Source: a virus
Strand: one strand, 5' to 3'
DNA: 64,000 nucleotides
IMG/VR virus record: IMGVR_UViG_3300032307_000731
Location: 51,164 to 115,163 of that record
Part shown: one piece after another, positions 1 through 64,000 of the stretch
Position numbering within the stretch: position 1 is the stretch's first letter
How the letters are laid out: each line of letters starts with the position of its first letter
Notes under the pieces: model-generated
What the model was told of the DNA's origin: nothing
Databases searched by the model: none
Seen by the model: the letters and a program-made list of their open reading frames with translations, nothing else
Translations under genes and position numbers: made by a program

Positions 1-10
1 GTGATGGTAT

Positions 11-40
11 AAAAAAAGTGGTCTTAGGACCACTTTTGTT
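11..40. terminator. Bidirectional intrinsic terminator
   Basis: A 10-bp perfect stem (14-23 paired with 28-37, loop ttag) is flanked by seven A on the left and a T-rich run on the right. It therefore has the terminator form on both strands. It lies just beyond the stop codon of the minus-strand gene ending at 43 and probably ends that operon. Confidence 0.85.
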
Positions 41-42
41 TT

Positions 43-378
43 TTAAGATTGTTTTAATCCATCTGAAGATAATATATACCAATTACCTGCGACATATCTA
101 AATTCAATACATGCAAATTTGTCGGCAACTATTTCATCATATTCTTCATCTATTTTACCGATATCTGGTTTAATTGTTAGATTTGTCATCGATTTTACTA
201 CCACATGGTCAGTTGTTTTTGAATCTAATATAATTACTGATTGTGCGACTCCTCGTACGATAACACAACTTTCTCCTGTAGTCCTGTAGTCTAACTCAGA
301 AACTACTGAAATTTCTGAAGTATCTATGGTTAGTCCATTTATTATTTTTCTTGATGGTATTGATTTTACTATTGCCAT
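43..378 (-). CDS. Hypothetical protein, 111 aa
   Basis: I do not recognise this protein. It is rich in Val, Ile and Thr with alternating hydrophobic residues, which suggests a small beta-rich fold. It ends in a Trp-containing strand (about residues 95-105) followed by a short tail. It has no signal peptide, Cys motif or membrane segment. It is the last gene of the minus-strand block, begins one base after the stop of the upstream virion-like gene, and is followed directly by a strong hairpin terminator. Co-transcription with a neck/connector-like gene makes a minor virion protein (for example a decoration protein) plausible, but nothing in the sequence proves it. Confidence 0.7.
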   Translation of the reverse strand: MAIVKSIPSRKIINGLTIDTSEISVVSELDYRTTGESCVIVRGVAQSVIILDSKTTDHVVVKSMTNLTIKPDIGKIDEEYDEIVADKFACIEFRYVAGNWYILSSDGLKQS

Positions 379-379
379 A

Positions 380-1501
380 TTATATTACGTAAATTTGTCG
401 AGGCATTGCTCTAAATTTCATTTGTTTGTTTAAGTTTTCTGCGATTAACGCTTCTCGTTCCATTACTTTTTCAGGTCTTAATCTTGTTAACCATCCTTCG
501 GCACCTGTAAGTTCTTCAAGTAATTTTGTTTTTTCATCCTTTGCCTCAGTTGATAAAGATTGGTAATCCATCGTTAATTCACTATCAGGTGTTTTAAGAT
601 TTCCACTATATTTTCCTCTAACTCTTGCTAAAGTTTCTTTACAATATGCCGTAAACCATCTTCTAACCCATTGTTGTCCCGGAACGTTTAGGTCTTCCCA
701 ACTTAATTCTTCAAGTGGTACATCTGTTGGTAATTTAATTACATCAGGATTATTTTTTAAACAATCCGCTCTATTGTCAGGTGTTACATCATAATACCAA
801 TACCAAACTGCTTTACCAACATATTGTCCATAACTTGACCAGTTGAATCTTCCTCCCGGTGTATTGTATAAGTGAATGTTTTTCTTACCATCAGGTAAAC
901 CTGTTATTCTATATGTTAAAGAGCCACCTAAAATTCTGTTAAGAATATTTGATTCTTGTGCTCTGATTAAGTAATCGAATCCTGACATCATAAAGTAAGA
1001 CCCCTGATTACCCATTTGAGCAAAACCTGCTTCACTAGCACCAAGTCCAACACCACCAAAAGGACCTGCCATACCACCTAATCCAAGATTATATGGACGG
1101 TCACTAAACCATAAAAGTTCGTTAACTTCTCTACCTGCGGGAATTTCATATGTTTGGACATTCTTCTCAAGAATAAAATAATCTTTCTTTAACACCCAAG
1201 GACCTTCAGTTTGAAGACCGACGATTTTAGAATACGAATAACTAAACTGTTGTTCAAAATCCATGGTTCGAGTAATCAAAGCTTTTGCAACTGATTTCTC
1301 ATTCATGTTTAGGTTAACTAAATTAACCCATTGACTATCTATTAACCATTGAAGAACATATTCTTCATAGTCACCTATAGATAATTCCATTAACGAGTCC
1401 ATCATTTCATCCTCAAGTTCAACACTTCTAAGTGGTGCACCTAATTGATGTTTGACTCTAGTATAAATTTTACTTCTTTCTGGTTCCGGTATAACTGCCA
1501 T
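380..1501 (-). CDS. Virion structural protein, neck/connector-like, 373 aa
   Basis: The N-terminal 60 residues have a Lys/Arg-rich helix, then a LGAPLRSVEL-type segment, then an acidic helix (about residues 28-50). This resembles a family of virion proteins common in marine T4-like phages (pattern R-x-LGxPxxxIEL, acidic helix, later EGPWVLKKDYFIL and IPAGREVNELLW). Residues 145-175 are a Gly/Met-rich loop. In related phages such proteins are annotated as virion structural or neck components; the exact T4 counterpart (gp13-like is one option) is inference. The gene is read leftwards with the SOD-fusion gene upstream. A minus-strand TATTTATA lies only a few bases before the ATG, probably too close to be this gene's promoter. 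Confidence 0.55.
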   Translation of the reverse strand: MAVIPEPERSKIYTRVKHQLGAPLRSVELEDEMMDSLMELSIGDYEEYVLQWLIDSQWVNLVNLNMNEKSVAKALITRTMDFEQQFSYSYSKIVGLQTEGPWVLKKDYFILEKNVQTYEIPAGREVNELLWFSDRPYNLGLGGMAGPFGGVGLGASEAGFAQMGNQGSYFMMSGFDYLIRAQESNILNRILGGSLTYRITGLPDGKKNIHLYNTPGGRFNWSSYGQYVGKAVWYWYYDVTPDNRADCLKNNPDVIKLPTDVPLEELSWEDLNVPGQQWVRRWFTAYCKETLARVRGKYSGNLKTPDSELTMDYQSLSTEAKDEKTKLLEELTGAEGWLTRLRPEKVMEREALIAENLNKQMKFRAMPRQIYVI

Positions 1502-1524
1502 AACTATAAATATATTGTTAAATA

Positions 1525-3057
1525 TTATTGTATATCATATAATAAAGAATCTAATGGAAATAAAAAGTTACCATTAACAATTACAGGTTTTTTATCAAAA
1601 ACTAAAACATTTTTACCTTTTTGAAAAATCATTAAATCCGTTTTATACATTTTAACACTTGCGGTTCCCTCAAGTAAAATACCCTCATCTGTTATCTTTT
1701 TTTCTCGGAAAGGTTTAACTTGAGCGGTTTTAGTTACACCATCTTTGGTTATCTCTAAATCAATTCCACCAATTCCATCTCTTTTACTTCCAAGTTCACC
1801 AACAATTTCAACTTTAACACCTTTACCAAAATATCTTCTTAATATTGAAGCTGTTATCTCTTCACGTTTTGAACCCGCAGCATCCTTAACAATTAAGACC
1901 TTTAACAAGTTTTGAAATGTTGAACTCTCTCGATTAAATATTTTAAATTTATAATAGTTAATTGCTGAAACAAATCTTGTAGCTTCTTTTTTTTGTTCTT
2001 CAATATTTTTATTTCTAAAATTAATTGGTGGTTCTTTTGTTAATTTTGTAATAACTTGATTTAAATCATTTAATAAAATACAGAATGTTGTGTAATTCGT
2101 ATTTAATTTATTAATTATTGACCGACCTGGTCCTTCTAAGTCATAGACACCTGACATTTGGTTATTACTTGGATTTTGAATATAATTTTCGGAAAAAACT
2201 TCTTTCAAAATCCTATCAATACCATGCATATAAATCCATTTAACATCTTCGTTAGTGTTAAATAAAGTTCTATAAAATTCGTTTTCAGATGATGAACACA
2301 TTTCTGATTTACCTTCACTTAATATTAGTCTCATTTTTGTGGACTCTAAAAGTTTTGTTTCAGTTTTCATTTCATATAATTTGGAAACAAAATTCCAATT
2401 CACAACTTTCCAAAAGTTTGAGATATACTCATCTCTCTTATTCCTATACTTTAGATAGTAAGCGTGTTCCCATAAATCTAATCCTAATAGTGGGAATCCA
2501 CCACCTTCGATAACATTCATTAGTGGGTTATCTTGGTTTGGGGTAGACATAATTTTTAAAGTATTTCTTGATGTTAAAACTAACCATACCCAACCCGAAC
2601 CAAATCGTTCTTTTGCAATTTTTTCAAATTCTTTTTTAAAGGTAGGAAAACTACCATATTGTTTGGTAATTTTATTTAAAAGTTCCCCTTTAAGTTTTGT
2701 GGGTGTTGGTGATAACATATTCCAAAACAATGCGTGGTTAAATGCACCTCCGGCATTATTTCGAATTGTTTTATCAAATCGACTAATTGTTTTAATTATT
2801 TGAATTAGTTCTAAATCCCCGTATTTTTTCTTTGAAAGAGCGTCATTCAATTTATCCACGTATCCCTTGTAATGTTTGTTGTAGTGAAATTCCATTGTTT
2901 CGGGGTCAATGAATTGTTTCAAGGCTGAGTAAGAGTAAGGTAATTTTTCAATCCCTATTTTCTTCATTTCTGTAATCAACAGATTTTTTTCCTTAAGTAC
3001 GTGGTTCCCAAGGATTGTTGTTTCTAATTGTTGAATTTTTTGTTCTATTTTTTTCAT
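1525..3057 (-). CDS. Mn-type superoxide dismutase domain fused to a PD-(D/E)XK-like nuclease domain, 510 aa
   Basis: Residues about 38-228 form a complete Fe/Mn superoxide dismutase. Metal ligands H58, H108, D194 and H198 are all present, as are second-shell Y66, the GSGWVWLV core and the WEHAYYLKYRN motif. G104 and Q175 (in PNQDNPL) match the Mn-type pattern rather than the Fe-type Gln in the earlier helix. A 34-residue helical extension precedes it. Residues about 240-395 are an unrecognised helical linker domain. Residues about 396-500 carry E398/E399, then GGIDLEI (D433) and AQVKPF (Q446-x-K448). This is the E...D-x(12)-Q-x-K arrangement of PD-(D/E)XK nuclease folds, so this part is a candidate nuclease. 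SOD converts superoxide to peroxide and oxygen. A minus-strand TATTTATA at 3079-3086 probably promotes it. SOD identity is strong; the nuclease call is inference. Confidence 0.85.
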   Translation of the reverse strand: MKKIEQKIQQLETTILGNHVLKEKNLLITEMKKIGIEKLPYSYSALKQFIDPETMEFHYNKHYKGYVDKLNDALSKKKYGDLELIQIIKTISRFDKTIRNNAGGAFNHALFWNMLSPTPTKLKGELLNKITKQYGSFPTFKKEFEKIAKERFGSGWVWLVLTSRNTLKIMSTPNQDNPLMNVIEGGGFPLLGLDLWEHAYYLKYRNKRDEYISNFWKVVNWNFVSKLYEMKTETKLLESTKMRLILSEGKSEMCSSSENEFYRTLFNTNEDVKWIYMHGIDRILKEVFSENYIQNPSNNQMSGVYDLEGPGRSIINKLNTNYTTFCILLNDLNQVITKLTKEPPINFRNKNIEEQKKEATRFVSAINYYKFKIFNRESSTFQNLLKVLIVKDAAGSKREEITASILRRYFGKGVKVEIVGELGSKRDGIGGIDLEITKDGVTKTAQVKPFREKKITDEGILLEGTASVKMYKTDLMIFQKGKNVLVFDKKPVIVNGNFLFPLDSLLYDIQ

Positions 3058-3078
3058 ATGTTTGGATTAACCATTACA

Positions 3079-3086
3079 TATAAATA
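3079..3086 (-). promoter_or_regulatory. Putative phage promoter TATTTATA upstream of the SOD-fusion gene
   Basis: Read on the minus strand this is TATTTATATG, beginning 29 nt before the ATG at 3057. It is the same core found before many plus-strand genes in the window. It lies in the 42-base gap after the helicase gene. Confidence 0.5.
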
Positions 3087-3099
3087 ATCAAAAAATAGT

Positions 3100-4854
3100 T
3101 TAACGACGCATTTCATTAATTCTCTTTAATATTTCTTCCGCGGCATCAGCTGTATTTTGATTATCTCCCATGACGGTGGCTATCACTTGTTTTTTATTAT
3201 GTAGTATGTCGTAAATAATACCCTCAATAGTATTTTCAAAAATTGGGTAATAAACTAATACATTATTTTTTTGACCATAACGATATGCTCGGTCTTCCGC
3301 TTGTGCGTGGTCAGATGGTAAAAATGATAAATCATTAAAGATAACAGCTTCGGCGGATGTTAAAGTAATACCAACACCAGCGGCTTTAATATTACCAACA
3401 AATACTTTTACTTTTTCGTTTTCTTGAAATTGGTCCACACTAAATTGTCTTTCAACCTTTGACATTGACCCATCAAGTTTAACCGCAGCTTTCCCAAAAT
3501 GTTCTGTTATTTTATTTAATGAATCAGTAAAATTACAGAATATAATAACTTTTTTATCTTGTTCTATAATGTTCTCAGCTATCTCGATAGTTTGTGCAAT
3601 TTTTTCATCGGCAATAATTTGACGAACTTTGGTCAGTTTGGTAAATTGTACCGTTAAAGATTTTGATTCTTCCGGATTTTTTTCATACCAATTATAGTAG
3701 TCACCCATTACTTCCTCGTATACTTTTGATTTTAATCTCAAATATACTGGTGTAATAATTTTGTCGGGTAAATCTAATACATTTTCTTTTAACCTTCTTA
3801 AGGTTAGACCTACGGTTCTATCTCTCAATTCTTCAAGGTTTGATGCTCCTTGAACGTTCCAAATTTTTCTTGGACCAACTTTAAATTGAAAACCGGCACA
3901 ATAACGAATAACATATGCCATCCAATTCTTGGCAACAGGTGAATCAATTAAACTAAGTAAATTAAAATAATCGATTGGACGGGATGTCATTGGTGTACCG
4001 GTTAACAACCATAATCTATCAACACTCTTGGTGATGTCGTTAATAAGTTTTGTTCTTTGAGCTTGGGCATTTTTGATATAGTGTGCCTCATCAATAATAA
4101 TTAAATCGAATTTGGACATTAAAATTAACGACTCATCTTTTTTCTTAGGGTCGTGAAAATTTTTAATAATATCGTAATTAACAATAACAAAATCATCTTC
4201 TGTACTAAATTGTTTTCCTTCAGATATGAATATACTTCGGTCTGAATAATTTTCTATTTCTCGTTTCCAGTTAATTTTTAAAGTTGCCGGACAAATTATT
4301 AAAATTTTCTTTGCTCCGGTTTCTAACGCGGCTATAATAGTTGATGTGGTTTTACCAAGACCCATATCATCGGCAAGGATAAACTTTTTATTCTCAACTA
4401 ATTTTTGGATTGCCTCTTTTTGATGTTCAAGAGGTGGACGATTAGAATATTTTGAATAATCTATTACAACATCTTTAACCGAATTATCTTTAATGATTGC
4501 GGCTTTTGGTAACCAAAAGTGGTGGAATTCCTCATTCTCAAATACTTTACCCCAAATATGATACGCCTTTTCTTTATCACATAATAGTTTTTCTACCCAA
4601 ACTTTTTGTGGTATTTCCGTGTATAGTTTATCGTCGGCGAGTTTTTGAGCAAAGTAGGCATCAAGTATTACCCATTTTTTTGCAACTTTGGGTTGTTTGT
4701 CATGATTATTAACAATATATTCTGATTGACTCCTTGTTGGATAAAACTTTCTGTTTAATTGAGATTTACGTTTTAATTCAATTAAATAATTATTACCCCC
4801 TTCATAAGTTTCCAATAGGGATAACGCCTTTGACTCTATACTAGTATTTTCCAT
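3100..4854 (-). CDS. SNF2-family DNA-dependent ATPase/helicase, 584 aa
   Basis: This is a two-lobe superfamily 2 helicase with SNF2-type motifs: Q-like EHQ about 143, Walker A DMGLGKT 163-169, motif Ia CPATLKINW 188-196, DEAH box 255-258, motif III LTGTPMTSRP 284-293, motif IV-like KVIIFCNF 435-442, motif V AAGVGITLT 491-499 and motif VI QAEDRAYRYGQ 518-528. The RxxQ-type arginine finger and the short C-terminal bridge resemble SMARCAL1/RapA-like enzymes more than T4 UvsW. The N-terminal 135 residues are an unrecognised accessory domain. It probably translocates on phage or host DNA, remodelling forks or removing proteins. Its ATG overlaps the SET-domain stop codon (TAATG), so translation of the two is likely coupled. 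Confidence 0.92.
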   Translation of the reverse strand: MENTSIESKALSLLETYEGGNNYLIELKRKSQLNRKFYPTRSQSEYIVNNHDKQPKVAKKWVILDAYFAQKLADDKLYTEIPQKVWVEKLLCDKEKAYHIWGKVFENEEFHHFWLPKAAIIKDNSVKDVVIDYSKYSNRPPLEHQKEAIQKLVENKKFILADDMGLGKTTSTIIAALETGAKKILIICPATLKINWKREIENYSDRSIFISEGKQFSTEDDFVIVNYDIIKNFHDPKKKDESLILMSKFDLIIIDEAHYIKNAQAQRTKLINDITKSVDRLWLLTGTPMTSRPIDYFNLLSLIDSPVAKNWMAYVIRYCAGFQFKVGPRKIWNVQGASNLEELRDRTVGLTLRRLKENVLDLPDKIITPVYLRLKSKVYEEVMGDYYNWYEKNPEESKSLTVQFTKLTKVRQIIADEKIAQTIEIAENIIEQDKKVIIFCNFTDSLNKITEHFGKAAVKLDGSMSKVERQFSVDQFQENEKVKVFVGNIKAAGVGITLTSAEAVIFNDLSFLPSDHAQAEDRAYRYGQKNNVLVYYPIFENTIEGIIYDILHNKKQVIATVMGDNQNTADAAEEILKRINEMRR

Positions 4855-5222
4855 TATTCAAACACACTACCATTACCATAGTTTATTAACAATTCTTCCT
4901 CTTCATTAATATCTCTTAATGCAAAATATACAAATGTTCGTTCTTCATTATTTGTGTACCAATCAACATTTGGTGTTTCAGAGTGATTGTAATATGAACC
5001 ATAACCCAACACCAACGCATGTTCATCCCAATTTTCAGAACGAGGATAGCAAAATGAATAATTTGAAAAAACCGGTATTTTTTCCTTAGAATTTTGAGGA
5101 AAAGAAAGAAAAGGGCATACATCTATTACTTCACCTTTTTTTATGGTTTGTGAAGAAAAAACCCCTAAATTATGTAAGGGACTGTCTTTTAAATATATTT
5201 TAGTTGGAGGACTGATTTTCAT
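4854..5222 (-). CDS. SET-domain protein (putative lysine methyltransferase), 122 aa
   Basis: This is a minimal SET domain with no pre- or post-SET region. LGVFSSQTIKKGEVI (19-33) matches the SAM-binding GxG-type start, although the first Gly is replaced by Asn18. YYNHSETPNVDW (77-88) supplies the conserved N-H-S-x-x-P-N segment. EEELLINYG (108-116) supplies the catalytic-Tyr strand (Tyr115). The length is close to that of compact viral SET proteins such as vSET of chlorella viruses. It should transfer methyl groups from SAM to protein lysines; the substrate is unknown. It is the first gene of the leftward block, one base overlapping the SNF2 gene, and is divergent from the neck gene at 5295. 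A pairing of SET and SNF2 genes suggests action on DNA-bound proteins, but that is inference. Confidence 0.85.
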   Translation of the reverse strand: MKISPPTKIYLKDSPLHNLGVFSSQTIKKGEVIDVCPFLSFPQNSKEKIPVFSNYSFCYPRSENWDEHALVLGYGSYYNHSETPNVDWYTNNEERTFVYFALRDINEEEELLINYGNGSVFE

Positions 5223-5294
5223 ATTTCTTTAAATATAGTTAATAACCGAGTATTTATCAATATATGAAAATAACACAACAAAAACATTATTAAT
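5223..5294. promoter_or_regulatory. Divergent intergenic promoter region
   Basis: This AT-rich 72-base gap separates the leftward block (SET first) from the rightward block (neck gene first). It holds TATTTATCAATA (5251-5262) in the plus direction, 44 nt before the ATG at 5295. No clear counterpart was seen for the minus strand. Confidence 0.5.
5251..5262 (+). promoter_or_regulatory. Putative phage promoter motif
   Basis: TATTTATCAATA begins 44 nt upstream of the neck-gene ATG and matches the recurrent core TATTTATnA. Confidence 0.55.
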
Positions 5295-5807
5295 ATGCAA
5301 AAATTAGTTCCAATAACAAGACTAGGTAAATTCTTTGGTGCTGAAGATTATGCTTTGGATATTGGTATGGGTGAAGAATGGTTATTGGGAGATATGAACT
5401 TTACCGTAATTCTTTACCGTATTGATAGATATAAAACCAAAACGGATGATGTTTATGGTGAGGTAACGGAAGATGGTATTCAATTTATGGCACCTGTTGA
5501 ATTACAAGGATTAGTTCAAGTTATGGCACCAACCTCTAAGAATTATGGAAATTCACGAGTTGAATTACAAGAACCTGGTAATATGAAATTTTCATTGTAT
5601 CAAAAAACTCTTGACGATATGGGTGTTGAGATATTCCAAGGGGATTATCTTGGGTATTATGAAACTGAAGATAGAGTTAGATATTATGTTGTAAGTGATG
5701 ATGGATATGTTAGGTCAGATAATAAACATACATATGGAGGATACAAACCATTCTACAGAAGTGTTGTTGCAACTTATGTAAGTGAAAACGAATTTAGAGG
5801 AATATAA
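5295..5807 (+). CDS. Neck protein candidate (T4 gp14-like), 170 aa
   Basis: The order of elements resembles gp14-type neck proteins. A strand with a Tyr-Arg pattern (ILYRIDRYKTKTDD) runs into VYGE (54-57), then comes a PVELQGLVQV strand, a KFSLYQKTL segment and an EIFQGDYLGYYETE 'GD' loop. A C-terminal strand pair with YGGYKPFYRSVVATY follows. It lacks signal or membrane segments. At 170 aa it is shorter than T4 gp14 (256 aa). Its position before the gp15-like, sheath and tube genes supports a role in closing the head and docking the tail. The stop codon overlaps the next ATG (TAATG). Assignment rests on pattern similarity, so it is moderate. Confidence 0.55.
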   Translation: MQKLVPITRLGKFFGAEDYALDIGMGEEWLLGDMNFTVILYRIDRYKTKTDDVYGEVTEDGIQFMAPVELQGLVQVMAPTSKNYGNSRVELQEPGNMKFSLYQKTLDDMGVEIFQGDYLGYYETEDRVRYYVVSDDGYVRSDNKHTYGGYKPFYRSVVATYVSENEFRGI

Positions 5808-6196
5808 TGGAATACGTAATAAAAGAGAGTAAATTATTTAATGCCATCTATCAGTATATTAATGGGTCTTATGATTTGACTAAAATTGATTTTTTTAATC
5901 CAACCACTTGGAATGATGATGAACATGATGACAAAGAAAATCCATATATTACGGAGTTTTTCAATACAGAATATGATGGTGATTATGATGAAAATGGGAT
6001 GTTATTTATTTATATTGTAAAGGAATATTATTCAGATGAACCTTCAAGACAATCTTTTATAAATCAAACACCAATTTTAATTGTTAATGATTATGGAAAA
6101 TTAGAAACAATGTTTGGTGAATATTGGAAAGACCCTTTTAAAAAATGGTTTGAAAATAAATTTGAATTACCTGTTAAAACAATTGTTGCTGATTAA
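5807..6196 (+). CDS. Hypothetical acidic protein, paralogue A, 129 aa
   Basis: I do not recognise this acidic, Tyr-rich protein. It starts with a short leader, MEYVIKESKLFNAIYQYI, containing I5-K6-E7, the [IL]-x-E form cut by the T4 prohead protease. The C-terminal 50 residues (QSFINQTPIL, then WxDPFKKWFENKFELPVK) are shared with the next gene, while the middle acidic part differs. The two genes are a tandem duplication. It is linked by TAATG overlaps to the neck candidate upstream and its paralogue downstream, so it is probably a late gene product. A packaged internal head protein is one possibility. Confidence 0.8.
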   Translation: MEYVIKESKLFNAIYQYINGSYDLTKIDFFNPTTWNDDEHDDKENPYITEFFNTEYDGDYDENGMLFIYIVKEYYSDEPSRQSFINQTPILIVNDYGKLETMFGEYWKDPFKKWFENKFELPVKTIVAD

Positions 6197-6597
6197 TGGA
6201 ATACGTAATAACAGAGAGTAGATTATTTAATGCTATCTATCAGTATCTTGATAGTTATCTAAACCCAAACGAAATTGATTGGGTTTATGGAGTTGGTACT
6301 GATGAAGATGGTTATGAGGATATAGATAAGGATGATGAAAACTTTTTAATGTTCTTTAAAGGAGAGTGGAATGGGGAAGATGATACTGACATAGTTTTTT
6401 ATTATTTTGATGTGGATTATTATGAAAATAGTCCATCAACTAAATCGTTTAGAAATCAAGCACCTATTTTAGAAGTTATGGGTAAATATGGTGAACATTT
6501 AGACACTATGTTTGATGACCATTGGGTCGAACCTATGAAAAAATGGGTTCAAGATAATTTTAAATTACCGGTTAAATCGGTATCAACACATTATTAA
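6196..6597 (+). CDS. Hypothetical acidic protein, paralogue B, 133 aa
   Basis: This is the second copy of the tandem pair. The leader MEYVITESRLFNAIYQYL differs from paralogue A at few positions and keeps I5-T6-E7. The DNA of the first 51 bases differs from the other copy at only about three positions, although the middle of the proteins has diverged strongly. The conserved C-terminal segment is SFRNQAPIL ... EPMKKWVQDNFKLPVKS. The function is unknown. The zinc-ribbon gene starts two bases after its stop. Confidence 0.8.
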   Translation: MEYVITESRLFNAIYQYLDSYLNPNEIDWVYGVGTDEDGYEDIDKDDENFLMFFKGEWNGEDDTDIVFYYFDVDYYENSPSTKSFRNQAPILEVMGKYGEHLDTMFDDHWVEPMKKWVQDNFKLPVKSVSTHY

Positions 6598-6599
6598 TA

Positions 6600-7133
6600 A
6601 TGAAAGTATTAGTTAAAGAATCTCAATTAAGAAGAATATTTGAAATTGTCACAAAAGATAAAGTAATTTGTGACGAGTGTGGTTGGTCATGGGATTTAGC
6701 TGATGGTGGTGACGACCCTTATATTTGTCATAAATGTGGTCATGATAATGAAGAAAAAAAACATATAGGTGATAGAGTTATGGTGTATTATAATCTACAT
6801 AAGCATACTTTTTCAGTTACTTATGATGGTAGGGTTATAACTCATGCTGACTATGTTAAATTAACAGATGTTGAATTTAGGGTAAGACAAGGTGGTAGAG
6901 AAAAAGTTATTAAAGAAAAAAGAAAAAATGTTCATTCGTTTGTGATTGGTACTTTAGTGGATTATTGTAAATACCCATGTGAAAACCTACCGGATGAACC
7001 GAATAATAATATTGTTACATACAACCCTTACAAATATAATACTTATGTAATGAAGGGTACTGAAGAGCCAGTATATCGAGCAAATGAGGTCGATATGATT
7101 AATTTAAAGAATAAATTATTTATAATAAGTTAA
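6600..7133 (+). CDS. Zinc-ribbon protein with leader motif, 177 aa
   Basis: The leader MKVLVKESQLRRIFEIV contains V5-K6-E7 followed by Ser, very like the two preceding proteins. Residues 23-45 form a four-cysteine zinc ribbon: CDEC ... CHKC, with the acidic spacer DLADGGDDPYI between the two CxxC knuckles. The rest (60-177) is basic in the middle (EKVIKEKRKN) and has no recognised domain; a YNPYKYNTY segment lies near the C-terminus. The ribbon could bind nucleic acid or stabilise a small fold. The gene is tightly packed (2 bases from the upstream stop, 5 bases to the next ATG). The function is not known. Confidence 0.8.
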   Translation: MKVLVKESQLRRIFEIVTKDKVICDECGWSWDLADGGDDPYICHKCGHDNEEKKHIGDRVMVYYNLHKHTFSVTYDGRVITHADYVKLTDVEFRVRQGGREKVIKEKRKNVHSFVIGTLVDYCKYPCENLPDEPNNNIVTYNPYKYNTYVMKGTEEPVYRANEVDMINLKNKLFIIS

Positions 7134-7138
7134 AAAAA

Positions 7139-8938
7139 ATGAGATTATTAAAATTCCTTAATCAAAATATATTGAATGAGGTTTCTGAAAAAGTTAAGAA
7201 CCAATTATATTCAAAATTTAAAGATGATACTTCTGATAGCCGTGAAGTTATAGTATCATATATTGATTTATTTGACCGATACAAAGATAGTTTGTCTTCT
7301 GATAAGAGAGATATTACAAAATATTCATATAATGAGTTAAAATCATTAGTGGATTCAAAACAAAATGCCAAACTAATTTCTGACATTTTTAAACAATTTA
7401 AGAAAAAAGAAAAAGGAATTGAAAATAATGTATTAAAAAAATACATTAAAAAGTTTTTGGAAATCCAATCAGAACTTCCAAAAGAGTTTCAAGATATAAC
7501 CAAACTAAAATTTTTACAAGTAGTTAAACTAATTGACAAAGCGTATTCTCAAATATTAACTAATAAGATGATTGAAAAATTTTCTGAAGAGAATCCAAAT
7601 TTAACAAAAGACCAAATTGTTTTTTATCTTGACACATATAATGAGAATTTTGATTTAATTCCATTTGAAACAAAAGGTATTGATAAAATGTCTTTTGATG
7701 AGTTGGAACATTTGTTGGATGGGTTAGAAGGAAAAAAAGACGCTACCGACAAAAGCAAAGAAGAGGTCGGTGACATTGATTTGAAATATGACCAAAACAA
7801 TTTGAAAATATTTGCACCAAAAACAAAAGACCAATGTATTCGTTTAAAAAATGGTAGAGGTTGGTGTACTAGTCGTGAAGGTAGTGGTAATATGTATTAC
7901 AATTATAGATTAGGTAGTGAAAGAACTCTTTATTATGTAATTGATGAAGACAAAAGTTTTGATGATTTAAACTTTGCAACCGTAATTCTTGTTGACCCTA
8001 ATGGAAGAAAATCAATGGCAGATAAATCTAACTCGGGAAAATATGGAGGTAGTACTAATTTACCTTGGGATGAGATTGTTTCAAAAGTGCCAAAACTTAA
8101 AGGGTTAGAAAATATTTTTGTACCGGAACCTTTAACTCAACAGGAAAGAGAATTGATTAATACAGTTAAAAATGTAAGGGTTGGTGATAATCCAATGGAG
8201 TCTTTTGAAAACCCACAACAAGTAGAAATGTGGTTAGAGTATAATAGCCCAAATTTAAACGATATTCAATATTCTAATTTAACTCCGGACTTAAAGAAAA
8301 AATACATTGCGTTAGGAATGAACTTAACTTCTCCAATGATTAAATCTTCCGAACCTGAAGTGTTAAAATATTATATTAGTAAAAAAATTGATGTAATTAA
8401 AAATAAGGACATTAGTAGTTTAACGAATGAAGAAATTTCATTATTAGAAACTCCTATGTTGAAAAAACTTAAAGAAGAGTTAAAACCAAAATTTGCAAAT
8501 TCATTAACTTCTAATGGTGATAGATTAATAATTGATGATTTTGAGAGAGGTTCTGCAGCTAAATTTATTAGATTGTATGGGTTAGAGGATTTATTTTCAA
8601 ATATACCTAAAACTATTACAGAATTCCAAATTCAAAATAAAACACAGAACGTGGTTAATATCACAATCCCTCAAGACATTGGAAGGTTTAAAGATTTGGA
8701 TATGATTATGTTAGATAATTGTATAAGTTCTATACCTGATAGTGTTTGTACTTTACCAAAATTAAGATTTTTATCTTTAATTAACAATGAAAGATTAACA
8801 TCCATTCCTGAATGTATTGCCAATTTACCAACGATAATATTTCTTAATCTTAAAAATAGTAAAAATGTAGTTATACCTGAAAACATTAAACAAAGAGGTA
8901 ACGACATGGGTGGCGGAATGTGGGATTTAGGAGAATAA
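7139..8938 (+). CDS. Leucine-rich-repeat protein with leader motif, 599 aa
   Basis: The N-terminus MRLLKFLNQNILNEVSEK contains L12-N13-E14, resembling the leaders of the preceding genes. Residues about 15-220 are helical and Lys-rich. Around 238-290 is a conserved-looking core, GRGWCTSREGSGNMYYNY, followed by LYYVIDED and a strand ending DPNGRKSMADKSN; I have seen this WCT-type module in uncultured phage proteins but cannot name a function. Residues about 492-590 hold three to four leucine-rich repeats (ITEFQIQ, LDMIMLDNCISSIPDSV, LRFLSLINNERLTSIPECI, IIFLNLKNSKNVVIPENI). LRRs bind proteins, so an interaction with a host target after injection, or an internal virion role, is possible but unproven. 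Confidence 0.8.
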   Translation: MRLLKFLNQNILNEVSEKVKNQLYSKFKDDTSDSREVIVSYIDLFDRYKDSLSSDKRDITKYSYNELKSLVDSKQNAKLISDIFKQFKKKEKGIENNVLKKYIKKFLEIQSELPKEFQDITKLKFLQVVKLIDKAYSQILTNKMIEKFSEENPNLTKDQIVFYLDTYNENFDLIPFETKGIDKMSFDELEHLLDGLEGKKDATDKSKEEVGDIDLKYDQNNLKIFAPKTKDQCIRLKNGRGWCTSREGSGNMYYNYRLGSERTLYYVIDEDKSFDDLNFATVILVDPNGRKSMADKSNSGKYGGSTNLPWDEIVSKVPKLKGLENIFVPEPLTQQERELINTVKNVRVGDNPMESFENPQQVEMWLEYNSPNLNDIQYSNLTPDLKKKYIALGMNLTSPMIKSSEPEVLKYYISKKIDVIKNKDISSLTNEEISLLETPMLKKLKEELKPKFANSLTSNGDRLIIDDFERGSAAKFIRLYGLEDLFSNIPKTITEFQIQNKTQNVVNITIPQDIGRFKDLDMIMLDNCISSIPDSVCTLPKLRFLSLINNERLTSIPECIANLPTIIFLNLKNSKNVVIPENIKQRGNDMGGGMWDLGE

Positions 8939-8956
8939 TTAAAAAAAAAATAAAAA

Positions 8957-9994
8957 ATGCCATTACCAAAGAAAGTAATACCAACATTACCATTAGTACC
9001 ACAGAAGACATTGTCTGCTCGTAGGGAACAATTGTTGGAGTATATCAACAAAGACGGAACTTATTTACCTAAGTCGGTATTACATGCCGATTTGGATAGA
9101 GGAATGTTGGATTTTGTTAAAAACGATTTAGAGGTTATTACCGCAGGAAAAGTGGTTCCAATGGTGGATATTATAATTACAACACAAAACTGGACTCAAT
9201 ATGTTGAGACTGCCTTATTTGTTGATTTAGATTATAACCCATCCCCGCCTTTTATCACGGTAGTTAGAAGTCCTGAAGTTAAGTTTGGTACCAATCCATC
9301 ATTACAATATACAATCCCTGATAGAAAACAATTCTACTACGCGTCTGTTCCAACTTGGAATGGAAACGAACAGGGGATGGATATTTACACAATACCTCAA
9401 CCGGTTCCCGTAGATATCAATTATAGTGTGAAGATTATTTGTAATCGTATGAGAGAACTTAATCAGTTGAATAAAGTGATTATGCAAAAGTTTTCATCAA
9501 GACAAGCTTACACATTTATTAAAGGTCAGTATGTTCCAATCGTAATGAGTAATGTTTCTGATGAATCACAAATGAGTTTGGATTCAAGAAAGTATTATGT
9601 TCAAAGTTATGACTTCACCATGTTAGGTTATTTAATAGATGAAGAAGAGTTTGAAGTTAAACCGGCAATTGCAAGGGTTACTCAACTTATGGAATTAACA
9701 GGAACAGGTAATACCAAAAGAGAAAAATACCCAAAGAACCCGAATGAATTTTTAGAAAATTATTTATTTGTTGTGGGTAATGATAGTTTAAGTGATGTGG
9801 TTGCTTATACCGCAAATCTTTCATTTTCAAATTGGGTTAATGTAGATTCGTATGATGTCTATATTAATGGTGATTATTTTGGTACCGACGTTCAAAATAT
9901 TCAAATAACAACAAATGATATTTTACGAATTGATGTTGTTAAAACTGATGATACTTTAGAGTCAACAATTCAGTTCGAAAACTTACTTGTTTAA
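8957..9994 (+). CDS. Tail terminator / tail completion protein (T4 gp15-like), 345 aa
   Basis: The central half resembles gp15. A paired segment VPVDINYSVKIICNRMRELN (about residues 151-170) continues into a helix with IMQKF. It is followed by YVPIVMSNVSDESQM, then SRKYYVQSYDFTMLGYLIDEEE, matching gp15's order of a beta strand, a helix counting the ring subunit, and a final strand 'fevngwm'. The C-terminal about 80 residues (VGNDSLSDVV to the end) form an extra beta domain that T4 gp15 (272 aa) lacks in this form. The gene lies directly before the sheath gene, as gp15 lies close to gp18 in T4. It should cap the assembled tail and join it to the neck. It overlaps the convergent small gene by four bases. 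Confidence 0.6.
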   Translation: MPLPKKVIPTLPLVPQKTLSARREQLLEYINKDGTYLPKSVLHADLDRGMLDFVKNDLEVITAGKVVPMVDIIITTQNWTQYVETALFVDLDYNPSPPFITVVRSPEVKFGTNPSLQYTIPDRKQFYYASVPTWNGNEQGMDIYTIPQPVPVDINYSVKIICNRMRELNQLNKVIMQKFSSRQAYTFIKGQYVPIVMSNVSDESQMSLDSRKYYVQSYDFTMLGYLIDEEEFEVKPAIARVTQLMELTGTGNTKREKYPKNPNEFLENYLFVVGNDSLSDVVAYTANLSFSNWVNVDSYDVYINGDYFGTDVQNIQITTNDILRIDVVKTDDTLESTIQFENLLV

Positions 9995-10152
9995 TTTTCC
10001 CCATATATATCTTTCTTTTCTTTACAGGTATCTACAATTAATTTTTCTAAAAATTTGTACATCTTTAAACCTCGTTTTTCACAATACTTTTTTAGTATCT
10101 CGTGGATGGCGGGGTCTATTTTAATATTCTTGATTTCTTTCGTCTGTTTCAT
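9991..10152 (-). CDS. Ribbon-helix-helix-like small DNA-binding protein, 53 aa
   Basis: The ATG is at 10152-10150 and the TAA at 9993-9991. The protein has a short basic strand (IKNIKIDPAIH), then an amphipathic helix (EILKKYCEKRG), a turn and a second helix (KMYKFLEKLIVDTCKEK). This is the strand-helix-helix layout of Arc/MetJ/CopG-type repressors and of many small phage RHH proteins. As a dimer it would insert the strand pair in the DNA major groove. It is the only minus-strand gene in the long rightward region, sits just upstream of the sheath gene, and overlaps the end of the gp15-like gene by four bases. A regulatory role, perhaps on the facing sheath promoter, is inference. Confidence 0.75.
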   Translation of the reverse strand: MKQTKEIKNIKIDPAIHEILKKYCEKRGLKMYKFLEKLIVDTCKEKKDIYGEN

Positions 10153-10272
10153 AGGTAGAAAAAAGGTAGAATTTATTCATACTCTTTATTAATAGATATT
10201 CAAAAGTAAAGTTTTTTCACATTCTATCTAATATTTATCAATAAAATAAATCTGCAATAGAATAATTTAATA
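10153..10272. promoter_or_regulatory. Divergent intergenic region between small RHH-like gene and sheath gene
   Basis: This 120-base AT-rich gap holds the plus-strand promoter-like motif at 10232-10247. For the minus-strand gene I see only A/T-rich sequence and no convincing named element. Confidence 0.4.
10232..10247 (+). promoter_or_regulatory. Putative phage promoter motif before sheath gene
   Basis: TATTTATCAATAAAAT begins 41 nt upstream of the sheath ATG and matches the recurrent TATTTATnA core with an A-rich 3' flank. Confidence 0.6.
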
Positions 10273-13200
10273 ATGGCAACAGCACAAGCAAATCAAAAAG
10301 TTTTCGTTTCACCAGGAGTTTATACTTCAGAAACTGACTTATCATTCGTAGCACAAAGTGTGGGTGTTACAACCCTAGGTTTAGTTGGTGAAACTTTAAG
10401 AGGTCCAGCGTTCGAACCGGTATTCATTACAAACTACGACGAATTCCAAGCCTTTTTCGGAGGAACAGAACCGACAAAATTCGTAAACACACAAATCCCT
10501 AAATATGAGGCTGCTTATATCGCAAAATCTTACTTACAACAATCAAATCAATTGTTTGTTACAAGAATCTTAGGTTTATCGGGATATGATGCGGGTCCAT
10601 CTTGGAGTATTAGAGTTACTGCAAATGTTGACCCAACAACAATAATCCAAAGTCCAACAGGTGTTACATCTTGGAATAGAAGTTTTACAGGAGCCACTAG
10701 TGGTGGTACCGTTGATTTCGTTTCAGGTTCGTTCCCATTAGCGATTCAAGCAAATTTAGATACTCAATATAGATTATCTGATGGTAGTACATCTACACTT
10801 GATGATGATTTTACCGCAAACATTTACAATGCGGTTGGGAATAATACTTTAACTGCGACAACAGCTTTCATTTATGGAGCAATTCCTGAGACAGATTATT
10901 ATGATATCACTGATAACTACACAACAGTTATAAATGAATATGGTTCTGATACTAATAACTTAGCAACTAATGATTTATCTGCATCTGAAAATGACCCATG
11001 GTTTTATGCAAACTTTAACAATTATGTTGGTAACTCTTATTCAGGTTATTCATTTGATTATAACATAAGTGCTTTAGAAGTAACAGGAGTAGGAAATTCA
11101 CAAACTTTTTCGGGTACAATTTCAGGTAATTATTATACATTTATTGGTACTGCTTACACTGAATTTAATAATATGGTTGTTGCAACACTTCGTTCAAGAG
11201 GTATTTCATTATATACTAATAGTTCATCAAGTGATAATCACGGACAAATCTATGAAGTAAATAATGAAAACAATGTTACAATTTTAAATACTGACCAATA
11301 TGCTGATATTGATAAAAATCCATTTGCGTCGTTTGGTTTATCAGGTGTTACTAAAGATGGTGATACTTTCACATTTGAAACTAACTTATCAGCAACTTCA
11401 TCTAAGTTTATTACAAAAGTATTAGGTGTTGATAATTTTGGAAAATCAAGAAATGAAGTTCCTTTATTTGTTGAAGAAATTTATCCAAACTCATTAGCTT
11501 ACGCTTACAATCAAGGATATATTAAAGGTATTAATCCTGAATTAATTGCATTACCTGAGGCTAGAAGTCAACAATCAAATTCAATTGCTTATAGTGTTGA
11601 AAGATATCAATCACCTAGTACACCTTATTTAGTATCAGAATTAAGAGGTAATAAAGTTTATAAATTATTCAAATTTGTTTCAATCTCTGATGGTGACGCA
11701 GCGAACACTGAGGTTAAAGTGTCGATAGCTAACTTATCATTCAATAACATGACATTTGATGTATTAGTAAGAAATTTCTTTGATACGGATTCAAACCCAG
11801 TTGTTATTGAGAAATTTACTAATTGTAACTTGGACCCTAACTCTAACAACTTTGTCGCTAAGAAAATCGGTTCAACAAATGGGGAGTACGCATTATTATC
11901 GAAATATGTGATGATTGAAATGGCGGACGAAGCACCAATTGACGCGATACCTTGTGGTTTTGAAGGATATATTCAAAGAGAATATGATTCGGTTACTAAC
12001 CCGTCTCCATACCCTGTATTTAAAACGAAATATTTCTTCCCGGGTGAGACAATTGCTAATCCACCATTTGGAAACGCTAGTGGAAGTTCAAATTTAGTTG
12101 AATCTCCTGGTGATATTGTTAGAAGAACTTATTTAGGTTTCTCAACACAATATGGTATTGACGAATCATTCTTATCATATAAAGGAAGACAAAATCCTGC
12201 ATCTTGGGTTAACTCTATAACACCTGTTGAAGGTGCTGCTTGGAACTATGTAAGTAAAGGTTTCCATATGGACTCCGGAGCAACAGTTGTAACAATTTCA
12301 AATAGTTATGACACGAGTGGTCAAACTGCTTTTGAATGTGGTGTTGCTGACTTTAGAACAGACCCTGAAACTCAAGAGAATCCATATTACTTTATTTTCT
12401 CAAGAAAGTATACTTTATGTTTTGCTGGAGGGTTTGATGGATGGGACATTTATAGAGAATATCGTACAAATGAAGATAGATTCCAATTAGGTCAATCAGG
12501 ATTTTTAGCAGGAGCATCGGTATCAACAAGATATCCAAATGCAACGGGTGAAGGTTTATTCAAACGTATTGTAGTTGAAAATAATACTCAAGATTTTGCA
12601 AACACTGACTATTACGCTTACTTACTTGGTATATTAACATTTGCAAATCCTGAGGCGACTAATATTAATGTATTAGCAACAGCAAGTATTGATTATGTTA
12701 ATAACTCAAACTTAGTTGAGGAAACAATTGATATGGTTCAATTCCAAAGAGCGGATTCTGTTTATATTACTACAACTCCTGATTATAGAATGTATACACC
12801 GGATTCAACAAATCCACAAGACGTTATCTATTCTCAAGAGGCGGTTGATAACTTAGATAATACAGGAATTGACTCTAACTATACTGCGACTTACTATCCT
12901 TGGATTTTAACAAGAGACACGGTTAACAATACACAAATTTATTTACCTGCAACAGGTGAAGTTTGTAGAAACTTAGCATTAACAGATAACATTGCTTTCC
13001 CATGGTTCGCATCAGCGGGTTACACAAGAGGTCTTGTAAATTCAGTTAAAGCGAGAGTTAAATTAACTCAAGAAGATAGAGATACACTTTACCAAGGTAG
13101 AATTAACCCTATCGCAACTTTCTCTGATGTAGGTACGGTTATTTGGGGTAATAAAACATTACAAATTGCTGACACAGCACTTAATAGATTGAACGTAAGA

Positions 13201-13494
13201 AGATTATTACTTCAAGCTCGTAAGTTAATATCAGCAGTGGCGGTAAGATTATTGTTTGAACAAAACGACCAAGTTGTTAGACAACAATTCTTAGATAGTG
13301 TTAACCCAATCTTAGACTCAATCAGAAGAGACCGAGGTTTATACGATTTCCGTGTAACGGTTTCATCATCTCCTGAGGATTTAGATAGAAATACATTAAC
13401 AGGTAAAATTTACTTGAAACCAACGAAAGCGTTAGAGTTCATTGATATTGAATTCTTCATTACTCCTACAGGAGCTTCGTTCGAGAATATTTAA
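10273..13494 (+). CDS. 18: Contractile tail sheath protein (gp18), 1073 aa
   Basis: The start has the sheath signature VSPGVYTSETDLSF, then a GLVGETLRGPAFEPVFITNY segment, then EAAYIAKSYLQQ. The C-terminal third has the conserved sheath core: NNTQIYLPATGEVCRN, FPWFASAGYTRG, QGRINPIATFSDVGTVIWGNKTL, LNVRRLLLQARKLI and the final strand FIDIEFFITP. T4 gp18 has 659 residues, so this protein carries about 400 extra residues between the ends (about 120-620), forming surface domains rich in Asn/Thr/Tyr. The sheath contracts to drive the tube through the host envelope. It has its own promoter-like motif and ends before a hairpin terminator. Confidence 0.95.
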   Translation: MATAQANQKVFVSPGVYTSETDLSFVAQSVGVTTLGLVGETLRGPAFEPVFITNYDEFQAFFGGTEPTKFVNTQIPKYEAAYIAKSYLQQSNQLFVTRILGLSGYDAGPSWSIRVTANVDPTTIIQSPTGVTSWNRSFTGATSGGTVDFVSGSFPLAIQANLDTQYRLSDGSTSTLDDDFTANIYNAVGNNTLTATTAFIYGAIPETDYYDITDNYTTVINEYGSDTNNLATNDLSASENDPWFYANFNNYVGNSYSGYSFDYNISALEVTGVGNSQTFSGTISGNYYTFIGTAYTEFNNMVVATLRSRGISLYTNSSSSDNHGQIYEVNNENNVTILNTDQYADIDKNPFASFGLSGVTKDGDTFTFETNLSATSSKFITKVLGVDNFGKSRNEVPLFVEEIYPNSLAYAYNQGYIKGINPELIALPEARSQQSNSIAYSVERYQSPSTPYLVSELRGNKVYKLFKFVSISDGDAANTEVKVSIANLSFNNMTFDVLVRNFFDTDSNPVVIEKFTNCNLDPNSNNFVAKKIGSTNGEYALLSKYVMIEMADEAPIDAIPCGFEGYIQREYDSVTNPSPYPVFKTKYFFPGETIANPPFGNASGSSNLVESPGDIVRRTYLGFSTQYGIDESFLSYKGRQNPASWVNSITPVEGAAWNYVSKGFHMDSGATVVTISNSYDTSGQTAFECGVADFRTDPETQENPYYFIFSRKYTLCFAGGFDGWDIYREYRTNEDRFQLGQSGFLAGASVSTRYPNATGEGLFKRIVVENNTQDFANTDYYAYLLGILTFANPEATNINVLATASIDYVNNSNLVEETIDMVQFQRADSVYITTTPDYRMYTPDSTNPQDVIYSQEAVDNLDNTGIDSNYTATYYPWILTRDTVNNTQIYLPATGEVCRNLALTDNIAFPWFASAGYTRGLVNSVKARVKLTQEDRDTLYQGRINPIATFSDVGTVIWGNKTLQIADTALNRLNVRRLLLQARKLISAVAVRLLFEQNDQVVRQQFLDSVNPILDSIRRDRGLYDFRVTVSSSPEDLDRNTLTGKIYLKPTKALEFIDIEFFITPTGASFENI

Positions 13495-13504
13495 TAAAAA
13501 CCAT

Positions 13505-13529
13505 AAGTGGGGATACGTCCCCACTTTTT
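13505..13529 (+). terminator. Intrinsic terminator after sheath gene
   Basis: Nine-bp perfect stem AAGTGGGGA / TCCCCACTT (13505-13513 with 13518-13526, loop tacg) followed by a T-run, 11 bases after the sheath stop. Confidence 0.85.
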
Positions 13530-13537
13530 AGCCAATT

Positions 13538-14368
13538 ATGAGAAAGATTAGATTAAATGAAGGAATAGATGAAATGGGAACACCCGATATGAAGTATTAT
13601 GCTTTTGATTGGGACGATAATGTTGTTCATATGCCAACTAAGATTATCCTTAAGAATGAAGATGGTGATGAGATAGGTATGAGTACCGATGATTTTGCTG
13701 AGTATAGACATCAAATAGGTGGTGAACCATTTAACTATAAAGGTGAAACTATTGTAGGATATAGTGACGAACCATTTAAAAATTTTCAAACACCCGGTGA
13801 TAAAGATTTTTTAATTGATGCTATGAGGGCTAAATTAGGTCCGGCTTTTGATGATTTTAGAGAAGCTATTAACAATGGTTCAATATTTTCGATTATAACC
13901 GCAAGAGGTCATAATCCTAATACATTAAAAGAGGCTGTATACAATTACATCATATCAGGGTTTAATGGTATTGATAAAGATGAGTTAGTTAAAAACTTAA
14001 GAAAGTATCGAGATATTAATGATGATGAAGACATGAGTGATGATGATTTAATTAAAACTTATCTAAATATGAATAGATATCATCCTGTCTCTTATAATGA
14101 CCCTGAAGGTGCCGCAAATCCTGAAGAGGCGAAAGTTCGTGCGATGGAGAAATTTGTGGAATATATTAAAGAAATGTCATATGATTTAGATAAAAAAGTG
14201 TATCTGAAAAAAGAGGTGAGTAATAATTTTATTCCTACAAAACCGACAATTGGATTTTCTGACGATGACATCCGAAATGTGGAGGTTATGAAAAAACACT
14301 TCAAAGACAAACCGGACAATATTGTTAAAACTTATTCAACAGCAGGAGGAATAAAAAAAGAATATTAA
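13538..14368 (+). CDS. HAD-superfamily hydrolase-like protein with leader motif, 276 aa
   Basis: HAD-fold motifs are present. Motif I is FDWDDN (D24-x-D26; the position after is Asp-Asn instead of the usual Thr-type residue). Motif II is FSIITARGHNP (T121). The motif IV acidic cluster is IGFSDDDIRNV (D242-D244). K203-like residues lie before it in a helix (about 195-210). HAD enzymes are usually phosphatases or nucleotidases; the substrate cannot be read. The N-terminus MRKIRLNEG contains L6-N7-E8, the same leader class as 5807-7139. It lies between sheath and tube genes, after a terminator; no TATTTAT motif was seen before it. Confidence 0.8.
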   Translation: MRKIRLNEGIDEMGTPDMKYYAFDWDDNVVHMPTKIILKNEDGDEIGMSTDDFAEYRHQIGGEPFNYKGETIVGYSDEPFKNFQTPGDKDFLIDAMRAKLGPAFDDFREAINNGSIFSIITARGHNPNTLKEAVYNYIISGFNGIDKDELVKNLRKYRDINDDEDMSDDDLIKTYLNMNRYHPVSYNDPEGAANPEEAKVRAMEKFVEYIKEMSYDLDKKVYLKKEVSNNFIPTKPTIGFSDDDIRNVEVMKKHFKDKPDNIVKTYSTAGGIKKEY

Positions 14369-14442
14369 CTAGTTATTAAGAACTAGTATTAAATAAATAA
14401 TTAAAAAAAACTAGTTAAATAAACTAGAATTAAATAAACTAG
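14367..14442. repeat. Cluster of ACTAG repeats in A/T-rich gap
   Basis: Five AACTAG copies occur (starting about 14367, 14381, 14409, 14422 and 14437), separated by A/T-rich spacers. The first two can pair as AACTAGTT...AACTAGT, a weak hairpin downstream of the HAD-like gene. The function is unknown. The gap 14369-14545 contains no gene I can support. Confidence 0.55.
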
Positions 14443-14505
14443 ACTGGATTTTAAATATATAAAAATAAATTCAGAAAGTCAATAAAAATATTTTCCTTTT
14501 GGATA

Positions 14506-14521
14506 TATTTATGATAATAAA
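14506..14521 (+). promoter_or_regulatory. Putative phage promoter motif before tail-tube gene
   Basis: TATTTATGATAATAAA begins 40 nt upstream of the tube ATG. Confidence 0.6.
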
Positions 14522-14545
14522 CAAAGAAAAACTAATTTAAATAAT

Positions 14546-15034
14546 ATGGCTGATTTATTGATGAAAATGCCGATTCCTTACGAACCGAAAAGACAGAATC
14601 GATTCATACTAAGGTTTCCATCAAGCTTAGGAATTAACGAATGGTTTGTAGAAAGTGCTGCGAGACCATCGATTAAAATTGCTTCAACTGAGATTCAATT
14701 TTTAAATACCTCAACTTATGTTGCGGGAAGATTTAATTGGGATGAAATTTCTGTTAAATTTAGAGACCCAATTGGACCTTCTGCGTCACAAGCTCTTATG
14801 GAGTGGGTTCGTTTACACGCTGAATCTGTTACAGGTCGTATGGGTTATGCAGCAGGTTATAAAAAAGATATTGACCTTGAGTTGTTAGACCCAACAGGAG
14901 TTGTTGTTGAGAAATGGATTTTATATGGTACATTCTTAACAAGTGTGAATTTTGGTTCATTAGGATACAGCACTGATGGTCTTGTAGATATTACAGCGTC
15001 ATTAAGAATGGATAGATGTGTTTTAGTTTACTAA
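14546..15034 (+). CDS. 19: Tail tube protein (gp19), 162 aa
   Basis: The length (T4 gp19 is 163 aa) and sequence fit gp19-type tube proteins. These include NRFILRFPSSLGINEWFVESAARPS at the N-terminus, the FNWDEISVKFRDPIGPSASQALMEW block, the Gly/Tyr stretch VTGRMGYAAGYKKDI, and the closing strands LDPTGVVVEKWILYGTFLTSVNFGSLGYSTDGLVDITASLR. It forms the inner tube that is pushed through the envelope. It sits alone between a promoter-like motif and a strong terminator, so it may be transcribed as a single gene, as suits an abundant protein. Confidence 0.95.
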   Translation: MADLLMKMPIPYEPKRQNRFILRFPSSLGINEWFVESAARPSIKIASTEIQFLNTSTYVAGRFNWDEISVKFRDPIGPSASQALMEWVRLHAESVTGRMGYAAGYKKDIDLELLDPTGVVVEKWILYGTFLTSVNFGSLGYSTDGLVDITASLRMDRCVLVY

Positions 15035-15068
15035 TACTCTTTATAAAAAATCAATACTGATTATATTT

Positions 15069-15103
15069 AACCGTAAAGACATAAACTTTACGGTTATTTT
15101 TTT
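15069..15103 (+). terminator. Intrinsic terminator after tube gene
   Basis: Ten-bp stem AACCGTAAAG / CTTTACGGTT (15069-15078 with 15086-15095) followed by ATTTTTTT. The T-run ends only a few bases before the next ATG at 15106. Confidence 0.85.
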
Positions 15104-15105
15104 AT

Positions 15106-15849
15106 ATGGAAAATCAAACAACAGATTACGCACAACAAAATTTTACTTTACCTCACGATGTGGTACCATTACCATCAGGTGGAGTTTTTTACAAAAACAA
15201 AAAAAAATCAATTAAGGTGGGTTATTTAACTGCATCTGATGAGAATATTTTAATGGCGGGTGGATTAGATATTACCACAAATTTATTAAGAAATAAAATT
15301 TACGAACCAGACCTTAGGATTGAAGATATGATTGAAGGTGATGTTGAGTCAATATTGGTGTTTTTAAGAAACACTGCATTTGGGCCTGAAATGGATTTAA
15401 ATTTAATTGACCCGGTAACAAAAAAACCATTCAAAGCAAAAGTTGCACTTGATGAATTGAATGTTATTAAAGGTCAGTTACCAAATGAGGATGGTACATT
15501 TACAACAATATTACCAAAATCTAATTCTACAATTAAATTAAAACCATTAAATTATGGTGAAATAATGGAAATTAGTAAGCTAGAATCTACATACCCTCAA
15601 GGTAGAGTTGTTCCAAAAATAACTTGGAGACTTCAAAAGGAGATTGTTGAAATAAATGGAAACACTGATAAATCAGAAATATCCAAATTTGTTGAACAAA
15701 TGCCTATTGCGGATTCTAAGTATATTAGACAATTTATGAATGAAAATGAACCAAAATTGGACATGAGTCGAGTTGTAAGCACCCCATCAGGAGAAAAGAT
15801 GACAGTTAATGTCGGATTTGGGGTGGACTTTTTTCGCCCTTTCTTCTGA
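15106..15849 (+). CDS. 26: T4 gp26-like baseplate protein, 247 aa
   Basis: The sequence fits the T4-type baseplate protein family of gp26. It has LPHDVVPLPSGGVFY near the start, then YLTASDENIL and DITTNLLRNKI. A regular helix-turn set follows, with DMIEGDVESILVFLRNTAFG, a KLKPLNYGEIMEISKLE segment and a helix KYIRQFMNENEPKLDM. The last residues VNVGFGVDFFRPFF overlap a +1-frame ORF (15809-15988). gp26 in T4 is part of the central hub assembly. The gene follows the tube terminator directly with little leader sequence. Confidence 0.75.
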   Translation: MENQTTDYAQQNFTLPHDVVPLPSGGVFYKNKKKSIKVGYLTASDENILMAGGLDITTNLLRNKIYEPDLRIEDMIEGDVESILVFLRNTAFGPEMDLNLIDPVTKKPFKAKVALDELNVIKGQLPNEDGTFTTILPKSNSTIKLKPLNYGEIMEISKLESTYPQGRVVPKITWRLQKEIVEINGNTDKSEISKFVEQMPIADSKYIRQFMNENEPKLDMSRVVSTPSGEKMTVNVGFGVDFFRPFF

Positions 15850-15988
15850 TTATAGGAAAGGACAAATAGATGAATTCTATTATTTAAACAAATTAATGAA
15901 CATATCTTATCAAGATTTTATAACAATGCCCTTATTTGTTAGAAAATATTTGTTAGATAAATGGTTAGAAGATAATAAAAAGGACTGA
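15809..15988 (+). CDS. Overlapping small ORF, gp51-like candidate or frameshift extension, 59 aa
   Basis: An ORF with ATG at 15809 and TGA at 15986-15988 lies in the +1 frame relative to the gp26-like gene and overlaps it by 41 bases. Its end, FYYLNKLMNISYQDFITMPL followed by VRKYLLDKWLEDN, has the pattern Y..L....ISY.DF..MP...R.YL.DK seen in small T4-type baseplate-assembly proteins (gp51 class) and in tail-chaperone frameshift tails. It could start at its own ATG or be made by +1 shifting near the run cttttttcgccc. The stop lies in the left arm of the following terminator. The coding nature is supported by the pattern; the mechanism is open. Confidence 0.65.
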   Translation: MSDLGWTFFALSSDYRKGQIDEFYYLNKLMNISYQDFITMPLFVRKYLLDKWLEDNKKD

Positions 15989-16003
15989 AAACTCAGTCCT
16001 TTT
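15981..16003 (+). terminator. Intrinsic terminator
   Basis: Eight-bp stem AGGACTGA / TCAGTCCT (15981-15988 with 15993-16000, loop aaac) followed by TTTT. The stop codon of the 59-aa ORF is inside the left arm. Confidence 0.8.
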
Positions 16004-16004
16004 G

Positions 16005-16020
16005 TATTTATAATAAAATA
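16005..16020 (+). promoter_or_regulatory. Putative phage promoter motif before tape-measure candidate
   Basis: TATTTATAATAAAATA begins 28 nt before the ATG at 16033, immediately after a terminator T-run. Confidence 0.6.
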
Positions 16021-16032
16021 CTATTTTAAATT

Positions 16033-17829
16033 ATGCAAGCAGCTGAACAATCACCGGAAGAATATAAAAAATCGCTTATTGGCTCTCTTGATGTTGCAAC
16101 AGAATTAGCGTCATACGTTGTTGAGATACAAAAATCATCTATTGAGATAAATAAGGTTTTTGGTCAGGGTAGAGAACGAGTTGACATATTAATGTCAAGT
16201 ATCGCAGATGCGGTCCCTATGGTCAATCGTTTAGGTGGGTCAATGTCTGATGTTGCCAAAACTATTGGTGAAGTTGCGGACGCGTCTAATCGAAATGTTA
16301 TTGCGAGTACTGAGGAGGTTGAGAAACTTTATGCTGCTCAGAAAGTATTAGGTATTAGTGCAAAGGATATGACCAATTCTTTTTTGGATATTGGTGTTGG
16401 TTTGGCTCAGGTTCCTAAACAATTAGAAGATTCTATAGAATACATTCAAAGTATTGGTGGTAACACACAGGCGGTAATGAAATCCGTTACCGGTAATATG
16501 GAACAAATGAATAGGTTCCAATTTGAAGGTGGTGTTGTTGGTTTAACTAAAATGGCCGCACAAGCGTCAATGTTAAGGTTTAATATGAATGAAACCTTTA
16601 GATTGGCGGATAAAGTATTAGACCCTGACGGAGCGATTGAAGTTGCATCCGCATTCCAAAGATTAGGTGTATCGGCAGGTGCCTTAGCTGACCCATTCCA
16701 ATTAATGAATATGTCTATTAATGACCCATCAGGGTTACAAGATAGTTTAGCGGATGTTGCAAAACAATTTACATATTTTGATGAGAAAACTAAAACCTTT
16801 AAAATAAATCCTCAAGGTGTGTTAACACTTAGAGAGATGGAAAAACAAACAGGTGTTAGTGCTGCGGAAATGAGTAAAATGGGGTTAGCGGCTGCGGAAC
16901 TAGACAAAAGATTATCAGCAGTTAATTTAGCAGGATTATCAATTGGAAGTGAGGAAGACAAACAATTCTTAGCGAATATTGCTAAAATGGGTGAAGGAGG
17001 AGAGTATGAAGTTAAAATCAAAAATGAAAAAGGGGAAGAAGAAACTAAAAAATTATCAGAAGTAACTCAAACAGAATTTGATAAATTAATACAAGAACAA
17101 AAAAACGGGCCAAAGAGTTTAGAAGAGATTGCCAGAGTTCAAATGAACATTTCGGAAACCGTTAAAGGTGATGTCGCAGCAATTAAAAACGCTTTTCTTG
17201 GAGGTACCGCAACCGCAAAACCTGTTAAAGAAACTATAATTGGGGCTCAAAAAACTGCGGATATATTAGGTGGTGAAGCTTCTAAAAAATTTGGAGACAC
17301 TAAAAGTACTAGAGTAGAAGTTGAAACAACGTTGAAAGATTTGGGTACAATGGCGATGGATTTTAAAGAGGGTATTAAACCTGCAACTCAAACATTATCG
17401 GATTACTTAATGAAGGTTGGTAATCAAATGGAATCAGTTCAAAACAAGTTTACTGACGCGTTAAAAGAGTATGGTAAAAATGTTTCTAGTAAATTAGGTG
17501 ATACACCAATGGAACGACTTACAAAAAAAGGGGTTGATACTGCTTTAGAAAAAAGTGGTGTTGAAATACCGTCTAAGACTGCTCCAATAAGTTCAAACAC
17601 CAATAAAATTGAAAATGAAAAAACGATTCCTAAAAATCAAAATATAACCACTAAAAGTACTGTTGATGTTGGAGGAAAAATAGAGGTTGATGTTAAAGTT
17701 CCTGCAGGACTTTCATCAGAACAACTAAAACAAATTTTAGATACTACATTTAATGAGCCGAGATTTAAGGATTATATTGTTAGGTTAATACCTGGTGATT
17801 CAAAAGAACCTGTTTCAAAAACTTATTAA
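16033..17829 (+). CDS. Tape measure protein candidate (T4 gp29 role), 598 aa
   Basis: The protein is a long, helix-rich chain with Ala, Met, Lys and Gly residues and little predicted beta structure. It includes repeated amphipathic helices such as residues 30-130 (EIQKSSIEINKVFGQG, IADAVPMVNRLGGSMSDVAK, VEKLYAAQKVLG) and 170-260. The last 100 residues are Lys/Thr/Ser-rich with a short beta part (KSTVDVGGKIEVDVKVP). Length matches T4 gp29 (590 aa), and the position right after the gp26-like gene fits. If the rule of tail length per residue holds, tail length would be near that of T4. I did not see a named motif, so the call rests on length, composition and position. Confidence 0.65.
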   Translation: MQAAEQSPEEYKKSLIGSLDVATELASYVVEIQKSSIEINKVFGQGRERVDILMSSIADAVPMVNRLGGSMSDVAKTIGEVADASNRNVIASTEEVEKLYAAQKVLGISAKDMTNSFLDIGVGLAQVPKQLEDSIEYIQSIGGNTQAVMKSVTGNMEQMNRFQFEGGVVGLTKMAAQASMLRFNMNETFRLADKVLDPDGAIEVASAFQRLGVSAGALADPFQLMNMSINDPSGLQDSLADVAKQFTYFDEKTKTFKINPQGVLTLREMEKQTGVSAAEMSKMGLAAAELDKRLSAVNLAGLSIGSEEDKQFLANIAKMGEGGEYEVKIKNEKGEEETKKLSEVTQTEFDKLIQEQKNGPKSLEEIARVQMNISETVKGDVAAIKNAFLGGTATAKPVKETIIGAQKTADILGGEASKKFGDTKSTRVEVETTLKDLGTMAMDFKEGIKPATQTLSDYLMKVGNQMESVQNKFTDALKEYGKNVSSKLGDTPMERLTKKGVDTALEKSGVEIPSKTAPISSNTNKIENEKTIPKNQNITTKSTVDVGGKIEVDVKVPAGLSSEQLKQILDTTFNEPRFKDYIVRLIPGDSKEPVSKTY

Positions 17830-17834
17830 TAATC

Positions 17835-17850
17835 TATTTATAAAATAAAA
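17835..17850 (+). promoter_or_regulatory. Putative phage promoter motif
   Basis: TATTTATAAAATAAAA begins 23 nt before the ATG at 17858. Confidence 0.55.
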
Positions 17851-17857
17851 ATCATAG

Positions 17858-20800
17858 ATGTCAAATAGTCCATTAGATTTAATTAACTCGGATGCGTTCA
17901 GAAAAAAACTTATAACAAGAAATTTAGTACCTTATGCTAAATCTCCAAATAGACCTTCTGTACAAGTTCCGTATGAGCATATTCAATCAGATTTATCGGT
18001 TATTGATAGCCCTGACCAACTTATTGATGTTCCTTCATTTGCAAACCAATTATATCCATTAAACAGATATGGTAATGAGGGTGGATACGAACAAGTTCCT
18101 GACCCAAATGGTTTAACGAATACCATTTCAAATCAAGGTGAATATGGACCGGGACAACAAGATGCTCATATAGTTGATGAAGGTTATGATGCAGTTAGAT
18201 TATGGAGACCATTAAATGCCTATGCTGACGGATTAAATGTTTTTGACTCTGCGGAATCATTTTCAAGTTTAGAGACAGTTAGACCTGACCAAGACAGACA
18301 AAGTAATGGACAACCATACCCTGGCCCAATTGTTGCGTCATCATATTCTCCTTTATCAATCTTATTATCAACTAATCCAACCGGTAGTAATGGTAATTTA
18401 AGTCAAGATTCATATATTGCTCGTTTAGGTGCTCAAACACTTAGAAATGAGTTTCAAGAAAGAATTGCAGCCCGAATAAGACTTGAAACTATAGGACAAG
18501 CCAACATTTTAAATGTAACAAGTGGTACTGATTTAGTTAATATTTTATCAGGACAAGTTCCGATATTAGAACCAAATTGGCAAATAACAGTACCTGCAAA
18601 TCCAATAACCGCAGCGGCTGATTTTGCATTAAGATTAGGGGGTAGTATTTTACCTGTTTCTTTAATACCGGGTTCTTATTTTGACCCAACCATTAATCCG
18701 GGACAACCAACAACTATTCAACAAGTAACTAATGCGATTGCCGGTACAGGTATTGGTAATTTCTTTAATCAACTATTAGGGGGGACACAAACAGGTTCAC
18801 AAATTTTTTATAATAATACAGGGGCCGGTCAAAAATCTCGTTTATTTAAAAACATTGATTACAACAGATACAAACCAAATTTTGTTAGAGGTGTATTTGA
18901 TAGATTGTTAGGTGCTATAACAGGGACCCTTTCTGATAATAGTAACTATTACGTTGGTTCTATAACATCAGAGCCATCTAGAGTGTTTTCTCCTGGTGGG
19001 GATTTACCGGTTGACCAATTTGGAAAAGAACAACAATCACCGGTATACGGACCTCAAGAGTTAGCTCAACTTTATGAAGGACCAAGTAAAGAAGTTAGGT
19101 TAGGGGCTAATGGCCCTACATATTCTAATGGTGGTGGTATTGAAGGAGGTTTTACTTGGGTTTCTCCAAAATATAAAGATAATGCCGGAAAAAAAGTTGG
19201 GTTAGGTGGGGTTGTAACAAATGAAGATGAAGATTTTAAACCATCATCATATAATACAACTGAATCAACAAACATAACTTTTAAAGGAGGTTCTATCTTA
19301 GATGATACTCAGAGAATCATTAATAGCCAACCTCAAGGAGGTCGAAGATTACAACACGTAGGAAATGCGATTGACCAAGTTAGTAAAGTTTTCCATGATG
19401 GATATAAAGAAATTACTAAAGGTTCAAGAGTATATCGATATGTTGGTGCTGTGGGACAAGAAGTTGGGACAGAATATTGTCGTATTTTCGCTAAAGATTT
19501 ACCATATCTACAATACAATGATTTACAAAAAGTAGATGGTATTACAACATCGGGTAGAAGATTTTCAGATTCGGTATTTGACAACACCTATAATTTAAAT
19601 ATCGCCCCAAACAAACAAGAAGGTGGACAAGATTCGACTAATTTGATTGGAACTGAAAATAATGCGTATGCTAAAAAGTATATGTTTTCATTAGAAAATT
19701 TAGCTTGGAGAACATCAAGTACTCCGGGTTATGCGGTTTCTGATTTACCTGTTTGTGAAAGAGGTCCTAATGGAGGACGAGTTATGTGGTTTCCACCATA
19801 TGGTTTAACATTTAGTGAACAAGTATCTGCAAATTGGAATACATCTGAATTTCTTGGGAGACCGGAACCAATTTACACTTATAAAAACACTTCTCGTACT
19901 GGTACTTTAACTTGGAAAATAGTTGTTGACCATCCGTCATCTTTAAATGTTGTTGTTAATAAAGTTTTGGCTAATGAAACAAATAAAGTAAGGATTGATA
20001 GTATTTTAGATTCATTCTTTGCAGGATGTAGAAAATATGATTTATATGAATTAGCCAAAAAATATTATACGGTTAATCCTAATGATTTATATTTGTTACA
20101 ACAGGCGATTACTTCAAAAGAAACGACAAAAGAACAAACTGAATATATTAAAAAAACAATTCAAACAGGTAACAATTCGACTACAGGTGCTGATACAAAT
20201 GTTTCTCAAGCAAGTAGTGTAGATTTATTTGGAAAGTATAAAGATTTGGGATTCTATTTTGAAAATGATTATCCTCAAAAGAATAATGTAAGTGCTTACC
20301 CATCTCAATATAATTTATACATAGGTAATAAAAGTGTTTATAATAGTAAACCAAATGCGGCACAAACTAGTGAAGTTTTTGAAACTGTTGTAACACCTAA
20401 TTATGAGGTAATGAAACAATTGGCGGTTGATATTGGTAAACAATTAAGTGCTAATACTCAGGGTATTGTGACAATAACAATTGATGCAAGTTGTTCCGCA
20501 CCTGCGACTCCGTCGTATAATGTTGAATTAGCAAAAAGAAGGATTGAATCAGCTATTAAATTTTTCCAAGAAAACGAAAATACTAAAAAGGAGTTTGGTA
20601 AAAGATTATTGGTAAATGAAGGTAGAAGTTTAGGAGAGCAAACCACCACATTACCTTTAGCGTCTAAATCAAGACAAGCCCCATATACATTACCTTTCGT
20701 TAGTAAACAAAGTGTAAATTGTACTGACCAAGACTCTAGTGTTGTCGGAGGTGATATTAAAGTAGGTGCTAAAGAAGTTTATACTTATGGTGCGATGGCA

Positions 20801-22888
20801 TGTAGAAGAGCGTATATTAGTTCAATTAAATCAACTTTAAATAACCCAACAACTACACCGCCAGCACAATTTACTACCGTTCTTGAGGGTAATAAAGTAC
20901 TGAAAACGGTTAAAGAAGAAGTTGTTAGTCAAGAGTACAAACCTAGAGATAATATTACTAAAAGAGTTTTAAGAGCGTTATTATCAGAATGTGATTATTT
21001 TGAAACAATAAAAGCAGAAACACCTATGGTTTATGATAACTTGAGAGATAAATTAAAATTCTTTCAACCTGCATTCCATTCAACAACTCCTGAAGGATTG
21101 AACTCTCGTCTAACATTTTTACAACAATGTTTGAGACCGGGGGATACTATTCCAACAATTAAAGATGTGAATGGTAGTCAACAATTGCAATATAATAATG
21201 CGACTAACACCTCTTTTGGTGCACCTCCAGTATTGGTACTACGTGTTGGAGATTTTTATAACACTAAAATAATACCAACGTCATTGTCATTACAATATGA
21301 ATCACTTGATATCAATCCTGAGGGTATTGGTATTCAACCTATGATTGCAAATGTGACAATGGGATTTAATTTTGTTGGTGGTAGTGGATTAAAAGAGTCA
21401 ATTGATAAGTTACAAAATGCATTAACGTTTAATTATTATGCTAATACTGAGATTTGGGACGATAGAGCCGATGTTACGTCAAATGAAGAATTCTTAAAAT
21501 CGTTAGATAAAGAATTTTTGGCGATGGCACCACCTCCATCACCACCTACATTGAATCAGGCAGAGGTTGAAAATGGTCAAAATAATAATAGTGCTATTGG
21601 AACAATTACAACAAATGAGATTACTGCAACTGAGGAAAAAGGTACTTTAAATTATTCTGATTTTATGGTTAAAGTTGTTAAAGAAACTCAAACTTATTTC
21701 CAAACAATTGTTAATAAGACAAAAGAAAGTGTTAATCAATATAACAACGCTGTTCGTCAACAATGGATGTTAGAAAGGTCATATACTCAAGGTAATATTA
21801 GAACATCTGAGAATCCAACTGTGTTATTTGGAAAACCAAGTAATGTTGAAAAAAGATTTGATGAAATTTTTGCGTCATTACAGAAGAACATTTCAGATGG
21901 AGATGAAGGTTTTATACAATGGATGTCTTCTCCTTCATTTGGGTTTTCAACTAAAGTAATTCGACAACTTAAGGATAATTACATTAATTTAGTTAAAAAC
22001 AAAAGAGGTTCATTCCAAAATGCAATTAGCAAGATAACTCAGGATGTTACTAATGTTGAACAAACTTATATCCAAACATTAGGTAGAGCTAATACTATTA
22101 TTTTCCAAGGAATGACTGATATGGGTACTGATGGATATCAGTCAAAATCGGGGCCTGTTAGGGTTTATAATACAAGTGGTACAACAAATGTTAATATTAC
22201 ATCAAATGGTGCCGCTAACACATTAATTGAATTAGTTAATGATATCAATACAATTAAATCGGGTATTACTGAATTTAATAAAATTATTTCGAGTACTTAT
22301 GATTTCACGTATGAGGGACAAAAATATACCGGTATTTTAGTTTATGGAACTGACACTAAAGGTAAAACGGGTACTGACGCACCTACGGTTGAAAAAGTGT
22401 TTAATCCTTTTAGTAAAAATAATGACTTCCAAAATGATATTTTTAAACGAGTTTATATGATTATTTCAGATGATATTCTTGATACTAAAAAATATGAAAC
22501 ATTTAAAACTGCGATGATTGGTAATATAATTGGTAACGCTAGTATTATTGGAACCGGATTTGATGATATTGAGAAAAAATTTGATGATTATTGGTTGGTT
22601 AAAACAAAACCATTATTCTTAAATGAAACAAATATTACAAAATCATTTATTGATAATATTGAGAAAACACCATTAAAAGATTTCTTAATATACACACCTT
22701 TTGATAAAAAATCTAGAGAGTTTTTTTATACAACATTAAGTAACGCTACTGATAATAAAAAGAAATCTCAAGAAACAATGATTTCATCATTGGGTGATAC
22801 GACAAATAGGAATACAGACATAAACAAATGGAATAGTGAAGATGGAGTTAATTCATTGGCATATATTTCAAAAGTAAAACTTAATTAA
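17858..22888 (+). CDS. Giant baseplate/tube-initiator-like protein with OmpA-like segment, 1676 aa
   Basis: This large virion protein contains two readable parts. Residues about 640-700 (MWFPPYGLTFSEQ, FLGRPEPIYTYKNTSRTG, TLTWKIVVDHPS) match the core of T4-type baseplate tube-cap proteins (gp48/gp54 class). Residues about 840-900 resemble an OmpA-like domain: a strand ending in VTITIDAS, then YNVELAKRRIESAIKFFQ, which has the YNxxLSxRRAxxV pattern, although the Asp of the usual peptidoglycan contact is uncertain. The N-terminal 450 residues are Pro/Gly/Asn-rich; the C-terminus (1150-1676) has helical Lys-rich regions. T4 gp48 and gp54 are only about 320-365 aa. It likely initiates tube assembly at the baseplate. 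The gene stops in the TAATG overlap with the next. Confidence 0.65.
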   Translation: MSNSPLDLINSDAFRKKLITRNLVPYAKSPNRPSVQVPYEHIQSDLSVIDSPDQLIDVPSFANQLYPLNRYGNEGGYEQVPDPNGLTNTISNQGEYGPGQQDAHIVDEGYDAVRLWRPLNAYADGLNVFDSAESFSSLETVRPDQDRQSNGQPYPGPIVASSYSPLSILLSTNPTGSNGNLSQDSYIARLGAQTLRNEFQERIAARIRLETIGQANILNVTSGTDLVNILSGQVPILEPNWQITVPANPITAAADFALRLGGSILPVSLIPGSYFDPTINPGQPTTIQQVTNAIAGTGIGNFFNQLLGGTQTGSQIFYNNTGAGQKSRLFKNIDYNRYKPNFVRGVFDRLLGAITGTLSDNSNYYVGSITSEPSRVFSPGGDLPVDQFGKEQQSPVYGPQELAQLYEGPSKEVRLGANGPTYSNGGGIEGGFTWVSPKYKDNAGKKVGLGGVVTNEDEDFKPSSYNTTESTNITFKGGSILDDTQRIINSQPQGGRRLQHVGNAIDQVSKVFHDGYKEITKGSRVYRYVGAVGQEVGTEYCRIFAKDLPYLQYNDLQKVDGITTSGRRFSDSVFDNTYNLNIAPNKQEGGQDSTNLIGTENNAYAKKYMFSLENLAWRTSSTPGYAVSDLPVCERGPNGGRVMWFPPYGLTFSEQVSANWNTSEFLGRPEPIYTYKNTSRTGTLTWKIVVDHPSSLNVVVNKVLANETNKVRIDSILDSFFAGCRKYDLYELAKKYYTVNPNDLYLLQQAITSKETTKEQTEYIKKTIQTGNNSTTGADTNVSQASSVDLFGKYKDLGFYFENDYPQKNNVSAYPSQYNLYIGNKSVYNSKPNAAQTSEVFETVVTPNYEVMKQLAVDIGKQLSANTQGIVTITIDASCSAPATPSYNVELAKRRIESAIKFFQENENTKKEFGKRLLVNEGRSLGEQTTTLPLASKSRQAPYTLPFVSKQSVNCTDQDSSVVGGDIKVGAKEVYTYGAMACRRAYISSIKSTLNNPTTTPPAQFTTVLEGNKVLKTVKEEVVSQEYKPRDNITKRVLRALLSECDYFETIKAETPMVYDNLRDKLKFFQPAFHSTTPEGLNSRLTFLQQCLRPGDTIPTIKDVNGSQQLQYNNATNTSFGAPPVLVLRVGDFYNTKIIPTSLSLQYESLDINPEGIGIQPMIANVTMGFNFVGGSGLKESIDKLQNALTFNYYANTEIWDDRADVTSNEEFLKSLDKEFLAMAPPPSPPTLNQAEVENGQNNNSAIGTITTNEITATEEKGTLNYSDFMVKVVKETQTYFQTIVNKTKESVNQYNNAVRQQWMLERSYTQGNIRTSENPTVLFGKPSNVEKRFDEIFASLQKNISDGDEGFIQWMSSPSFGFSTKVIRQLKDNYINLVKNKRGSFQNAISKITQDVTNVEQTYIQTLGRANTIIFQGMTDMGTDGYQSKSGPVRVYNTSGTTNVNITSNGAANTLIELVNDINTIKSGITEFNKIISSTYDFTYEGQKYTGILVYGTDTKGKTGTDAPTVEKVFNPFSKNNDFQNDIFKRVYMIISDDILDTKKYETFKTAMIGNIIGNASIIGTGFDDIEKKFDDYWLVKTKPLFLNETNITKSFIDNIEKTPLKDFLIYTPFDKKSREFFYTTLSNATDNKKKSQETMISSLGDTTNRNTDINKWNSEDGVNSLAYISKVKLN

Positions 22889-23211
22889 TGGCTTTTCAAT
22901 ATTGGAATAGATACAGTGAATTTTTAATTAACGGTGAACAAACCGTAGTTCCATATGTGCAACTACCTCAAAAAACTACCGACAAAGCTTATATCTATAA
23001 AGTTGCTAAAAGTAGATTGGATAAAGTTTCACAGGAGTATTACAATTCACCATACTTTAGTTGGTTAATTTTACAAGCTAACCCTCAATTTGGTGGGTTG
23101 GAAAATAATATATATGACGGGGCTATCTTGATAATTCCATTTCCTTTACTACCATCTTTACAGGATTATAAGGCAGCGTTAGAAAATCATTTTTATTATT
23201 ATGGCAGGTAA
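22888..23211 (+). CDS. 53: Baseplate wedge protein, gp53-like with LysM-type fold, 107 aa
   Basis: The order YWNRYSEFLING, then YIYKVAKSRLDKVSQEYYNS, PYFSWLILQANPQ and IYDGAILIIPFP matches a LysM-like module as used in short gp53-type wedge proteins (a helix after the first strand, W-x-x-L-x-x-A-N-P, then an I-P-x-P exit strand). T4 gp53 is longer (about 196 aa), so only the core is present. In T4 gp53 links wedges around the hub. The gene is bound by TAATG overlap upstream, and the giant hub-like gene starts 11 bases inside its 3' end. Confidence 0.65.
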   Translation: MAFQYWNRYSEFLINGEQTVVPYVQLPQKTTDKAYIYKVAKSRLDKVSQEYYNSPYFSWLILQANPQFGGLENNIYDGAILIIPFPLLPSLQDYKAALENHFYYYGR

Positions 23212-26200
23212 CTTACAAGCAGACAACAGCGGAGATATTTTAGTTGAGTTTGATTACAACAATATCATTGTAGTTGACCCAAATAAAACAATTGACTCTC
23301 AAGGTAAAATTCAAGAAAGATTGGTTGACCATGAGAGTTTGGTTATGTATGCAAATTTGGAAGCAGAAGTTCTTCCAAGAACTAAACTAGCGGTAGGGGG
23401 TAGTCCTGAAGATAGAATTAGAACCATTTCTGTTGCCAAAATGAATTTTTTAAAACCAACCAAAGATTCGTTTTTAGGTGTGGGTTACTATGATGAGTTA
23501 ACCGGAGAAAATTCAACCAAATTTAAAGGTGCTAATCAAATGATGGAAAAGGCGGTTGACCCAAAAAATGGTGACACCCCTTATATTATTAGTTCTCCTG
23601 CAAATTTAAAAGATGTTTTCGATAATGGTTTATTAGGTATTACACAGATTAATGTTACTACTAATTCATCATTTGTTCCTTCAGTTACAATGGAATTAGA
23701 AGATGTTCAAGGAAAGGCGTTATTTCAATTGGGTAATAATTCACCATACGCGGCGTTTTTTAATTTACCATATCCACCATTTTATTTAACACTTAAAGGT
23801 TACTATGGTCAGGCGATTAGATATCAATTAAATTTAGAGACTTTTAACGCTCGATTTAATTCATTTAGTGGAAATTACCAAGTTAGTTTAAAGTTTAAAG
23901 GGTACAAGTTTAATGTTCTAAATGAAATATCAATGGGACATTTACTTGCAGTGCCACACATGTATGGTCAAAGATTTGACATATCTACAACTCCAGGGGG
24001 TACTCAAGAATCTAACAAACAAGCAGAATCTCAATCTAACGTTGAGGGTAGGGCATCTCAAAATAATGCCTTAAGCCAAGATGAGGTTGTTACTCAAATT
24101 GTTTCAGAAAAAGGTTATCAGAAAATTATTGAGGTTTATAGTGAATATAAATCTAAAGGATTAATTCCTGCTAATTTACCTGAATTAACTTTATTTCAGT
24201 TAATGACTAAATTACAAACATTTGAGAATAATATAATGGCATCTTTTCCTCGTGCAAAAGTTGCTCCTCTTACTAATATTAGAAGTTATAAAGAAGTTCT
24301 GAAACAATACTTTGATGCTGTTAGAGGTTCAAATCTATCATGGTTTAATAAATATTTAAATCCAAAACCTATTGTAACTAATGGGAATGAAAAAATATAT
24401 GTATTTAAAGAACTTAGCCGAGAAGATAAGGACTATGCGATAACATTGTTGGAATCTTATATAAAAAAATTCAATAATGCTTTGTCTGAAAACGCTACTT
24501 TAGGTAAGAATGGTGAATCTCCAATTGTTAATCCAATAGCGTTAAAAACGATTGAGATAGACCCACCAACAGATGAATCTATTAATTGGAAAGAAACTGT
24601 TAGGTTACAAACAGGTAAAGTATTACCAACCATTGAGGATGAACAAAAAGTTAAAGAATTGATTTATCTTACAAAAATACCTGCAGCAGCAAAAACAGAA
24701 ACCAATGGTAAAACATCGGTTGATATAGTTAATACAAAATTTTTCATATTTGAAGGTAATGGTCGATTTGACAATCAAATATCATTAATAGAGGCACAGG
24801 CAAATAAAAAATTGTCAGAATATGAGGCGTCAATCTCAGCTGAATTGTTAAGGAAAATTGAAGATACTGATACAGGTCTTGGATTTAAACCAACGGTTAG
24901 AAATATGATTGCGGTTGTAATGGCTTCAGCAGAAGCGTTTATTCGTTTAATGGATGACGTTCATACTAACGCATGGAATGTAAAATATGACCCAGTTAGA
25001 AAACAGGCGATATTAGATAATCCTTCATCGGCTCCAAGTTCGGAGACAATACAAAAAGTGGCCATTACAACAGAGGCTCAACAATCAAATCAAGGTTTAA
25101 GTAATTCTGAAATACCTGTTTATCCATGGCCGTTATTTTTTGTTGAAACACCTGAAGACACTAAAGGAAGATTTCAATTGAAATACATTGCGGACCCATC
25201 AGTTGTTGACTTAACCCAAGGTTATTTATATGACAAATGGCCTGAGGTTGAATTTGTGGAAGAATATATGATTGGTTTAACTCAAAAATTTAGTCAACCG
25301 TCAGCACCACCACCATTAGATAATCAAAGAGATACTAATAGGATTAATATTAATGCAATTGAATTTCCATCAGAAGGATTACCTTATGTTAACAAAGAAG
25401 AAGTTAAGTTCTTTTATGAAATATGGGAAAGACAATTTTTAACATCACATTATTCAAATTTAATTAGGGCTAATCAAAATCAAATTGATTCATTAATTAA
25501 ATTAAACTCTGAGGCAGAGGTTAATAATATTGTTAAAGGAATTGGTGTGAGTTCTCCATATTTAAGTTTAAAATTAAAAAATTACGATTTAAATGCTTCA
25601 AATTATCAGGAGTTTTTAAAAACTATTTCAAATTCAGGAACCGGTAGAGCTTATCAAGATTATATCAGAGATTTTTTTGTTACACCATACATTAGAAATT
25701 TAACAGAAAATTCTTATAGTATTTTAAGTGTTAACGATATCGGTAAGCTACCTCAATCAAGTACTAAATCAGATGCGTTACAATCTTTATTATTGAATGC
25801 GTCTAATGAGCCATTGGTTATTGATACGTTACCTTATACAGACCCGACATGGTGTTTAAATAATTTAAGTTCAAGTAACAAATCGGTTGGAAATGAAGTT
25901 TTTAATACAAAACAAACTTTAAAAGTTTTTGAACCAAGAAAAGTTATTGCAAATTTCACAGACGTATATGATTTTACTACTAATAGACCTGTAACGAATT
26001 TTTCTTTTTATCAAAATCAAAATCCTACTGTGTTTGCAATACTAGGGTTAAATGGTTTTTACGAGTCTCGAACACCAAAAACTTTTGTGGCGACCGAAGG
26101 GTATTGTGATTACACAACCCCAACAAATGCGTTACCATTTAGAACTACAACTTCAATATTGAACACACCTTATTTTGTTAATTCAATTCAAAATGGTGTG

Positions 26201-29200
26201 CAAAATATTAGAACAAGTGACCCATATCCGTTTGTTCAATCCGCTTATTTGTTTTTGAATTCATTACCATTGGCATCATTAAGAGAACGATATAAAACAT
26301 TGTCAAATGACATTACAACTGACTTAGATTATATATCGTCATGTTTTAATAAGTTTGGTGCAATTCACAAATTACCATATGCTTGGATTTTAAAATATGG
26401 TTCTGTTTGGCATCGTTATAAAAAATATAAGGAGTCAAATACAGATATTTTAGATAGTGCTTGGAAGAATTTTGATTATAGAACCAATTATAGTCCTATT
26501 TTAAGTTCAATTACTCAAACATATGACTTTAAAATAAATGACACACCAACAAGTATTACATTACAACAAGAGGATTCAAATAGTGTTAAAATGCAAATCG
26601 GGTTTTATCCTAAAGTTGTAAATGACTTTAATGTTTTTTATAAAGGTTTTGAGTTATACGATGAATATACTAATAGTGAAATTCAAAGTAGTGTTAATAA
26701 TGGGATGAAAATTTATAATTTTGAAAACTCAAATATTACTGCGAATCGAAGTAATAGAACGTTAAATTTATTTACATATTCTGTATTGTTAGAAAATAAA
26801 GATTTTGGTACTGAAGTAGATTGTGACCCTACTAATAATACTAAAGGTGTTGAATATTTTGTTGTACCTTCTTTTGGTACTTTTTATAACCAAACTCAAA
26901 TTGCTTGTGTTGAAAATTTAACAACAACTAATAATGCTGTAGTTGATTTTACCTTTAATCCAAACATATATAATGGTTCAGTTAGAACTTTATGGTCTGC
27001 ACCAAATTATGGTTATTTTGATAATAGTCAGATTAAATACCCTCAGCCCGACTCATATTTAAATTTTATTAATAATGGAGAGGAACAATCCCCTATGTCG
27101 TTATTAAATGAGGATAAGTATAGTAAAATTGAAGAAATGTTCTCAGTATTTGAGAAGAAAATTTTAGACTCATTCGAACAAGAGTTTTTAAATTTCTGTA
27201 AGCCAATTACTGACATTTCAACAATAAAAGAAACAACTTCTTTTTATACTTCAACAGTTGATGATAATAATAATTTTAAAAATTTCCAATCAGTATTTAG
27301 AGGATTGATGTCCGTTCCTGCAAAACCGGCGGGTGTAAATGAAGACGAATATTTTAATAATACAATTACTAATCAATACAATACATTCCAAGGTGGTATT
27401 AAAGATTTTATGAATTATGATGTTTTATTTAGATATGGTAATCCATCTGATTATAGAAGAAGACTTTTTAACTCTTATTTATCTCATAATAACACTCAAA
27501 AAGTTGTTGACCCTGTTAAATTTAGACCTTACGTTCAAAATACTCTTCCAACAAATGGAGGAACGTTAACGGTTTCTCAATCAAAAGGATTAAATCCTAA
27601 CGCGTGGCTAGCACTTGAAACTGAAGTTGGATTTTCAACAATAAGAAATGTTGAGTATAGTAGTACCGGTTCATATATAACGGATTTCTTTGTAAATAAT
27701 AATATTGAATTTACAACAGATAATGTTGTTTTATTGGCACCAATAATTAAGATGTACGCGACTCAAAAATTGAAAAACCCAACAATTACGGTTGGTCAAT
27801 TCCAAAATCAGATTAATCAGTACTTAAACAATGAAAGTGTATTACAAGACAATTTCTTAAATTTAGTTTTAGATGGTGTTCGTAGACAACTACCTAATCA
27901 ACAACAATTACCGGAAAGAGCTATTAGAAGTGCGATTGATGGAGAACAAAGTAAAGTTGAGAATTACGAAGTGTTCAAATCTCTTAATGATAAATGGATT
28001 GCAGGTGGTGACTATAAAACAAAAACATTATTTGAGGATATGTTATTTTTAGATAGGGCATCAAGAAATATTGGTGATACTATCATATTAAATATCTTTG
28101 ATATACAAGGAATGTTTGGGGTTGGTGGTAAAGATGGTGATTATTCTTTAAACCAAGCAATGAGTGTTTACACCTTTATTAGTGGACTATTGATTAACAA
28201 TAATTTCACAGTAATGAATTTGCCGGCATATATTAATTTTTATAATGTTCAAGATGTTGATGGAACGGTTATTCCAAATAAATCAGAAGGTTCGTTAGGG
28301 TTTGCTAATAGTATGTGGGGAACATTCTTGGATGTTGACTATAGAAAATCAAGTCCAAAAATGGTTTGTTTTTATGTGGGTAAACCATCTCAGTATTTGG
28401 ATTTACCAAAAGGTAATTTTAGATTTAGGGATGATGGTTTTGAAATGAGAAGAGCGTCTGAAAATCCATTAATTGAAAATCAACAGGGTAAAAAAGATTG
28501 GGCTTTATCTAACAAATGTGTTGGTTTTAATGTTGATATTGGAACTCGTAATCAAAGTATATTTTATTCATTTAGTGTTTCCCAAGATAATGGGACTGCC
28601 ACATCAGAATCGATAAATGCTCAAATTAATATGGTTGACCAAGCATCAGGAAAAAATGTTACAACCCAAAACGCAAGTTTATATAATCTATACAAACAGA
28701 GAAGTTATAAATGTTCTGTTGTTTGTTTAGGAAATGCGTTATTACAACCAACCATGTATTTTAATTTAAGACACGTCCCAATGTTTAATGGACCATATAT
28801 GATACAACAAGTTGAACATAGTATTCAACCGGGTCAATTCCAAACATCATTTCAAGGTATTAGACAAGGAGTGTATGATTTACCAGCAATAGATAATTTC
28901 ATTCAAAGTATTAATCAAAACTTATTAACTAAATTAGAATCGATTCTTAAGATTAAGAAAGACGTTATTAATGTGTTATCAGCATCAACAGATTCTAGTA
29001 AGAGTAATAATATTCAACAAAGTTCTAATACGACTAAAGCGGCTTCAAATACTTGTAGTAGTAAGGTTCTTCCGGTATATCTTAATGCCGGATATAATGT
29101 GGTTGATGCAACGAAAACTAGTCCTACTGAGGCAGAATTTGCAGCGGCACTTAAGAGATTGATACCAAATCTACCGGTACTTCAAACTATTATTTATTGT

Positions 29201-30895
29201 ATCTCTTATGCTCGTTCATTTGAAAAAATCAGTAATAGTAAAGCGGGTAAATTTAATGGGTGGAATAATAATTTGGCGTCAGTTTCATTAGATATTGACT
29301 ATGGGGCTACATCAACATCATTCTTAAAAACATATTCTTGTGTTAACGTTCAAACCAATCCATCGACTAATAGTTCATTACCGATGGCAAGTTTTTCAAC
29401 AATTGATACATATATTAATTTTATGAGAGATAGGTTAATTAATAATATAGATAGAGTTTTAGATGATGGTTTGGTAAAATACTATGTTTGTTATTACCCT
29501 AAAAAGAATGTTGCACCAACTTATTACGATACACATATTAATGAGTATAAAACTTTAAAAACTACAATGGAAAAGGCGTTAAATTCCGCTCTTAGTGTTA
29601 AGGTTGCGACTAAAGAAATTGTATCTGATTTATTAAACCAAATAAATGAAACCGATAATAATGGTAGTAGTCCGGGTGTTACACCGACACCTTCACCGAT
29701 TCCACCATTACCTGGCCAATCTTGTCCACCACCGGTTATATCATCGTTCTCACCATTATCAGGTAATACAGGAACGATAGTACAACTTAATGGTAGAAAC
29801 TTTAATGGTGTTAAATCGGTTAAAGTTAACGGAGTTGAGGTTGGAATGACAGGTATAACGGTGTTTAACGATTCAACGATGAGAATTATTACGCCTAAAT
29901 TCTTACCTGATAATGTGGTTAAGAAAGGGTTTATTGTTGTCACTACTGATTTCGGTACATTTACAACAATTGACCAATTTACCTATGACCCTGCATTACC
30001 AGCATCTGCAGCGGCATCACCGGGGGGTTATCAAAATCCTCAAAATCAAACTGCAAATACCCCTCAAACTGAGACTGTAAATACTAATCCTCAGACTGTG
30101 GGTAATATTACTATGATTGGTACCGCGGTTCAGTTAAACGCTAGTAAAACTCAATCATTAAATGTTAAGATAAATCCACAGGAAACTGGGTGGGTATTAT
30201 CACCTAATCCTGATATGAAATATGTAGTGTATGAATTAGAGGAAGTTAACGGTCAAGTAACTCGAAAATATATTTCACAAAGTGTGATAGGTGTTGGAGG
30301 ACAAGTAACAAATAATCAATTCAATGTTACCTTAAGTGATGTTGAATCTTATTTTATAACTAATATCCCTAAAATTGAAGGTAAAACACAGATTGATATT
30401 GTGTTTATTCTTAAAGCATATAAAGGACAAGAACAACCTGTGGTACAACAATTCCCGTTCAGAGTTTGGTATACATTACCAAATCAATCTCAGGTTCCTG
30501 TTGATAATATCCCAACTAGTCAAACATTACCAACATTCCCACCTCAAAAAATTGCTTTAATTAAAATAGGTGAGTCTACTGAGTTACAAGGAAGTGGTTG
30601 GAGTTATTATAATATTAAAAAACCAGATGGAGGATATATTACATATCAATTAACAACTGAAGAACCATTTGAAGAACGAAAAGCTATTAATAATAGAGTT
30701 TTAGATGCGGCGACTTATGATATTGTAAATTTTGGGGGTAGTGGAAGTGTTGCAACTCAATACACTAATTTAATCAATATTAATAAATTAGGAAGTTTTA
30801 GATTACAAGTACAATATAAACCATATGGTAATACATCTCCAATTGGTGGAGAAATTTTAACTCAAACCATATTAAGTGATGTTTTCACTTTATAA
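23201..30895 (+). CDS. Giant baseplate hub-like protein with TIG domain, 2564 aa
   Basis: The N-terminal region (about 140-260: ITQINVTTNSSFVPSVTMEL, AAFFNLPYPPFYLTLKGYYG, ARFNSFSGNYQVSLKFKGYKF) looks like a hub-type tail-tube fold. A later segment (about 1840-1900: GNALLQPTMYFNLRHVPMFN then YMIQQVEHSIQPGQFQTSF) matches the end of gp27/gpD-like hub domains. About 1960-2130 is a mixed domain (FNGWNNNLASVSLDIDYG ... FSTIDTYINFMRDRL) that might be a wall-degrading glucosaminidase-like module, but no catalytic Glu was identified. Residues about 2173-2263 (PPVISSFSPLSGNTGTIVQL) form a TIG/IPT beta-sandwich, followed by further beta-rich sequence. It is much larger than T4 gp27 or gp5. It probably forms the centre of the baseplate. 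Confidence 0.65.
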   Translation: MAGNLQADNSGDILVEFDYNNIIVVDPNKTIDSQGKIQERLVDHESLVMYANLEAEVLPRTKLAVGGSPEDRIRTISVAKMNFLKPTKDSFLGVGYYDELTGENSTKFKGANQMMEKAVDPKNGDTPYIISSPANLKDVFDNGLLGITQINVTTNSSFVPSVTMELEDVQGKALFQLGNNSPYAAFFNLPYPPFYLTLKGYYGQAIRYQLNLETFNARFNSFSGNYQVSLKFKGYKFNVLNEISMGHLLAVPHMYGQRFDISTTPGGTQESNKQAESQSNVEGRASQNNALSQDEVVTQIVSEKGYQKIIEVYSEYKSKGLIPANLPELTLFQLMTKLQTFENNIMASFPRAKVAPLTNIRSYKEVLKQYFDAVRGSNLSWFNKYLNPKPIVTNGNEKIYVFKELSREDKDYAITLLESYIKKFNNALSENATLGKNGESPIVNPIALKTIEIDPPTDESINWKETVRLQTGKVLPTIEDEQKVKELIYLTKIPAAAKTETNGKTSVDIVNTKFFIFEGNGRFDNQISLIEAQANKKLSEYEASISAELLRKIEDTDTGLGFKPTVRNMIAVVMASAEAFIRLMDDVHTNAWNVKYDPVRKQAILDNPSSAPSSETIQKVAITTEAQQSNQGLSNSEIPVYPWPLFFVETPEDTKGRFQLKYIADPSVVDLTQGYLYDKWPEVEFVEEYMIGLTQKFSQPSAPPPLDNQRDTNRININAIEFPSEGLPYVNKEEVKFFYEIWERQFLTSHYSNLIRANQNQIDSLIKLNSEAEVNNIVKGIGVSSPYLSLKLKNYDLNASNYQEFLKTISNSGTGRAYQDYIRDFFVTPYIRNLTENSYSILSVNDIGKLPQSSTKSDALQSLLLNASNEPLVIDTLPYTDPTWCLNNLSSSNKSVGNEVFNTKQTLKVFEPRKVIANFTDVYDFTTNRPVTNFSFYQNQNPTVFAILGLNGFYESRTPKTFVATEGYCDYTTPTNALPFRTTTSILNTPYFVNSIQNGVQNIRTSDPYPFVQSAYLFLNSLPLASLRERYKTLSNDITTDLDYISSCFNKFGAIHKLPYAWILKYGSVWHRYKKYKESNTDILDSAWKNFDYRTNYSPILSSITQTYDFKINDTPTSITLQQEDSNSVKMQIGFYPKVVNDFNVFYKGFELYDEYTNSEIQSSVNNGMKIYNFENSNITANRSNRTLNLFTYSVLLENKDFGTEVDCDPTNNTKGVEYFVVPSFGTFYNQTQIACVENLTTTNNAVVDFTFNPNIYNGSVRTLWSAPNYGYFDNSQIKYPQPDSYLNFINNGEEQSPMSLLNEDKYSKIEEMFSVFEKKILDSFEQEFLNFCKPITDISTIKETTSFYTSTVDDNNNFKNFQSVFRGLMSVPAKPAGVNEDEYFNNTITNQYNTFQGGIKDFMNYDVLFRYGNPSDYRRRLFNSYLSHNNTQKVVDPVKFRPYVQNTLPTNGGTLTVSQSKGLNPNAWLALETEVGFSTIRNVEYSSTGSYITDFFVNNNIEFTTDNVVLLAPIIKMYATQKLKNPTITVGQFQNQINQYLNNESVLQDNFLNLVLDGVRRQLPNQQQLPERAIRSAIDGEQSKVENYEVFKSLNDKWIAGGDYKTKTLFEDMLFLDRASRNIGDTIILNIFDIQGMFGVGGKDGDYSLNQAMSVYTFISGLLINNNFTVMNLPAYINFYNVQDVDGTVIPNKSEGSLGFANSMWGTFLDVDYRKSSPKMVCFYVGKPSQYLDLPKGNFRFRDDGFEMRRASENPLIENQQGKKDWALSNKCVGFNVDIGTRNQSIFYSFSVSQDNGTATSESINAQINMVDQASGKNVTTQNASLYNLYKQRSYKCSVVCLGNALLQPTMYFNLRHVPMFNGPYMIQQVEHSIQPGQFQTSFQGIRQGVYDLPAIDNFIQSINQNLLTKLESILKIKKDVINVLSASTDSSKSNNIQQSSNTTKAASNTCSSKVLPVYLNAGYNVVDATKTSPTEAEFAAALKRLIPNLPVLQTIIYCISYARSFEKISNSKAGKFNGWNNNLASVSLDIDYGATSTSFLKTYSCVNVQTNPSTNSSLPMASFSTIDTYINFMRDRLINNIDRVLDDGLVKYYVCYYPKKNVAPTYYDTHINEYKTLKTTMEKALNSALSVKVATKEIVSDLLNQINETDNNGSSPGVTPTPSPIPPLPGQSCPPPVISSFSPLSGNTGTIVQLNGRNFNGVKSVKVNGVEVGMTGITVFNDSTMRIITPKFLPDNVVKKGFIVVTTDFGTFTTIDQFTYDPALPASAAASPGGYQNPQNQTANTPQTETVNTNPQTVGNITMIGTAVQLNASKTQSLNVKINPQETGWVLSPNPDMKYVVYELEEVNGQVTRKYISQSVIGVGGQVTNNQFNVTLSDVESYFITNIPKIEGKTQIDIVFILKAYKGQEQPVVQQFPFRVWYTLPNQSQVPVDNIPTSQTLPTFPPQKIALIKIGESTELQGSGWSYYNIKKPDGGYITYQLTTEEPFEERKAINNRVLDAATYDIVNFGGSGSVATQYTNLININKLGSFRLQVQYKPYGNTSPIGGEILTQTILSDVFTL

Positions 30896-30905
30896 CATAA
30901 CGATA

Positions 30906-30920
30906 TATTTATAATAAAAA
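30906..30920 (+). promoter_or_regulatory. Putative phage promoter motif
   Basis: TATTTATAATAAAAA begins 22 nt before the ATG at 30928, just after the stop of the giant hub-like gene. Confidence 0.55.
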
Positions 30921-30927
30921 CAATTTT

Positions 30928-31152
30928 ATGAACATAAAATCAGCATTAGATAATTATCTTGGGAAATCTACAAGAATTTCTCAAACAGATAATGGAGACG
31001 GAACACAACAGGTTTGTGATTTAGATACCGGAGATTGTTATACAATCAGAGAAAGAGATGGTCTTATTGAACGAGCAGGACACCAAACAACTATTAATAG
31101 AAAAGTTAGAGTTGAAACAGCTGGTGGAATTAAACAATTATTAAACGGATAA
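30928..31152 (+). CDS. Hypothetical small protein, 74 aa
   Basis: I do not recognise this protein. It has a short helix (SALDNYLG), an acidic beta-type stretch with two Cys in CDLDTGDCYTI, and a basic C-terminus (NRKVRVETAGGIKQLL). It has its own promoter-like motif and is followed six bases later by the acidic coiled-coil gene, so the two are probably co-expressed late in infection. The start is supported by the closely preceding A-rich leader. A minor virion role is likely from its position but not shown. Confidence 0.7.
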   Translation: MNIKSALDNYLGKSTRISQTDNGDGTQQVCDLDTGDCYTIRERDGLIERAGHQTTINRKVRVETAGGIKQLLNG

Positions 31153-31157
31153 TCGAA

Positions 31158-31847
31158 ATGGGTTTAGACAAAAAATTAATACAAGAGATTACAAGATACC
31201 ATAGTATTAATAACTATATTATGGAACAGGAGGCTACCGATGATTTAGCCGCGTTAACAACACCGGCACCTGAAGGGGAGACGCCAGCGGCACCTGCACC
31301 GGCACCATCTGAAGCAATACCACCTGCGGCACCGGGAGATGCGGCCACTACACCACAACCAATTGATGTTGAGACAGACCCTGATGTTGAGAAAATTGAC
31401 GATGAAGGAGAATCTGAAGAAACAACTGATGAAAGTGAAGATAGTGAAGAACTTGAAATTACTGATTTAGTTAATTCTCAAAAAAATATTGAAACAAAAC
31501 AAGATGAATATTTTGAAAACCTATTCAATCAATTATCCAACTTAGAATCTAAATTAGGTGAGATGGATAATGTAATGAACAAATTAAATTCACTTGAAAA
31601 TAAGATTGAAAAATATCGAGAAAAAACTCCTGAAGAAAAACTTGAATTAAGAAGTTATGATTCATATCCATTTAATCAAAAATTATCTCAATTTTTTGAT
31701 GACAAACAAGAAGAGATGGAAAAAACCGGAAAAAATGATTATGTTTTAACCTCAGACGAAGTTGAAGATATAAATGTGAATGATATAAAAAATTCATTCC
31801 AACCTGGTTCTCAAGAAGATGAATATAAAACATCATTCAAACGATAA
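31158..31847 (+). CDS. Acidic, Pro/Ala-rich coiled-coil protein, 229 aa
   Basis: The protein has three parts. The leader MGLDKKLIQEITRYHS contains I8-Q9-E10. Residues about 28-85 are a disordered Pro/Ala/Glu/Thr-rich stretch (APAPAPSEAIPPAAPGDAAT then long acidic runs). Residues about 95-160 are a coiled coil with heptad-like LFNQLSNLESKLGEMDNVMN. The last 70 residues are polar with Asp/Glu. No enzyme motif is seen. It resembles scaffold or internal head-core proteins in composition, and the [IL]-x-E leader would fit cutting by a prohead protease; this is inference. It ends before a strong terminator. Confidence 0.75.
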   Translation: MGLDKKLIQEITRYHSINNYIMEQEATDDLAALTTPAPEGETPAAPAPAPSEAIPPAAPGDAATTPQPIDVETDPDVEKIDDEGESEETTDESEDSEELEITDLVNSQKNIETKQDEYFENLFNQLSNLESKLGEMDNVMNKLNSLENKIEKYREKTPEEKLELRSYDSYPFNQKLSQFFDDKQEEMEKTGKNDYVLTSDEVEDINVNDIKNSFQPGSQEDEYKTSFKR

Positions 31848-31857
31848 TTAAAAAATC

Positions 31858-31886
31858 AAAGGTGTCTTAACGGACACCTTTTTTAT
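31858..31886 (+). terminator. Intrinsic terminator
   Basis: Nine-bp stem AAAGGTGTC / GACACCTTT (31858-31866 with 31873-31881, loop ttaacg) followed by TTTTA. It separates the virion genes from the replication block. Confidence 0.85.
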
Positions 31887-31911
31887 TTGACTTCATACAA
31901 TTTATCAATTA

Positions 31912-31927
31912 TATTTTTATAACAATA
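31912..31927 (+). promoter_or_regulatory. Variant promoter-like motif before gp32
   Basis: TATTTTTATAACAATA begins 39 nt before the gp32 ATG. It has two extra T within the core, so it may be a different promoter class. Confidence 0.4.
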
Positions 31928-31950
31928 CTTAACAATTTAAATTTAAACAC

Positions 31951-32802
31951 ATGAGTTCATTAGACGCCGTATTGGCACAGTACGAAAATTCAAAACAATC
32001 AGGGGGCGGGGCCCAAGGGAAAATGTCGCAAGACGAAAGAATGAAAAAATATTTTGCACTTATCTTAGGGGATAAGGAGCAATCTGGACAAAGAAGAGTT
32101 AGAATCTTACCTACGAGTGATGGTTCTTCACCATTTAAAGAGGCTTGGTATCATGAGATTCAAGTTGGAGGACAATGGCAAAAATTCTACGACCCGGGAA
32201 AAAACGATAACGAACGTTCACCTTTAAACGAGGTTTACGAAGAGTTAATCTCAACCGGAAAAGAATCAGACAAACAATTAGCGGCTCAGTATCGTTCTCG
32301 TAAATTCTATATCGTAAAAGTTATCGATAGAGATAGAGAAGAAGACGGACCAAAATTTTGGAGATTCAAACACAACTACAAAAATGATGGTATCTTAGAT
32401 AAAATCATTCCAATTTGGAGAAATAAAGGTGATATCACGGACCCACAAAATGGTAGAGATTTAATCATCGAGTTGACTAAAGCGAAAACTCCAAAAGGAA
32501 AAGAATATACAACCGTATCTACAATTATGTATGAAGACCAAGGTCCTGTACATACTGACCAAGCACAAGCGGATGCTTGGATTACTGACGAATTAACTTG
32601 GTTAGATGTTTATTCTAAAAAACCTGTTGAATATCTTGAAGCTATTGCTCGTGGAGAAACTCCAAGATGGGATTCAGAAAAAGGTGGATATCTTTACGAA
32701 AGTGATTCAGTTGGTACAGAATCATTCGGGGGTGGAAAGTCAAATGACATTCCTTTAGACCCACAAATGAATGATATTCCTGACGAAGATTTACCTTTCT
32801 AA
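31951..32802 (+). CDS. 32: Single-stranded DNA-binding protein (gp32), 283 aa
   Basis: The N-terminal 25 residues are flexible with GGGAQGK, followed by KYFALILGDKEQSG and RRVRILPTSDG. The OB-fold region includes YHEIQVGGQWQKFYDP and KFWRFKHNYKND. Length is close to T4 gp32 (301 aa). There is no Cys anywhere, so the zinc site of T4 gp32 is missing. The acidic C-terminus ends in DIPDEDLPF, very like the bacterial SSB tip (DDDIPF) that recruits repair and replication partners. It coats ssDNA at forks and recombination intermediates with UvsX, encoded next. It is the first gene of the replication block. Confidence 0.88.
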   Translation: MSSLDAVLAQYENSKQSGGGAQGKMSQDERMKKYFALILGDKEQSGQRRVRILPTSDGSSPFKEAWYHEIQVGGQWQKFYDPGKNDNERSPLNEVYEELISTGKESDKQLAAQYRSRKFYIVKVIDRDREEDGPKFWRFKHNYKNDGILDKIIPIWRNKGDITDPQNGRDLIIELTKAKTPKGKEYTTVSTIMYEDQGPVHTDQAQADAWITDELTWLDVYSKKPVEYLEAIARGETPRWDSEKGGYLYESDSVGTESFGGGKSNDIPLDPQMNDIPDEDLPF

Positions 32803-32814
32803 AATAAAATAATC

Positions 32815-32853
32815 AAACTTGGACATTTAGTTAGACACTTTGTCCAAGTTTTT
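32815..32853 (+). terminator. Intrinsic terminator after gp32
   Basis: Eleven-bp stem AAACTTGGACA / TGTCCAAGTTT (32815-32825 with 32841-32851), followed by TT. A promoter-like TTTATAATAATA follows at once, so gp32 may be expressed separately from uvsX. Confidence 0.8.
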
Positions 32854-32866
32854 ATAATAATATTAT

Positions 32867-33868
32867 ATGGCAATTAAAAAAAATGATTTTAAGTCGATTA
32901 AAGATAAATTCTCAGTATCGGCAAAATACAAACCACAAAGATTTTTTGACTTAGGCCCGGACTTCTTAGATGCGGTTGGATTACCAGGTCCTGCAATTGG
33001 ACATATTAATATGTTCTTAGGTCACTCGGATACGGGTAAAACAACGGCTCTTGTGAAAACTGCTGTGGATGCACAAAAGAAAGGAATTCTTCCTGTGTTC
33101 ATTATTACTGAACAAAAATGGTCATTTGAACACGCTAAGTTAATGGGGTTTGAATGTGAGGAAGTTGTTGATGAGGAAACAGGTGAATTGGATTGGGATG
33201 GTTTTTACATCTTCAACAATAACTTTGATTACATCGAACAAATTACTGACTATATCAATAACTTACTTGATGAGCAAGAAAAAGGAAACTTAGACTATAG
33301 TTTATGTTTTATGTGGGATTCAGTAGGTTCTGTACCTTGTAAAATGACTTATGAAGGTAAAGGAGGTAAACAACACAACGCATCTACATTAGCGGATAAG
33401 ATTGGTATGGGTATCAACCAAAGAATCTCGGGTTCTCGTAAGTCTGACTCAAAATATGAAAACACTTTAATCATTGTTAATCAACCATGGGTTGAATTAC
33501 CGGACAATCCGTTTGGACAACCTAAGATTAAAGCTAAAGGTGGTGAGGCGATTTGGTTAAACTCATCATTAGTTTATTTATTTGGAAATCAAAAAGGAGC
33601 AGGGACTACTAAGATTACCGCAACCAAAGACAAAAGAACTATTAAGTTTGCTTCAAGAACAAAAGTGTCGGTTATGAAAAACCACATCAATGGATTGGGT
33701 TATGATGATGGTAAAATTATTGTCACACCTCACGGATTCATTGCGGGTAAAGATTCAACGGAAGAAAAAGCATCGTTGGAAAAATACAAAAAAGAATATG
33801 CAGACTATTGGAAAGATATCATCGGAACTGAAGGTGATTTTGACCTAAAAGAAGAAAAAGAAGCTTAG
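32867..33868 (+). CDS. uvsX: UvsX-type RecA recombinase, 333 aa
   Basis: The RecA-fold core has Walker A GHSDTGKT (52-59) and a Walker B-like LCFMWDSVGSVPC about residue 145-157. LIIVNQPW and GGEAIWLNSSLVYLFG resemble the L1/L2 DNA-binding region. The N-terminal 45 residues (DDFKSIKDKF-type helix, then PQRFFDLGPDFLDAVGLPGP) are typical of T4-like UvsX. UvsX polymerises on gp32-coated ssDNA and drives strand exchange, which T4-like phages use to start recombination-dependent replication. The position between gp32 and the RNase H-type gene fits. Length is a little shorter than T4 UvsX (391 aa). It lacks any intein or insertion. Confidence 0.92.
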   Translation: MAIKKNDFKSIKDKFSVSAKYKPQRFFDLGPDFLDAVGLPGPAIGHINMFLGHSDTGKTTALVKTAVDAQKKGILPVFIITEQKWSFEHAKLMGFECEEVVDEETGELDWDGFYIFNNNFDYIEQITDYINNLLDEQEKGNLDYSLCFMWDSVGSVPCKMTYEGKGGKQHNASTLADKIGMGINQRISGSRKSDSKYENTLIIVNQPWVELPDNPFGQPKIKAKGGEAIWLNSSLVYLFGNQKGAGTTKITATKDKRTIKFASRTKVSVMKNHINGLGYDDGKIIVTPHGFIAGKDSTEEKASLEKYKKEYADYWKDIIGTEGDFDLKEEKEA

Positions 33869-33882
33869 TTTATTCACCATTA

Positions 33883-33898
33883 AATCACCATTGTGATT
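33883..33898 (+). promoter_or_regulatory. Hairpin containing the GTG start of the rnh gene
   Basis: AATCAC-CATT-GTGATT forms a 6-bp stem whose right arm begins at the GTG start codon. This could limit initiation of the next gene. A direct repeat TCACCATT lies just upstream. Confidence 0.45.
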
Positions 33899-34894
33899 AA
33901 GACATTATTAATTGACGGGTCCAACTTAATGAAAATTGGATTCCACGGAGTAAAAGACCTATACAATGACGGAAGTCACTTAGGTGCTATTTACCACTTT
34001 ATAAATACAATTCGGAAATTCCTTGAGGAACATAACTACGATAAGGTAGTTGTGTTCTGGGATGCCGAACATAGTTCATCCACTCGGAAAGAACTTTATC
34101 CACAGTATAAGGGAAATAGAAAACAAGATATGAATGAGTTTAAGTACGAATCATATCTACAACAAAACGCTCGTATTAAAGAATATCTTGAAGAAGTCTT
34201 TGTTAGACAAGTTGAGATGGTTTATAACGAGGCGGATGACTTGATTGCTTATTATTGTCTAAGAGCGACTAATGAAGAGATTACCATTTTTTCGTCAGAT
34301 AAGGACCTTACACAACTTATTTCGGACCGGGTGACCATCTACTCTCCAAACTTAAAACAATACTTTAAACAGGGTGATATGATTACCATCAATAAAGTTC
34401 AGATACCACATTATAATGTATTACTTTGTAAGATTCTTACCGGTGATAGTTCGGATAATATTAGTGGAATTGAAGGTTTAGGTGAAAAAACTTTAGTTAA
34501 ATTATTCCCTGATATGCTGGTTAAACCATGCACTATCAACGAAATAAGAGTTAATGCGGGGATTATCATGCAAGAAAAGAAATCAAAAGTATTGGAAAAT
34601 ATTTTGACTGGTAAGACAAAAAATGGTATAATTGGTGAAGAGTTTTATACTACAAACGAAAAAATAGTTAATTTATCTAACCCTTTAATTACAGACGATG
34701 GAAAAGAATTAGTTGACCAAATTATCACAGACACTATTGACCCGACAGATAGGGGATATAAAAATTTAATGAGACTTATGATGGAAGATGGTCTCTTCAA
34801 ATATCTTCCAAAAAACGATGAAGCTTGGGTAAATTTCCTAAGACCATTCATGAAATTAACAAGAAAAGAAAAACGTAAAACAAACAAAAATTAA
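33893..34894 (+). CDS. rnh: T4 RNase H / FEN-type 5'-3' nuclease, 333 aa
   Basis: Catalytic acids of the FEN family are visible: D8 in LLIDGSN, D57 in VFWDAEHSS, NEADD (E113, D115, D116), SSDKD (D136, D138) and TGDSSDN (D185, D188). The helix-3-turn-helix GIEGLGEKT (192-200) binds DNA. R65 and K73/R76 in RKELYPQYKGNR fit the helical arch base. The length is close to T4 RNase H (305 aa). It removes RNA primers and flaps on the lagging strand. The start is GTG: the next in-frame ATG would delete catalytic D8. That GTG lies in a small hairpin. Confidence 0.9.
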   Translation: MIKTLLIDGSNLMKIGFHGVKDLYNDGSHLGAIYHFINTIRKFLEEHNYDKVVVFWDAEHSSSTRKELYPQYKGNRKQDMNEFKYESYLQQNARIKEYLEEVFVRQVEMVYNEADDLIAYYCLRATNEEITIFSSDKDLTQLISDRVTIYSPNLKQYFKQGDMITINKVQIPHYNVLLCKILTGDSSDNISGIEGLGEKTLVKLFPDMLVKPCTINEIRVNAGIIMQEKKSKVLENILTGKTKNGIIGEEFYTTNEKIVNLSNPLITDDGKELVDQIITDTIDPTDRGYKNLMRLMMEDGLFKYLPKNDEAWVNFLRPFMKLTRKEKRKTNKN

Positions 34895-34898
34895 ATTT

Positions 34899-35351
34899 AT
34901 GAGAGAACAAGAAAGTACTAAGATGGAATTTTTATTGACATTAAACGATAACATCGTAGTCCAAAGATTCTTTAACGTAAGAGGTTTTAACTCAAAGGCG
35001 AAAAATTCGGTTGAGTTATATGAGTTTATTTCAGACTTCAAAGAAGAACTTCAAGAATACTTGAAAATGAAAACTTTAGTGTATATGATGGACAACAAAG
35101 AGTCAATTACACACGACCCAACCATTATGGACACATCGTTTACCGATGGACCTGAAGTGTTTAACATTTTTATCAAATTAGGTGAACAGACAATTTGTCA
35201 TAGAATTTTTGACGGAAAATTTTATCCACCAAAAGTTCGTTATACCGTCGATGTGAGACCTTTCTTAAAGGAAACTCTTCGAGGATTGACTGACATTTTT
35301 TCAGATAAAAAATTAAGTTACAATTATTTGGAACTTGACTTGAGTAAGTAA
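34899..35351 (+). CDS. Hypothetical protein in replication block, 150 aa
   Basis: I do not recognise this protein. It begins within four bases of the rnh stop. An in-frame Met at residue 9 (MEFLLTLND) is an alternative start. The fold seems alpha/beta: strands MEFLLTLNDNIVVQRFFNV, a helix (VELYEFISDFKEELQEYLKM), then VFNIFIKLGEQTICHRIFDG and RYTVDVRPFLKETLRGLTDI. There are no catalytic motifs. Position between rnh and the replicative helicase gene suggests a function in DNA replication or in helicase loading, but no homology to gp59 or gp61 is visible. Confidence 0.75.
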   Translation: MREQESTKMEFLLTLNDNIVVQRFFNVRGFNSKAKNSVELYEFISDFKEELQEYLKMKTLVYMMDNKESITHDPTIMDTSFTDGPEVFNIFIKLGEQTICHRIFDGKFYPPKVRYTVDVRPFLKETLRGLTDIFSDKKLSYNYLELDLSK

Positions 35352-35352
35352 G

Positions 35353-35362
35353 TATTTAATAA
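35353..35362 (+). promoter_or_regulatory. Variant promoter-like motif before gp41
   Basis: TATTTAATAA begins 36 nt before the gp41 ATG, in a 37-base gap. The core departs from TATTTAT at its last position, so this is weak. Confidence 0.3.
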
Positions 35363-35388
35363 TACAAGGGTAACTTTTAAAACAATTT

Positions 35389-36771
35389 ATGAACAAAAAT
35401 TTCGATTATTTAGGGAACACATTTCAATTACAATTACTGAATCAGATTATATTAGATAAGGACTTTTCATCTTCAATTATGGATGTTATTGAGCCAATCT
35501 ATTTCGACAACAAGTACTTTAAAATCATTTTACAAATGACAAAAGAGTATCACAAGAAATATGAATCTACTCCTAATTTCGATACTCTTGAGCAGATAGT
35601 TAAGTCTGAAATCTCCCAAGAGATGGTTGCCAAGATTGTTTTGGACACATTAACACAAGTAAAGGAGGCACCATTTGAAGGTACTACTTTCGTTCAGGAG
35701 AAGGCCTTAAAGTTCTGTAAACAACAAGAACTTCAAAAGGCGATGGACAAAGCTCAAAAGATTATCACTCAAGGTGATTTCGAGTCTTATGATAAGGTTG
35801 AAGGACTCGTGAGAGACGCATTACAGGTTGGGGAGATAGATAAAGGTCAAACAGATATCTTCGCTAATTTAGACACTGTACTTGATGAGGATTATCGTCA
35901 CCCAATTCCAATGGGGATTAAAGGTATTGATAAACTACTTAAAGGTGGATTGGCTAAAGGTGAGATTGGAGTTATATTAGCGCCAACAGGTGTTGGTAAG
36001 ACAACTATCTTATCTAAAATTTCAAACACCGCATTTAATCTTGGGTATAACGTACTTCAAATATTTTTTGAAGACAACCCAAAAATTATACAAAGGAAAC
36101 ACTTCACAATGTGGACAGGAATTGAACCGGATAATTTGGTTCAACACAAAGACGAAGTGATGAGTAAAATTACTGAAATTAAGGAGACAATGCAAAACAG
36201 ATTAGTTTTGAAAAAATTGGCGTCAGATACGATGACTATGAGTCAAATTAAAAATCAGGTTAGAAAAATGATTGCGGATGGAATTAAGATTGATATGGTT
36301 TTATTAGATTATATTGATTGTGTATTACCGGAATCAAGTAGTAAAGATGAGTGGAAAGCGGAAGGTTCTGTGATGAGAGGTTTTGAGGCGATGTGTCACG
36401 AACTTGATTTAGTTGGGTGGACTGCAACACAAGGTAACAGGTCTTCAATTTCGTCAGAGGTTGTAACTACAGACCAAATGGGAGGTTCAATTAAAAAGGC
36501 ACAAGTTGGTCACGTAATCATTTCCGTGGCTAAGACATTACAACAAAAAGAAATGGGTCTTGCGACTATTGCGATTACTAAAAGTCGTTTAGGTCAAGAT
36601 GGTGTTGTTTTTGAGAATTGTAAATTCAATAATGAATTACTTGAGATTGATACTGAAAGTTCAGTAACATTCTTAGGATTCGAAGAACAACAAGAAGATA
36701 GAAAAAGAGATAGAGTTAAAGAACTCTTGGAGAAAAGAAAACAGAGAGAACAGAGTCAACAACAAAATTAA
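35389..36771 (+). CDS. 41: Replicative DNA helicase (gp41, DnaB-like), 460 aa
   Basis: This is a RecA-like hexameric helicase. The N-terminal helical domain (1-140) includes FQLQLLNQIILDKDFSSSI. The core follows LKGGLAKGEIGVILAPTGVGKTT, with Walker A APTGVGKT (198-205). A Walker B-like MVLLDYIDCVLP follows around residue 305, then WTATQGNRSS and the Q-rich switch VTTDQMGGSIKKAQVGHVII, a typical gp41/DnaB DNA-binding loop pattern. The C-terminus is a charged helix with Gln run. It unwinds the parental duplex at forks. Length is close to T4 gp41 (475 aa). The next gene begins three bases later. Confidence 0.92.
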   Translation: MNKNFDYLGNTFQLQLLNQIILDKDFSSSIMDVIEPIYFDNKYFKIILQMTKEYHKKYESTPNFDTLEQIVKSEISQEMVAKIVLDTLTQVKEAPFEGTTFVQEKALKFCKQQELQKAMDKAQKIITQGDFESYDKVEGLVRDALQVGEIDKGQTDIFANLDTVLDEDYRHPIPMGIKGIDKLLKGGLAKGEIGVILAPTGVGKTTILSKISNTAFNLGYNVLQIFFEDNPKIIQRKHFTMWTGIEPDNLVQHKDEVMSKITEIKETMQNRLVLKKLASDTMTMSQIKNQVRKMIADGIKIDMVLLDYIDCVLPESSSKDEWKAEGSVMRGFEAMCHELDLVGWTATQGNRSSISSEVVTTDQMGGSIKKAQVGHVIISVAKTLQQKEMGLATIAITKSRLGQDGVVFENCKFNNELLEIDTESSVTFLGFEEQQEDRKRDRVKELLEKRKQREQSQQQN

Positions 36772-36774
36772 AAT

Positions 36775-37413
36775 ATGAAAATTAATAAAGAGAAATTACA
36801 AATAGAATTTAAAGATTCTGAAACTATTAATGAAAATTATAGTCAATCCGCTCAGGACATTTTTGTTCTAATGTGTTTGGATGGTAAGAAAAATGGTACA
36901 TTTTTGGATTTAGGTTGTCATCATCCTATAAATATAAATAACACATATCTATTAGAGACCCATTATAATTGGAATGGGGTTTCAATAGATATTGATAAAA
37001 CGATGACTGATTTATTTGGAATTAGAAAAACCACATCACTAACTGAAGATTGTACAAAATTAGATTTTAAGAAAATTTTAAACTTATATGATAGTAAACA
37101 TATTGATTACTTATCTTTAGATTTAGAGCCGGCATCAATAACATTAGATTGTTTGAAAACAATACCTTTTAATGATATTGAATTTAGTGTTATTACTTTT
37201 GAACACGATGTATATCGATTTGGAGATGATTGTCGAACTAAATCAAGGGAATTACTTGAAGGATATGGGTATAAAAGAATTTGTTCTGATGTTAGTAATG
37301 GATATAACATATATGAAGATTGGTATTATAATCCCAAATATGTTAGTTATGATAGAATAAAAATTATTGAATCCGAAGGTAAAGAATGGTCGGATATTTT
37401 ATTAAAAAATTAA
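36775..37413 (+). CDS. FkbM-type methyltransferase, 212 aa
   Basis: The start [16 protein letters not shown] then [15 protein letters not shown], followed by [19 protein letters not shown], is the FkbM (Methyltransf_21) pattern. It has S-Q-x-x-Q-D, a D/E-x-G motif I and a NTY-L-E segment followed by a VDID-like acidic loop. [15 protein letters not shown] matches the later motif. FkbM enzymes are usually SAM-dependent O-methyltransferases acting on sugars or glycolipids. It is inserted between gp41 and nrdB, in the same direction with gaps of three and four bases. Surface-glycan modification of virions or host is plausible but not shown; it may be an auxiliary gene. Confidence 0.82.
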
Positions 37414-37417
37414 AAAT

Positions 37418-38365
37418 ATGGAAAAAATATTAGAACCAAATAATGACAGATTTGTCATATTCCCTATCGAACATAATGATATATGGGAATTTTATAAACA
37501 ACACCAAGCGGCGTTTTGGACTGCTGAAGAAGTTGATTTATCTAACGATATTAGAGATTGGGAAAATTTATCAGATAATGAGAAATATTTTCTTAAAAAT
37601 ATATTAGCGTTTTTTGCGGCGTCTGATGGAATTGTAAATGAAAACTTAGCAGAAAATTTCTTAAAAGAAGTACAATATGCTGAGGCAAAATTCTTTTACG
37701 GATTTCAGGTTATGATGGAAAATATCCATTCATTAATGTATTCGTTATTGATTGATACTTATGTGTCTGATGAAAAAGAAAAAGATGAATGTTTCCACGC
37801 GATTGACAGATTACCTGCAGTTCAAAAGAAAGCTAAATGGGCTCTTGATTGGATTGAAAACGCTTCATTCCAAGAAAGATTAGTTGCATTCGCGGCTGTT
37901 GAAGGTATCTTCTTTTCAGGTTCATTCTGTTCAATCTTTTGGTTGAAATCAAGAGGAATCATGCAAGGTTTATGTAATGCTAATTCACTTATCTTTAAAG
38001 ATGAAAATTTACATTGTGATTTTGCTATTCATTTGATTAATAATCACGTTGAGAACAAACCAAGTGAAAAACGAATTAAAGAGATTTTATTATCTGCATT
38101 AGAAATTGAAAAAGAGTTTATTACAGAATCTTTACCTGTATCTTTAATTGGTATGAATTCTAATTTGATGAAACAATATTTAGAATTTGTAACGGATGGT
38201 CTATTAGTTAAATTTGGATGTAAAAAACAATTCAATGTTGAACAACCATTCAAATTTATGGAACAAATTGCTGTTGAGACTAAAGGAAACTTTTTTGAAT
38301 CAAGAACAATGGAATACCAAAAGGCTAAATTAGGTGAATCACTAACATTCACTGACGATTTCTAA
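37418..38365 (+). CDS. nrdB: Class Ia ribonucleotide reductase small subunit (NrdB), 315 aa
   Basis: All di-iron ligands are in place: D70 ([11 protein letters not shown]), E101 and H104 ([11 protein letters not shown]), E162 ([10 protein letters not shown]), E196 and H199 ([11 protein letters not shown]). The radical tyrosine is Y108. The [16 protein letters not shown] block resembles eukaryote-type R2 more than E. coli NrdB. The end of the chain (residues 300-315) is short and acidic, as expected for the tail that binds NrdA. It forms the radical for dNTP production, paired with NrdA encoded 10 bases downstream. It follows the FkbM gene by four bases. Confidence 0.96.
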
Positions 38366-38375
38366 TTAAAAATAT

Positions 38376-40802
38376 ATGATGTCATTAAAGATTAAAAAAA
38401 GAGGGGGAGATGAAGTTTCATTTAACCCTCAAAAAATTTACAATAGAGTTAAACGAGCGTCTAGAGGGTTAAATGTTAACTCAGACGAGATTTTTATTAA
38501 AGTTATTACTTCAGTACCAACTGAAGGATTTATTACAACTAAAGAGTTAGATAAATTAGTTTATGAAATTGCTGCTTCATATACCGGAAGTCATCACGAT
38601 TACTCAAGATTAGCGTCTTCGGTAGCGATTTCATCTTATCATAAAGAAACTGATGAAAGTTTTTGTAACACAATGCACACCTTACACGTTGATGGGGTCA
38701 TTAATGATAAGTTAATGGAAACTATTGAACTATATGGTCCTGAAAATATTGATTCTGTAATTAATCACGAGAATGATTACAATTTTGATTATTTTGCTTG
38801 GCGTTCATTACAAGAAATGTATTTGTTAAAAACACCTGAAGGTAAGGTAATTGAAAGACCACAACATATGTATATGAGAGTTGCTCTATGGGTGACTAAA
38901 TCATTCGAAGAGGCGGTTGAATATTACAATTCTTTATCAAATCAACTTATTTCTCCGGCAACACCAATTATGATTAATGCGGGTACTAAAACACCTCAAC
39001 TAGCATCTTGTGTATTGAAATACAACCATGGGGATTCAAGAGAAGGTTTATTACAAACATTAAATGATATCTCAACTTACTCATCAGACGCTGCGGGTAT
39101 TGGATTATGTATGTCTAACATTCGTAGTAAAGAAAGTAGAATTAATTCATCAGGTGGATTTGCGGGAGGTTTATTAAAATACCTTAAAATTGTAAATGAA
39201 TCACTACGTTTCTTTAACCAACAAGGAAGAAGACCGGGTAGTGCTGCTATCTACATTGAACCTTGGCATAAAGACATCATTGATTTACTTGATATCAAAA
39301 AGAATACAGGAGCTGAAGAGATGAGAGCAAGAGATTTATTCACGTCAATTTGGTTACCGGATAACTTTATGAATGCTGTTAAAAACAATGGGGATTGGTA
39401 TTTGTTTTGTCCGAATGACATTAAGAAAGCTGGTATCAAACCATTACAGGAGACTTATGGTGATGAGTATGAAGAGAATTATAACAAAGCGGTTGAACTT
39501 GGTCTTGGTAAAAAAGTTAAAGCTCAAACAATTTGGAATAAGATTATTGAATCTCAGGTTGAAACAGGAGTTCCTTACTTATGTTCTAAAGATAGTGCGA
39601 ATAGAAAAACTAACCATCAAAACATTGGGGTGATTAAACAATCTAACTTATGTAATGAGATTTACCAATATACCGATGAGGAAACAACTGCAATCTGTAC
39701 GTTATCTTCTATGGTGTTGAAAAACTTTATTATTAAAGGAGAGTTTGATTTTAATTTACTTTACAATGAAGTTAGAAAAGTTGTGAGAGCACTTAACAAA
39801 GTTGTTGACATTAATAGTTATTCAACTGAGCAAGGTAGAAAAGGGGGTCTTGAACAAAGAGCAATTGCGATTGGAACACAAGGTCTTGCGGATGTTTTTT
39901 ATTTAATGGATTATATCTTCACATCTGAAGAGGCAAAGAAACTTAACAAAGATATTTTTGAAACAATTTATTTTGCTGCAATCACTGAGAGTTCTTATTT
40001 ATGTCAACAAGGTTTATACAGACCATATGAATTCTTTAAAGGTTCACCAATGTCAAAAGGAATATTCCAATTTGATATGTGGGGAATGAATGAGGATAAT
40101 TTATCAGGTCGTTGGGATTGGATGGGATTGAAAGATAAAGTGTCGGAATATGGTGTTTGTAACTCATTATTCACGGCTCAGATGCCGGTAGCATCTTCGG
40201 CTAAGATTACAGGTTCATTTGAAATGACAGAACCAGCTCACTCGGCATTGTTTAATCGTCGTGTGGTTGGGGGAGAAATCCTTATCGTAAACAAATACTT
40301 AATTACTGATTTTGAAAAATTAGGTGTTTGGAGTGAGGATTTAAAAAATGAGATTATTATGAATGAAGGTTCAATTCAGAATATTAATTTCAATCAATAT
40401 CTTGACCCTGAAGATAAAAACTACAACAAGAAAGTTAAAAGAATTGAACATTTAATACCTAAATACAAAACAATTTGGGAGATATCTCAAAGAGAATTAA
40501 TTGATATGGCGGCGGACAGAGCACCATTTATTGACCAATCACAATCAATGAATATCTATATGTCTGAACCAACATTATCAAAAATTTCATCATCTCATTT
40601 CCATTCATGGAGTAAAGGTTTGAAAACTCTTTGTTATTATGTTAGAACTAAGGCAATATCAACCGGAGCAAAACATTTAGCTGTTGATATTTCAAAAGTA
40701 AAACAAACCTCAAATAAAGTTGAAACACCAAAAGTTAGTTTAATTGAAAATACTACAAAACCAACTGATTCAGAATTTGAATGTTTTGGATGTGGGTCAT
40801 AA
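38376..40802 (+). CDS. nrdA: Class Ia ribonucleotide reductase large subunit (NrdA), 808 aa
   Basis: An N-terminal ATP cone (residues about 1-95: IKKRGGDEVSFNPQKIYNRV) is followed by the catalytic barrel. Active-site residues are readable: C212 (LASCVLKY), N424-C426-E428 (NLCNEI) and C441 (AICTLSS). C426 and C441 are 15 apart, as in eukaryote-type NrdA. The C-terminus ECFGCGS supplies the redox CxxC pair. Two adjacent ATGs occur (38376 and 38379). It reduces ribonucleoside diphosphates, feeding phage DNA synthesis. It is the last gene of the replication block and ends before a strong terminator. Confidence 0.97.
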   Translation: MMSLKIKKRGGDEVSFNPQKIYNRVKRASRGLNVNSDEIFIKVITSVPTEGFITTKELDKLVYEIAASYTGSHHDYSRLASSVAISSYHKETDESFCNTMHTLHVDGVINDKLMETIELYGPENIDSVINHENDYNFDYFAWRSLQEMYLLKTPEGKVIERPQHMYMRVALWVTKSFEEAVEYYNSLSNQLISPATPIMINAGTKTPQLASCVLKYNHGDSREGLLQTLNDISTYSSDAAGIGLCMSNIRSKESRINSSGGFAGGLLKYLKIVNESLRFFNQQGRRPGSAAIYIEPWHKDIIDLLDIKKNTGAEEMRARDLFTSIWLPDNFMNAVKNNGDWYLFCPNDIKKAGIKPLQETYGDEYEENYNKAVELGLGKKVKAQTIWNKIIESQVETGVPYLCSKDSANRKTNHQNIGVIKQSNLCNEIYQYTDEETTAICTLSSMVLKNFIIKGEFDFNLLYNEVRKVVRALNKVVDINSYSTEQGRKGGLEQRAIAIGTQGLADVFYLMDYIFTSEEAKKLNKDIFETIYFAAITESSYLCQQGLYRPYEFFKGSPMSKGIFQFDMWGMNEDNLSGRWDWMGLKDKVSEYGVCNSLFTAQMPVASSAKITGSFEMTEPAHSALFNRRVVGGEILIVNKYLITDFEKLGVWSEDLKNEIIMNEGSIQNINFNQYLDPEDKNYNKKVKRIEHLIPKYKTIWEISQRELIDMAADRAPFIDQSQSMNIYMSEPTLSKISSSHFHSWSKGLKTLCYYVRTKAISTGAKHLAVDISKVKQTSNKVETPKVSLIENTTKPTDSEFECFGCGS

Positions 40803-40821
40803 CAAAAGGTAATTATATAAT

Positions 40822-40848
40822 AATCCCGACAATGTCGGGATTTTTTAT
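40822..40848 (+). terminator. Intrinsic terminator after nrdA
   Basis: Nine-bp stem AATCCCGAC / GTCGGGATT (40822-40830 with 40834-40842, loop aat) followed by TTTTATTTTT. It ends the replication block. Confidence 0.9.
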
Positions 40849-40855
40849 TTTTAGG

Positions 40856-40870
40856 TATTTATAAGAAATA
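40856..40870 (+). promoter_or_regulatory. Putative phage promoter motif before gp25
   Basis: TATTTATAAGAAATA begins 38 nt before the gp25 ATG, just after the nrdA terminator. Confidence 0.6.
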
Positions 40871-40893
40871 ATCATAACACTATAATTATAGAT

Positions 40894-41364
40894 ATGGCAG
40901 ACGGAACAACATATGGTATTAATTTCCCTTTTAGGGATTCAGTTAAAGGTGACTATTTACAACTAACTGAATTTGAGGCTCAAGAAATTAAAGCGGATTT
41001 AATCCACTTACTTTTAACTCGAAAAGGTTCAAGATATTATTTACCAACATTTGGGACTAGACTTTATGAGTTTTTATTTGAACCATTTGATGGGTTAACA
41101 TTTGATGCAATTGAATCAGATATTCGAGAAGCGGTTGGTACATTTATGCCAAACTTATTATTAAACCAAATAACCATAAGTCCTGCTGACCCAATGGAAG
41201 AGGTTGATTTAGCAACAGGGATGGCAACAATAGGGACAAGTGAATCGTCAATTTATAGATTTCCTGGTAAAGGGACTTCAGAATATACTGCAAAAATAAA
41301 AATAGATTACTCGACAAACAATTCAACTTTTGGACCGAGTGATTTCGTTATCATTAATATTTAA
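40894..41364 (+). CDS. 25: Baseplate wedge protein gp25, 156 aa
   Basis: The gp25-like lysozyme-family fold is recognised by INFPFRDSVKGDYLQLTEF, then IHLLLTRKGSRYYLPTFGTR, then LYEFLFEPFDGLTFDAIESD. The motif RKG-S-R-x-x-x-P-x-F-G is the classical gp25 pattern, with the loop FEPFD. At 156 aa it is near T4 gp25 (132 aa). It binds gp6 and sheath at the wedge. The gp6 gene starts six bases after its stop. No catalytic residue of a lysozyme is expected to be functional. Confidence 0.93.
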   Translation: MADGTTYGINFPFRDSVKGDYLQLTEFEAQEIKADLIHLLLTRKGSRYYLPTFGTRLYEFLFEPFDGLTFDAIESDIREAVGTFMPNLLLNQITISPADPMEEVDLATGMATIGTSESSIYRFPGKGTSEYTAKIKIDYSTNNSTFGPSDFVIINI

Positions 41365-41370
41365 TATCAT

Positions 41371-43209
41371 ATGGCAAATCGTAATATATCATATACTACA
41401 AGAGATTATCAAGGAATAAGAACTGAATTATTAAACTATGTAAGAACTTATTACCCTGAATTAATACAGGACTTCAATGATGCTTCGGTATTCTCGGTGT
41501 TCTTAGATTTGAACGCGGCGGTTGCGGATAATTTACATTATCATATTGATAGAAGTATTCAAGAAACGGTTCTACAATACGCTCAACAAAGGTCTTCAAT
41601 TTATAATATTGCAAGAACCTATGGATTAAAATTACCGGGTCAAAGACCATCTGTTTCTTTGGTTGATTTTTCAATTACGGTTCCGGCTTTTGGGGATAAA
41701 GAAGATGAAAGATACTTAGGTACATTAACAAGAGGGTCTCAAGTTGTTGGTGCTGGTATTGTTTTTGAAAACATATATGATATTGATTTTACATCACCAT
41801 ATAACGCTCAAGGGTTTCCAAATAGATTAAAAATACCAAATTTTAATGCTAATAACGTTTTAATTAATTATACCATTACTAAACGAGAATTGGTAGTTAA
41901 TGGTATTACTAAAGTTTTTAAAAGAGTTATCACACCTAATGATGTGAAACCATTCTTTGAATTATTTTTACCTGAAAAAAATGTATTAGGTATTACAAGT
42001 GTATTACTTAAGAGTGGGACTGAATATACTAATATTCCTTCTACTGCGGAATTTTTAGGGGTTGAAAATAAATGGTATGAAGTTGATTCGTTGGCGGAAG
42101 ATAGAGTTTTTATTGAAGACCCAACTAAAGTGTCGGACCAACCAGGTATTAAAGTTGGTAGATATATTCAAACACAAAATAGATTTATAAGTGAATATAC
42201 TTCTGAAGGATTTAAAAAGATGACTTTTGGTGGTGGAACAAACACTGCTCAAGATGCGTTAGACCAATTTACAACAGTTGGGGCAACAATTGATTTACAA
42301 AGATATTCAAACAACTTTTCATTAGGGTCTGCTTTAACGCCTAACTCAACATTATTTATTCAATATCGAGTTGGTGGTGGATTAGCAACAAACTTAGGTA
42401 CAAACGTGATTAATCAAATTGGTACGGTTAATTTCTTTGTGAACGGACCATCTGAATCAACTAATTCATCTGTAGTTAATTCACTAAGATGTAACAACGT
42501 TACTGCTGCAATTGGTGGTGCGGGAGTTCCTTCATTAGAAGAAATTAGAAATTATGTTTCATTTAATTTCTCGGCACAAAAAAGAGCGGTAACCGTACAA
42601 GATTATGAATCAATCATTAGAAATATGCCATCAGAGTTTGGAGCACCTGCAAAAGTGTCCATAACAGAGAATAATAATAAGATATTGATTCAGTTATTAT
42701 CTTATGATACTTCAGGTAAATTAACCAGTATTGTGTCTGATACATTAAGACAAAATGTTGCAAATTACCTTTCTAACTATAGAATGATGAATGATTATAT
42801 TTCAATCTTAACCGCTGATGTTATTGATTTAAGTATTGATGTTCAGATTGTATTAGATTCTGCACAAAATTCAGGACAAGTTATTGCTGATGTGGTTGAT
42901 AGAATTTCTACTTATCTTAATCCTCAAACAAGAGAGTTGGGACAAAATGTTTATTTATCTGAAATAAGAAGTATTGTTCAAAATCAAAACGGGGTTTTAA
43001 CTGTTGCAGGGATAAATGTGTATAATAATGTTGGAGGACAATATTCTTCTTCTGAAACATCCATGGAATACTCTAATTCTGAAACAAAAGAAATTGCTCC
43101 GGTTGATGACACAATTTTTGCTCAACCATCTCAAGTGTATCAAATTAGATACCCTAATAAAGATATTAGAGTGTCGGTTAAAAATTTCCAATCAGTTACC
43201 TTTTCATAA
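41371..43209 (+). CDS. 6: Baseplate wedge protein gp6, 612 aa
   Basis: The start ISYTTRDYQGIRTELLNYVR, then DFNDASVFSVFLDLNAAVAD and YHIDRSIQETVLQYAQQRSS, is the gp6/J-type wedge core. The block AARTYG-like 'IARTYGLKLPGQRPS' follows. A later segment (residues about 375-470: VPSLEEIRNYVSFNFSAQKR, AVTVQDYESIIRNMPSEFG) is the conserved baseplate_J-like region. It forms the dimeric ring of the wedge. Length is close to T4 gp6 (660 aa). It lies between gp25 and a 95-base gap carrying promoter-like motifs. Homology is clear even though C-terminal residues 490-612 are diverged. Confidence 0.93.
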   Translation: MANRNISYTTRDYQGIRTELLNYVRTYYPELIQDFNDASVFSVFLDLNAAVADNLHYHIDRSIQETVLQYAQQRSSIYNIARTYGLKLPGQRPSVSLVDFSITVPAFGDKEDERYLGTLTRGSQVVGAGIVFENIYDIDFTSPYNAQGFPNRLKIPNFNANNVLINYTITKRELVVNGITKVFKRVITPNDVKPFFELFLPEKNVLGITSVLLKSGTEYTNIPSTAEFLGVENKWYEVDSLAEDRVFIEDPTKVSDQPGIKVGRYIQTQNRFISEYTSEGFKKMTFGGGTNTAQDALDQFTTVGATIDLQRYSNNFSLGSALTPNSTLFIQYRVGGGLATNLGTNVINQIGTVNFFVNGPSESTNSSVVNSLRCNNVTAAIGGAGVPSLEEIRNYVSFNFSAQKRAVTVQDYESIIRNMPSEFGAPAKVSITENNNKILIQLLSYDTSGKLTSIVSDTLRQNVANYLSNYRMMNDYISILTADVIDLSIDVQIVLDSAQNSGQVIADVVDRISTYLNPQTRELGQNVYLSEIRSIVQNQNGVLTVAGINVYNNVGGQYSSSETSMEYSNSETKEIAPVDDTIFAQPSQVYQIRYPNKDIRVSVKNFQSVTFS

Positions 43210-43281
43210 CAGGTTTATTTATCTCCCAACTATCTTATAATTAAAAGTAAGGTGTGTGAATTTTAAAAATAACACATAAAC

Positions 43282-43297
43282 TATTTATTAATTAAAA
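43282..43297 (+). promoter_or_regulatory. Putative phage promoter motif before 1783-aa gene
   Basis: TATTTATTAATTAAAA begins 23 nt before the ATG at 43305. A second TATTTATC occurs further up at 43216-43223 in the same gap. Confidence 0.6.
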
Positions 43298-43304
43298 GAA
43301 TTGC

Positions 43305-46300
43305 ATGGGTCAGTCTTATAGAATTAAAACCGAATTAGGTGTCAACAAAACTATCAATGTTCAGTTGGAGCAAGATTTTGAGTTTTTAGAAATATTATCA
43401 TTAAAAATACAACAAGCCGATGTTTACACAAGAAGTTGTGCAGACTATGGTGTGATTGTTGGAAGGGTTACCGCTAATAATGGGTTTGGTATTCCAAACG
43501 CTCGAGTTTCTGTTTTCATACCAATTAGTGCGGTAGATGAATCTAACCCATTAATTTCAAGTATATATCCTTACAAATCGCCAACAGATAAGAATGAGGA
43601 TGGATATCGTTACAATTTACTACCTTACGAAAAATCTTATTCTGCTCACGCTGCCACAGGAACTTTACCAACAAGAGCGGATAGTTTAACAGGTGCGACT
43701 GCCGTTGAAATATACGACACATATTACAAATATACTACCAAAACAAATGAGAGTGGGGATTACATGATTATGGGAGCTCCATTAGGTGCTCAAACATTAG
43801 TAATGGATGTTGACTTGTCCGATATTGGTGAATTCTCATTAACACCTCAAGACTTAATTAGAATGGGGTTGGCCACAGAAGGACAAGTTGCTGGTAACAG
43901 ATTTAAAACTTCTACCGACTTAAGTTCTTTACCTCAAATAGTTTCATTAACAAAACAATTAGAGGTTAGCCCATTATGGGGGGACCCTGATATATGTCAA
44001 ATTGCCGTGAACCGAATGGATTTTGACCTTAGAGATGACGCGAATATAGACATTCAACCAACATCGGTTTTTATGGGTTCAATTTATTCAACCGCTGATG
44101 AGTTTCGTGTGAGAAAAAATGCGAAACCTAGAGATGATATGGGTAATTTATGTAGTTTAAATGCGGGTCCGGGTCAAATTTTAGCAATTAGACAAACCAT
44201 ACAAGAAGATAGTGATGGTAATCCAATATTAGAACAATTTCAGTTAGAACAATCGGGAAATATTATTGATGGTAATGGTGTGTGGATGACCGAATTACCG
44301 ATGAATTTGGATTATTTTATTACCAATGAATTTGGTGAGAAAGTTTTATCAAACGACCCTACTGTGGGTATTCCAACAAAAGGAAGGTATCGTTTTAAAG
44401 TTAAATGGTCACAATCAGCTGGAGTTTCAGAACAGACCAGACGACCAAATTATTTAATACCTAACGTAAAAGAGTATGGATGGGGAAGTGGAAGTGTAAA
44501 TAGTCCCGCAAGACAAGAAGGTTCGTATTATTTTGGATTAGATTGGAGTGGGTATACAAAAGGATTTGTTGGTTTTACATCATCAAATGTTCAACAAAGA
44601 AATCAACTGTTAGATTCAAAAATAAATTGTGAGGATACTTTTTATGAGTTTAAGTTTAATCGAGTATATACGGTTGCCGGATTTATTGATGAATTTAAAA
44701 ATGGGGCTAAAGGTAGATTTATAGGTATAAAAGAAATAGATAGTAATGAATGTGCGACTACTATAAATAAATTTCCGGTTAATGACGGATTTCGAAATTT
44801 TGATTTATTATTTTTTATTTTCGCAATTTTAATGCAAATAATTCAATTAGTAGGGTTAGTTATACTTATAGTTTATCATTTTGTTGCCTTTTTGTGGAAC
44901 AATTTTGCGGTTCCAATATTAGCTTATTTTATTGTCCAATTTGGATTTAACTCTTATTTTGAGTTTCAAGCGGCATATGCTGCGGCTGCGGGTGCAACAA
45001 GTTTTTCATGGGGTTTATTATTACTTATAACTCCATTTATATTAAAAGGGATATTATGGGCAGCAATTGCGTTATTTTTAGGATTTAATTTTAGGAAAAT
45101 TACTTCTTATAAATTTGGTAGATTAAAATTACCAATGATGCAATATCCCGATTGTCAAGCTTGTTCATGTGATGGAGAGACAACTGAGCCAGGTGGTGGG
45201 ACGGGTACAAATGAGTCTCCACCTCAAACAGGGTTGCTTAGTCAGGTATCAAACCGTAATTTTTATTATGATGAAACAATAAACTATCAATCAAATTTAA
45301 ATGCGACGGTATTCTCACAATATGGTGCGAATATGGCTGGAGAAGAGAGACAAATGAATTACCCTGGATGTGGGGGAGGATGGGGAGGCGGAGGTCGTAA
45401 TACTTACCCTTGTGACCCATATTCTGAAGAAACAATCGATGAATATAATACCATTGCGGGAAATATGAAAGTAGCAGCACTTGCTGGAAATCTAAATAAA
45501 ATAAATGTTAGTGGGGTTGCTCAATATTCTAATGGTGTTAAAGAATTTGCGGTAGGATATTCTATTCCTCCTGGAGAGAGAATTAATATCTATAATACTC
45601 GTGGAAAATATTTTACGGGTGAAAATAAAATAAAGGTTACTTTTTCTAAACCTAATAATGGTACAACACACCATTTTGATAATACTTTAACCGTATTATC
45701 AACACAGGATTTACAAGTTGGTGAGATGGTTTCTTTCATTGATATAAGTAAATCAAAAGATGTTAATTTTTTATATACCGGAACAACAACTGTTGGTGGT
45801 AGATTAATTAATGGTATTAACGGAGTTATTAATACTAATCAACAATCTGTAAATGTTACTTATGCTACTTCTCAAACACAGGGTTCACAAGTTTTATATA
45901 CATTACCACAAATAACAGGGTATACTTGTGTTGATTCTGTTACTATTTCCGCTTCAACAGATGGTACTGTAACCTATCAGACTTGCCCGGGGTATACTGT
46001 TACAAACGTTGTTACAACAGGTACCACAACATTTACTAATGAATATGGTATTGATATCTCAACAACCGGAGGTACTGCAGAATATGTTGTGATTGCCTCA
46101 GGTCAAACATTACAAAGATATATTTATCCATCTGATATTGAATATTACCAAGTATTAACCGCCATAACAATTACAACTACTGTTGTCAACGGGGTTACAA
46201 CATACACTAATCCGAATTTCAATGGGACTACAGGTTTTTGGGGGGCTCTTAATGCTCCTAATACTATTCAAGTTTGGAATGAAATAGATGGTGATGGTTG

Positions 46301-48656
46301 GGGTGTAGTTAGACCAACAGAGAATGTACCAACAACTACATTTACTGATTTGGTAGAACAAAAAGTATTAATATTACAAAGAGGTGTAGACCCTAACTCA
46401 CCAAAATATCTAAATCAATATGGTATTGGTAAAATTTTAGGATATTCAAATGAAGATAATGTAACTATAACAGGATATACAAGATTAAATATACCAATAC
46501 AACCTTTAAATACGTCAACTAATGGAAATATAAGTGTTCAAAACCATAGAAACCAAAATAATATTTTTTATCCACCATATGTTTATACACCGGGTATACC
46601 AAATTCAACATATGTTGGTGATATTTGGAGTGGATTTACTACTGATAATGTTGGGTATTATGGAAGTTTAGATTCTCAAAACTTTCCAACAGGTATATTT
46701 CCTGTTTTACAAGGGTTTTCAAATGGTGGGGTCACAGGATTAAGAACAACTTCAAGTGGTACTCAAGCGGGAGGAAATCGTTATTATTCTGCAAGTGTTG
46801 CGAATAATCGTTATGATAGTTCTGAAGATTTATCAGGAGCGGCAGTTATATGGGGTGACTATAGTAGTTCATTTCGTCAACGAGTTCCATCTCTAATTTG
46901 GTTTTTAAATGGAGATTATGTTGGGGGTAGAAGATATCATGGGTTTCCTGAATCATCATATGTAAGTCCGGTTTTATACCCTTCTTTTACAGGATTCTCA
47001 ACCTCTACTAGTGGTCAATTAAGTATTACAAATTCTAATGGATATAGAACAGTTATGAGAACTGACAGACTACCTTCATCTGATTATTCTGATTATAAAA
47101 AAGGGTTTACTTCGGGTCAAAATTCTAGTTTATTACAACAAAATTTAGGATTTGCGGTTTATTCTGTTGATTCAGGTATTGGTTATGCTGTGACTACTAC
47201 AGCATTTAGTACTGGTGCGGATATTGTAACTGCGGATATTGGTGGACAAGTTGCTGCTCTTAATGTAGTTTCAAGTTTAAACTCATGTGAAAACATGGTT
47301 GGGTTAACGTGTTATCAAGGAAATGGTACAAACTTTGGTGTTAGGCCCGGTTGTCAGGCTGATGATTATGTTGAGAACGGATGTTATGTCATGGTTAATA
47401 GACCTTTGGAAGATTTAAGTCAAGACATTAAAACTTTTAATGAATGGGCCTTTAGATTTAGATTTTTCTATGGATTATGTAGAGGGGTTTTATCACAATC
47501 TTTTGTTAATAATTGGGTGAATGGTTCTTTGTATATGTTTCCAATCCAAGTAGATATTGAATATGATAGTAATAATCAACCGAGTACTCCTCAATTTGCA
47601 ACGCAATTAGTTTATTTTGATAAATCAAGTAATAATTTTTATTATAGAAGTTCACCATTTAGACTTAATAATACGTCAAGTATTGATGGAGATTTCATTG
47701 GATTACCTCCAACAGGACAATCGTCACCTACAAATCAAAGACAATTATTATTTCCAACAACAATTATTAATTTGGGAATAAAAGATGATTTTTACCAAGA
47801 AATTATTTTTGACCCATCGGCTAAAGGGTATATAATGAAAAGTTTAAATTCAACAAGTTATTCTGATACTTCTGATTTAGTGAATTTATTTGTTATAAGT
47901 AGAATTACTGATGAGTCGTTTTTACAACAATTAATATCATTTAATCCAAATAATAATTTAGACCAATTATTTTCAAGACAATATAAAAGAATTGATGGAG
48001 ACTTAGCTCAAACTATGTCTATAAATTCGGAGTTTGGAGTAATTCCTTTTTCTCCTGAATTTTATAGTAGTTTGGGATTACCTTCAGACCCTGTTCAAAT
48101 TTTAGGTTCATTGGGTAATCCAACAATGGCGATTTATTTTTCATCTACAACTTTTGATTTGCAAAATAAAGATTATTTGAGTCCGGGGGTTATTGATTTC
48201 AGGCCTTCAAATAATGCCAATGCTCTAACATATTATTATGGTATTAAATCTCAAGAGGTACCATATTACCAATGGACTAGAGATACTAATCCAACAACAG
48301 GTGTTTTCGGTACTCAAGATAATAATTGGGCGACAAATTATAGTACAAACTCTTCATCTTCAGGAATATTTTCATACCCATATCAATCTCTTAATAGACG
48401 TGATGATGGGATTACACATCCGAGTTATTTCATTCCATCAAACACCGCTTTGAGTGATACATTTGCTCGTGGTTATATCTTTAACTTATCCGCACAAACA
48501 TACACTGATTTTACATATTCGGCGACATATGGGTATAATACGTGGTCAGGAAGAAACAAATTTTTGGTAGGTGCGCCAAATCATTTTTATTTTGGACTAA
48601 TTAAAGGGGAGAGCGCTCTTGATAAATTTAAAGAAAAATATTCGATAGATGAATAA
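43305..48656 (+). CDS. Giant virion protein with membrane-like helices, 1783 aa
   Basis: I cannot name this protein. Residues about 45-70 (YGVIVGRVTANNGFGIPNAR) start a carboxypeptidase-regulatory-like beta domain. Residues about 498-600 contain three to four long hydrophobic stretches (LLFFIFAILMQIIQLVGLVI, VAFLWNNFAVPILAYFIV, WGLLLLITPFILKGILWAA) that look like membrane-spanning helices, ending in FRKITSYKFGR. A Cys cluster (CQACSCDG) follows. Residues about 625-1783 are beta-rich, Gly/Ser/Asn/Tyr-rich, as in tail fibres or baseplate spikes. There is no signal peptide. It lies between gp6 and unknown structural genes. Position suggests a baseplate or membrane-interacting part. It overlaps the next gene by eight bases. 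Confidence 0.65.
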   Translation: MGQSYRIKTELGVNKTINVQLEQDFEFLEILSLKIQQADVYTRSCADYGVIVGRVTANNGFGIPNARVSVFIPISAVDESNPLISSIYPYKSPTDKNEDGYRYNLLPYEKSYSAHAATGTLPTRADSLTGATAVEIYDTYYKYTTKTNESGDYMIMGAPLGAQTLVMDVDLSDIGEFSLTPQDLIRMGLATEGQVAGNRFKTSTDLSSLPQIVSLTKQLEVSPLWGDPDICQIAVNRMDFDLRDDANIDIQPTSVFMGSIYSTADEFRVRKNAKPRDDMGNLCSLNAGPGQILAIRQTIQEDSDGNPILEQFQLEQSGNIIDGNGVWMTELPMNLDYFITNEFGEKVLSNDPTVGIPTKGRYRFKVKWSQSAGVSEQTRRPNYLIPNVKEYGWGSGSVNSPARQEGSYYFGLDWSGYTKGFVGFTSSNVQQRNQLLDSKINCEDTFYEFKFNRVYTVAGFIDEFKNGAKGRFIGIKEIDSNECATTINKFPVNDGFRNFDLLFFIFAILMQIIQLVGLVILIVYHFVAFLWNNFAVPILAYFIVQFGFNSYFEFQAAYAAAAGATSFSWGLLLLITPFILKGILWAAIALFLGFNFRKITSYKFGRLKLPMMQYPDCQACSCDGETTEPGGGTGTNESPPQTGLLSQVSNRNFYYDETINYQSNLNATVFSQYGANMAGEERQMNYPGCGGGWGGGGRNTYPCDPYSEETIDEYNTIAGNMKVAALAGNLNKINVSGVAQYSNGVKEFAVGYSIPPGERINIYNTRGKYFTGENKIKVTFSKPNNGTTHHFDNTLTVLSTQDLQVGEMVSFIDISKSKDVNFLYTGTTTVGGRLINGINGVINTNQQSVNVTYATSQTQGSQVLYTLPQITGYTCVDSVTISASTDGTVTYQTCPGYTVTNVVTTGTTTFTNEYGIDISTTGGTAEYVVIASGQTLQRYIYPSDIEYYQVLTAITITTTVVNGVTTYTNPNFNGTTGFWGALNAPNTIQVWNEIDGDGWGVVRPTENVPTTTFTDLVEQKVLILQRGVDPNSPKYLNQYGIGKILGYSNEDNVTITGYTRLNIPIQPLNTSTNGNISVQNHRNQNNIFYPPYVYTPGIPNSTYVGDIWSGFTTDNVGYYGSLDSQNFPTGIFPVLQGFSNGGVTGLRTTSSGTQAGGNRYYSASVANNRYDSSEDLSGAAVIWGDYSSSFRQRVPSLIWFLNGDYVGGRRYHGFPESSYVSPVLYPSFTGFSTSTSGQLSITNSNGYRTVMRTDRLPSSDYSDYKKGFTSGQNSSLLQQNLGFAVYSVDSGIGYAVTTTAFSTGADIVTADIGGQVAALNVVSSLNSCENMVGLTCYQGNGTNFGVRPGCQADDYVENGCYVMVNRPLEDLSQDIKTFNEWAFRFRFFYGLCRGVLSQSFVNNWVNGSLYMFPIQVDIEYDSNNQPSTPQFATQLVYFDKSSNNFYYRSSPFRLNNTSSIDGDFIGLPPTGQSSPTNQRQLLFPTTIINLGIKDDFYQEIIFDPSAKGYIMKSLNSTSYSDTSDLVNLFVISRITDESFLQQLISFNPNNNLDQLFSRQYKRIDGDLAQTMSINSEFGVIPFSPEFYSSLGLPSDPVQILGSLGNPTMAIYFSSTTFDLQNKDYLSPGVIDFRPSNNANALTYYYGIKSQEVPYYQWTRDTNPTTGVFGTQDNNWATNYSTNSSSSGIFSYPYQSLNRRDDGITHPSYFIPSNTALSDTFARGYIFNLSAQTYTDFTYSATYGYNTWSGRNKFLVGAPNHFYFGLIKGESALDKFKEKYSIDE

Positions 48657-50346
48657 TTTTACAATAATACCGAGTGGGTTAAAATATAAGGGGGCTCCAT
48701 CAGTTGATGAAAGGGTGACCATATCTTTAAATCAACAAAGTCAACAAATTACGGAATACGATAGAAGTGTTACGATTAGTTTAGCTCAGGTTTATGATGA
48801 TGAGAGACAAGCATGTACAGTATTTAGACCAACGTTTAAAGTGAATTATGTATATGATAACACTTATGTCGGTAGTACTACTTATTTACCTTTTCAATAT
48901 AACTTATATTATGTTGATGCTGCAAACTCAACGGTTAGTGGAATTTGGAAAGGTTACCCACAATACTATGAATTTGATTTTTTTAGACCGGATGTTAACG
49001 ACCAGCATTTTAAATATAAATCAAAAAGTGCTTACACATACAATTGGATGTATTATTTAACATATCCATTCGAAAACGACTACACTAAGAAACTATATTA
49101 TTATTCTAACACAACTAGAGATATTGATTGGGAGGCTCAAGAAGGTATTCCATTTACCATTGAAAATATTGAGATAAATGGAAATGGATTAATATCATTT
49201 AAATGTATTGCGCCTCATGGGTTATCAGTTGATGAATATGTTGAATTATCTTTAACTTATAGAAATTCTAATATTTTCCAAGTTTACTCATTAGGTAATG
49301 GGTTATTTGATAGTGACCCTTATGTCTTCAATGTTTTCAATATTGGTTATACGGGAAATACTTTTGCGGATAATGTTACTGGATTATTTAAACGAGTGAT
49401 TAATCCGGACAATTTATTAGAAACTAAATCAAAGTATTATGTTCGAAAGCACAAAGTAATAACTAATCTTGATGATTTAATTATAACTAAAAATGGTTTT
49501 GAAAAGAATGTTTTTAATGAGAAAAAACAATTTGAATATAGTTCAATAACACCGAATAACCTTTCAAGGATATCTCAAAAAACTAGTAGTAACTCTTACA
49601 ATATAACATCAGCTTATGATTTAGATTTTGCAGGGTATAAAGATAATCAAATGAGACCTTTGAATGAAATATATTTGACAATTATAAATAAAGGATATTC
49701 AGGGTATTTTAATGAACCTTCATTTGGGTTTGGTTTAAAACAAGGTTGGGAGTTTAATTTAACAAAAGAAGTTAATGAATATTGGGATTTATTTAATAAT
49801 GAATCTAATTGTCAAATACCTTTATCGTCATATACATTAACAAGTGGAGCGACTAAAACATTTTATTATAATCAAAATTTATCCAAAGGTGATGTATTGT
49901 ACGGTGATTTTTGTGAATGGAATGACTATGAACAACTTGAAAGAGTTATATCACCATATTATCAAAAAATAAATTATAATCAAAAAGTTTTTCAAACTTC
50001 TGATTTTGTCGATACAAACTCTAAAGGGTTTTATTATGAACCTCATAATAAAATGACTTTAAAAGTATTTTCAGATTATATTGAAACAGGTAATGTTGAA
50101 TTTATTGACCAATTACCTGAGTATTCATTTTATTCGGAATCTGACCAACAATTTAGATGGAGAGATTTATATACTTATGGGTTTTTTGATAATTTTGATA
50201 GAGGTGTTGATTATCCATTTTTGAATACTTCTCATTATCCTTTTGCTGATATAGTGTTTAGATTAATACCGGAAGGTAGTAATTATAATGAAAGTTTAAA
50301 CGGGGTTGATATACCAATAAAACCATTAATAGATGACTGTGAATAA
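48649..50346 (+). CDS. Virion structural protein, unknown, 565 aa
   Basis: Beta-rich, with many Tyr, Asn and Phe residues and few Lys. The N-terminal part (MNNFTIIPSGLKYKGAP, then VDERVTISLNQQSQQITEYD) and several YYY-type stretches are typical of tail-module proteins, but I do not recognise a family. Around residues 170-205 (DWEAQEGIPFTIENIEINGN) there is a small strand repeat. It has no signal peptide, membrane helix or Cys motif. It starts eight bases inside the preceding gene's end and overlaps the following gene by 14 bases, so it is co-translated within the baseplate block. A baseplate or fibre-attachment role is a reasonable inference. Confidence 0.65.
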   Translation: MNNFTIIPSGLKYKGAPSVDERVTISLNQQSQQITEYDRSVTISLAQVYDDERQACTVFRPTFKVNYVYDNTYVGSTTYLPFQYNLYYVDAANSTVSGIWKGYPQYYEFDFFRPDVNDQHFKYKSKSAYTYNWMYYLTYPFENDYTKKLYYYSNTTRDIDWEAQEGIPFTIENIEINGNGLISFKCIAPHGLSVDEYVELSLTYRNSNIFQVYSLGNGLFDSDPYVFNVFNIGYTGNTFADNVTGLFKRVINPDNLLETKSKYYVRKHKVITNLDDLIITKNGFEKNVFNEKKQFEYSSITPNNLSRISQKTSSNSYNITSAYDLDFAGYKDNQMRPLNEIYLTIINKGYSGYFNEPSFGFGLKQGWEFNLTKEVNEYWDLFNNESNCQIPLSSYTLTSGATKTFYYNQNLSKGDVLYGDFCEWNDYEQLERVISPYYQKINYNQKVFQTSDFVDTNSKGFYYEPHNKMTLKVFSDYIETGNVEFIDQLPEYSFYSESDQQFRWRDLYTYGFFDNFDRGVDYPFLNTSHYPFADIVFRLIPEGSNYNESLNGVDIPIKPLIDDCE

Positions 50347-51163
50347 AGTAACGATGGTACCTGATGGTACTAATAAAGACATAAATATTCCAATAAAATT
50401 GACTTGGGATTATTTGGGGTTAGACATGGCGATTGATGAGTATGAAACTCAAATGATAACTGAAGTTATTGGGGTTGGACGAGATTTTGAGGTAAGCAGA
50501 TTTGCTCACGCACCTGCTACCGGAACTACGGATAACACTGAAGTGAATTATGAATTTTATTTTTATTCTGGAGGACCTTTGTCGAATATAACGAGTTGGA
50601 GTATTGATTATATGAATGAAGGGTTTACCTCAGAAGATTTATATTATTATAATAATAATTTTGCAAATTCATTTTTTAAATTAGATTTTTATGATACCCC
50701 GGATGAAAAAAGACAAACAAATTATTTGACGGTTATTATCCCAACTCAGCAAGGTTTAAAAATGGATGTTCAAATGAGTCGAAATGTTGTTTCAGTAAAG
50801 AAACCAAAATTTATTTTGGATTATGTCGGAGATAAGGAAGGGTTTTTCTTGTATTGGTTAAAGAAAAGAACTTTTTTGGATTTGGATACATTTTATATGG
50901 CGGCTAAGTTTTATAATGCAAAGACGGGACAATTTACAAAAATGATGACAGGTAACGGGACGGACCCATTAGATGATACTAATGGACCTCAATCAGACCT
51001 TTCTGATGGACTAAGGTATAATTTTGATAACACTCAATATTTTTATTACACCGTTAAGTTAGATTATCCGAGTCAAACTTATCAAGTATTAAATACTTAT
51101 GGTCAGAGAATGGGGACTAATATTCCCATAAAATGGTACGAATATGTTAACCCACCAGTATAA
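50333..51163 (+). CDS. Virion structural protein, unknown, 276 aa
   Basis: I do not recognise this protein. It is acidic, Asp/Tyr/Phe-rich, with strands such as VSVKKPKFILDYVGDKEGFF and LDTFYMAAKFYNAKTGQFTK. The last 60 residues are beta-rich. It sits in a run of overlapping genes (14 bases into the preceding gene, TAATG to the next), which suggests stoichiometric assembly into one substructure. Nothing points to an enzyme. It may be a peripheral wedge or fibre-hinge protein, by location only. Confidence 0.65.
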   Translation: MTVNKVTMVPDGTNKDINIPIKLTWDYLGLDMAIDEYETQMITEVIGVGRDFEVSRFAHAPATGTTDNTEVNYEFYFYSGGPLSNITSWSIDYMNEGFTSEDLYYYNNNFANSFFKLDFYDTPDEKRQTNYLTVIIPTQQGLKMDVQMSRNVVSVKKPKFILDYVGDKEGFFLYWLKKRTFLDLDTFYMAAKFYNAKTGQFTKMMTGNGTDPLDDTNGPQSDLSDGLRYNFDNTQYFYYTVKLDYPSQTYQVLNTYGQRMGTNIPIKWYEYVNPPV

Positions 51164-52254
51164 TGGAAGATTTTTATAATATTAAGATATCACCGGAAAC
51201 AATATTAGGTGATTTGTCAGTTGTGGATTATCAAGGGACTCCTGTTGGGGTCTATTCTGCTATGACCCAAGTTGTGAGTTCAGGGGTGAACGGAAGTTCA
51301 ATTTTGACAGGACTTACCATTCCAATTTTGATAAGGCAAAGTGCGGTTGATGCGGGATATTATAGTCCTTTTGACGGAGCGGTTTTACAAAAAGATGTTG
51401 TTGCAAATTTTATATTTTCATCCACTACATCCTCAGGTTATACTTACAATGTTTATAACACATCAAATGAATTTCAAAAATTTTTGGATTTATCTGCTTA
51501 TAGAATTGATTGGGGTGATGGTTCACCAAAACAAACAATAACAACTTACGCACCTAATTCAATTAATCATACATACCCTGTTGAGAATAAACAATATGTG
51601 ATTACATTAGAACAGACTAACCCTTGGGGAATTACAAAAGTTTCAAAAACTATTACAACACCATTTAGTGATGTGACAATTTATAATCCTCAAGGAGAGG
51701 CGTTTTTCGCACCATCATCAGGTAATTGGATTGGTACATCAGTGTCTTATGATTATATATTTTCAGGTGATGCGGTTAATGAAGTGTCGGCTCAAACATC
51801 TAACAATTATGTTACGATACCATTTACCATATCGGGTGTTACTAAATCAAGATTAACTGAATTAGAAACTTATGGGGATTTAACAATTAATCAAAGAATT
51901 GGTACTCCGGTTATTAGTAATGGACAAATATGGGGAATGATTACCGATGTTACACCAATCTATACTGCATATACCATCACTCAGATTAATTATTATGATT
52001 ATTTTGATGGTACTACAATATATTTTGAACAATCATCAGGATTAACTGAGAACAATTTAACCTCAACACCAATAACTAAAGATGAAGTTTTATTAAAAGT
52101 TGTTGACCAAGCACAAATACAAACAAATGTTTTTGTTGAAAGAGGTAACAATAGTGCTTATGAAAGAGTTCAAAGAATTGGAGAGGTAGACAATCTTGGT
52201 GACATGATTAATTATGGGTACGGATTTTTTAATGTAGTTAACAAACAAAATTAA
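51163..52254 (+). CDS. Virion structural protein with PKD-like domain, 363 aa
   Basis: Residues about 108-165 contain a PKD-type beta-sandwich: YRIDWGDGSPKQTITTYAPN then INHTYPVENKQYVITLEQTN. The WGDG and NHTYP hallmarks are clear. The rest is Ser/Thr/Gly-rich with strands and few charged helices, except for the end (VVDQAQIQTNVFVERGNN). PKD domains are used in surface adhesion and as spacers. The preceding and following genes are structural, so this is probably a fibre or baseplate-edge protein. The start is in the TAATG overlap with the preceding gene. Confidence 0.72.
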   Translation: MEDFYNIKISPETILGDLSVVDYQGTPVGVYSAMTQVVSSGVNGSSILTGLTIPILIRQSAVDAGYYSPFDGAVLQKDVVANFIFSSTTSSGYTYNVYNTSNEFQKFLDLSAYRIDWGDGSPKQTITTYAPNSINHTYPVENKQYVITLEQTNPWGITKVSKTITTPFSDVTIYNPQGEAFFAPSSGNWIGTSVSYDYIFSGDAVNEVSAQTSNNYVTIPFTISGVTKSRLTELETYGDLTINQRIGTPVISNGQIWGMITDVTPIYTAYTITQINYYDYFDGTTIYFEQSSGLTENNLTSTPITKDEVLLKVVDQAQIQTNVFVERGNNSAYERVQRIGEVDNLGDMINYGYGFFNVVNKQN

Positions 52255-52273
52255 AGGAAAAAAAGAACTAAAC

Positions 52274-52291
52274 TATTTATAAATTAAATAA
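52274..52291 (+). promoter_or_regulatory. Putative phage promoter motif
   Basis: TATTTATAAATTAAATAA begins 24 nt before the ATG at 52298. Confidence 0.6.
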
Positions 52292-52297
52292 CAAGTT

Positions 52298-53206
52298 ATG
52301 GCAATTGGAAGCTATGGAACAATAAGACCTTCAGATGTTTCACCAACAGATGTTGAAATCATCATGAATTATACACCGAGTAGAGATGTTACGGACGCAT
52401 TTGTCTTAACAAAATTGGATGCTCAAACAATTTTACGACCTTATTTTGAAAATTCTGAAACCGGAGGAAACGCAGGTGTTGAGGTTTTGGGGGGGTTATA
52501 TAATTTAACATTACCTGCTAATCAGTTTAACGCATTAGGGTTTTATACTTTATATTTGAGACCCGCCCAAATCAGAACAACAATTACTGATTGTGGGGTT
52601 TTAAGTGCTCTTCCAAATGTTAAAGGTCTTGTTATTGATTTAGCTAATGTACCAACAGAATATCAAAACAAATTTGTACCACAGGGATTAATTGGGTTTA
52701 GAATTGAATATCTAAATCCGGATGGTTCTAAAATACCTAATTTTTTCAGAGTAATTACTTCAAGTTTTTATTGTGAACCTGTTGTAACAAATGAAGTTAA
52801 CACACAACAAAAGGCGATTAGATATAGATATGTTGATGGTTCATCAAATTTGATATTTTTAACATTATCACCATCATCATCTCCAACTAACAAACCAAAT
52901 GCGACCCCATTTATTGGACAACCAAGCCAAGATATTATTATAACTAATACCTTCTTTAATCCGGTTACGATTGAAATTGAAATGGTTGAATATGACATTT
53001 CATCTCTTGCGATTGCTCTTTATGGTAATCAAACCAAATCTATTGATGATGGAATTTATACAATTTACGATTCACAAAATAACATCTATAGACAATACAA
53101 CTTATACGAGGTTAGAGACCAATTTAATGCGTTGTTATACGAGGTTAGACAAGGTCGAGGTAATAATATTGATTTTAGTAAAAACTTTACAAATATAACA
53201 ACTTAA
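52298..53206 (+). CDS. Virion structural protein, unknown, 302 aa
   Basis: I do not recognise this beta-rich protein. The N-terminal 60 residues include SDVSPTDVEIIMNYTPSRDV then FVLTKLDAQTILRPYFENSE, and the C-terminal 60 residues include YDSQNNIYRQYNLYEVRDQF. There is no Cys motif that would point to a zinc site. It is preceded by a promoter-like motif and coupled (TAATG) to the gp7-like wedge gene, consistent with a wedge-associated role. T4 gp8 has a similar position next to gp7, but no recognisable gp8 sequence was seen. Confidence 0.65.
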   Translation: MAIGSYGTIRPSDVSPTDVEIIMNYTPSRDVTDAFVLTKLDAQTILRPYFENSETGGNAGVEVLGGLYNLTLPANQFNALGFYTLYLRPAQIRTTITDCGVLSALPNVKGLVIDLANVPTEYQNKFVPQGLIGFRIEYLNPDGSKIPNFFRVITSSFYCEPVVTNEVNTQQKAIRYRYVDGSSNLIFLTLSPSSSPTNKPNATPFIGQPSQDIIITNTFFNPVTIEIEMVEYDISSLAIALYGNQTKSIDDGIYTIYDSQNNIYRQYNLYEVRDQFNALLYEVRQGRGNNIDFSKNFTNITT

Positions 53207-56193
53207 TGGCAGTAAATACGACAACAACAAAATATTTTTATCCGCCAAGACCTGGTAGTGGGGCTGCGACTTTTTCCGACAACATTGTAGGTTTACAAAC
53301 TGTTGAAGGGGGAGGTTTAACGCAAGGTAATTTTGAGTTTACAACTTCAGTTACTGAAAAAGTTAATAGAAATTTTAACGTTGGTGCGTTTTCAGAACCT
53401 TTAAGTTTACAATCGTTAAACATTGAAGATGTTAATGAAAGTAGAAGAATCATGGCAACTCAGTTTAGGGTTTATCCTAATTATGATGTTTCACAAGTTC
53501 TTAACTTTTCGATGTATGGTTCTTTACGTAAAAGATTTCAAGTATCTGCTACAAAAATTATTAATTATTTTCCAGCATCATTAGATATTCAATTTTCAAA
53601 CTTAGAGTTTGTTACAGGTGCGACGGCAATTAATGTTAGTTATGACCCTATTGAGGACGAAACTTATTTTCAAGTTAATGTTGATAGAATTAATAATCCA
53701 TTCGATATTGATTATTCTTTAAGTGCTGCAACCAATTTAAATTTAAGGGAAATTACAACTTCACCATATAGAAATTTATATAACACTTATTTAGATTATT
53801 GTGTTAGTATAAATGATGATATATTCAAAATAAATTCATTTCAACCATCGGATACGTTAGGTAGTGGTTATATTACTTTTTATGTGTCAGGTGCTCCTTT
53901 TGGTAAATCAGCAACTACGGTTTTTGAAGAATACCAAATTAGACCGAACGATTTAATTTGTGACAAAGTATTTTCTGAAAGTTTTGATGAAGTTGAAAAA
54001 TTCTTATTAAATAGATTAATAAGACCTGAATATACTGCAGTATTCCAAGTCCCTGCTCAAACTGAAAATGGAGAATTTTTTACGGATTACCAACAAGTTA
54101 CTTGGCCTAAAGATGGTCCTTGGAATTTAGATATTAGGTCATTACAATTTGATGGTTATTTAGCTCAATTGGATGCAATTGCAGAAAATTTAGATTCATT
54201 TAAAACAAATTTAATTTCGAGATTTTTAGTAACGGACTCATTAAAAGAGTTTGATACTATGGGTCAAAAAGTTGAGAAGATATTTCAAATTTATGGTAGA
54301 AGTTTTGACCAAATAAAACAATTCATAGATGCCTTGGCTTATATGAATTCGGTTAATTACAATCCATCTAACGATATACCTTCACAATTACTTGTTAATC
54401 TCGCTCAAACATTAGGATGGTCATCAAATTTTTCACCAATTACTGATGAAGACTTTTTAGAATCGGTATTTGGGAATACTTCAACTCCAACTTATCCTGG
54501 TTATGCGAGAGCGTTAACACCTACTGAGATTAATTACGCATATTATCGTAATTTAATTATTAACGCCTCTTATTTATTTAAATCAAAAGGTACAAGAAGG
54601 TCAGTTGAATTTTTAATGAGATTAATTGGTGCTCCGGATTCATTAATTGAATATAATGAACATATCTATTTAGCCGACCAAAAGATTAATTTAGACCAAT
54701 TCTATACACAATGGGCGACAATATCAGGAGGAACTTATGTTGATAATACTCCGGCCTATTTACCTGGTCAAACATATAAAATTAGAGGTAACGTTTATTC
54801 CGCTTATACATCAATTGCAACATATGAAGATGTATCGATAAGATTGGATGAATATCCTATGGATAGTTTAGGATTTCCTAAAGCTCCTGTTAATACGGAA
54901 AGTTATTTTTTCCAAGTTGGGTCGGGATGGTATGAATCAACTCCACAACATAGAAGTCCTGATGAAGTAATTATTACCGGAGATGTTTACACCGGTCAAA
55001 ATTATAATATCCAAACAAGTCTAACTCCGTTTACTTATGGACAACCATATTTAGATAGATTTAGACAATTCCCTTATATGAATGAAGGGTTTAAATTGAG
55101 AAAAGTCGTTGATAATAAAAAGTCTTGGTTAGAAGAAGATGATAAGATTAGATTGTCAACGGAGGGTGATTATAATGCTTACTATTATGTTGATAATGAA
55201 AAGTTAGTTTTAAATGTTAAAAATGTTGATTTATTTTTAAATCCTTCCCAAGGTCTTGTTTATGATGTTTGGAGAGAATCAGTTAACTATGATTATCCAA
55301 TTCCTGAATCAGGGTTAACAATTGGTTATCCGGTTCCGGGTGGAGTGGATTGGACTTACATAAATCCCCAACCAAAAAAGAAAACATTCTTTGAATTCTC
55401 ACAAACATTTTGGGAGAACATGATTAATGTTAGAAATCGACAATATATTAGTGATGGTAAAACAGGAGGTTATCCGACATTACAATCAATATGGTGGAAA
55501 TATATTGAATCTGAAGCGACAGTTGGTTTACCAAATAGCAAATATACTTATCAAAAACTTATTGATTATGTAAATGGTATTGGTCCTTATTGGATGAAGT
55601 TGGTTGAACAAATGTTTCCCGCAACAACAATTTGGAATACCGGTGTTAAATTAGAAAACTCAGTTTTACATAAACAAAAATTTGTTTATAGAAGACAAAG
55701 AGGATGTCAATTCGTTCCGGTTCCTGTTAATCCTTGTTTTATAATTGATAATATCTTTGATTTTAATTGTGCAACCGAAACAACGGTATTTAACGTATTT
55801 CCATGGTTAAATGGTGACCCAAATGTTGGGAATTTTAATAGTATTTTGGCAAACCGAATTGATAATATGTTAACCCAAAATGGATTAACGTTAAATGATT
55901 GTGTTCAAGATTCAGTTCAAACTGAATGGTATGTAGATTTAAGAATTGGTGGGGAATTATTGATTAAAGAACCATTCTATGTTGGATATGGGTATACCGA
56001 TGTCCCAACACTACAAATGTGGAGGGTTGCATTACAAAATAATCTATCATTATTATATGATTATGGATTTACTTACGATATAGAAGGAAATACTTTAACA
56101 ATACAAAGTTTAACTTGTACGGAAAGAAATATTGATGAATTGTTAACTTTAAATGTAGGAATACAAATAAATATAAATTGTAGTAGTAACTAA
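53206..56193 (+). CDS. Baseplate wedge protein, gp7 / P2 gpI-like, 995 aa
   Basis: Residues about 337-475 carry a tail protein I-like module: LKEFDTMGQKVEKIFQIYGR, then LLVNLAQTLGW, then ALTPTEINYAYYRNLI, SYLFKSKGTRRSVEFLMRLI. The order of 'LA..LGW' and 'KGT..S.EFL.R..GAP' is that of P2 gpI and the matching part of T4 gp7. Length is close to T4 gp7 (1032 aa). The C-terminal 60 residues have TLQMWRVALQNNLSLLYDYG and a final Cys. It links wedges and tail fibres at the baseplate. Start and stop are both in TAATG overlaps with neighbours. Confidence 0.72.
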   Translation: MAVNTTTTKYFYPPRPGSGAATFSDNIVGLQTVEGGGLTQGNFEFTTSVTEKVNRNFNVGAFSEPLSLQSLNIEDVNESRRIMATQFRVYPNYDVSQVLNFSMYGSLRKRFQVSATKIINYFPASLDIQFSNLEFVTGATAINVSYDPIEDETYFQVNVDRINNPFDIDYSLSAATNLNLREITTSPYRNLYNTYLDYCVSINDDIFKINSFQPSDTLGSGYITFYVSGAPFGKSATTVFEEYQIRPNDLICDKVFSESFDEVEKFLLNRLIRPEYTAVFQVPAQTENGEFFTDYQQVTWPKDGPWNLDIRSLQFDGYLAQLDAIAENLDSFKTNLISRFLVTDSLKEFDTMGQKVEKIFQIYGRSFDQIKQFIDALAYMNSVNYNPSNDIPSQLLVNLAQTLGWSSNFSPITDEDFLESVFGNTSTPTYPGYARALTPTEINYAYYRNLIINASYLFKSKGTRRSVEFLMRLIGAPDSLIEYNEHIYLADQKINLDQFYTQWATISGGTYVDNTPAYLPGQTYKIRGNVYSAYTSIATYEDVSIRLDEYPMDSLGFPKAPVNTESYFFQVGSGWYESTPQHRSPDEVIITGDVYTGQNYNIQTSLTPFTYGQPYLDRFRQFPYMNEGFKLRKVVDNKKSWLEEDDKIRLSTEGDYNAYYYVDNEKLVLNVKNVDLFLNPSQGLVYDVWRESVNYDYPIPESGLTIGYPVPGGVDWTYINPQPKKKTFFEFSQTFWENMINVRNRQYISDGKTGGYPTLQSIWWKYIESEATVGLPNSKYTYQKLIDYVNGIGPYWMKLVEQMFPATTIWNTGVKLENSVLHKQKFVYRRQRGCQFVPVPVNPCFIIDNIFDFNCATETTVFNVFPWLNGDPNVGNFNSILANRIDNMLTQNGLTLNDCVQDSVQTEWYVDLRIGGELLIKEPFYVGYGYTDVPTLQMWRVALQNNLSLLYDYGFTYDIEGNTLTIQSLTCTERNIDELLTLNVGIQININCSSN

Positions 56194-58328
56194 TGGCGTT
56201 TAATTATATCATAAATGTAACGGGGGATTGTCAAAATAATTCGAGTGGGGTAATTGACTTATTAGTCTACGACGGCTCATCACCATATACTATAGAATGG
56301 ATTTCTCCGGTATTGACGACAAATACTCAAGTAACCGGAACGGTGACGAAAACAGGATTACTTAGTAATACTTATGCTATTAAAGTTACGGATTCTACAT
56401 TACCTGATAATCAAATTGAATATATCAATATTCCGGTATCAAGTGGGGTCTGTTGTAGTATTTTAGGTGTTCAAGATACAACTTGTTCTCAAAATAATGG
56501 TTCTGTTACAGGAACCTCAACAACTCAATACTCTTCAACAAATTATTATTTATATCACGGGGATGGTGTTTATAGTCAATCTGCGACAACAAATCAAAAT
56601 AGTGTTGTCTTTGGAAGTTTAACGGCTGGAACTTATTATATGACAGTTCAAGATTTAGGAGGATGTACGGGTCGTAGTCAAAATTTTATTGTTGAAGAAT
56701 CGGTACCTTTAAATTATGGTTTATATATGGTTCCGAACTCATCTTGTGGAGGACAGCCATTAGGTAAATTAACTGTAACTGGTTTGACGGGACAACCACC
56801 TTTCACTTATTTATGGGACAATGGTGCGACAGGGTCTACAATTACAGGTTTAACTTCGGGTTCTTATTTTGTTACGGTAACAGATGGATATGGTTGTGAA
56901 TTAAATCAAGGTTCAACAATTGTTGATGTTAACCCAATAGGACTTGGTTTTTTTACTGCAACTCCCCCAACCTGTTTTTCTGCTAATGGGGTGTTGACCC
57001 TTAATATTACAGGAGGAACTGCACCTTATTATTATTCAGCTTCAACGGGTCAAGTTGAAATTTCTTATGCTAATTCTTTTTCAATTTCGGGATTGTCTTC
57101 GGGTAGTTATGGTTTTTTAGTGACTGACGCGGGATTTTGTCAATTAAGTGCGGAATCATCATTGGTTTCTCCAAATGGAATCGCATCCGTATCAGTACAA
57201 ACATTTAATTCAACTTGTTCAAGTACAAATGGACAAATAACAATATCAGTAATTGGTGGAGTTACACCATATACTTATACCTTAATTTACCCAACAGGAG
57301 ATGTTGTTGATACAAGTGGAAGTCAAACGGTTCAACTATTTGACAATTTATCTGCAGGTACTTATTCAGTTGGTGTTAGTGATGATTCAGGTTGTTCATA
57401 TTTGGATGAGGTTTACATCATGACTGATAATAAGTATACAATATCAACAACGGTTACAGGTACTTCTTGTAATCAAGTAAATGGTTTAATTAATGTTGTA
57501 GTTAATACAGGTGCAACCTTACCACTTAGTTATTCTATTGATAACGGGTTATATGATATTTTAAATACAAATTTAACAGCGGTAACCTTTAATAATATTT
57601 CCGCTGGTACACATACGGTTACCGTAACAGATGCCTCAGGATGTGCTCAATCTACTAACGTATTAATTACATCAAGTGAACGATTAGATTACTCATTATA
57701 TAGTACATCTTGTGGTACGGGTAATAGTGGTAAAATAACTGCATTTATAAACTCAGGTGTACCACCATTTTCTTTCTATTGGTCTAATAACGTTCCAAAT
57801 AATCCACAACAAATTCAAGTATCGGGTTTAACAGGTGGAACTTATAGTTTAACTATTGTAGATAGTGGGGGATGTTCCTTAGTTAGAAACGCTTTGATTA
57901 GTTGTAATGCTAACTTAACATCATATCAAACTTACGTTATGGGTGAGGAAGTTTTTAATATTGAATCTCCAACTAAGTTTGGTTTATTACAAATGTTAAA
58001 TGAAGGTTTTTATGATTTAACATTGGATAATGAAGGGTGTGATTTAGTAAGTGCGACATTTACTGCAAAAGTATCGGTAACTCCTCTTAATTTAACTACA
58101 AGTGACACATTCTTTACAACAACTTCATTAAATGTTTATCCAACGGATAATCAATATTATGATACAATTAGAGAATTATTATTAACAATTCCAGGTGTTG
58201 GAAATGTTATTATAAACGCTCTAACAAATCAAATAACAATTGAGACAACAAGAGGTAATGATACTTTAAATGGTCAAGAGATTATTATTGATTTGATTAT
58301 TGAGTATGATATAATGTGTTTGAATTAA
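56193..58328 (+). CDS. Tail fibre protein made of SprB-type repeats, 711 aa
   Basis: Seven beta-sandwich repeats of about 65-80 residues cover residues 1-570. Most follow the pattern C-x-x-x-NG-x-ITxxxxGGTxPYxYxxxxG, GLxxGxYxVTVTDxxGC. Examples: FTYLWDNGATGSTITGLTSG, GGVTPYTYTLIYPTG, TGGTYSLTIVDSGGC. This is the SprB-repeat pattern of Bacteroidota gliding adhesins. Each repeat starts and ends with Cys, suggesting a disulphide or stacked Cys pair. Residues about 575-711 are a different domain. It likely extends from the baseplate and contacts the host surface. Start is coupled by TAATG; the small gene downstream begins three bases after its stop. Confidence 0.85.
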   Translation: MAFNYIINVTGDCQNNSSGVIDLLVYDGSSPYTIEWISPVLTTNTQVTGTVTKTGLLSNTYAIKVTDSTLPDNQIEYINIPVSSGVCCSILGVQDTTCSQNNGSVTGTSTTQYSSTNYYLYHGDGVYSQSATTNQNSVVFGSLTAGTYYMTVQDLGGCTGRSQNFIVEESVPLNYGLYMVPNSSCGGQPLGKLTVTGLTGQPPFTYLWDNGATGSTITGLTSGSYFVTVTDGYGCELNQGSTIVDVNPIGLGFFTATPPTCFSANGVLTLNITGGTAPYYYSASTGQVEISYANSFSISGLSSGSYGFLVTDAGFCQLSAESSLVSPNGIASVSVQTFNSTCSSTNGQITISVIGGVTPYTYTLIYPTGDVVDTSGSQTVQLFDNLSAGTYSVGVSDDSGCSYLDEVYIMTDNKYTISTTVTGTSCNQVNGLINVVVNTGATLPLSYSIDNGLYDILNTNLTAVTFNNISAGTHTVTVTDASGCAQSTNVLITSSERLDYSLYSTSCGTGNSGKITAFINSGVPPFSFYWSNNVPNNPQQIQVSGLTGGTYSLTIVDSGGCSLVRNALISCNANLTSYQTYVMGEEVFNIESPTKFGLLQMLNEGFYDLTLDNEGCDLVSATFTAKVSVTPLNLTTSDTFFTTTSLNVYPTDNQYYDTIRELLLTIPGVGNVIINALTNQITIETTRGNDTLNGQEIIIDLIIEYDIMCLN

Positions 58329-58331
58329 GAT

Positions 58332-58652
58332 ATGACACAATTAGAGATACGAAGTATATCGGGGGGTACTTTACCAATAAATATATATGCTTGTGATGTA
58401 TATCAAAATCAATGTGTTCTATTTGGAACTATTAATACTACTGTTCCACCGGTTTTAGTCTTTAATCTGCCACCTCAATTTAATAATATTCCTGCTATTG
58501 GTATTTTATTGAGGGATGCTGTTGGTTGTGAAAGATTTGAAGTTGGGATTTGTGGGGATTCGGGTGTTGGTAAAATATTCCAAAACATCGATGATGATTA
58601 TGTATTCCAATTTATGGACTTTATTATTTACCAATTTGAGGGGCCAAATTAA
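58332..58652 (+). CDS. Hypothetical small virion-associated protein, 106 aa
   Basis: I do not recognise a family. It is beta-rich: LEIRSISGGTLPINIYACDV, then CVLFGTINTTVPPVLVFNLP, with four Cys (about 21, 28, 68 and 74). The last 30 residues are acidic/aromatic (DDDYVFQFMDFIIYQFEGPN). It is short and placed between the SprB-repeat fibre and the Gly-Thr-Ser fibre, so an adaptor or chaperone function for a fibre is conceivable. It is preceded by a three-base gap and followed by a promoter-like motif. Confidence 0.7.
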   Translation: MTQLEIRSISGGTLPINIYACDVYQNQCVLFGTINTTVPPVLVFNLPPQFNNIPAIGILLRDAVGCERFEVGICGDSGVGKIFQNIDDDYVFQFMDFIIYQFEGPN

Positions 58653-58680
58653 AAATTGGAATTGAATTGAGATTTCAAGG

Positions 58681-58697
58681 TATTTATTATTAAAAAA
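58681..58697 (+). promoter_or_regulatory. Putative phage promoter motif before fibre gene
   Basis: TATTTATTATTAAAAAA begins 22 nt before the ATG of the collagen-like fibre at 58703. Confidence 0.6.
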
Positions 58698-58702
58698 GAA
58701 CC

Positions 58703-61700
58703 ATGCCGATATATCAAAGACTGACCGACCGACAATTTTCACCTAGTGCGGTTACACTTAACGATTTAATACATATTGTAATTACTGGTGATACTTCACA
58801 AAGTCCTCAGGGTTCCTCGTTTAAAGTGACCTTGGGTGATGTTGCGCATGTTATGTCGGGAGGAACCGGAACGTCAGGTACAAGTGGAACTTCGGGGATT
58901 AATGGTACCTCAGGTACGAGTGGAACTTCGGGAGTTAATGGTACCTCAGGTACAAATGGTACGTCAGGTACTTCAGGTACAAGTGGTGTTGATGGAACTA
59001 ATGGTACATCAGGAACGAGTGGTATAAATGGAACTTCAGGTACTGATGGAACATCAGGAACTAGTGGAACATCAGGTACTACAGGTACGAGTGGTATTGA
59101 CGGGACTAATGGAACATCGGGAACATCGGGAGTAAATGGTACATCGGGTACTAGCGGTACGACAGGAACTAGTGGTACATCAGGAACAACAGGAACAAGT
59201 GGTACAAGTGGTATTAATGGGACTAATGGTACGAGCGGAACTTCAGGTGTTAATGGTACCTCAGGAACAAGTGGTACAACAGGTACTTCAGGTACTTCAG
59301 GTACAACAGGTACCTCAGGAACAAGTGGAACTTCGGGTGTAAATGGAACTTCAGGTACTAGTGGTGTAAATGGAACTTCAGGTACAACAGGTACAAGTGG
59401 GACTTCAGGTACAACAGGTACATCGGGAACTAGTGGTATTGACGGAACTAATGGGACATCAGGTACAAGTGGTGTAAATGGAACTTCAGGAACAACAGGT
59501 ACTTCAGGAACATCAGGAACAACAGGTACATCGGGAACTAGCGGTACAACAGGAACAAGTGGAACAAGTGGTGTTAACGGAACATCAGGTACTTCGGGAA
59601 CTACAGGTACTTCAGGTACTTCAGGTACAACAGGAACTAGCGGTACAACAGGTACTTCAGGAACAAGTGGTATTGATGGAACAAGTGGTACAACGGGAAC
59701 TTCAGGAACAACAGGGACTAGTGGTACAAGTGGAACAACGGGTACATCAGGGACTTCAGGAATAGATGGTACATCGGGAACATCAGGAACAACAGGTACT
59801 TCAGGAACATCAGGAACAACAGGTACTTCAGGTACTAGTGGAATCGATGGGACTTCAGGTACAAGTGGGACAACAGGTACCTCAGGAACAAGTGGAACAT
59901 CAGGAACAACAGGTACTTCAGGAACATCAGGAACTACAGGTACTTCAGGTACTAGTGGAATTGATGGGACTTCAGGTACATCAGGAACTGATGGGACAAG
60001 TGGAACTTCAGGAACAAGTGGTACAACAGGTACTTCAGGAACAACAGGTACTTCAGGAACATCAGGAACTTCGGGAATTGATGGGACATCAGGAACAAGT
60101 GGTACAACAGGTACAAGTGGTACAAGTGGTACGACGGGTACAAGTGGAACAAGTGGGACAAGTGGGATAGATGGTACTTCAGGAACATCAGGAACATCAG
60201 GAACAACAGGTACGAGTGGAACATCAGGAACAACAGGTACGAGTGGAACAACAGGTACTTCAGGAACTAGCGGTATTGACGGAACGTCAGGTACGTCAGG
60301 AACTGATGGTACGAGTGGAACAACAGGAACTAGTGGTACATCAGGAACTACAGGTACCTCAGGAACTAGTGGTACATCAGGTATTGACGGAACATCAGGG
60401 ACTAGTGGTACAGATGGAACTTCAGGGACAAGCGGTACAACGGGAACTAGCGGTACATCAGGAACAACAGGTACAAGTGGAACTAGCGGTACAACAGGTA
60501 CTAGTGGAACATCAGGTATTGATGGGACATCAGGTACAACCGGTACATCAGGTACATCAGGTACATCAGGTACTACAGGTACTAGTGGTACATCAGGTAT
60601 TGATGGAACATCAGGGACAAGTGGTACAGATGGAACTTCAGGGACAAGTGGTACAACAGGAACATCAGGTACAACAGGCACAAGTGGAACTTCAGGAACA
60701 GATGGTACTTCGGGAACAAGTGGAACAACAGGTACCTCGGGAACAAGTGGTACAGATGGTACTTCAGGTACTAGCGGTACGACAGGAACAAGTGGAACTT
60801 CAGGAATTGATGGAACTTCAGGAACTAGCGGAACCGATGGTACTTCAGGAACTAGCGGTACAGATGGGACTTCAGGGACTAGCGGTACTACAGGTACATC
60901 AGGAACAAGTGGAACTACAGGTACTTCAGGTACAAGTGGTATTGACGGAACTTCAGGAACAAGTGGTACAGATGGAACTTCAGGAACTTCGGGTACAACA
61001 GGAACTTCGGGAACTAGCGGTACTTCAGGTATTGATGGAACTTCAGGAACTAGCGGAACCGATGGTACTTCAGGAACTAGCGGTACAACAGGAACATCAG
61101 GAACTAGTGGAACTACGGGTACTTCAGGTACAAGTGGGACTAGTGGTACTTCAGGAACGGATGGTACATCAGGAACTACAGGTACTTCAGGTACAAGTGG
61201 GACTAGTGGTACAACAGGTACATCAGGAACTACAGGAACTTCGGGAACAACAGGTACAAGTGGAACTAGCGGTACTACAGGTACATCAGGTACATCAGGG
61301 ACAACAGGAACAAGCGGAACTTCAGGAACAAGTGGTGATGATGGTATATCGGGAGGACAAAATTTATTCTTCAACCAATCAGTGGTACAAGGAGTAACTC
61401 CATATAAAGAATTAGGTGAATTTACAGATGGGCTTCCACAAAGTACTGTAACTGTAAATCTAACCGCGAATCAACAAAATGTTTTAATTAATGGTGGATT
61501 TATTACAGACCCGGGAAAACCTGGAGTTTTTGTAATCCCAAATGGTTTATGGCACGCATATTGTTATTTCACCAAAAATGCTGAAAATGATAACCTAAGT
61601 GTTTATTACATTGTTTCGAAATATACTACAGGAGGGACAAAAACTACGTTATTTACATCAAGTGCAGTTCAAATTGGATGGGATACTAATAATACAACGC

Positions 61701-64000
61701 CTGTTGAGATAAAAATAAATGCCTTACCAACAACTGAAATATTAGATATTACAGACAGAATTATTGTCGATTTATATGTTAACAATGGTGATAACCAAAG
61801 TAGAACAGCTACCTTTTACTCAGAAGGTACTTTAAATTATTCATATTTAGTAACAACATTAGCAACTCCATCAGGAACAAGTGGTACTTCAGGGACGAGT
61901 GGTACTTCAGGAACAACTGGAACATCAGGTACTTCAGGAACAAGCGGTACTAGTGGTACAACGGGTACTTCAGGAACATCGGGTACGAGTGGTACAACAG
62001 GTACCTCAGGTACAAGTGGTGTAAATGGGACTTCAGGAACTAGCGGTACAACAGGGACTTCAGGGACTTCAGGTACAACAGGTACTTCAGGAACAAGTGG
62101 AACAACCGGTACAAGTGGTACTTCAGGAACAACAGGTACAAGTGGAACATCAGGAACAACCGGTACAAGTGGAACATCAGGAACGACAGGTACAAGTGGT
62201 ACTTCAGGAACGACAGGTACAAGTGGAACAACAGGTACGAGTGGGACTTCGGGTGTTAATGGTACAAGTGGAACAAGTGGTACTACAGGTACAAGTGGTA
62301 CTTCAGGAAGTTCAGGTACTTCTCCAACAGGATTAGTTGCATCTAATTACGTTGCTAAAGGTGTTAAGGGAGGTACTATTCAAACTATAACAAATGGAAG
62401 TGACCAAGTTGTAACATTTGTTGATGAGTTTGACCCTAATGGTTGGATATCATCTAATAAATTTCAACCAACAATTGAAGGTTATTACAATATTCAAGTT
62501 GCAGTATGGTGGTACCCAGCATCAACAACATCAGGACAAAATAATGTTCAGCTTAGAAAAAATGGTAGTACACAAGTTGCAATTCAACAATTTCCACTTA
62601 ATACTACTGAGGGATATGGACAAGAAATTGATATTGTAATGTATTTTAACGGTTCTACTGATTATATTGAAGTTACTGCTTATACATCAAATCCAACATC
62701 TCAAGATATACATGGTGAGAGTTCGGGTACTTGGATTACGGGGTCATTAATTGTTGGTGGTGGAACAAGTGGTACATCAGGTACTAGTGGAACGTCAGGA
62801 ACAAGTGGAACTACGGGTACTTCAGGTACAAGCGGAACTTCAGGTGTTAATGGTACGTCAGGAACAAGCGGTACAACAGGAACATCAGGTACTAGTGGAA
62901 CAACGGGTACAAGTGGTACTTCAGGTACAAGTGGTGTTAATGGAACTTCAGGAACTAGTGGGACTTCGGGTACTACAGGAACAAGTGGTACGACAGGTAC
63001 TTCAGGAACAAGTGGAACTTCGGGTATTAATGGTACGTCAGGTACATCGGGAACAACAGGTACAAGCGGAACTTCAGGAGTTAATGGTACGTCAGGTACA
63101 TCGGGAACAACAGGTACGAGCGGAACTTCAGGTGTTAATGGGACCTCAGGTACATCAGGTACTTCGGGAACAACAGGTACGAGCGGAACTTCAGGTGTTA
63201 ATGGGACCTCAGGTACTTCAGGAACAACAGGTACCTCAGGGACTAGTGGTACGACAGGGACATCAGGGACTAGTGGTACTACAGGTACAAGTGGTACTTC
63301 GGGTATTAACGGAACTTCAGGTACAAGTGGAACTTCAGGAACTACAGGAACAAGTGGAACTTCGGGTGTAAATGGAACGAGTGGTACTTCAGGAACATCA
63401 GGAACAACAGGTACGAGTGGAACTAGTGGAACAACAGGTACATCAGGAACAAGTGGAACTTCGGGTGTTAATGGTACTTCAGGAACTAGCGGAACGACAG
63501 GAACCTCAGGTACAACAGGAACCTCAGGTACTTCAGGAACTACAGGTACAAGTGGAACTTCAGGTACGACAGGGACTTCGGGAACTACAGGTACTAGTGG
63601 AACATCGGGAGTGAATGGTACATCAGGAACTAGCGGTACTTCGGGTATTAACGGAACTTCAGGTACAAGTGGAACAACAGGAACATCAGGTACAACAGGA
63701 ACATCAGGAACATCAGGAACAACAGGTACGAGTGGAACTTCAGGTACTACCGGAACAAGTGGAACATCTGGAGTAAATGGAACGTCAGGAACAACAGGGA
63801 CTTCGGGAACTACAGGTACTAGTGGAACATCGGGAGTGAATGGTACATCAGGAACTAGCGGAACAACAGGGACTTCGGGAACTACAGGAACAAGTGGGAC
63901 TTCGGGTACTACAGGTACAAGTGGAACTTCAGGTGTTAATGGTACATCAGGGACTAGCGGTACGACAGGTACTTCGGGAACTACAGGTACAAGTGGAACT
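58703..64000 (+). CDS. Collagen-like Gly-Thr-Ser repeat tail fibre, partial (runs off window end), at least 1766 codons
   Basis: The frame is open from the ATG to the window end without a stop. The N-terminal 50 residues ([20 protein letters not shown] then [20 protein letters not shown]) look like an attachment domain. Then come three stretches of strict Gly-X-Y with X-Y mostly Thr-Ser, interrupted by INGs, VNGs and IDGs (58862-61353, 61874-62322 and 62762 onward). They are separated by a beta domain (61357-61873, with [13 protein letters not shown]) and a C1q/TNF-like jelly roll (62323-62761: [29 protein letters not shown]). There is no Pro. It resembles trimeric collagen-like phage fibres. 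The shadow ORFs on both strands are by-products of the repeat. Confidence 0.88.
58862..61353 (+). repeat. (Gly-Thr-Ser)n coding repeat, block 1
   Basis: About 830 residues of Gly at every third position. Common units are [13 protein letters not shown] with INGs, VNGs, IDGs or DDGs. At DNA level the 9-base unit varies in its third bases and Ser codons (tca, tcg, agt, agc). Confidence 0.9.
61874..62322 (+). repeat. (Gly-Thr-Ser)n coding repeat, block 2
   Basis: About 150 residues of the same unit, with one GSSG near its end leading into the C1q-like domain. Confidence 0.88.
62762..64000 (+). repeat. (Gly-Thr-Ser)n coding repeat, block 3 (continues past window)
   Basis: Same unit, with frequent VNG and ING interruptions. 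It continues beyond the window, so its length is unknown. Confidence 0.88.

What the first reader, a model, noticed from the sequence alone, without database searches (positions are those of the whole stretch)
56193..58328. SprB-type repeats in a tail protein: host adhesin mimicry
Seven repeats with Cys at both ends match the SprB repeat of Bacteroidota gliding adhesins. The phage may bind partner adhesins or surface filaments through like-to-like contacts, or the repeats may have been taken from a host adhesin gene. This also fixes the host group.
Basis: partly seen in the sequence, partly recalled or inferred. Interest (0 to 1): 0.7.

Follow-up and report, generated by a model that had tools for sequence, protein, structure and literature searches.

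The report
Seven-domain SprB-like phage tail adhesin
A tailed phage, very probably of Bacteroidota bacteria, carries a tail-region protein made of seven immunoglobulin-like beads of the type its hosts use in surface adhesins; the seven-bead layout is the same in every one of the about 100 distinct relatives examined, so it is an old, standard phage part rather than a recent theft of a host gene.

Summary
ORF 56193-58328 (+, 711 aa) matches Pfam SprB (E 8e-22). It has seven mutually homologous Ig-like domains; six, not seven, carry the canonical Cys pair. A short linker and a C-terminal alpha/beta domain (invariant MLNEGF-D core) follow, and that domain is homologous to the C-terminus of the upstream 995-aa protein. 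Gene position (T4-type baseplate genes upstream, collagen-like fibre downstream) supports a tail role. Host group Bacteroidota is supported independently by near-absence of Shine-Dalgarno sites (1 of 79 genes; 20 of 32 in a T4 control).

Among 148 full relatives in viral contigs (99 distinct sequences) every one has exactly seven domains directly after a 995-type gene, and each domain position forms its own clade. The array is therefore an old, fixed phage architecture, not a recent capture of a gliding adhesin. SprB repeats occur in many Bacteroidota secreted proteins, so they do not point to gliding. Like-to-like binding is untested. Alleles are swapped among phages about one domain at a time, and the N-terminal domain is the most variable. 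Best reading: a baseplate-attached, host-contacting Ig-domain arm, the SprB counterpart of crAssphage BACON-repeat tail proteins. New variant of a known kind.

The parts
56193..58328 (+). 711-aa SprB-repeat tail protein
56193..56453 (+). D1, N-terminal Ig-like domain; most variable domain, no D-x-x-G-C end
56454..56702 (+). D2, Ig-like domain, Cys98/Cys158
56703..56939 (+). D3, SprB-type Ig-like domain, Cys185/Cys235; most conserved of the seven
56940..57179 (+). D4, SprB-type Ig-like domain, Cys261/Cys316; best Pfam SprB stretch
57180..57431 (+). D5, SprB-type Ig-like domain, Cys342/Cys401
57432..57677 (+). D6, Ig-like domain, Cys426/Cys484
57678..57911 (+). D7, SprB-type Ig-like domain, Cys507/Cys561
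57912..57977 (+). low-confidence linker (residues 574-595)
   Evidence: pLDDT under 50
57978..58328 (+). C-terminal alpha/beta domain with QMLNEGFYDL motif; homologous to C-terminus of the 995-aa protein
53206..56193 (+). 995-aa conserved protein, probably baseplate-associated by position; directly upstream in 148 of 148 relatives; C-terminal domain at 55720-56190 shares profile and strand order with that of the SprB protein
41371..43209 (+). baseplate wedge subunit (phrog_219; Baseplate_J)
58332..58652 (+). 106-aa companion gene; starts near SISGGTLPI like a SprB half-repeat, no family match
58703..64000 (+). collagen-like Gly-Thr-Ser fibre protein, runs off the record end
   Evidence: (Collagen E 9e-117)
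10273..13494 (+). tail sheath protein (contractile tail)
14546..15034 (+). tail tube protein

Best explanation
It is an Ig-domain arm on the baseplate or tail-fibre base of a contractile-tailed Bacteroidota phage. The C-terminal alpha/beta domain docks the protein on the baseplate, next to the homologous C-terminal domain of the 995-aa protein. The seven SprB-type beads form a semi-rigid rod of fixed length, with the variable N-terminal domain outermost, which makes a weak, reversible first contact with host surface material (glycans or surface proteins) before the collagen-like fibre and baseplate commit. Domain-by-domain allele exchange between related phages retunes the contact surface without changing the length. 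Shown: seven homologous Ig-like domains, fixed number, fixed gene position, homologous C-terminal domains, position-locked mosaicism, Bacteroidota signatures. Inferred: virion location, which end faces outward, the ligand, reversible adhesion.
For: Contractile-tail genes (sheath, tube, baseplate hub, gp6-type wedge) in the same window and a collagen-like fibre downstream; T4 has its wedge, pin and short-fibre genes in the corresponding place. 148 of 148 relatives have seven domains plus the C-terminal domain right after a 995-type gene. AlphaFold model: chain of beta-sandwiches plus alpha/beta C-terminal domain, mean pLDDT 82.6; best PDB match is the grappling-hook adhesin GhpA, E 1.3e-19, also found by sequence profile, E 4e-5. 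C-terminal domain homologous to the 995-aa C-terminus: hhalign probability 90%, E 1.6e-6, cross-hits down to 1.2e-5, same H-E-E-H-E-E-E order in two independent models. Faster change than the 995-aa neighbour (dN 0.068 v 0.017 at dS 0.51 v 0.38 in the pair with L006), greatest in D1, D3 and D4, with dS raised as well; mosaic tract pattern (runs 195 v at least 243 in 2000 shuffles) with breaks near domain borders.
Against: No proteomics or structure places it in the virion. Profile libraries give only a weak 'tail protein' hit (phrog_3995, E 3e-4) and the 995-aa protein is unidentified. dN is well below dS in every domain, so the changes could be neutral exchange, not receptor-driven. The pTM of the model is low (0.34), so bead-to-bead geometry and orientation are unknown. 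A purely structural shaft would also keep a fixed number of domains.
Confidence: 0.6

Rival explanations
1. Purely structural connector: the seven Ig beads act as a shaft or strut linking baseplate and collagen-like fibre, with no own host contact.
For: Invariant domain number, purifying selection in all domains, C-terminal domain shared with its neighbour, location between probable wedge and fibre genes.
Against: Faster change than the neighbour and domain-scale allele exchange concentrated in D1 and D3-D6; no obvious N-terminal attachment domain, D1 starts at about residue 3.
Confidence: 0.22
2. Host adhesin mimicry: the repeats bind host SprB-type adhesins or filaments by like-to-like contact.
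For: Full-length repeat homology with Bacteroidota surface proteins. Phage receptors of Flavobacterium have been proposed to be part of the gliding machinery (PMC7345892), and F. johnsoniae gldD and gldG mutants are more resistant to phages (PMC5682007).
Against: Homology does not imply homophilic binding; no evidence here of self-association; repeats are widespread outside gliding adhesins; host identity below phylum unknown.
Confidence: 0.08
3. Environmental adhesion: Ig domains hold the phage on mucus, algal or particle glycans where hosts live, as proposed for Ig-like domains of other phages.
For: Gut phages of Bacteroidota with Ig-like domains adhere to epithelium (PMC13370021); profile hits to phage decoration and neck-whisker Ig domains.
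Against: The gene sits with baseplate and fibre genes, not with head genes; no glycan-binding test.
Confidence: 0.1

Closest known systems
BACON-domain tandem repeats of crAssphage (cluster 1)
   Same: Tandem Ig-like domains otherwise known from Bacteroidota surface proteins, in a tail-region protein, fixed number (eight), each position its own clade (PMC6949934)
   Different: Different domain family (SprB, not BACON), contractile T4-type phage, seven domains, shared C-terminal docking-like domain, allele swapping at fixed positions, most variable end is N-terminal rather than C-terminal
UniProt A0A6J5LD72 'SprB repeat' [uncultured Caudovirales phage]
   Same: 714 aa, 34% identity, full-length structural match (Foldseek E 7.6e-64): a member of this family already in the databases
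   Different: Database name only; no study found
SprB-repeat surface proteins of Bacteroidota (Runella, Spirosoma, Emticicia, Aureispira)
   Same: Same repeat of about 77 aa; a phage-derived profile hits dozens of repeats at about 50-65 bits each in Runella
   Different: Much longer arrays, repeats tending to cluster within one protein, T9SS sorting context; the phage protein has no sorting-domain match above cut-off
Grappling hook protein GhpA of Aureispira (PDB 9flp and others)
   Same: Best structural match of the Ig-bead chain (E 1.3e-19)
   Different: Cellular protein of 5898 aa; only the bead type is shared

Membership tests
Pfam SprB repeat (PF13573) | score above gathering cut-off of 28 bits | tested here: met
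   77 bits whole protein; three stretches above 28 bits singly
SprB gliding adhesin / T9SS cargo | C-terminal T9SS sorting domain | tested here: not met
   Por_Secre_tail only 15.6 bits (cut-off 27) and inside D7, not at the C-terminus
SprB gliding adhesin / T9SS cargo | encoded with sprC/D/F or gld genes | tested here: not met
   lies among phage tail genes; 995-type phage gene directly upstream in 148 relatives
SprB gliding adhesin / T9SS cargo | moves on the cell surface and drives gliding | not testable with these tools
   needs cells
Ig-like tandem-repeat tail proteins of Bacteroidota phages (crAss-BACON kind) | tandem Ig-like domains in a protein encoded beside tail genes | tested here: met
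Ig-like tandem-repeat tail proteins of Bacteroidota phages (crAss-BACON kind) | position-specific domain clades and fixed number | tested here: met
   precedent
Ig-like tandem-repeat tail proteins of Bacteroidota phages (crAss-BACON kind) | BACON domain match | tested here: not met
   no BACON hit in Pfam scan: same kind, different domain family
Bacteroidota phage | lack of Shine-Dalgarno sites | tested here: met
   1 of 79 genes (2.9 expected) v 20 of 32 in T4; phylum trait in PMC6847099
Bacteroidota phage | CRISPR spacer or culture link to a host | not tested
   no spacer tool; no cultured relative of the SprB protein in the phage collection

The most novel reading that the evidence does not exclude
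A modular, position-locked receptor-contact rod: seven host-type adhesin domains whose alleles are exchanged one domain at a time among phages while length is strictly kept, and which binds host SprB-type surface filaments by domain pairing.
Probability: 0.07. Interest if true: 0.75.

Novelty: new variant of a known kind. Interest (0 to 1): 0.42.

Why it matters
It gives a widespread uncultured phage family a recognisable tail adhesin candidate and a host phylum, and adds a second, independent case (after BACON in crAssphage) of Bacteroidota phages using tandem Ig-like domains of the kind found in their hosts' surface proteins. Fixed length with domain-wise allele exchange is a testable design for retuning adsorption.

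Tried and rejected
Relatives in bacterial genomes: two scans of genome contigs (SprB protein alignment; NrdA) confirmed nothing. Structure of the 995-aa protein: low confidence except the C-terminus and some N-terminal strands, no usable Foldseek match; no PDB, NCBIfam or convincing PHROGs match, so its identity as a wedge or gpI-like protein rests on position only. Bacteroidota promoter motif TAnnTTTG: not enriched upstream of genes (6 v 4.8 expected). Recent host capture: rejected on fixed count and positional clades. One origin of all phage domains: not rejected (AU p 0.94), not shown either; direction of transfer cannot be told from an unrooted tree of 85 columns.

Full report
Observation. 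The frame at 56193-58328 (+) encodes 711 aa and matches Pfam SprB at E 8.2e-22. Splitting it at the repeat borders gives seven domains of 78-87 aa; all pairs score as homologous by profile comparison, the weakest D1-D2 (E 1e-4), the strongest D3-D7 (E 5e-22), and none matches the C-terminal region. Six domains (D2-D7) have Cys at both ends; D1 has only the first canonical one. The AlphaFold model is a chain of beta-sandwiches (mean pLDDT 82.6), a low-confidence linker 574-595 and an alpha/beta domain.

Nearest folds and sequences. In the PDB the best structural matches are fragments of the Aureispira grappling hook GhpA, also found by sequence profile (E 4e-5). Among viral predictions the best is a 714-aa 'SprB repeat' protein of an uncultured Caudovirales phage, 34% identical end to end. 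In the phage records only one uncultured 642-kb phage matches; among plasmids ten records match, all Bacteroidota. A profile of the phage repeats hits dozens of repeats in a Runella T9SS-type protein at about 50-65 bits each, over the whole repeat of about 77 aa.

Setting. The window holds tail sheath, tail tube, baseplate hub and a gp6-type wedge. The SprB gene follows a 302-aa and a 995-aa gene and precedes a 106-aa gene and a collagen-like fibre gene that runs off the record end. T4 has wedge, pin and short-fibre genes in the corresponding place.

Family. Two scans of viral contigs gave 70 loci and 80 loci (443 relatives in all, the best 80 kept; some contigs recur). Of 148 proteins with the C-terminal domain, 99 distinct sequences, every one has exactly seven domains and a 995-type gene ending within 400 nt upstream. 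Identity to the window protein goes down to 35%. In a repeat tree of ten diverse phages plus six Bacteroidota records and the huge phage, each position D1-D7 is one side of a branch (SH-aLRT 68 to 98), whereas most bacterial repeats tend to cluster by protein, the Flavobacterium ones excepted. This is old, fixed architecture. Phage domains as one clade is not rejected.

C-terminal domain. Residues 574-711 and the C-terminus of the upstream protein are homologous (hhalign probability 90%, E 1.6e-6; HMM cross-hits E 0.005 to 1.2e-5) and share the order H-E-E-H-E-E-E in two separate models. I infer a common docking role; this is not shown.

Variation. Against L007 the upstream gene stays near 92% at DNA level; identity drops to 64-72% over D1, returns to 92% over D2, falls to 69-83% over D3-D4, and recovers to 85-96% over most of D5-D7. 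L006 pairs with the window in D1 but with L007 in D3-D4 (protein) and D3-D5 (informative DNA sites); L037 pairs with L015 and L020 in D6-D7 but not in D1. Informative sites are clustered beyond 2000 shuffles in three triplets. Alleles are thus exchanged in tracts near domain size, at fixed positions. dN is below dS throughout, but the protein changes faster than the 995-aa protein. D1 is the most variable domain over 30 sequences (mean pairwise identity 43%), D3 the least (57%).

Host. 1 of 79 genes has a Shine-Dalgarno-like site (2.9 expected by chance) against 20 of 32 in a stretch of T4; absence is a Bacteroidota trait (PMC6847099). G+C is 31.7%. Together with the repeats this supports a Bacteroidota host; genus unknown.

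Comparison. The direct precedent is the crAssphage BACON array: eight Ig-like domains in a tail-region protein, position-specific clades (PMC6949934). The present family is the same kind of thing with another domain family in contractile-tailed phages. It fails tested defining features of a gliding adhesin (sorting domain, gene context), so it is not a SprB. Library searches found no paper on SprB repeats in phages, but the library lacks most subscription journals.

Mechanism. Most likely a baseplate-anchored rod that makes weak first contact with host surface material. Ligand, orientation and virion location are inferred.

Noticed in passing
L075:5843-8545 (own record, outside window): A 900-aa TonB-dependent receptor (Plug E 3e-13 plus CarbopepD_reg_2) with an apparent signal peptide, encoded on the same viral record: an outer-membrane receptor gene typical of Bacteroidota on a phage contig, unless the record is chimeric.
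   Followed up: no
window 1525-3057 (-): 510-aa protein with a complete Fe/Mn superoxide dismutase at its N-terminus and about 280 further residues.
   Followed up: no
window 10273-13494: Tail sheath of 1073 aa in which only about the last quarter matches sheath families.
   Followed up: no
window 58703-64000: Collagen-like fibre of at least 1766 aa of GTS repeats interrupted by two non-repeat stretches; truncated by the record end.
   Followed up: no
window 58332-58652: 106-aa gene with SISGGTLPI near its start, like a SprB half-repeat; its C-terminal half differs between relatives.
   Followed up: partly
L049:9848-11272, L055:8119-9495, L058:10551-11942, L065:9759-11117: Divergent relatives carry a second SprB-type protein of 453-475 aa with two repeats downstream.
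   Followed up: partly
L084 (LR756502.1): A 642-kb uncultured phage has 17 SprB-type repeat hits in one fetched region and also lacks Shine-Dalgarno sites there.
   Followed up: partly
L075 and L076, record positions about 15000-31000: Block of genes on the minus strand with at least one glycosyltransferase match and several sugar-metabolism-like N-termini; two adjacent 262-aa genes at 23769-25349 begin identically.
   Followed up: no
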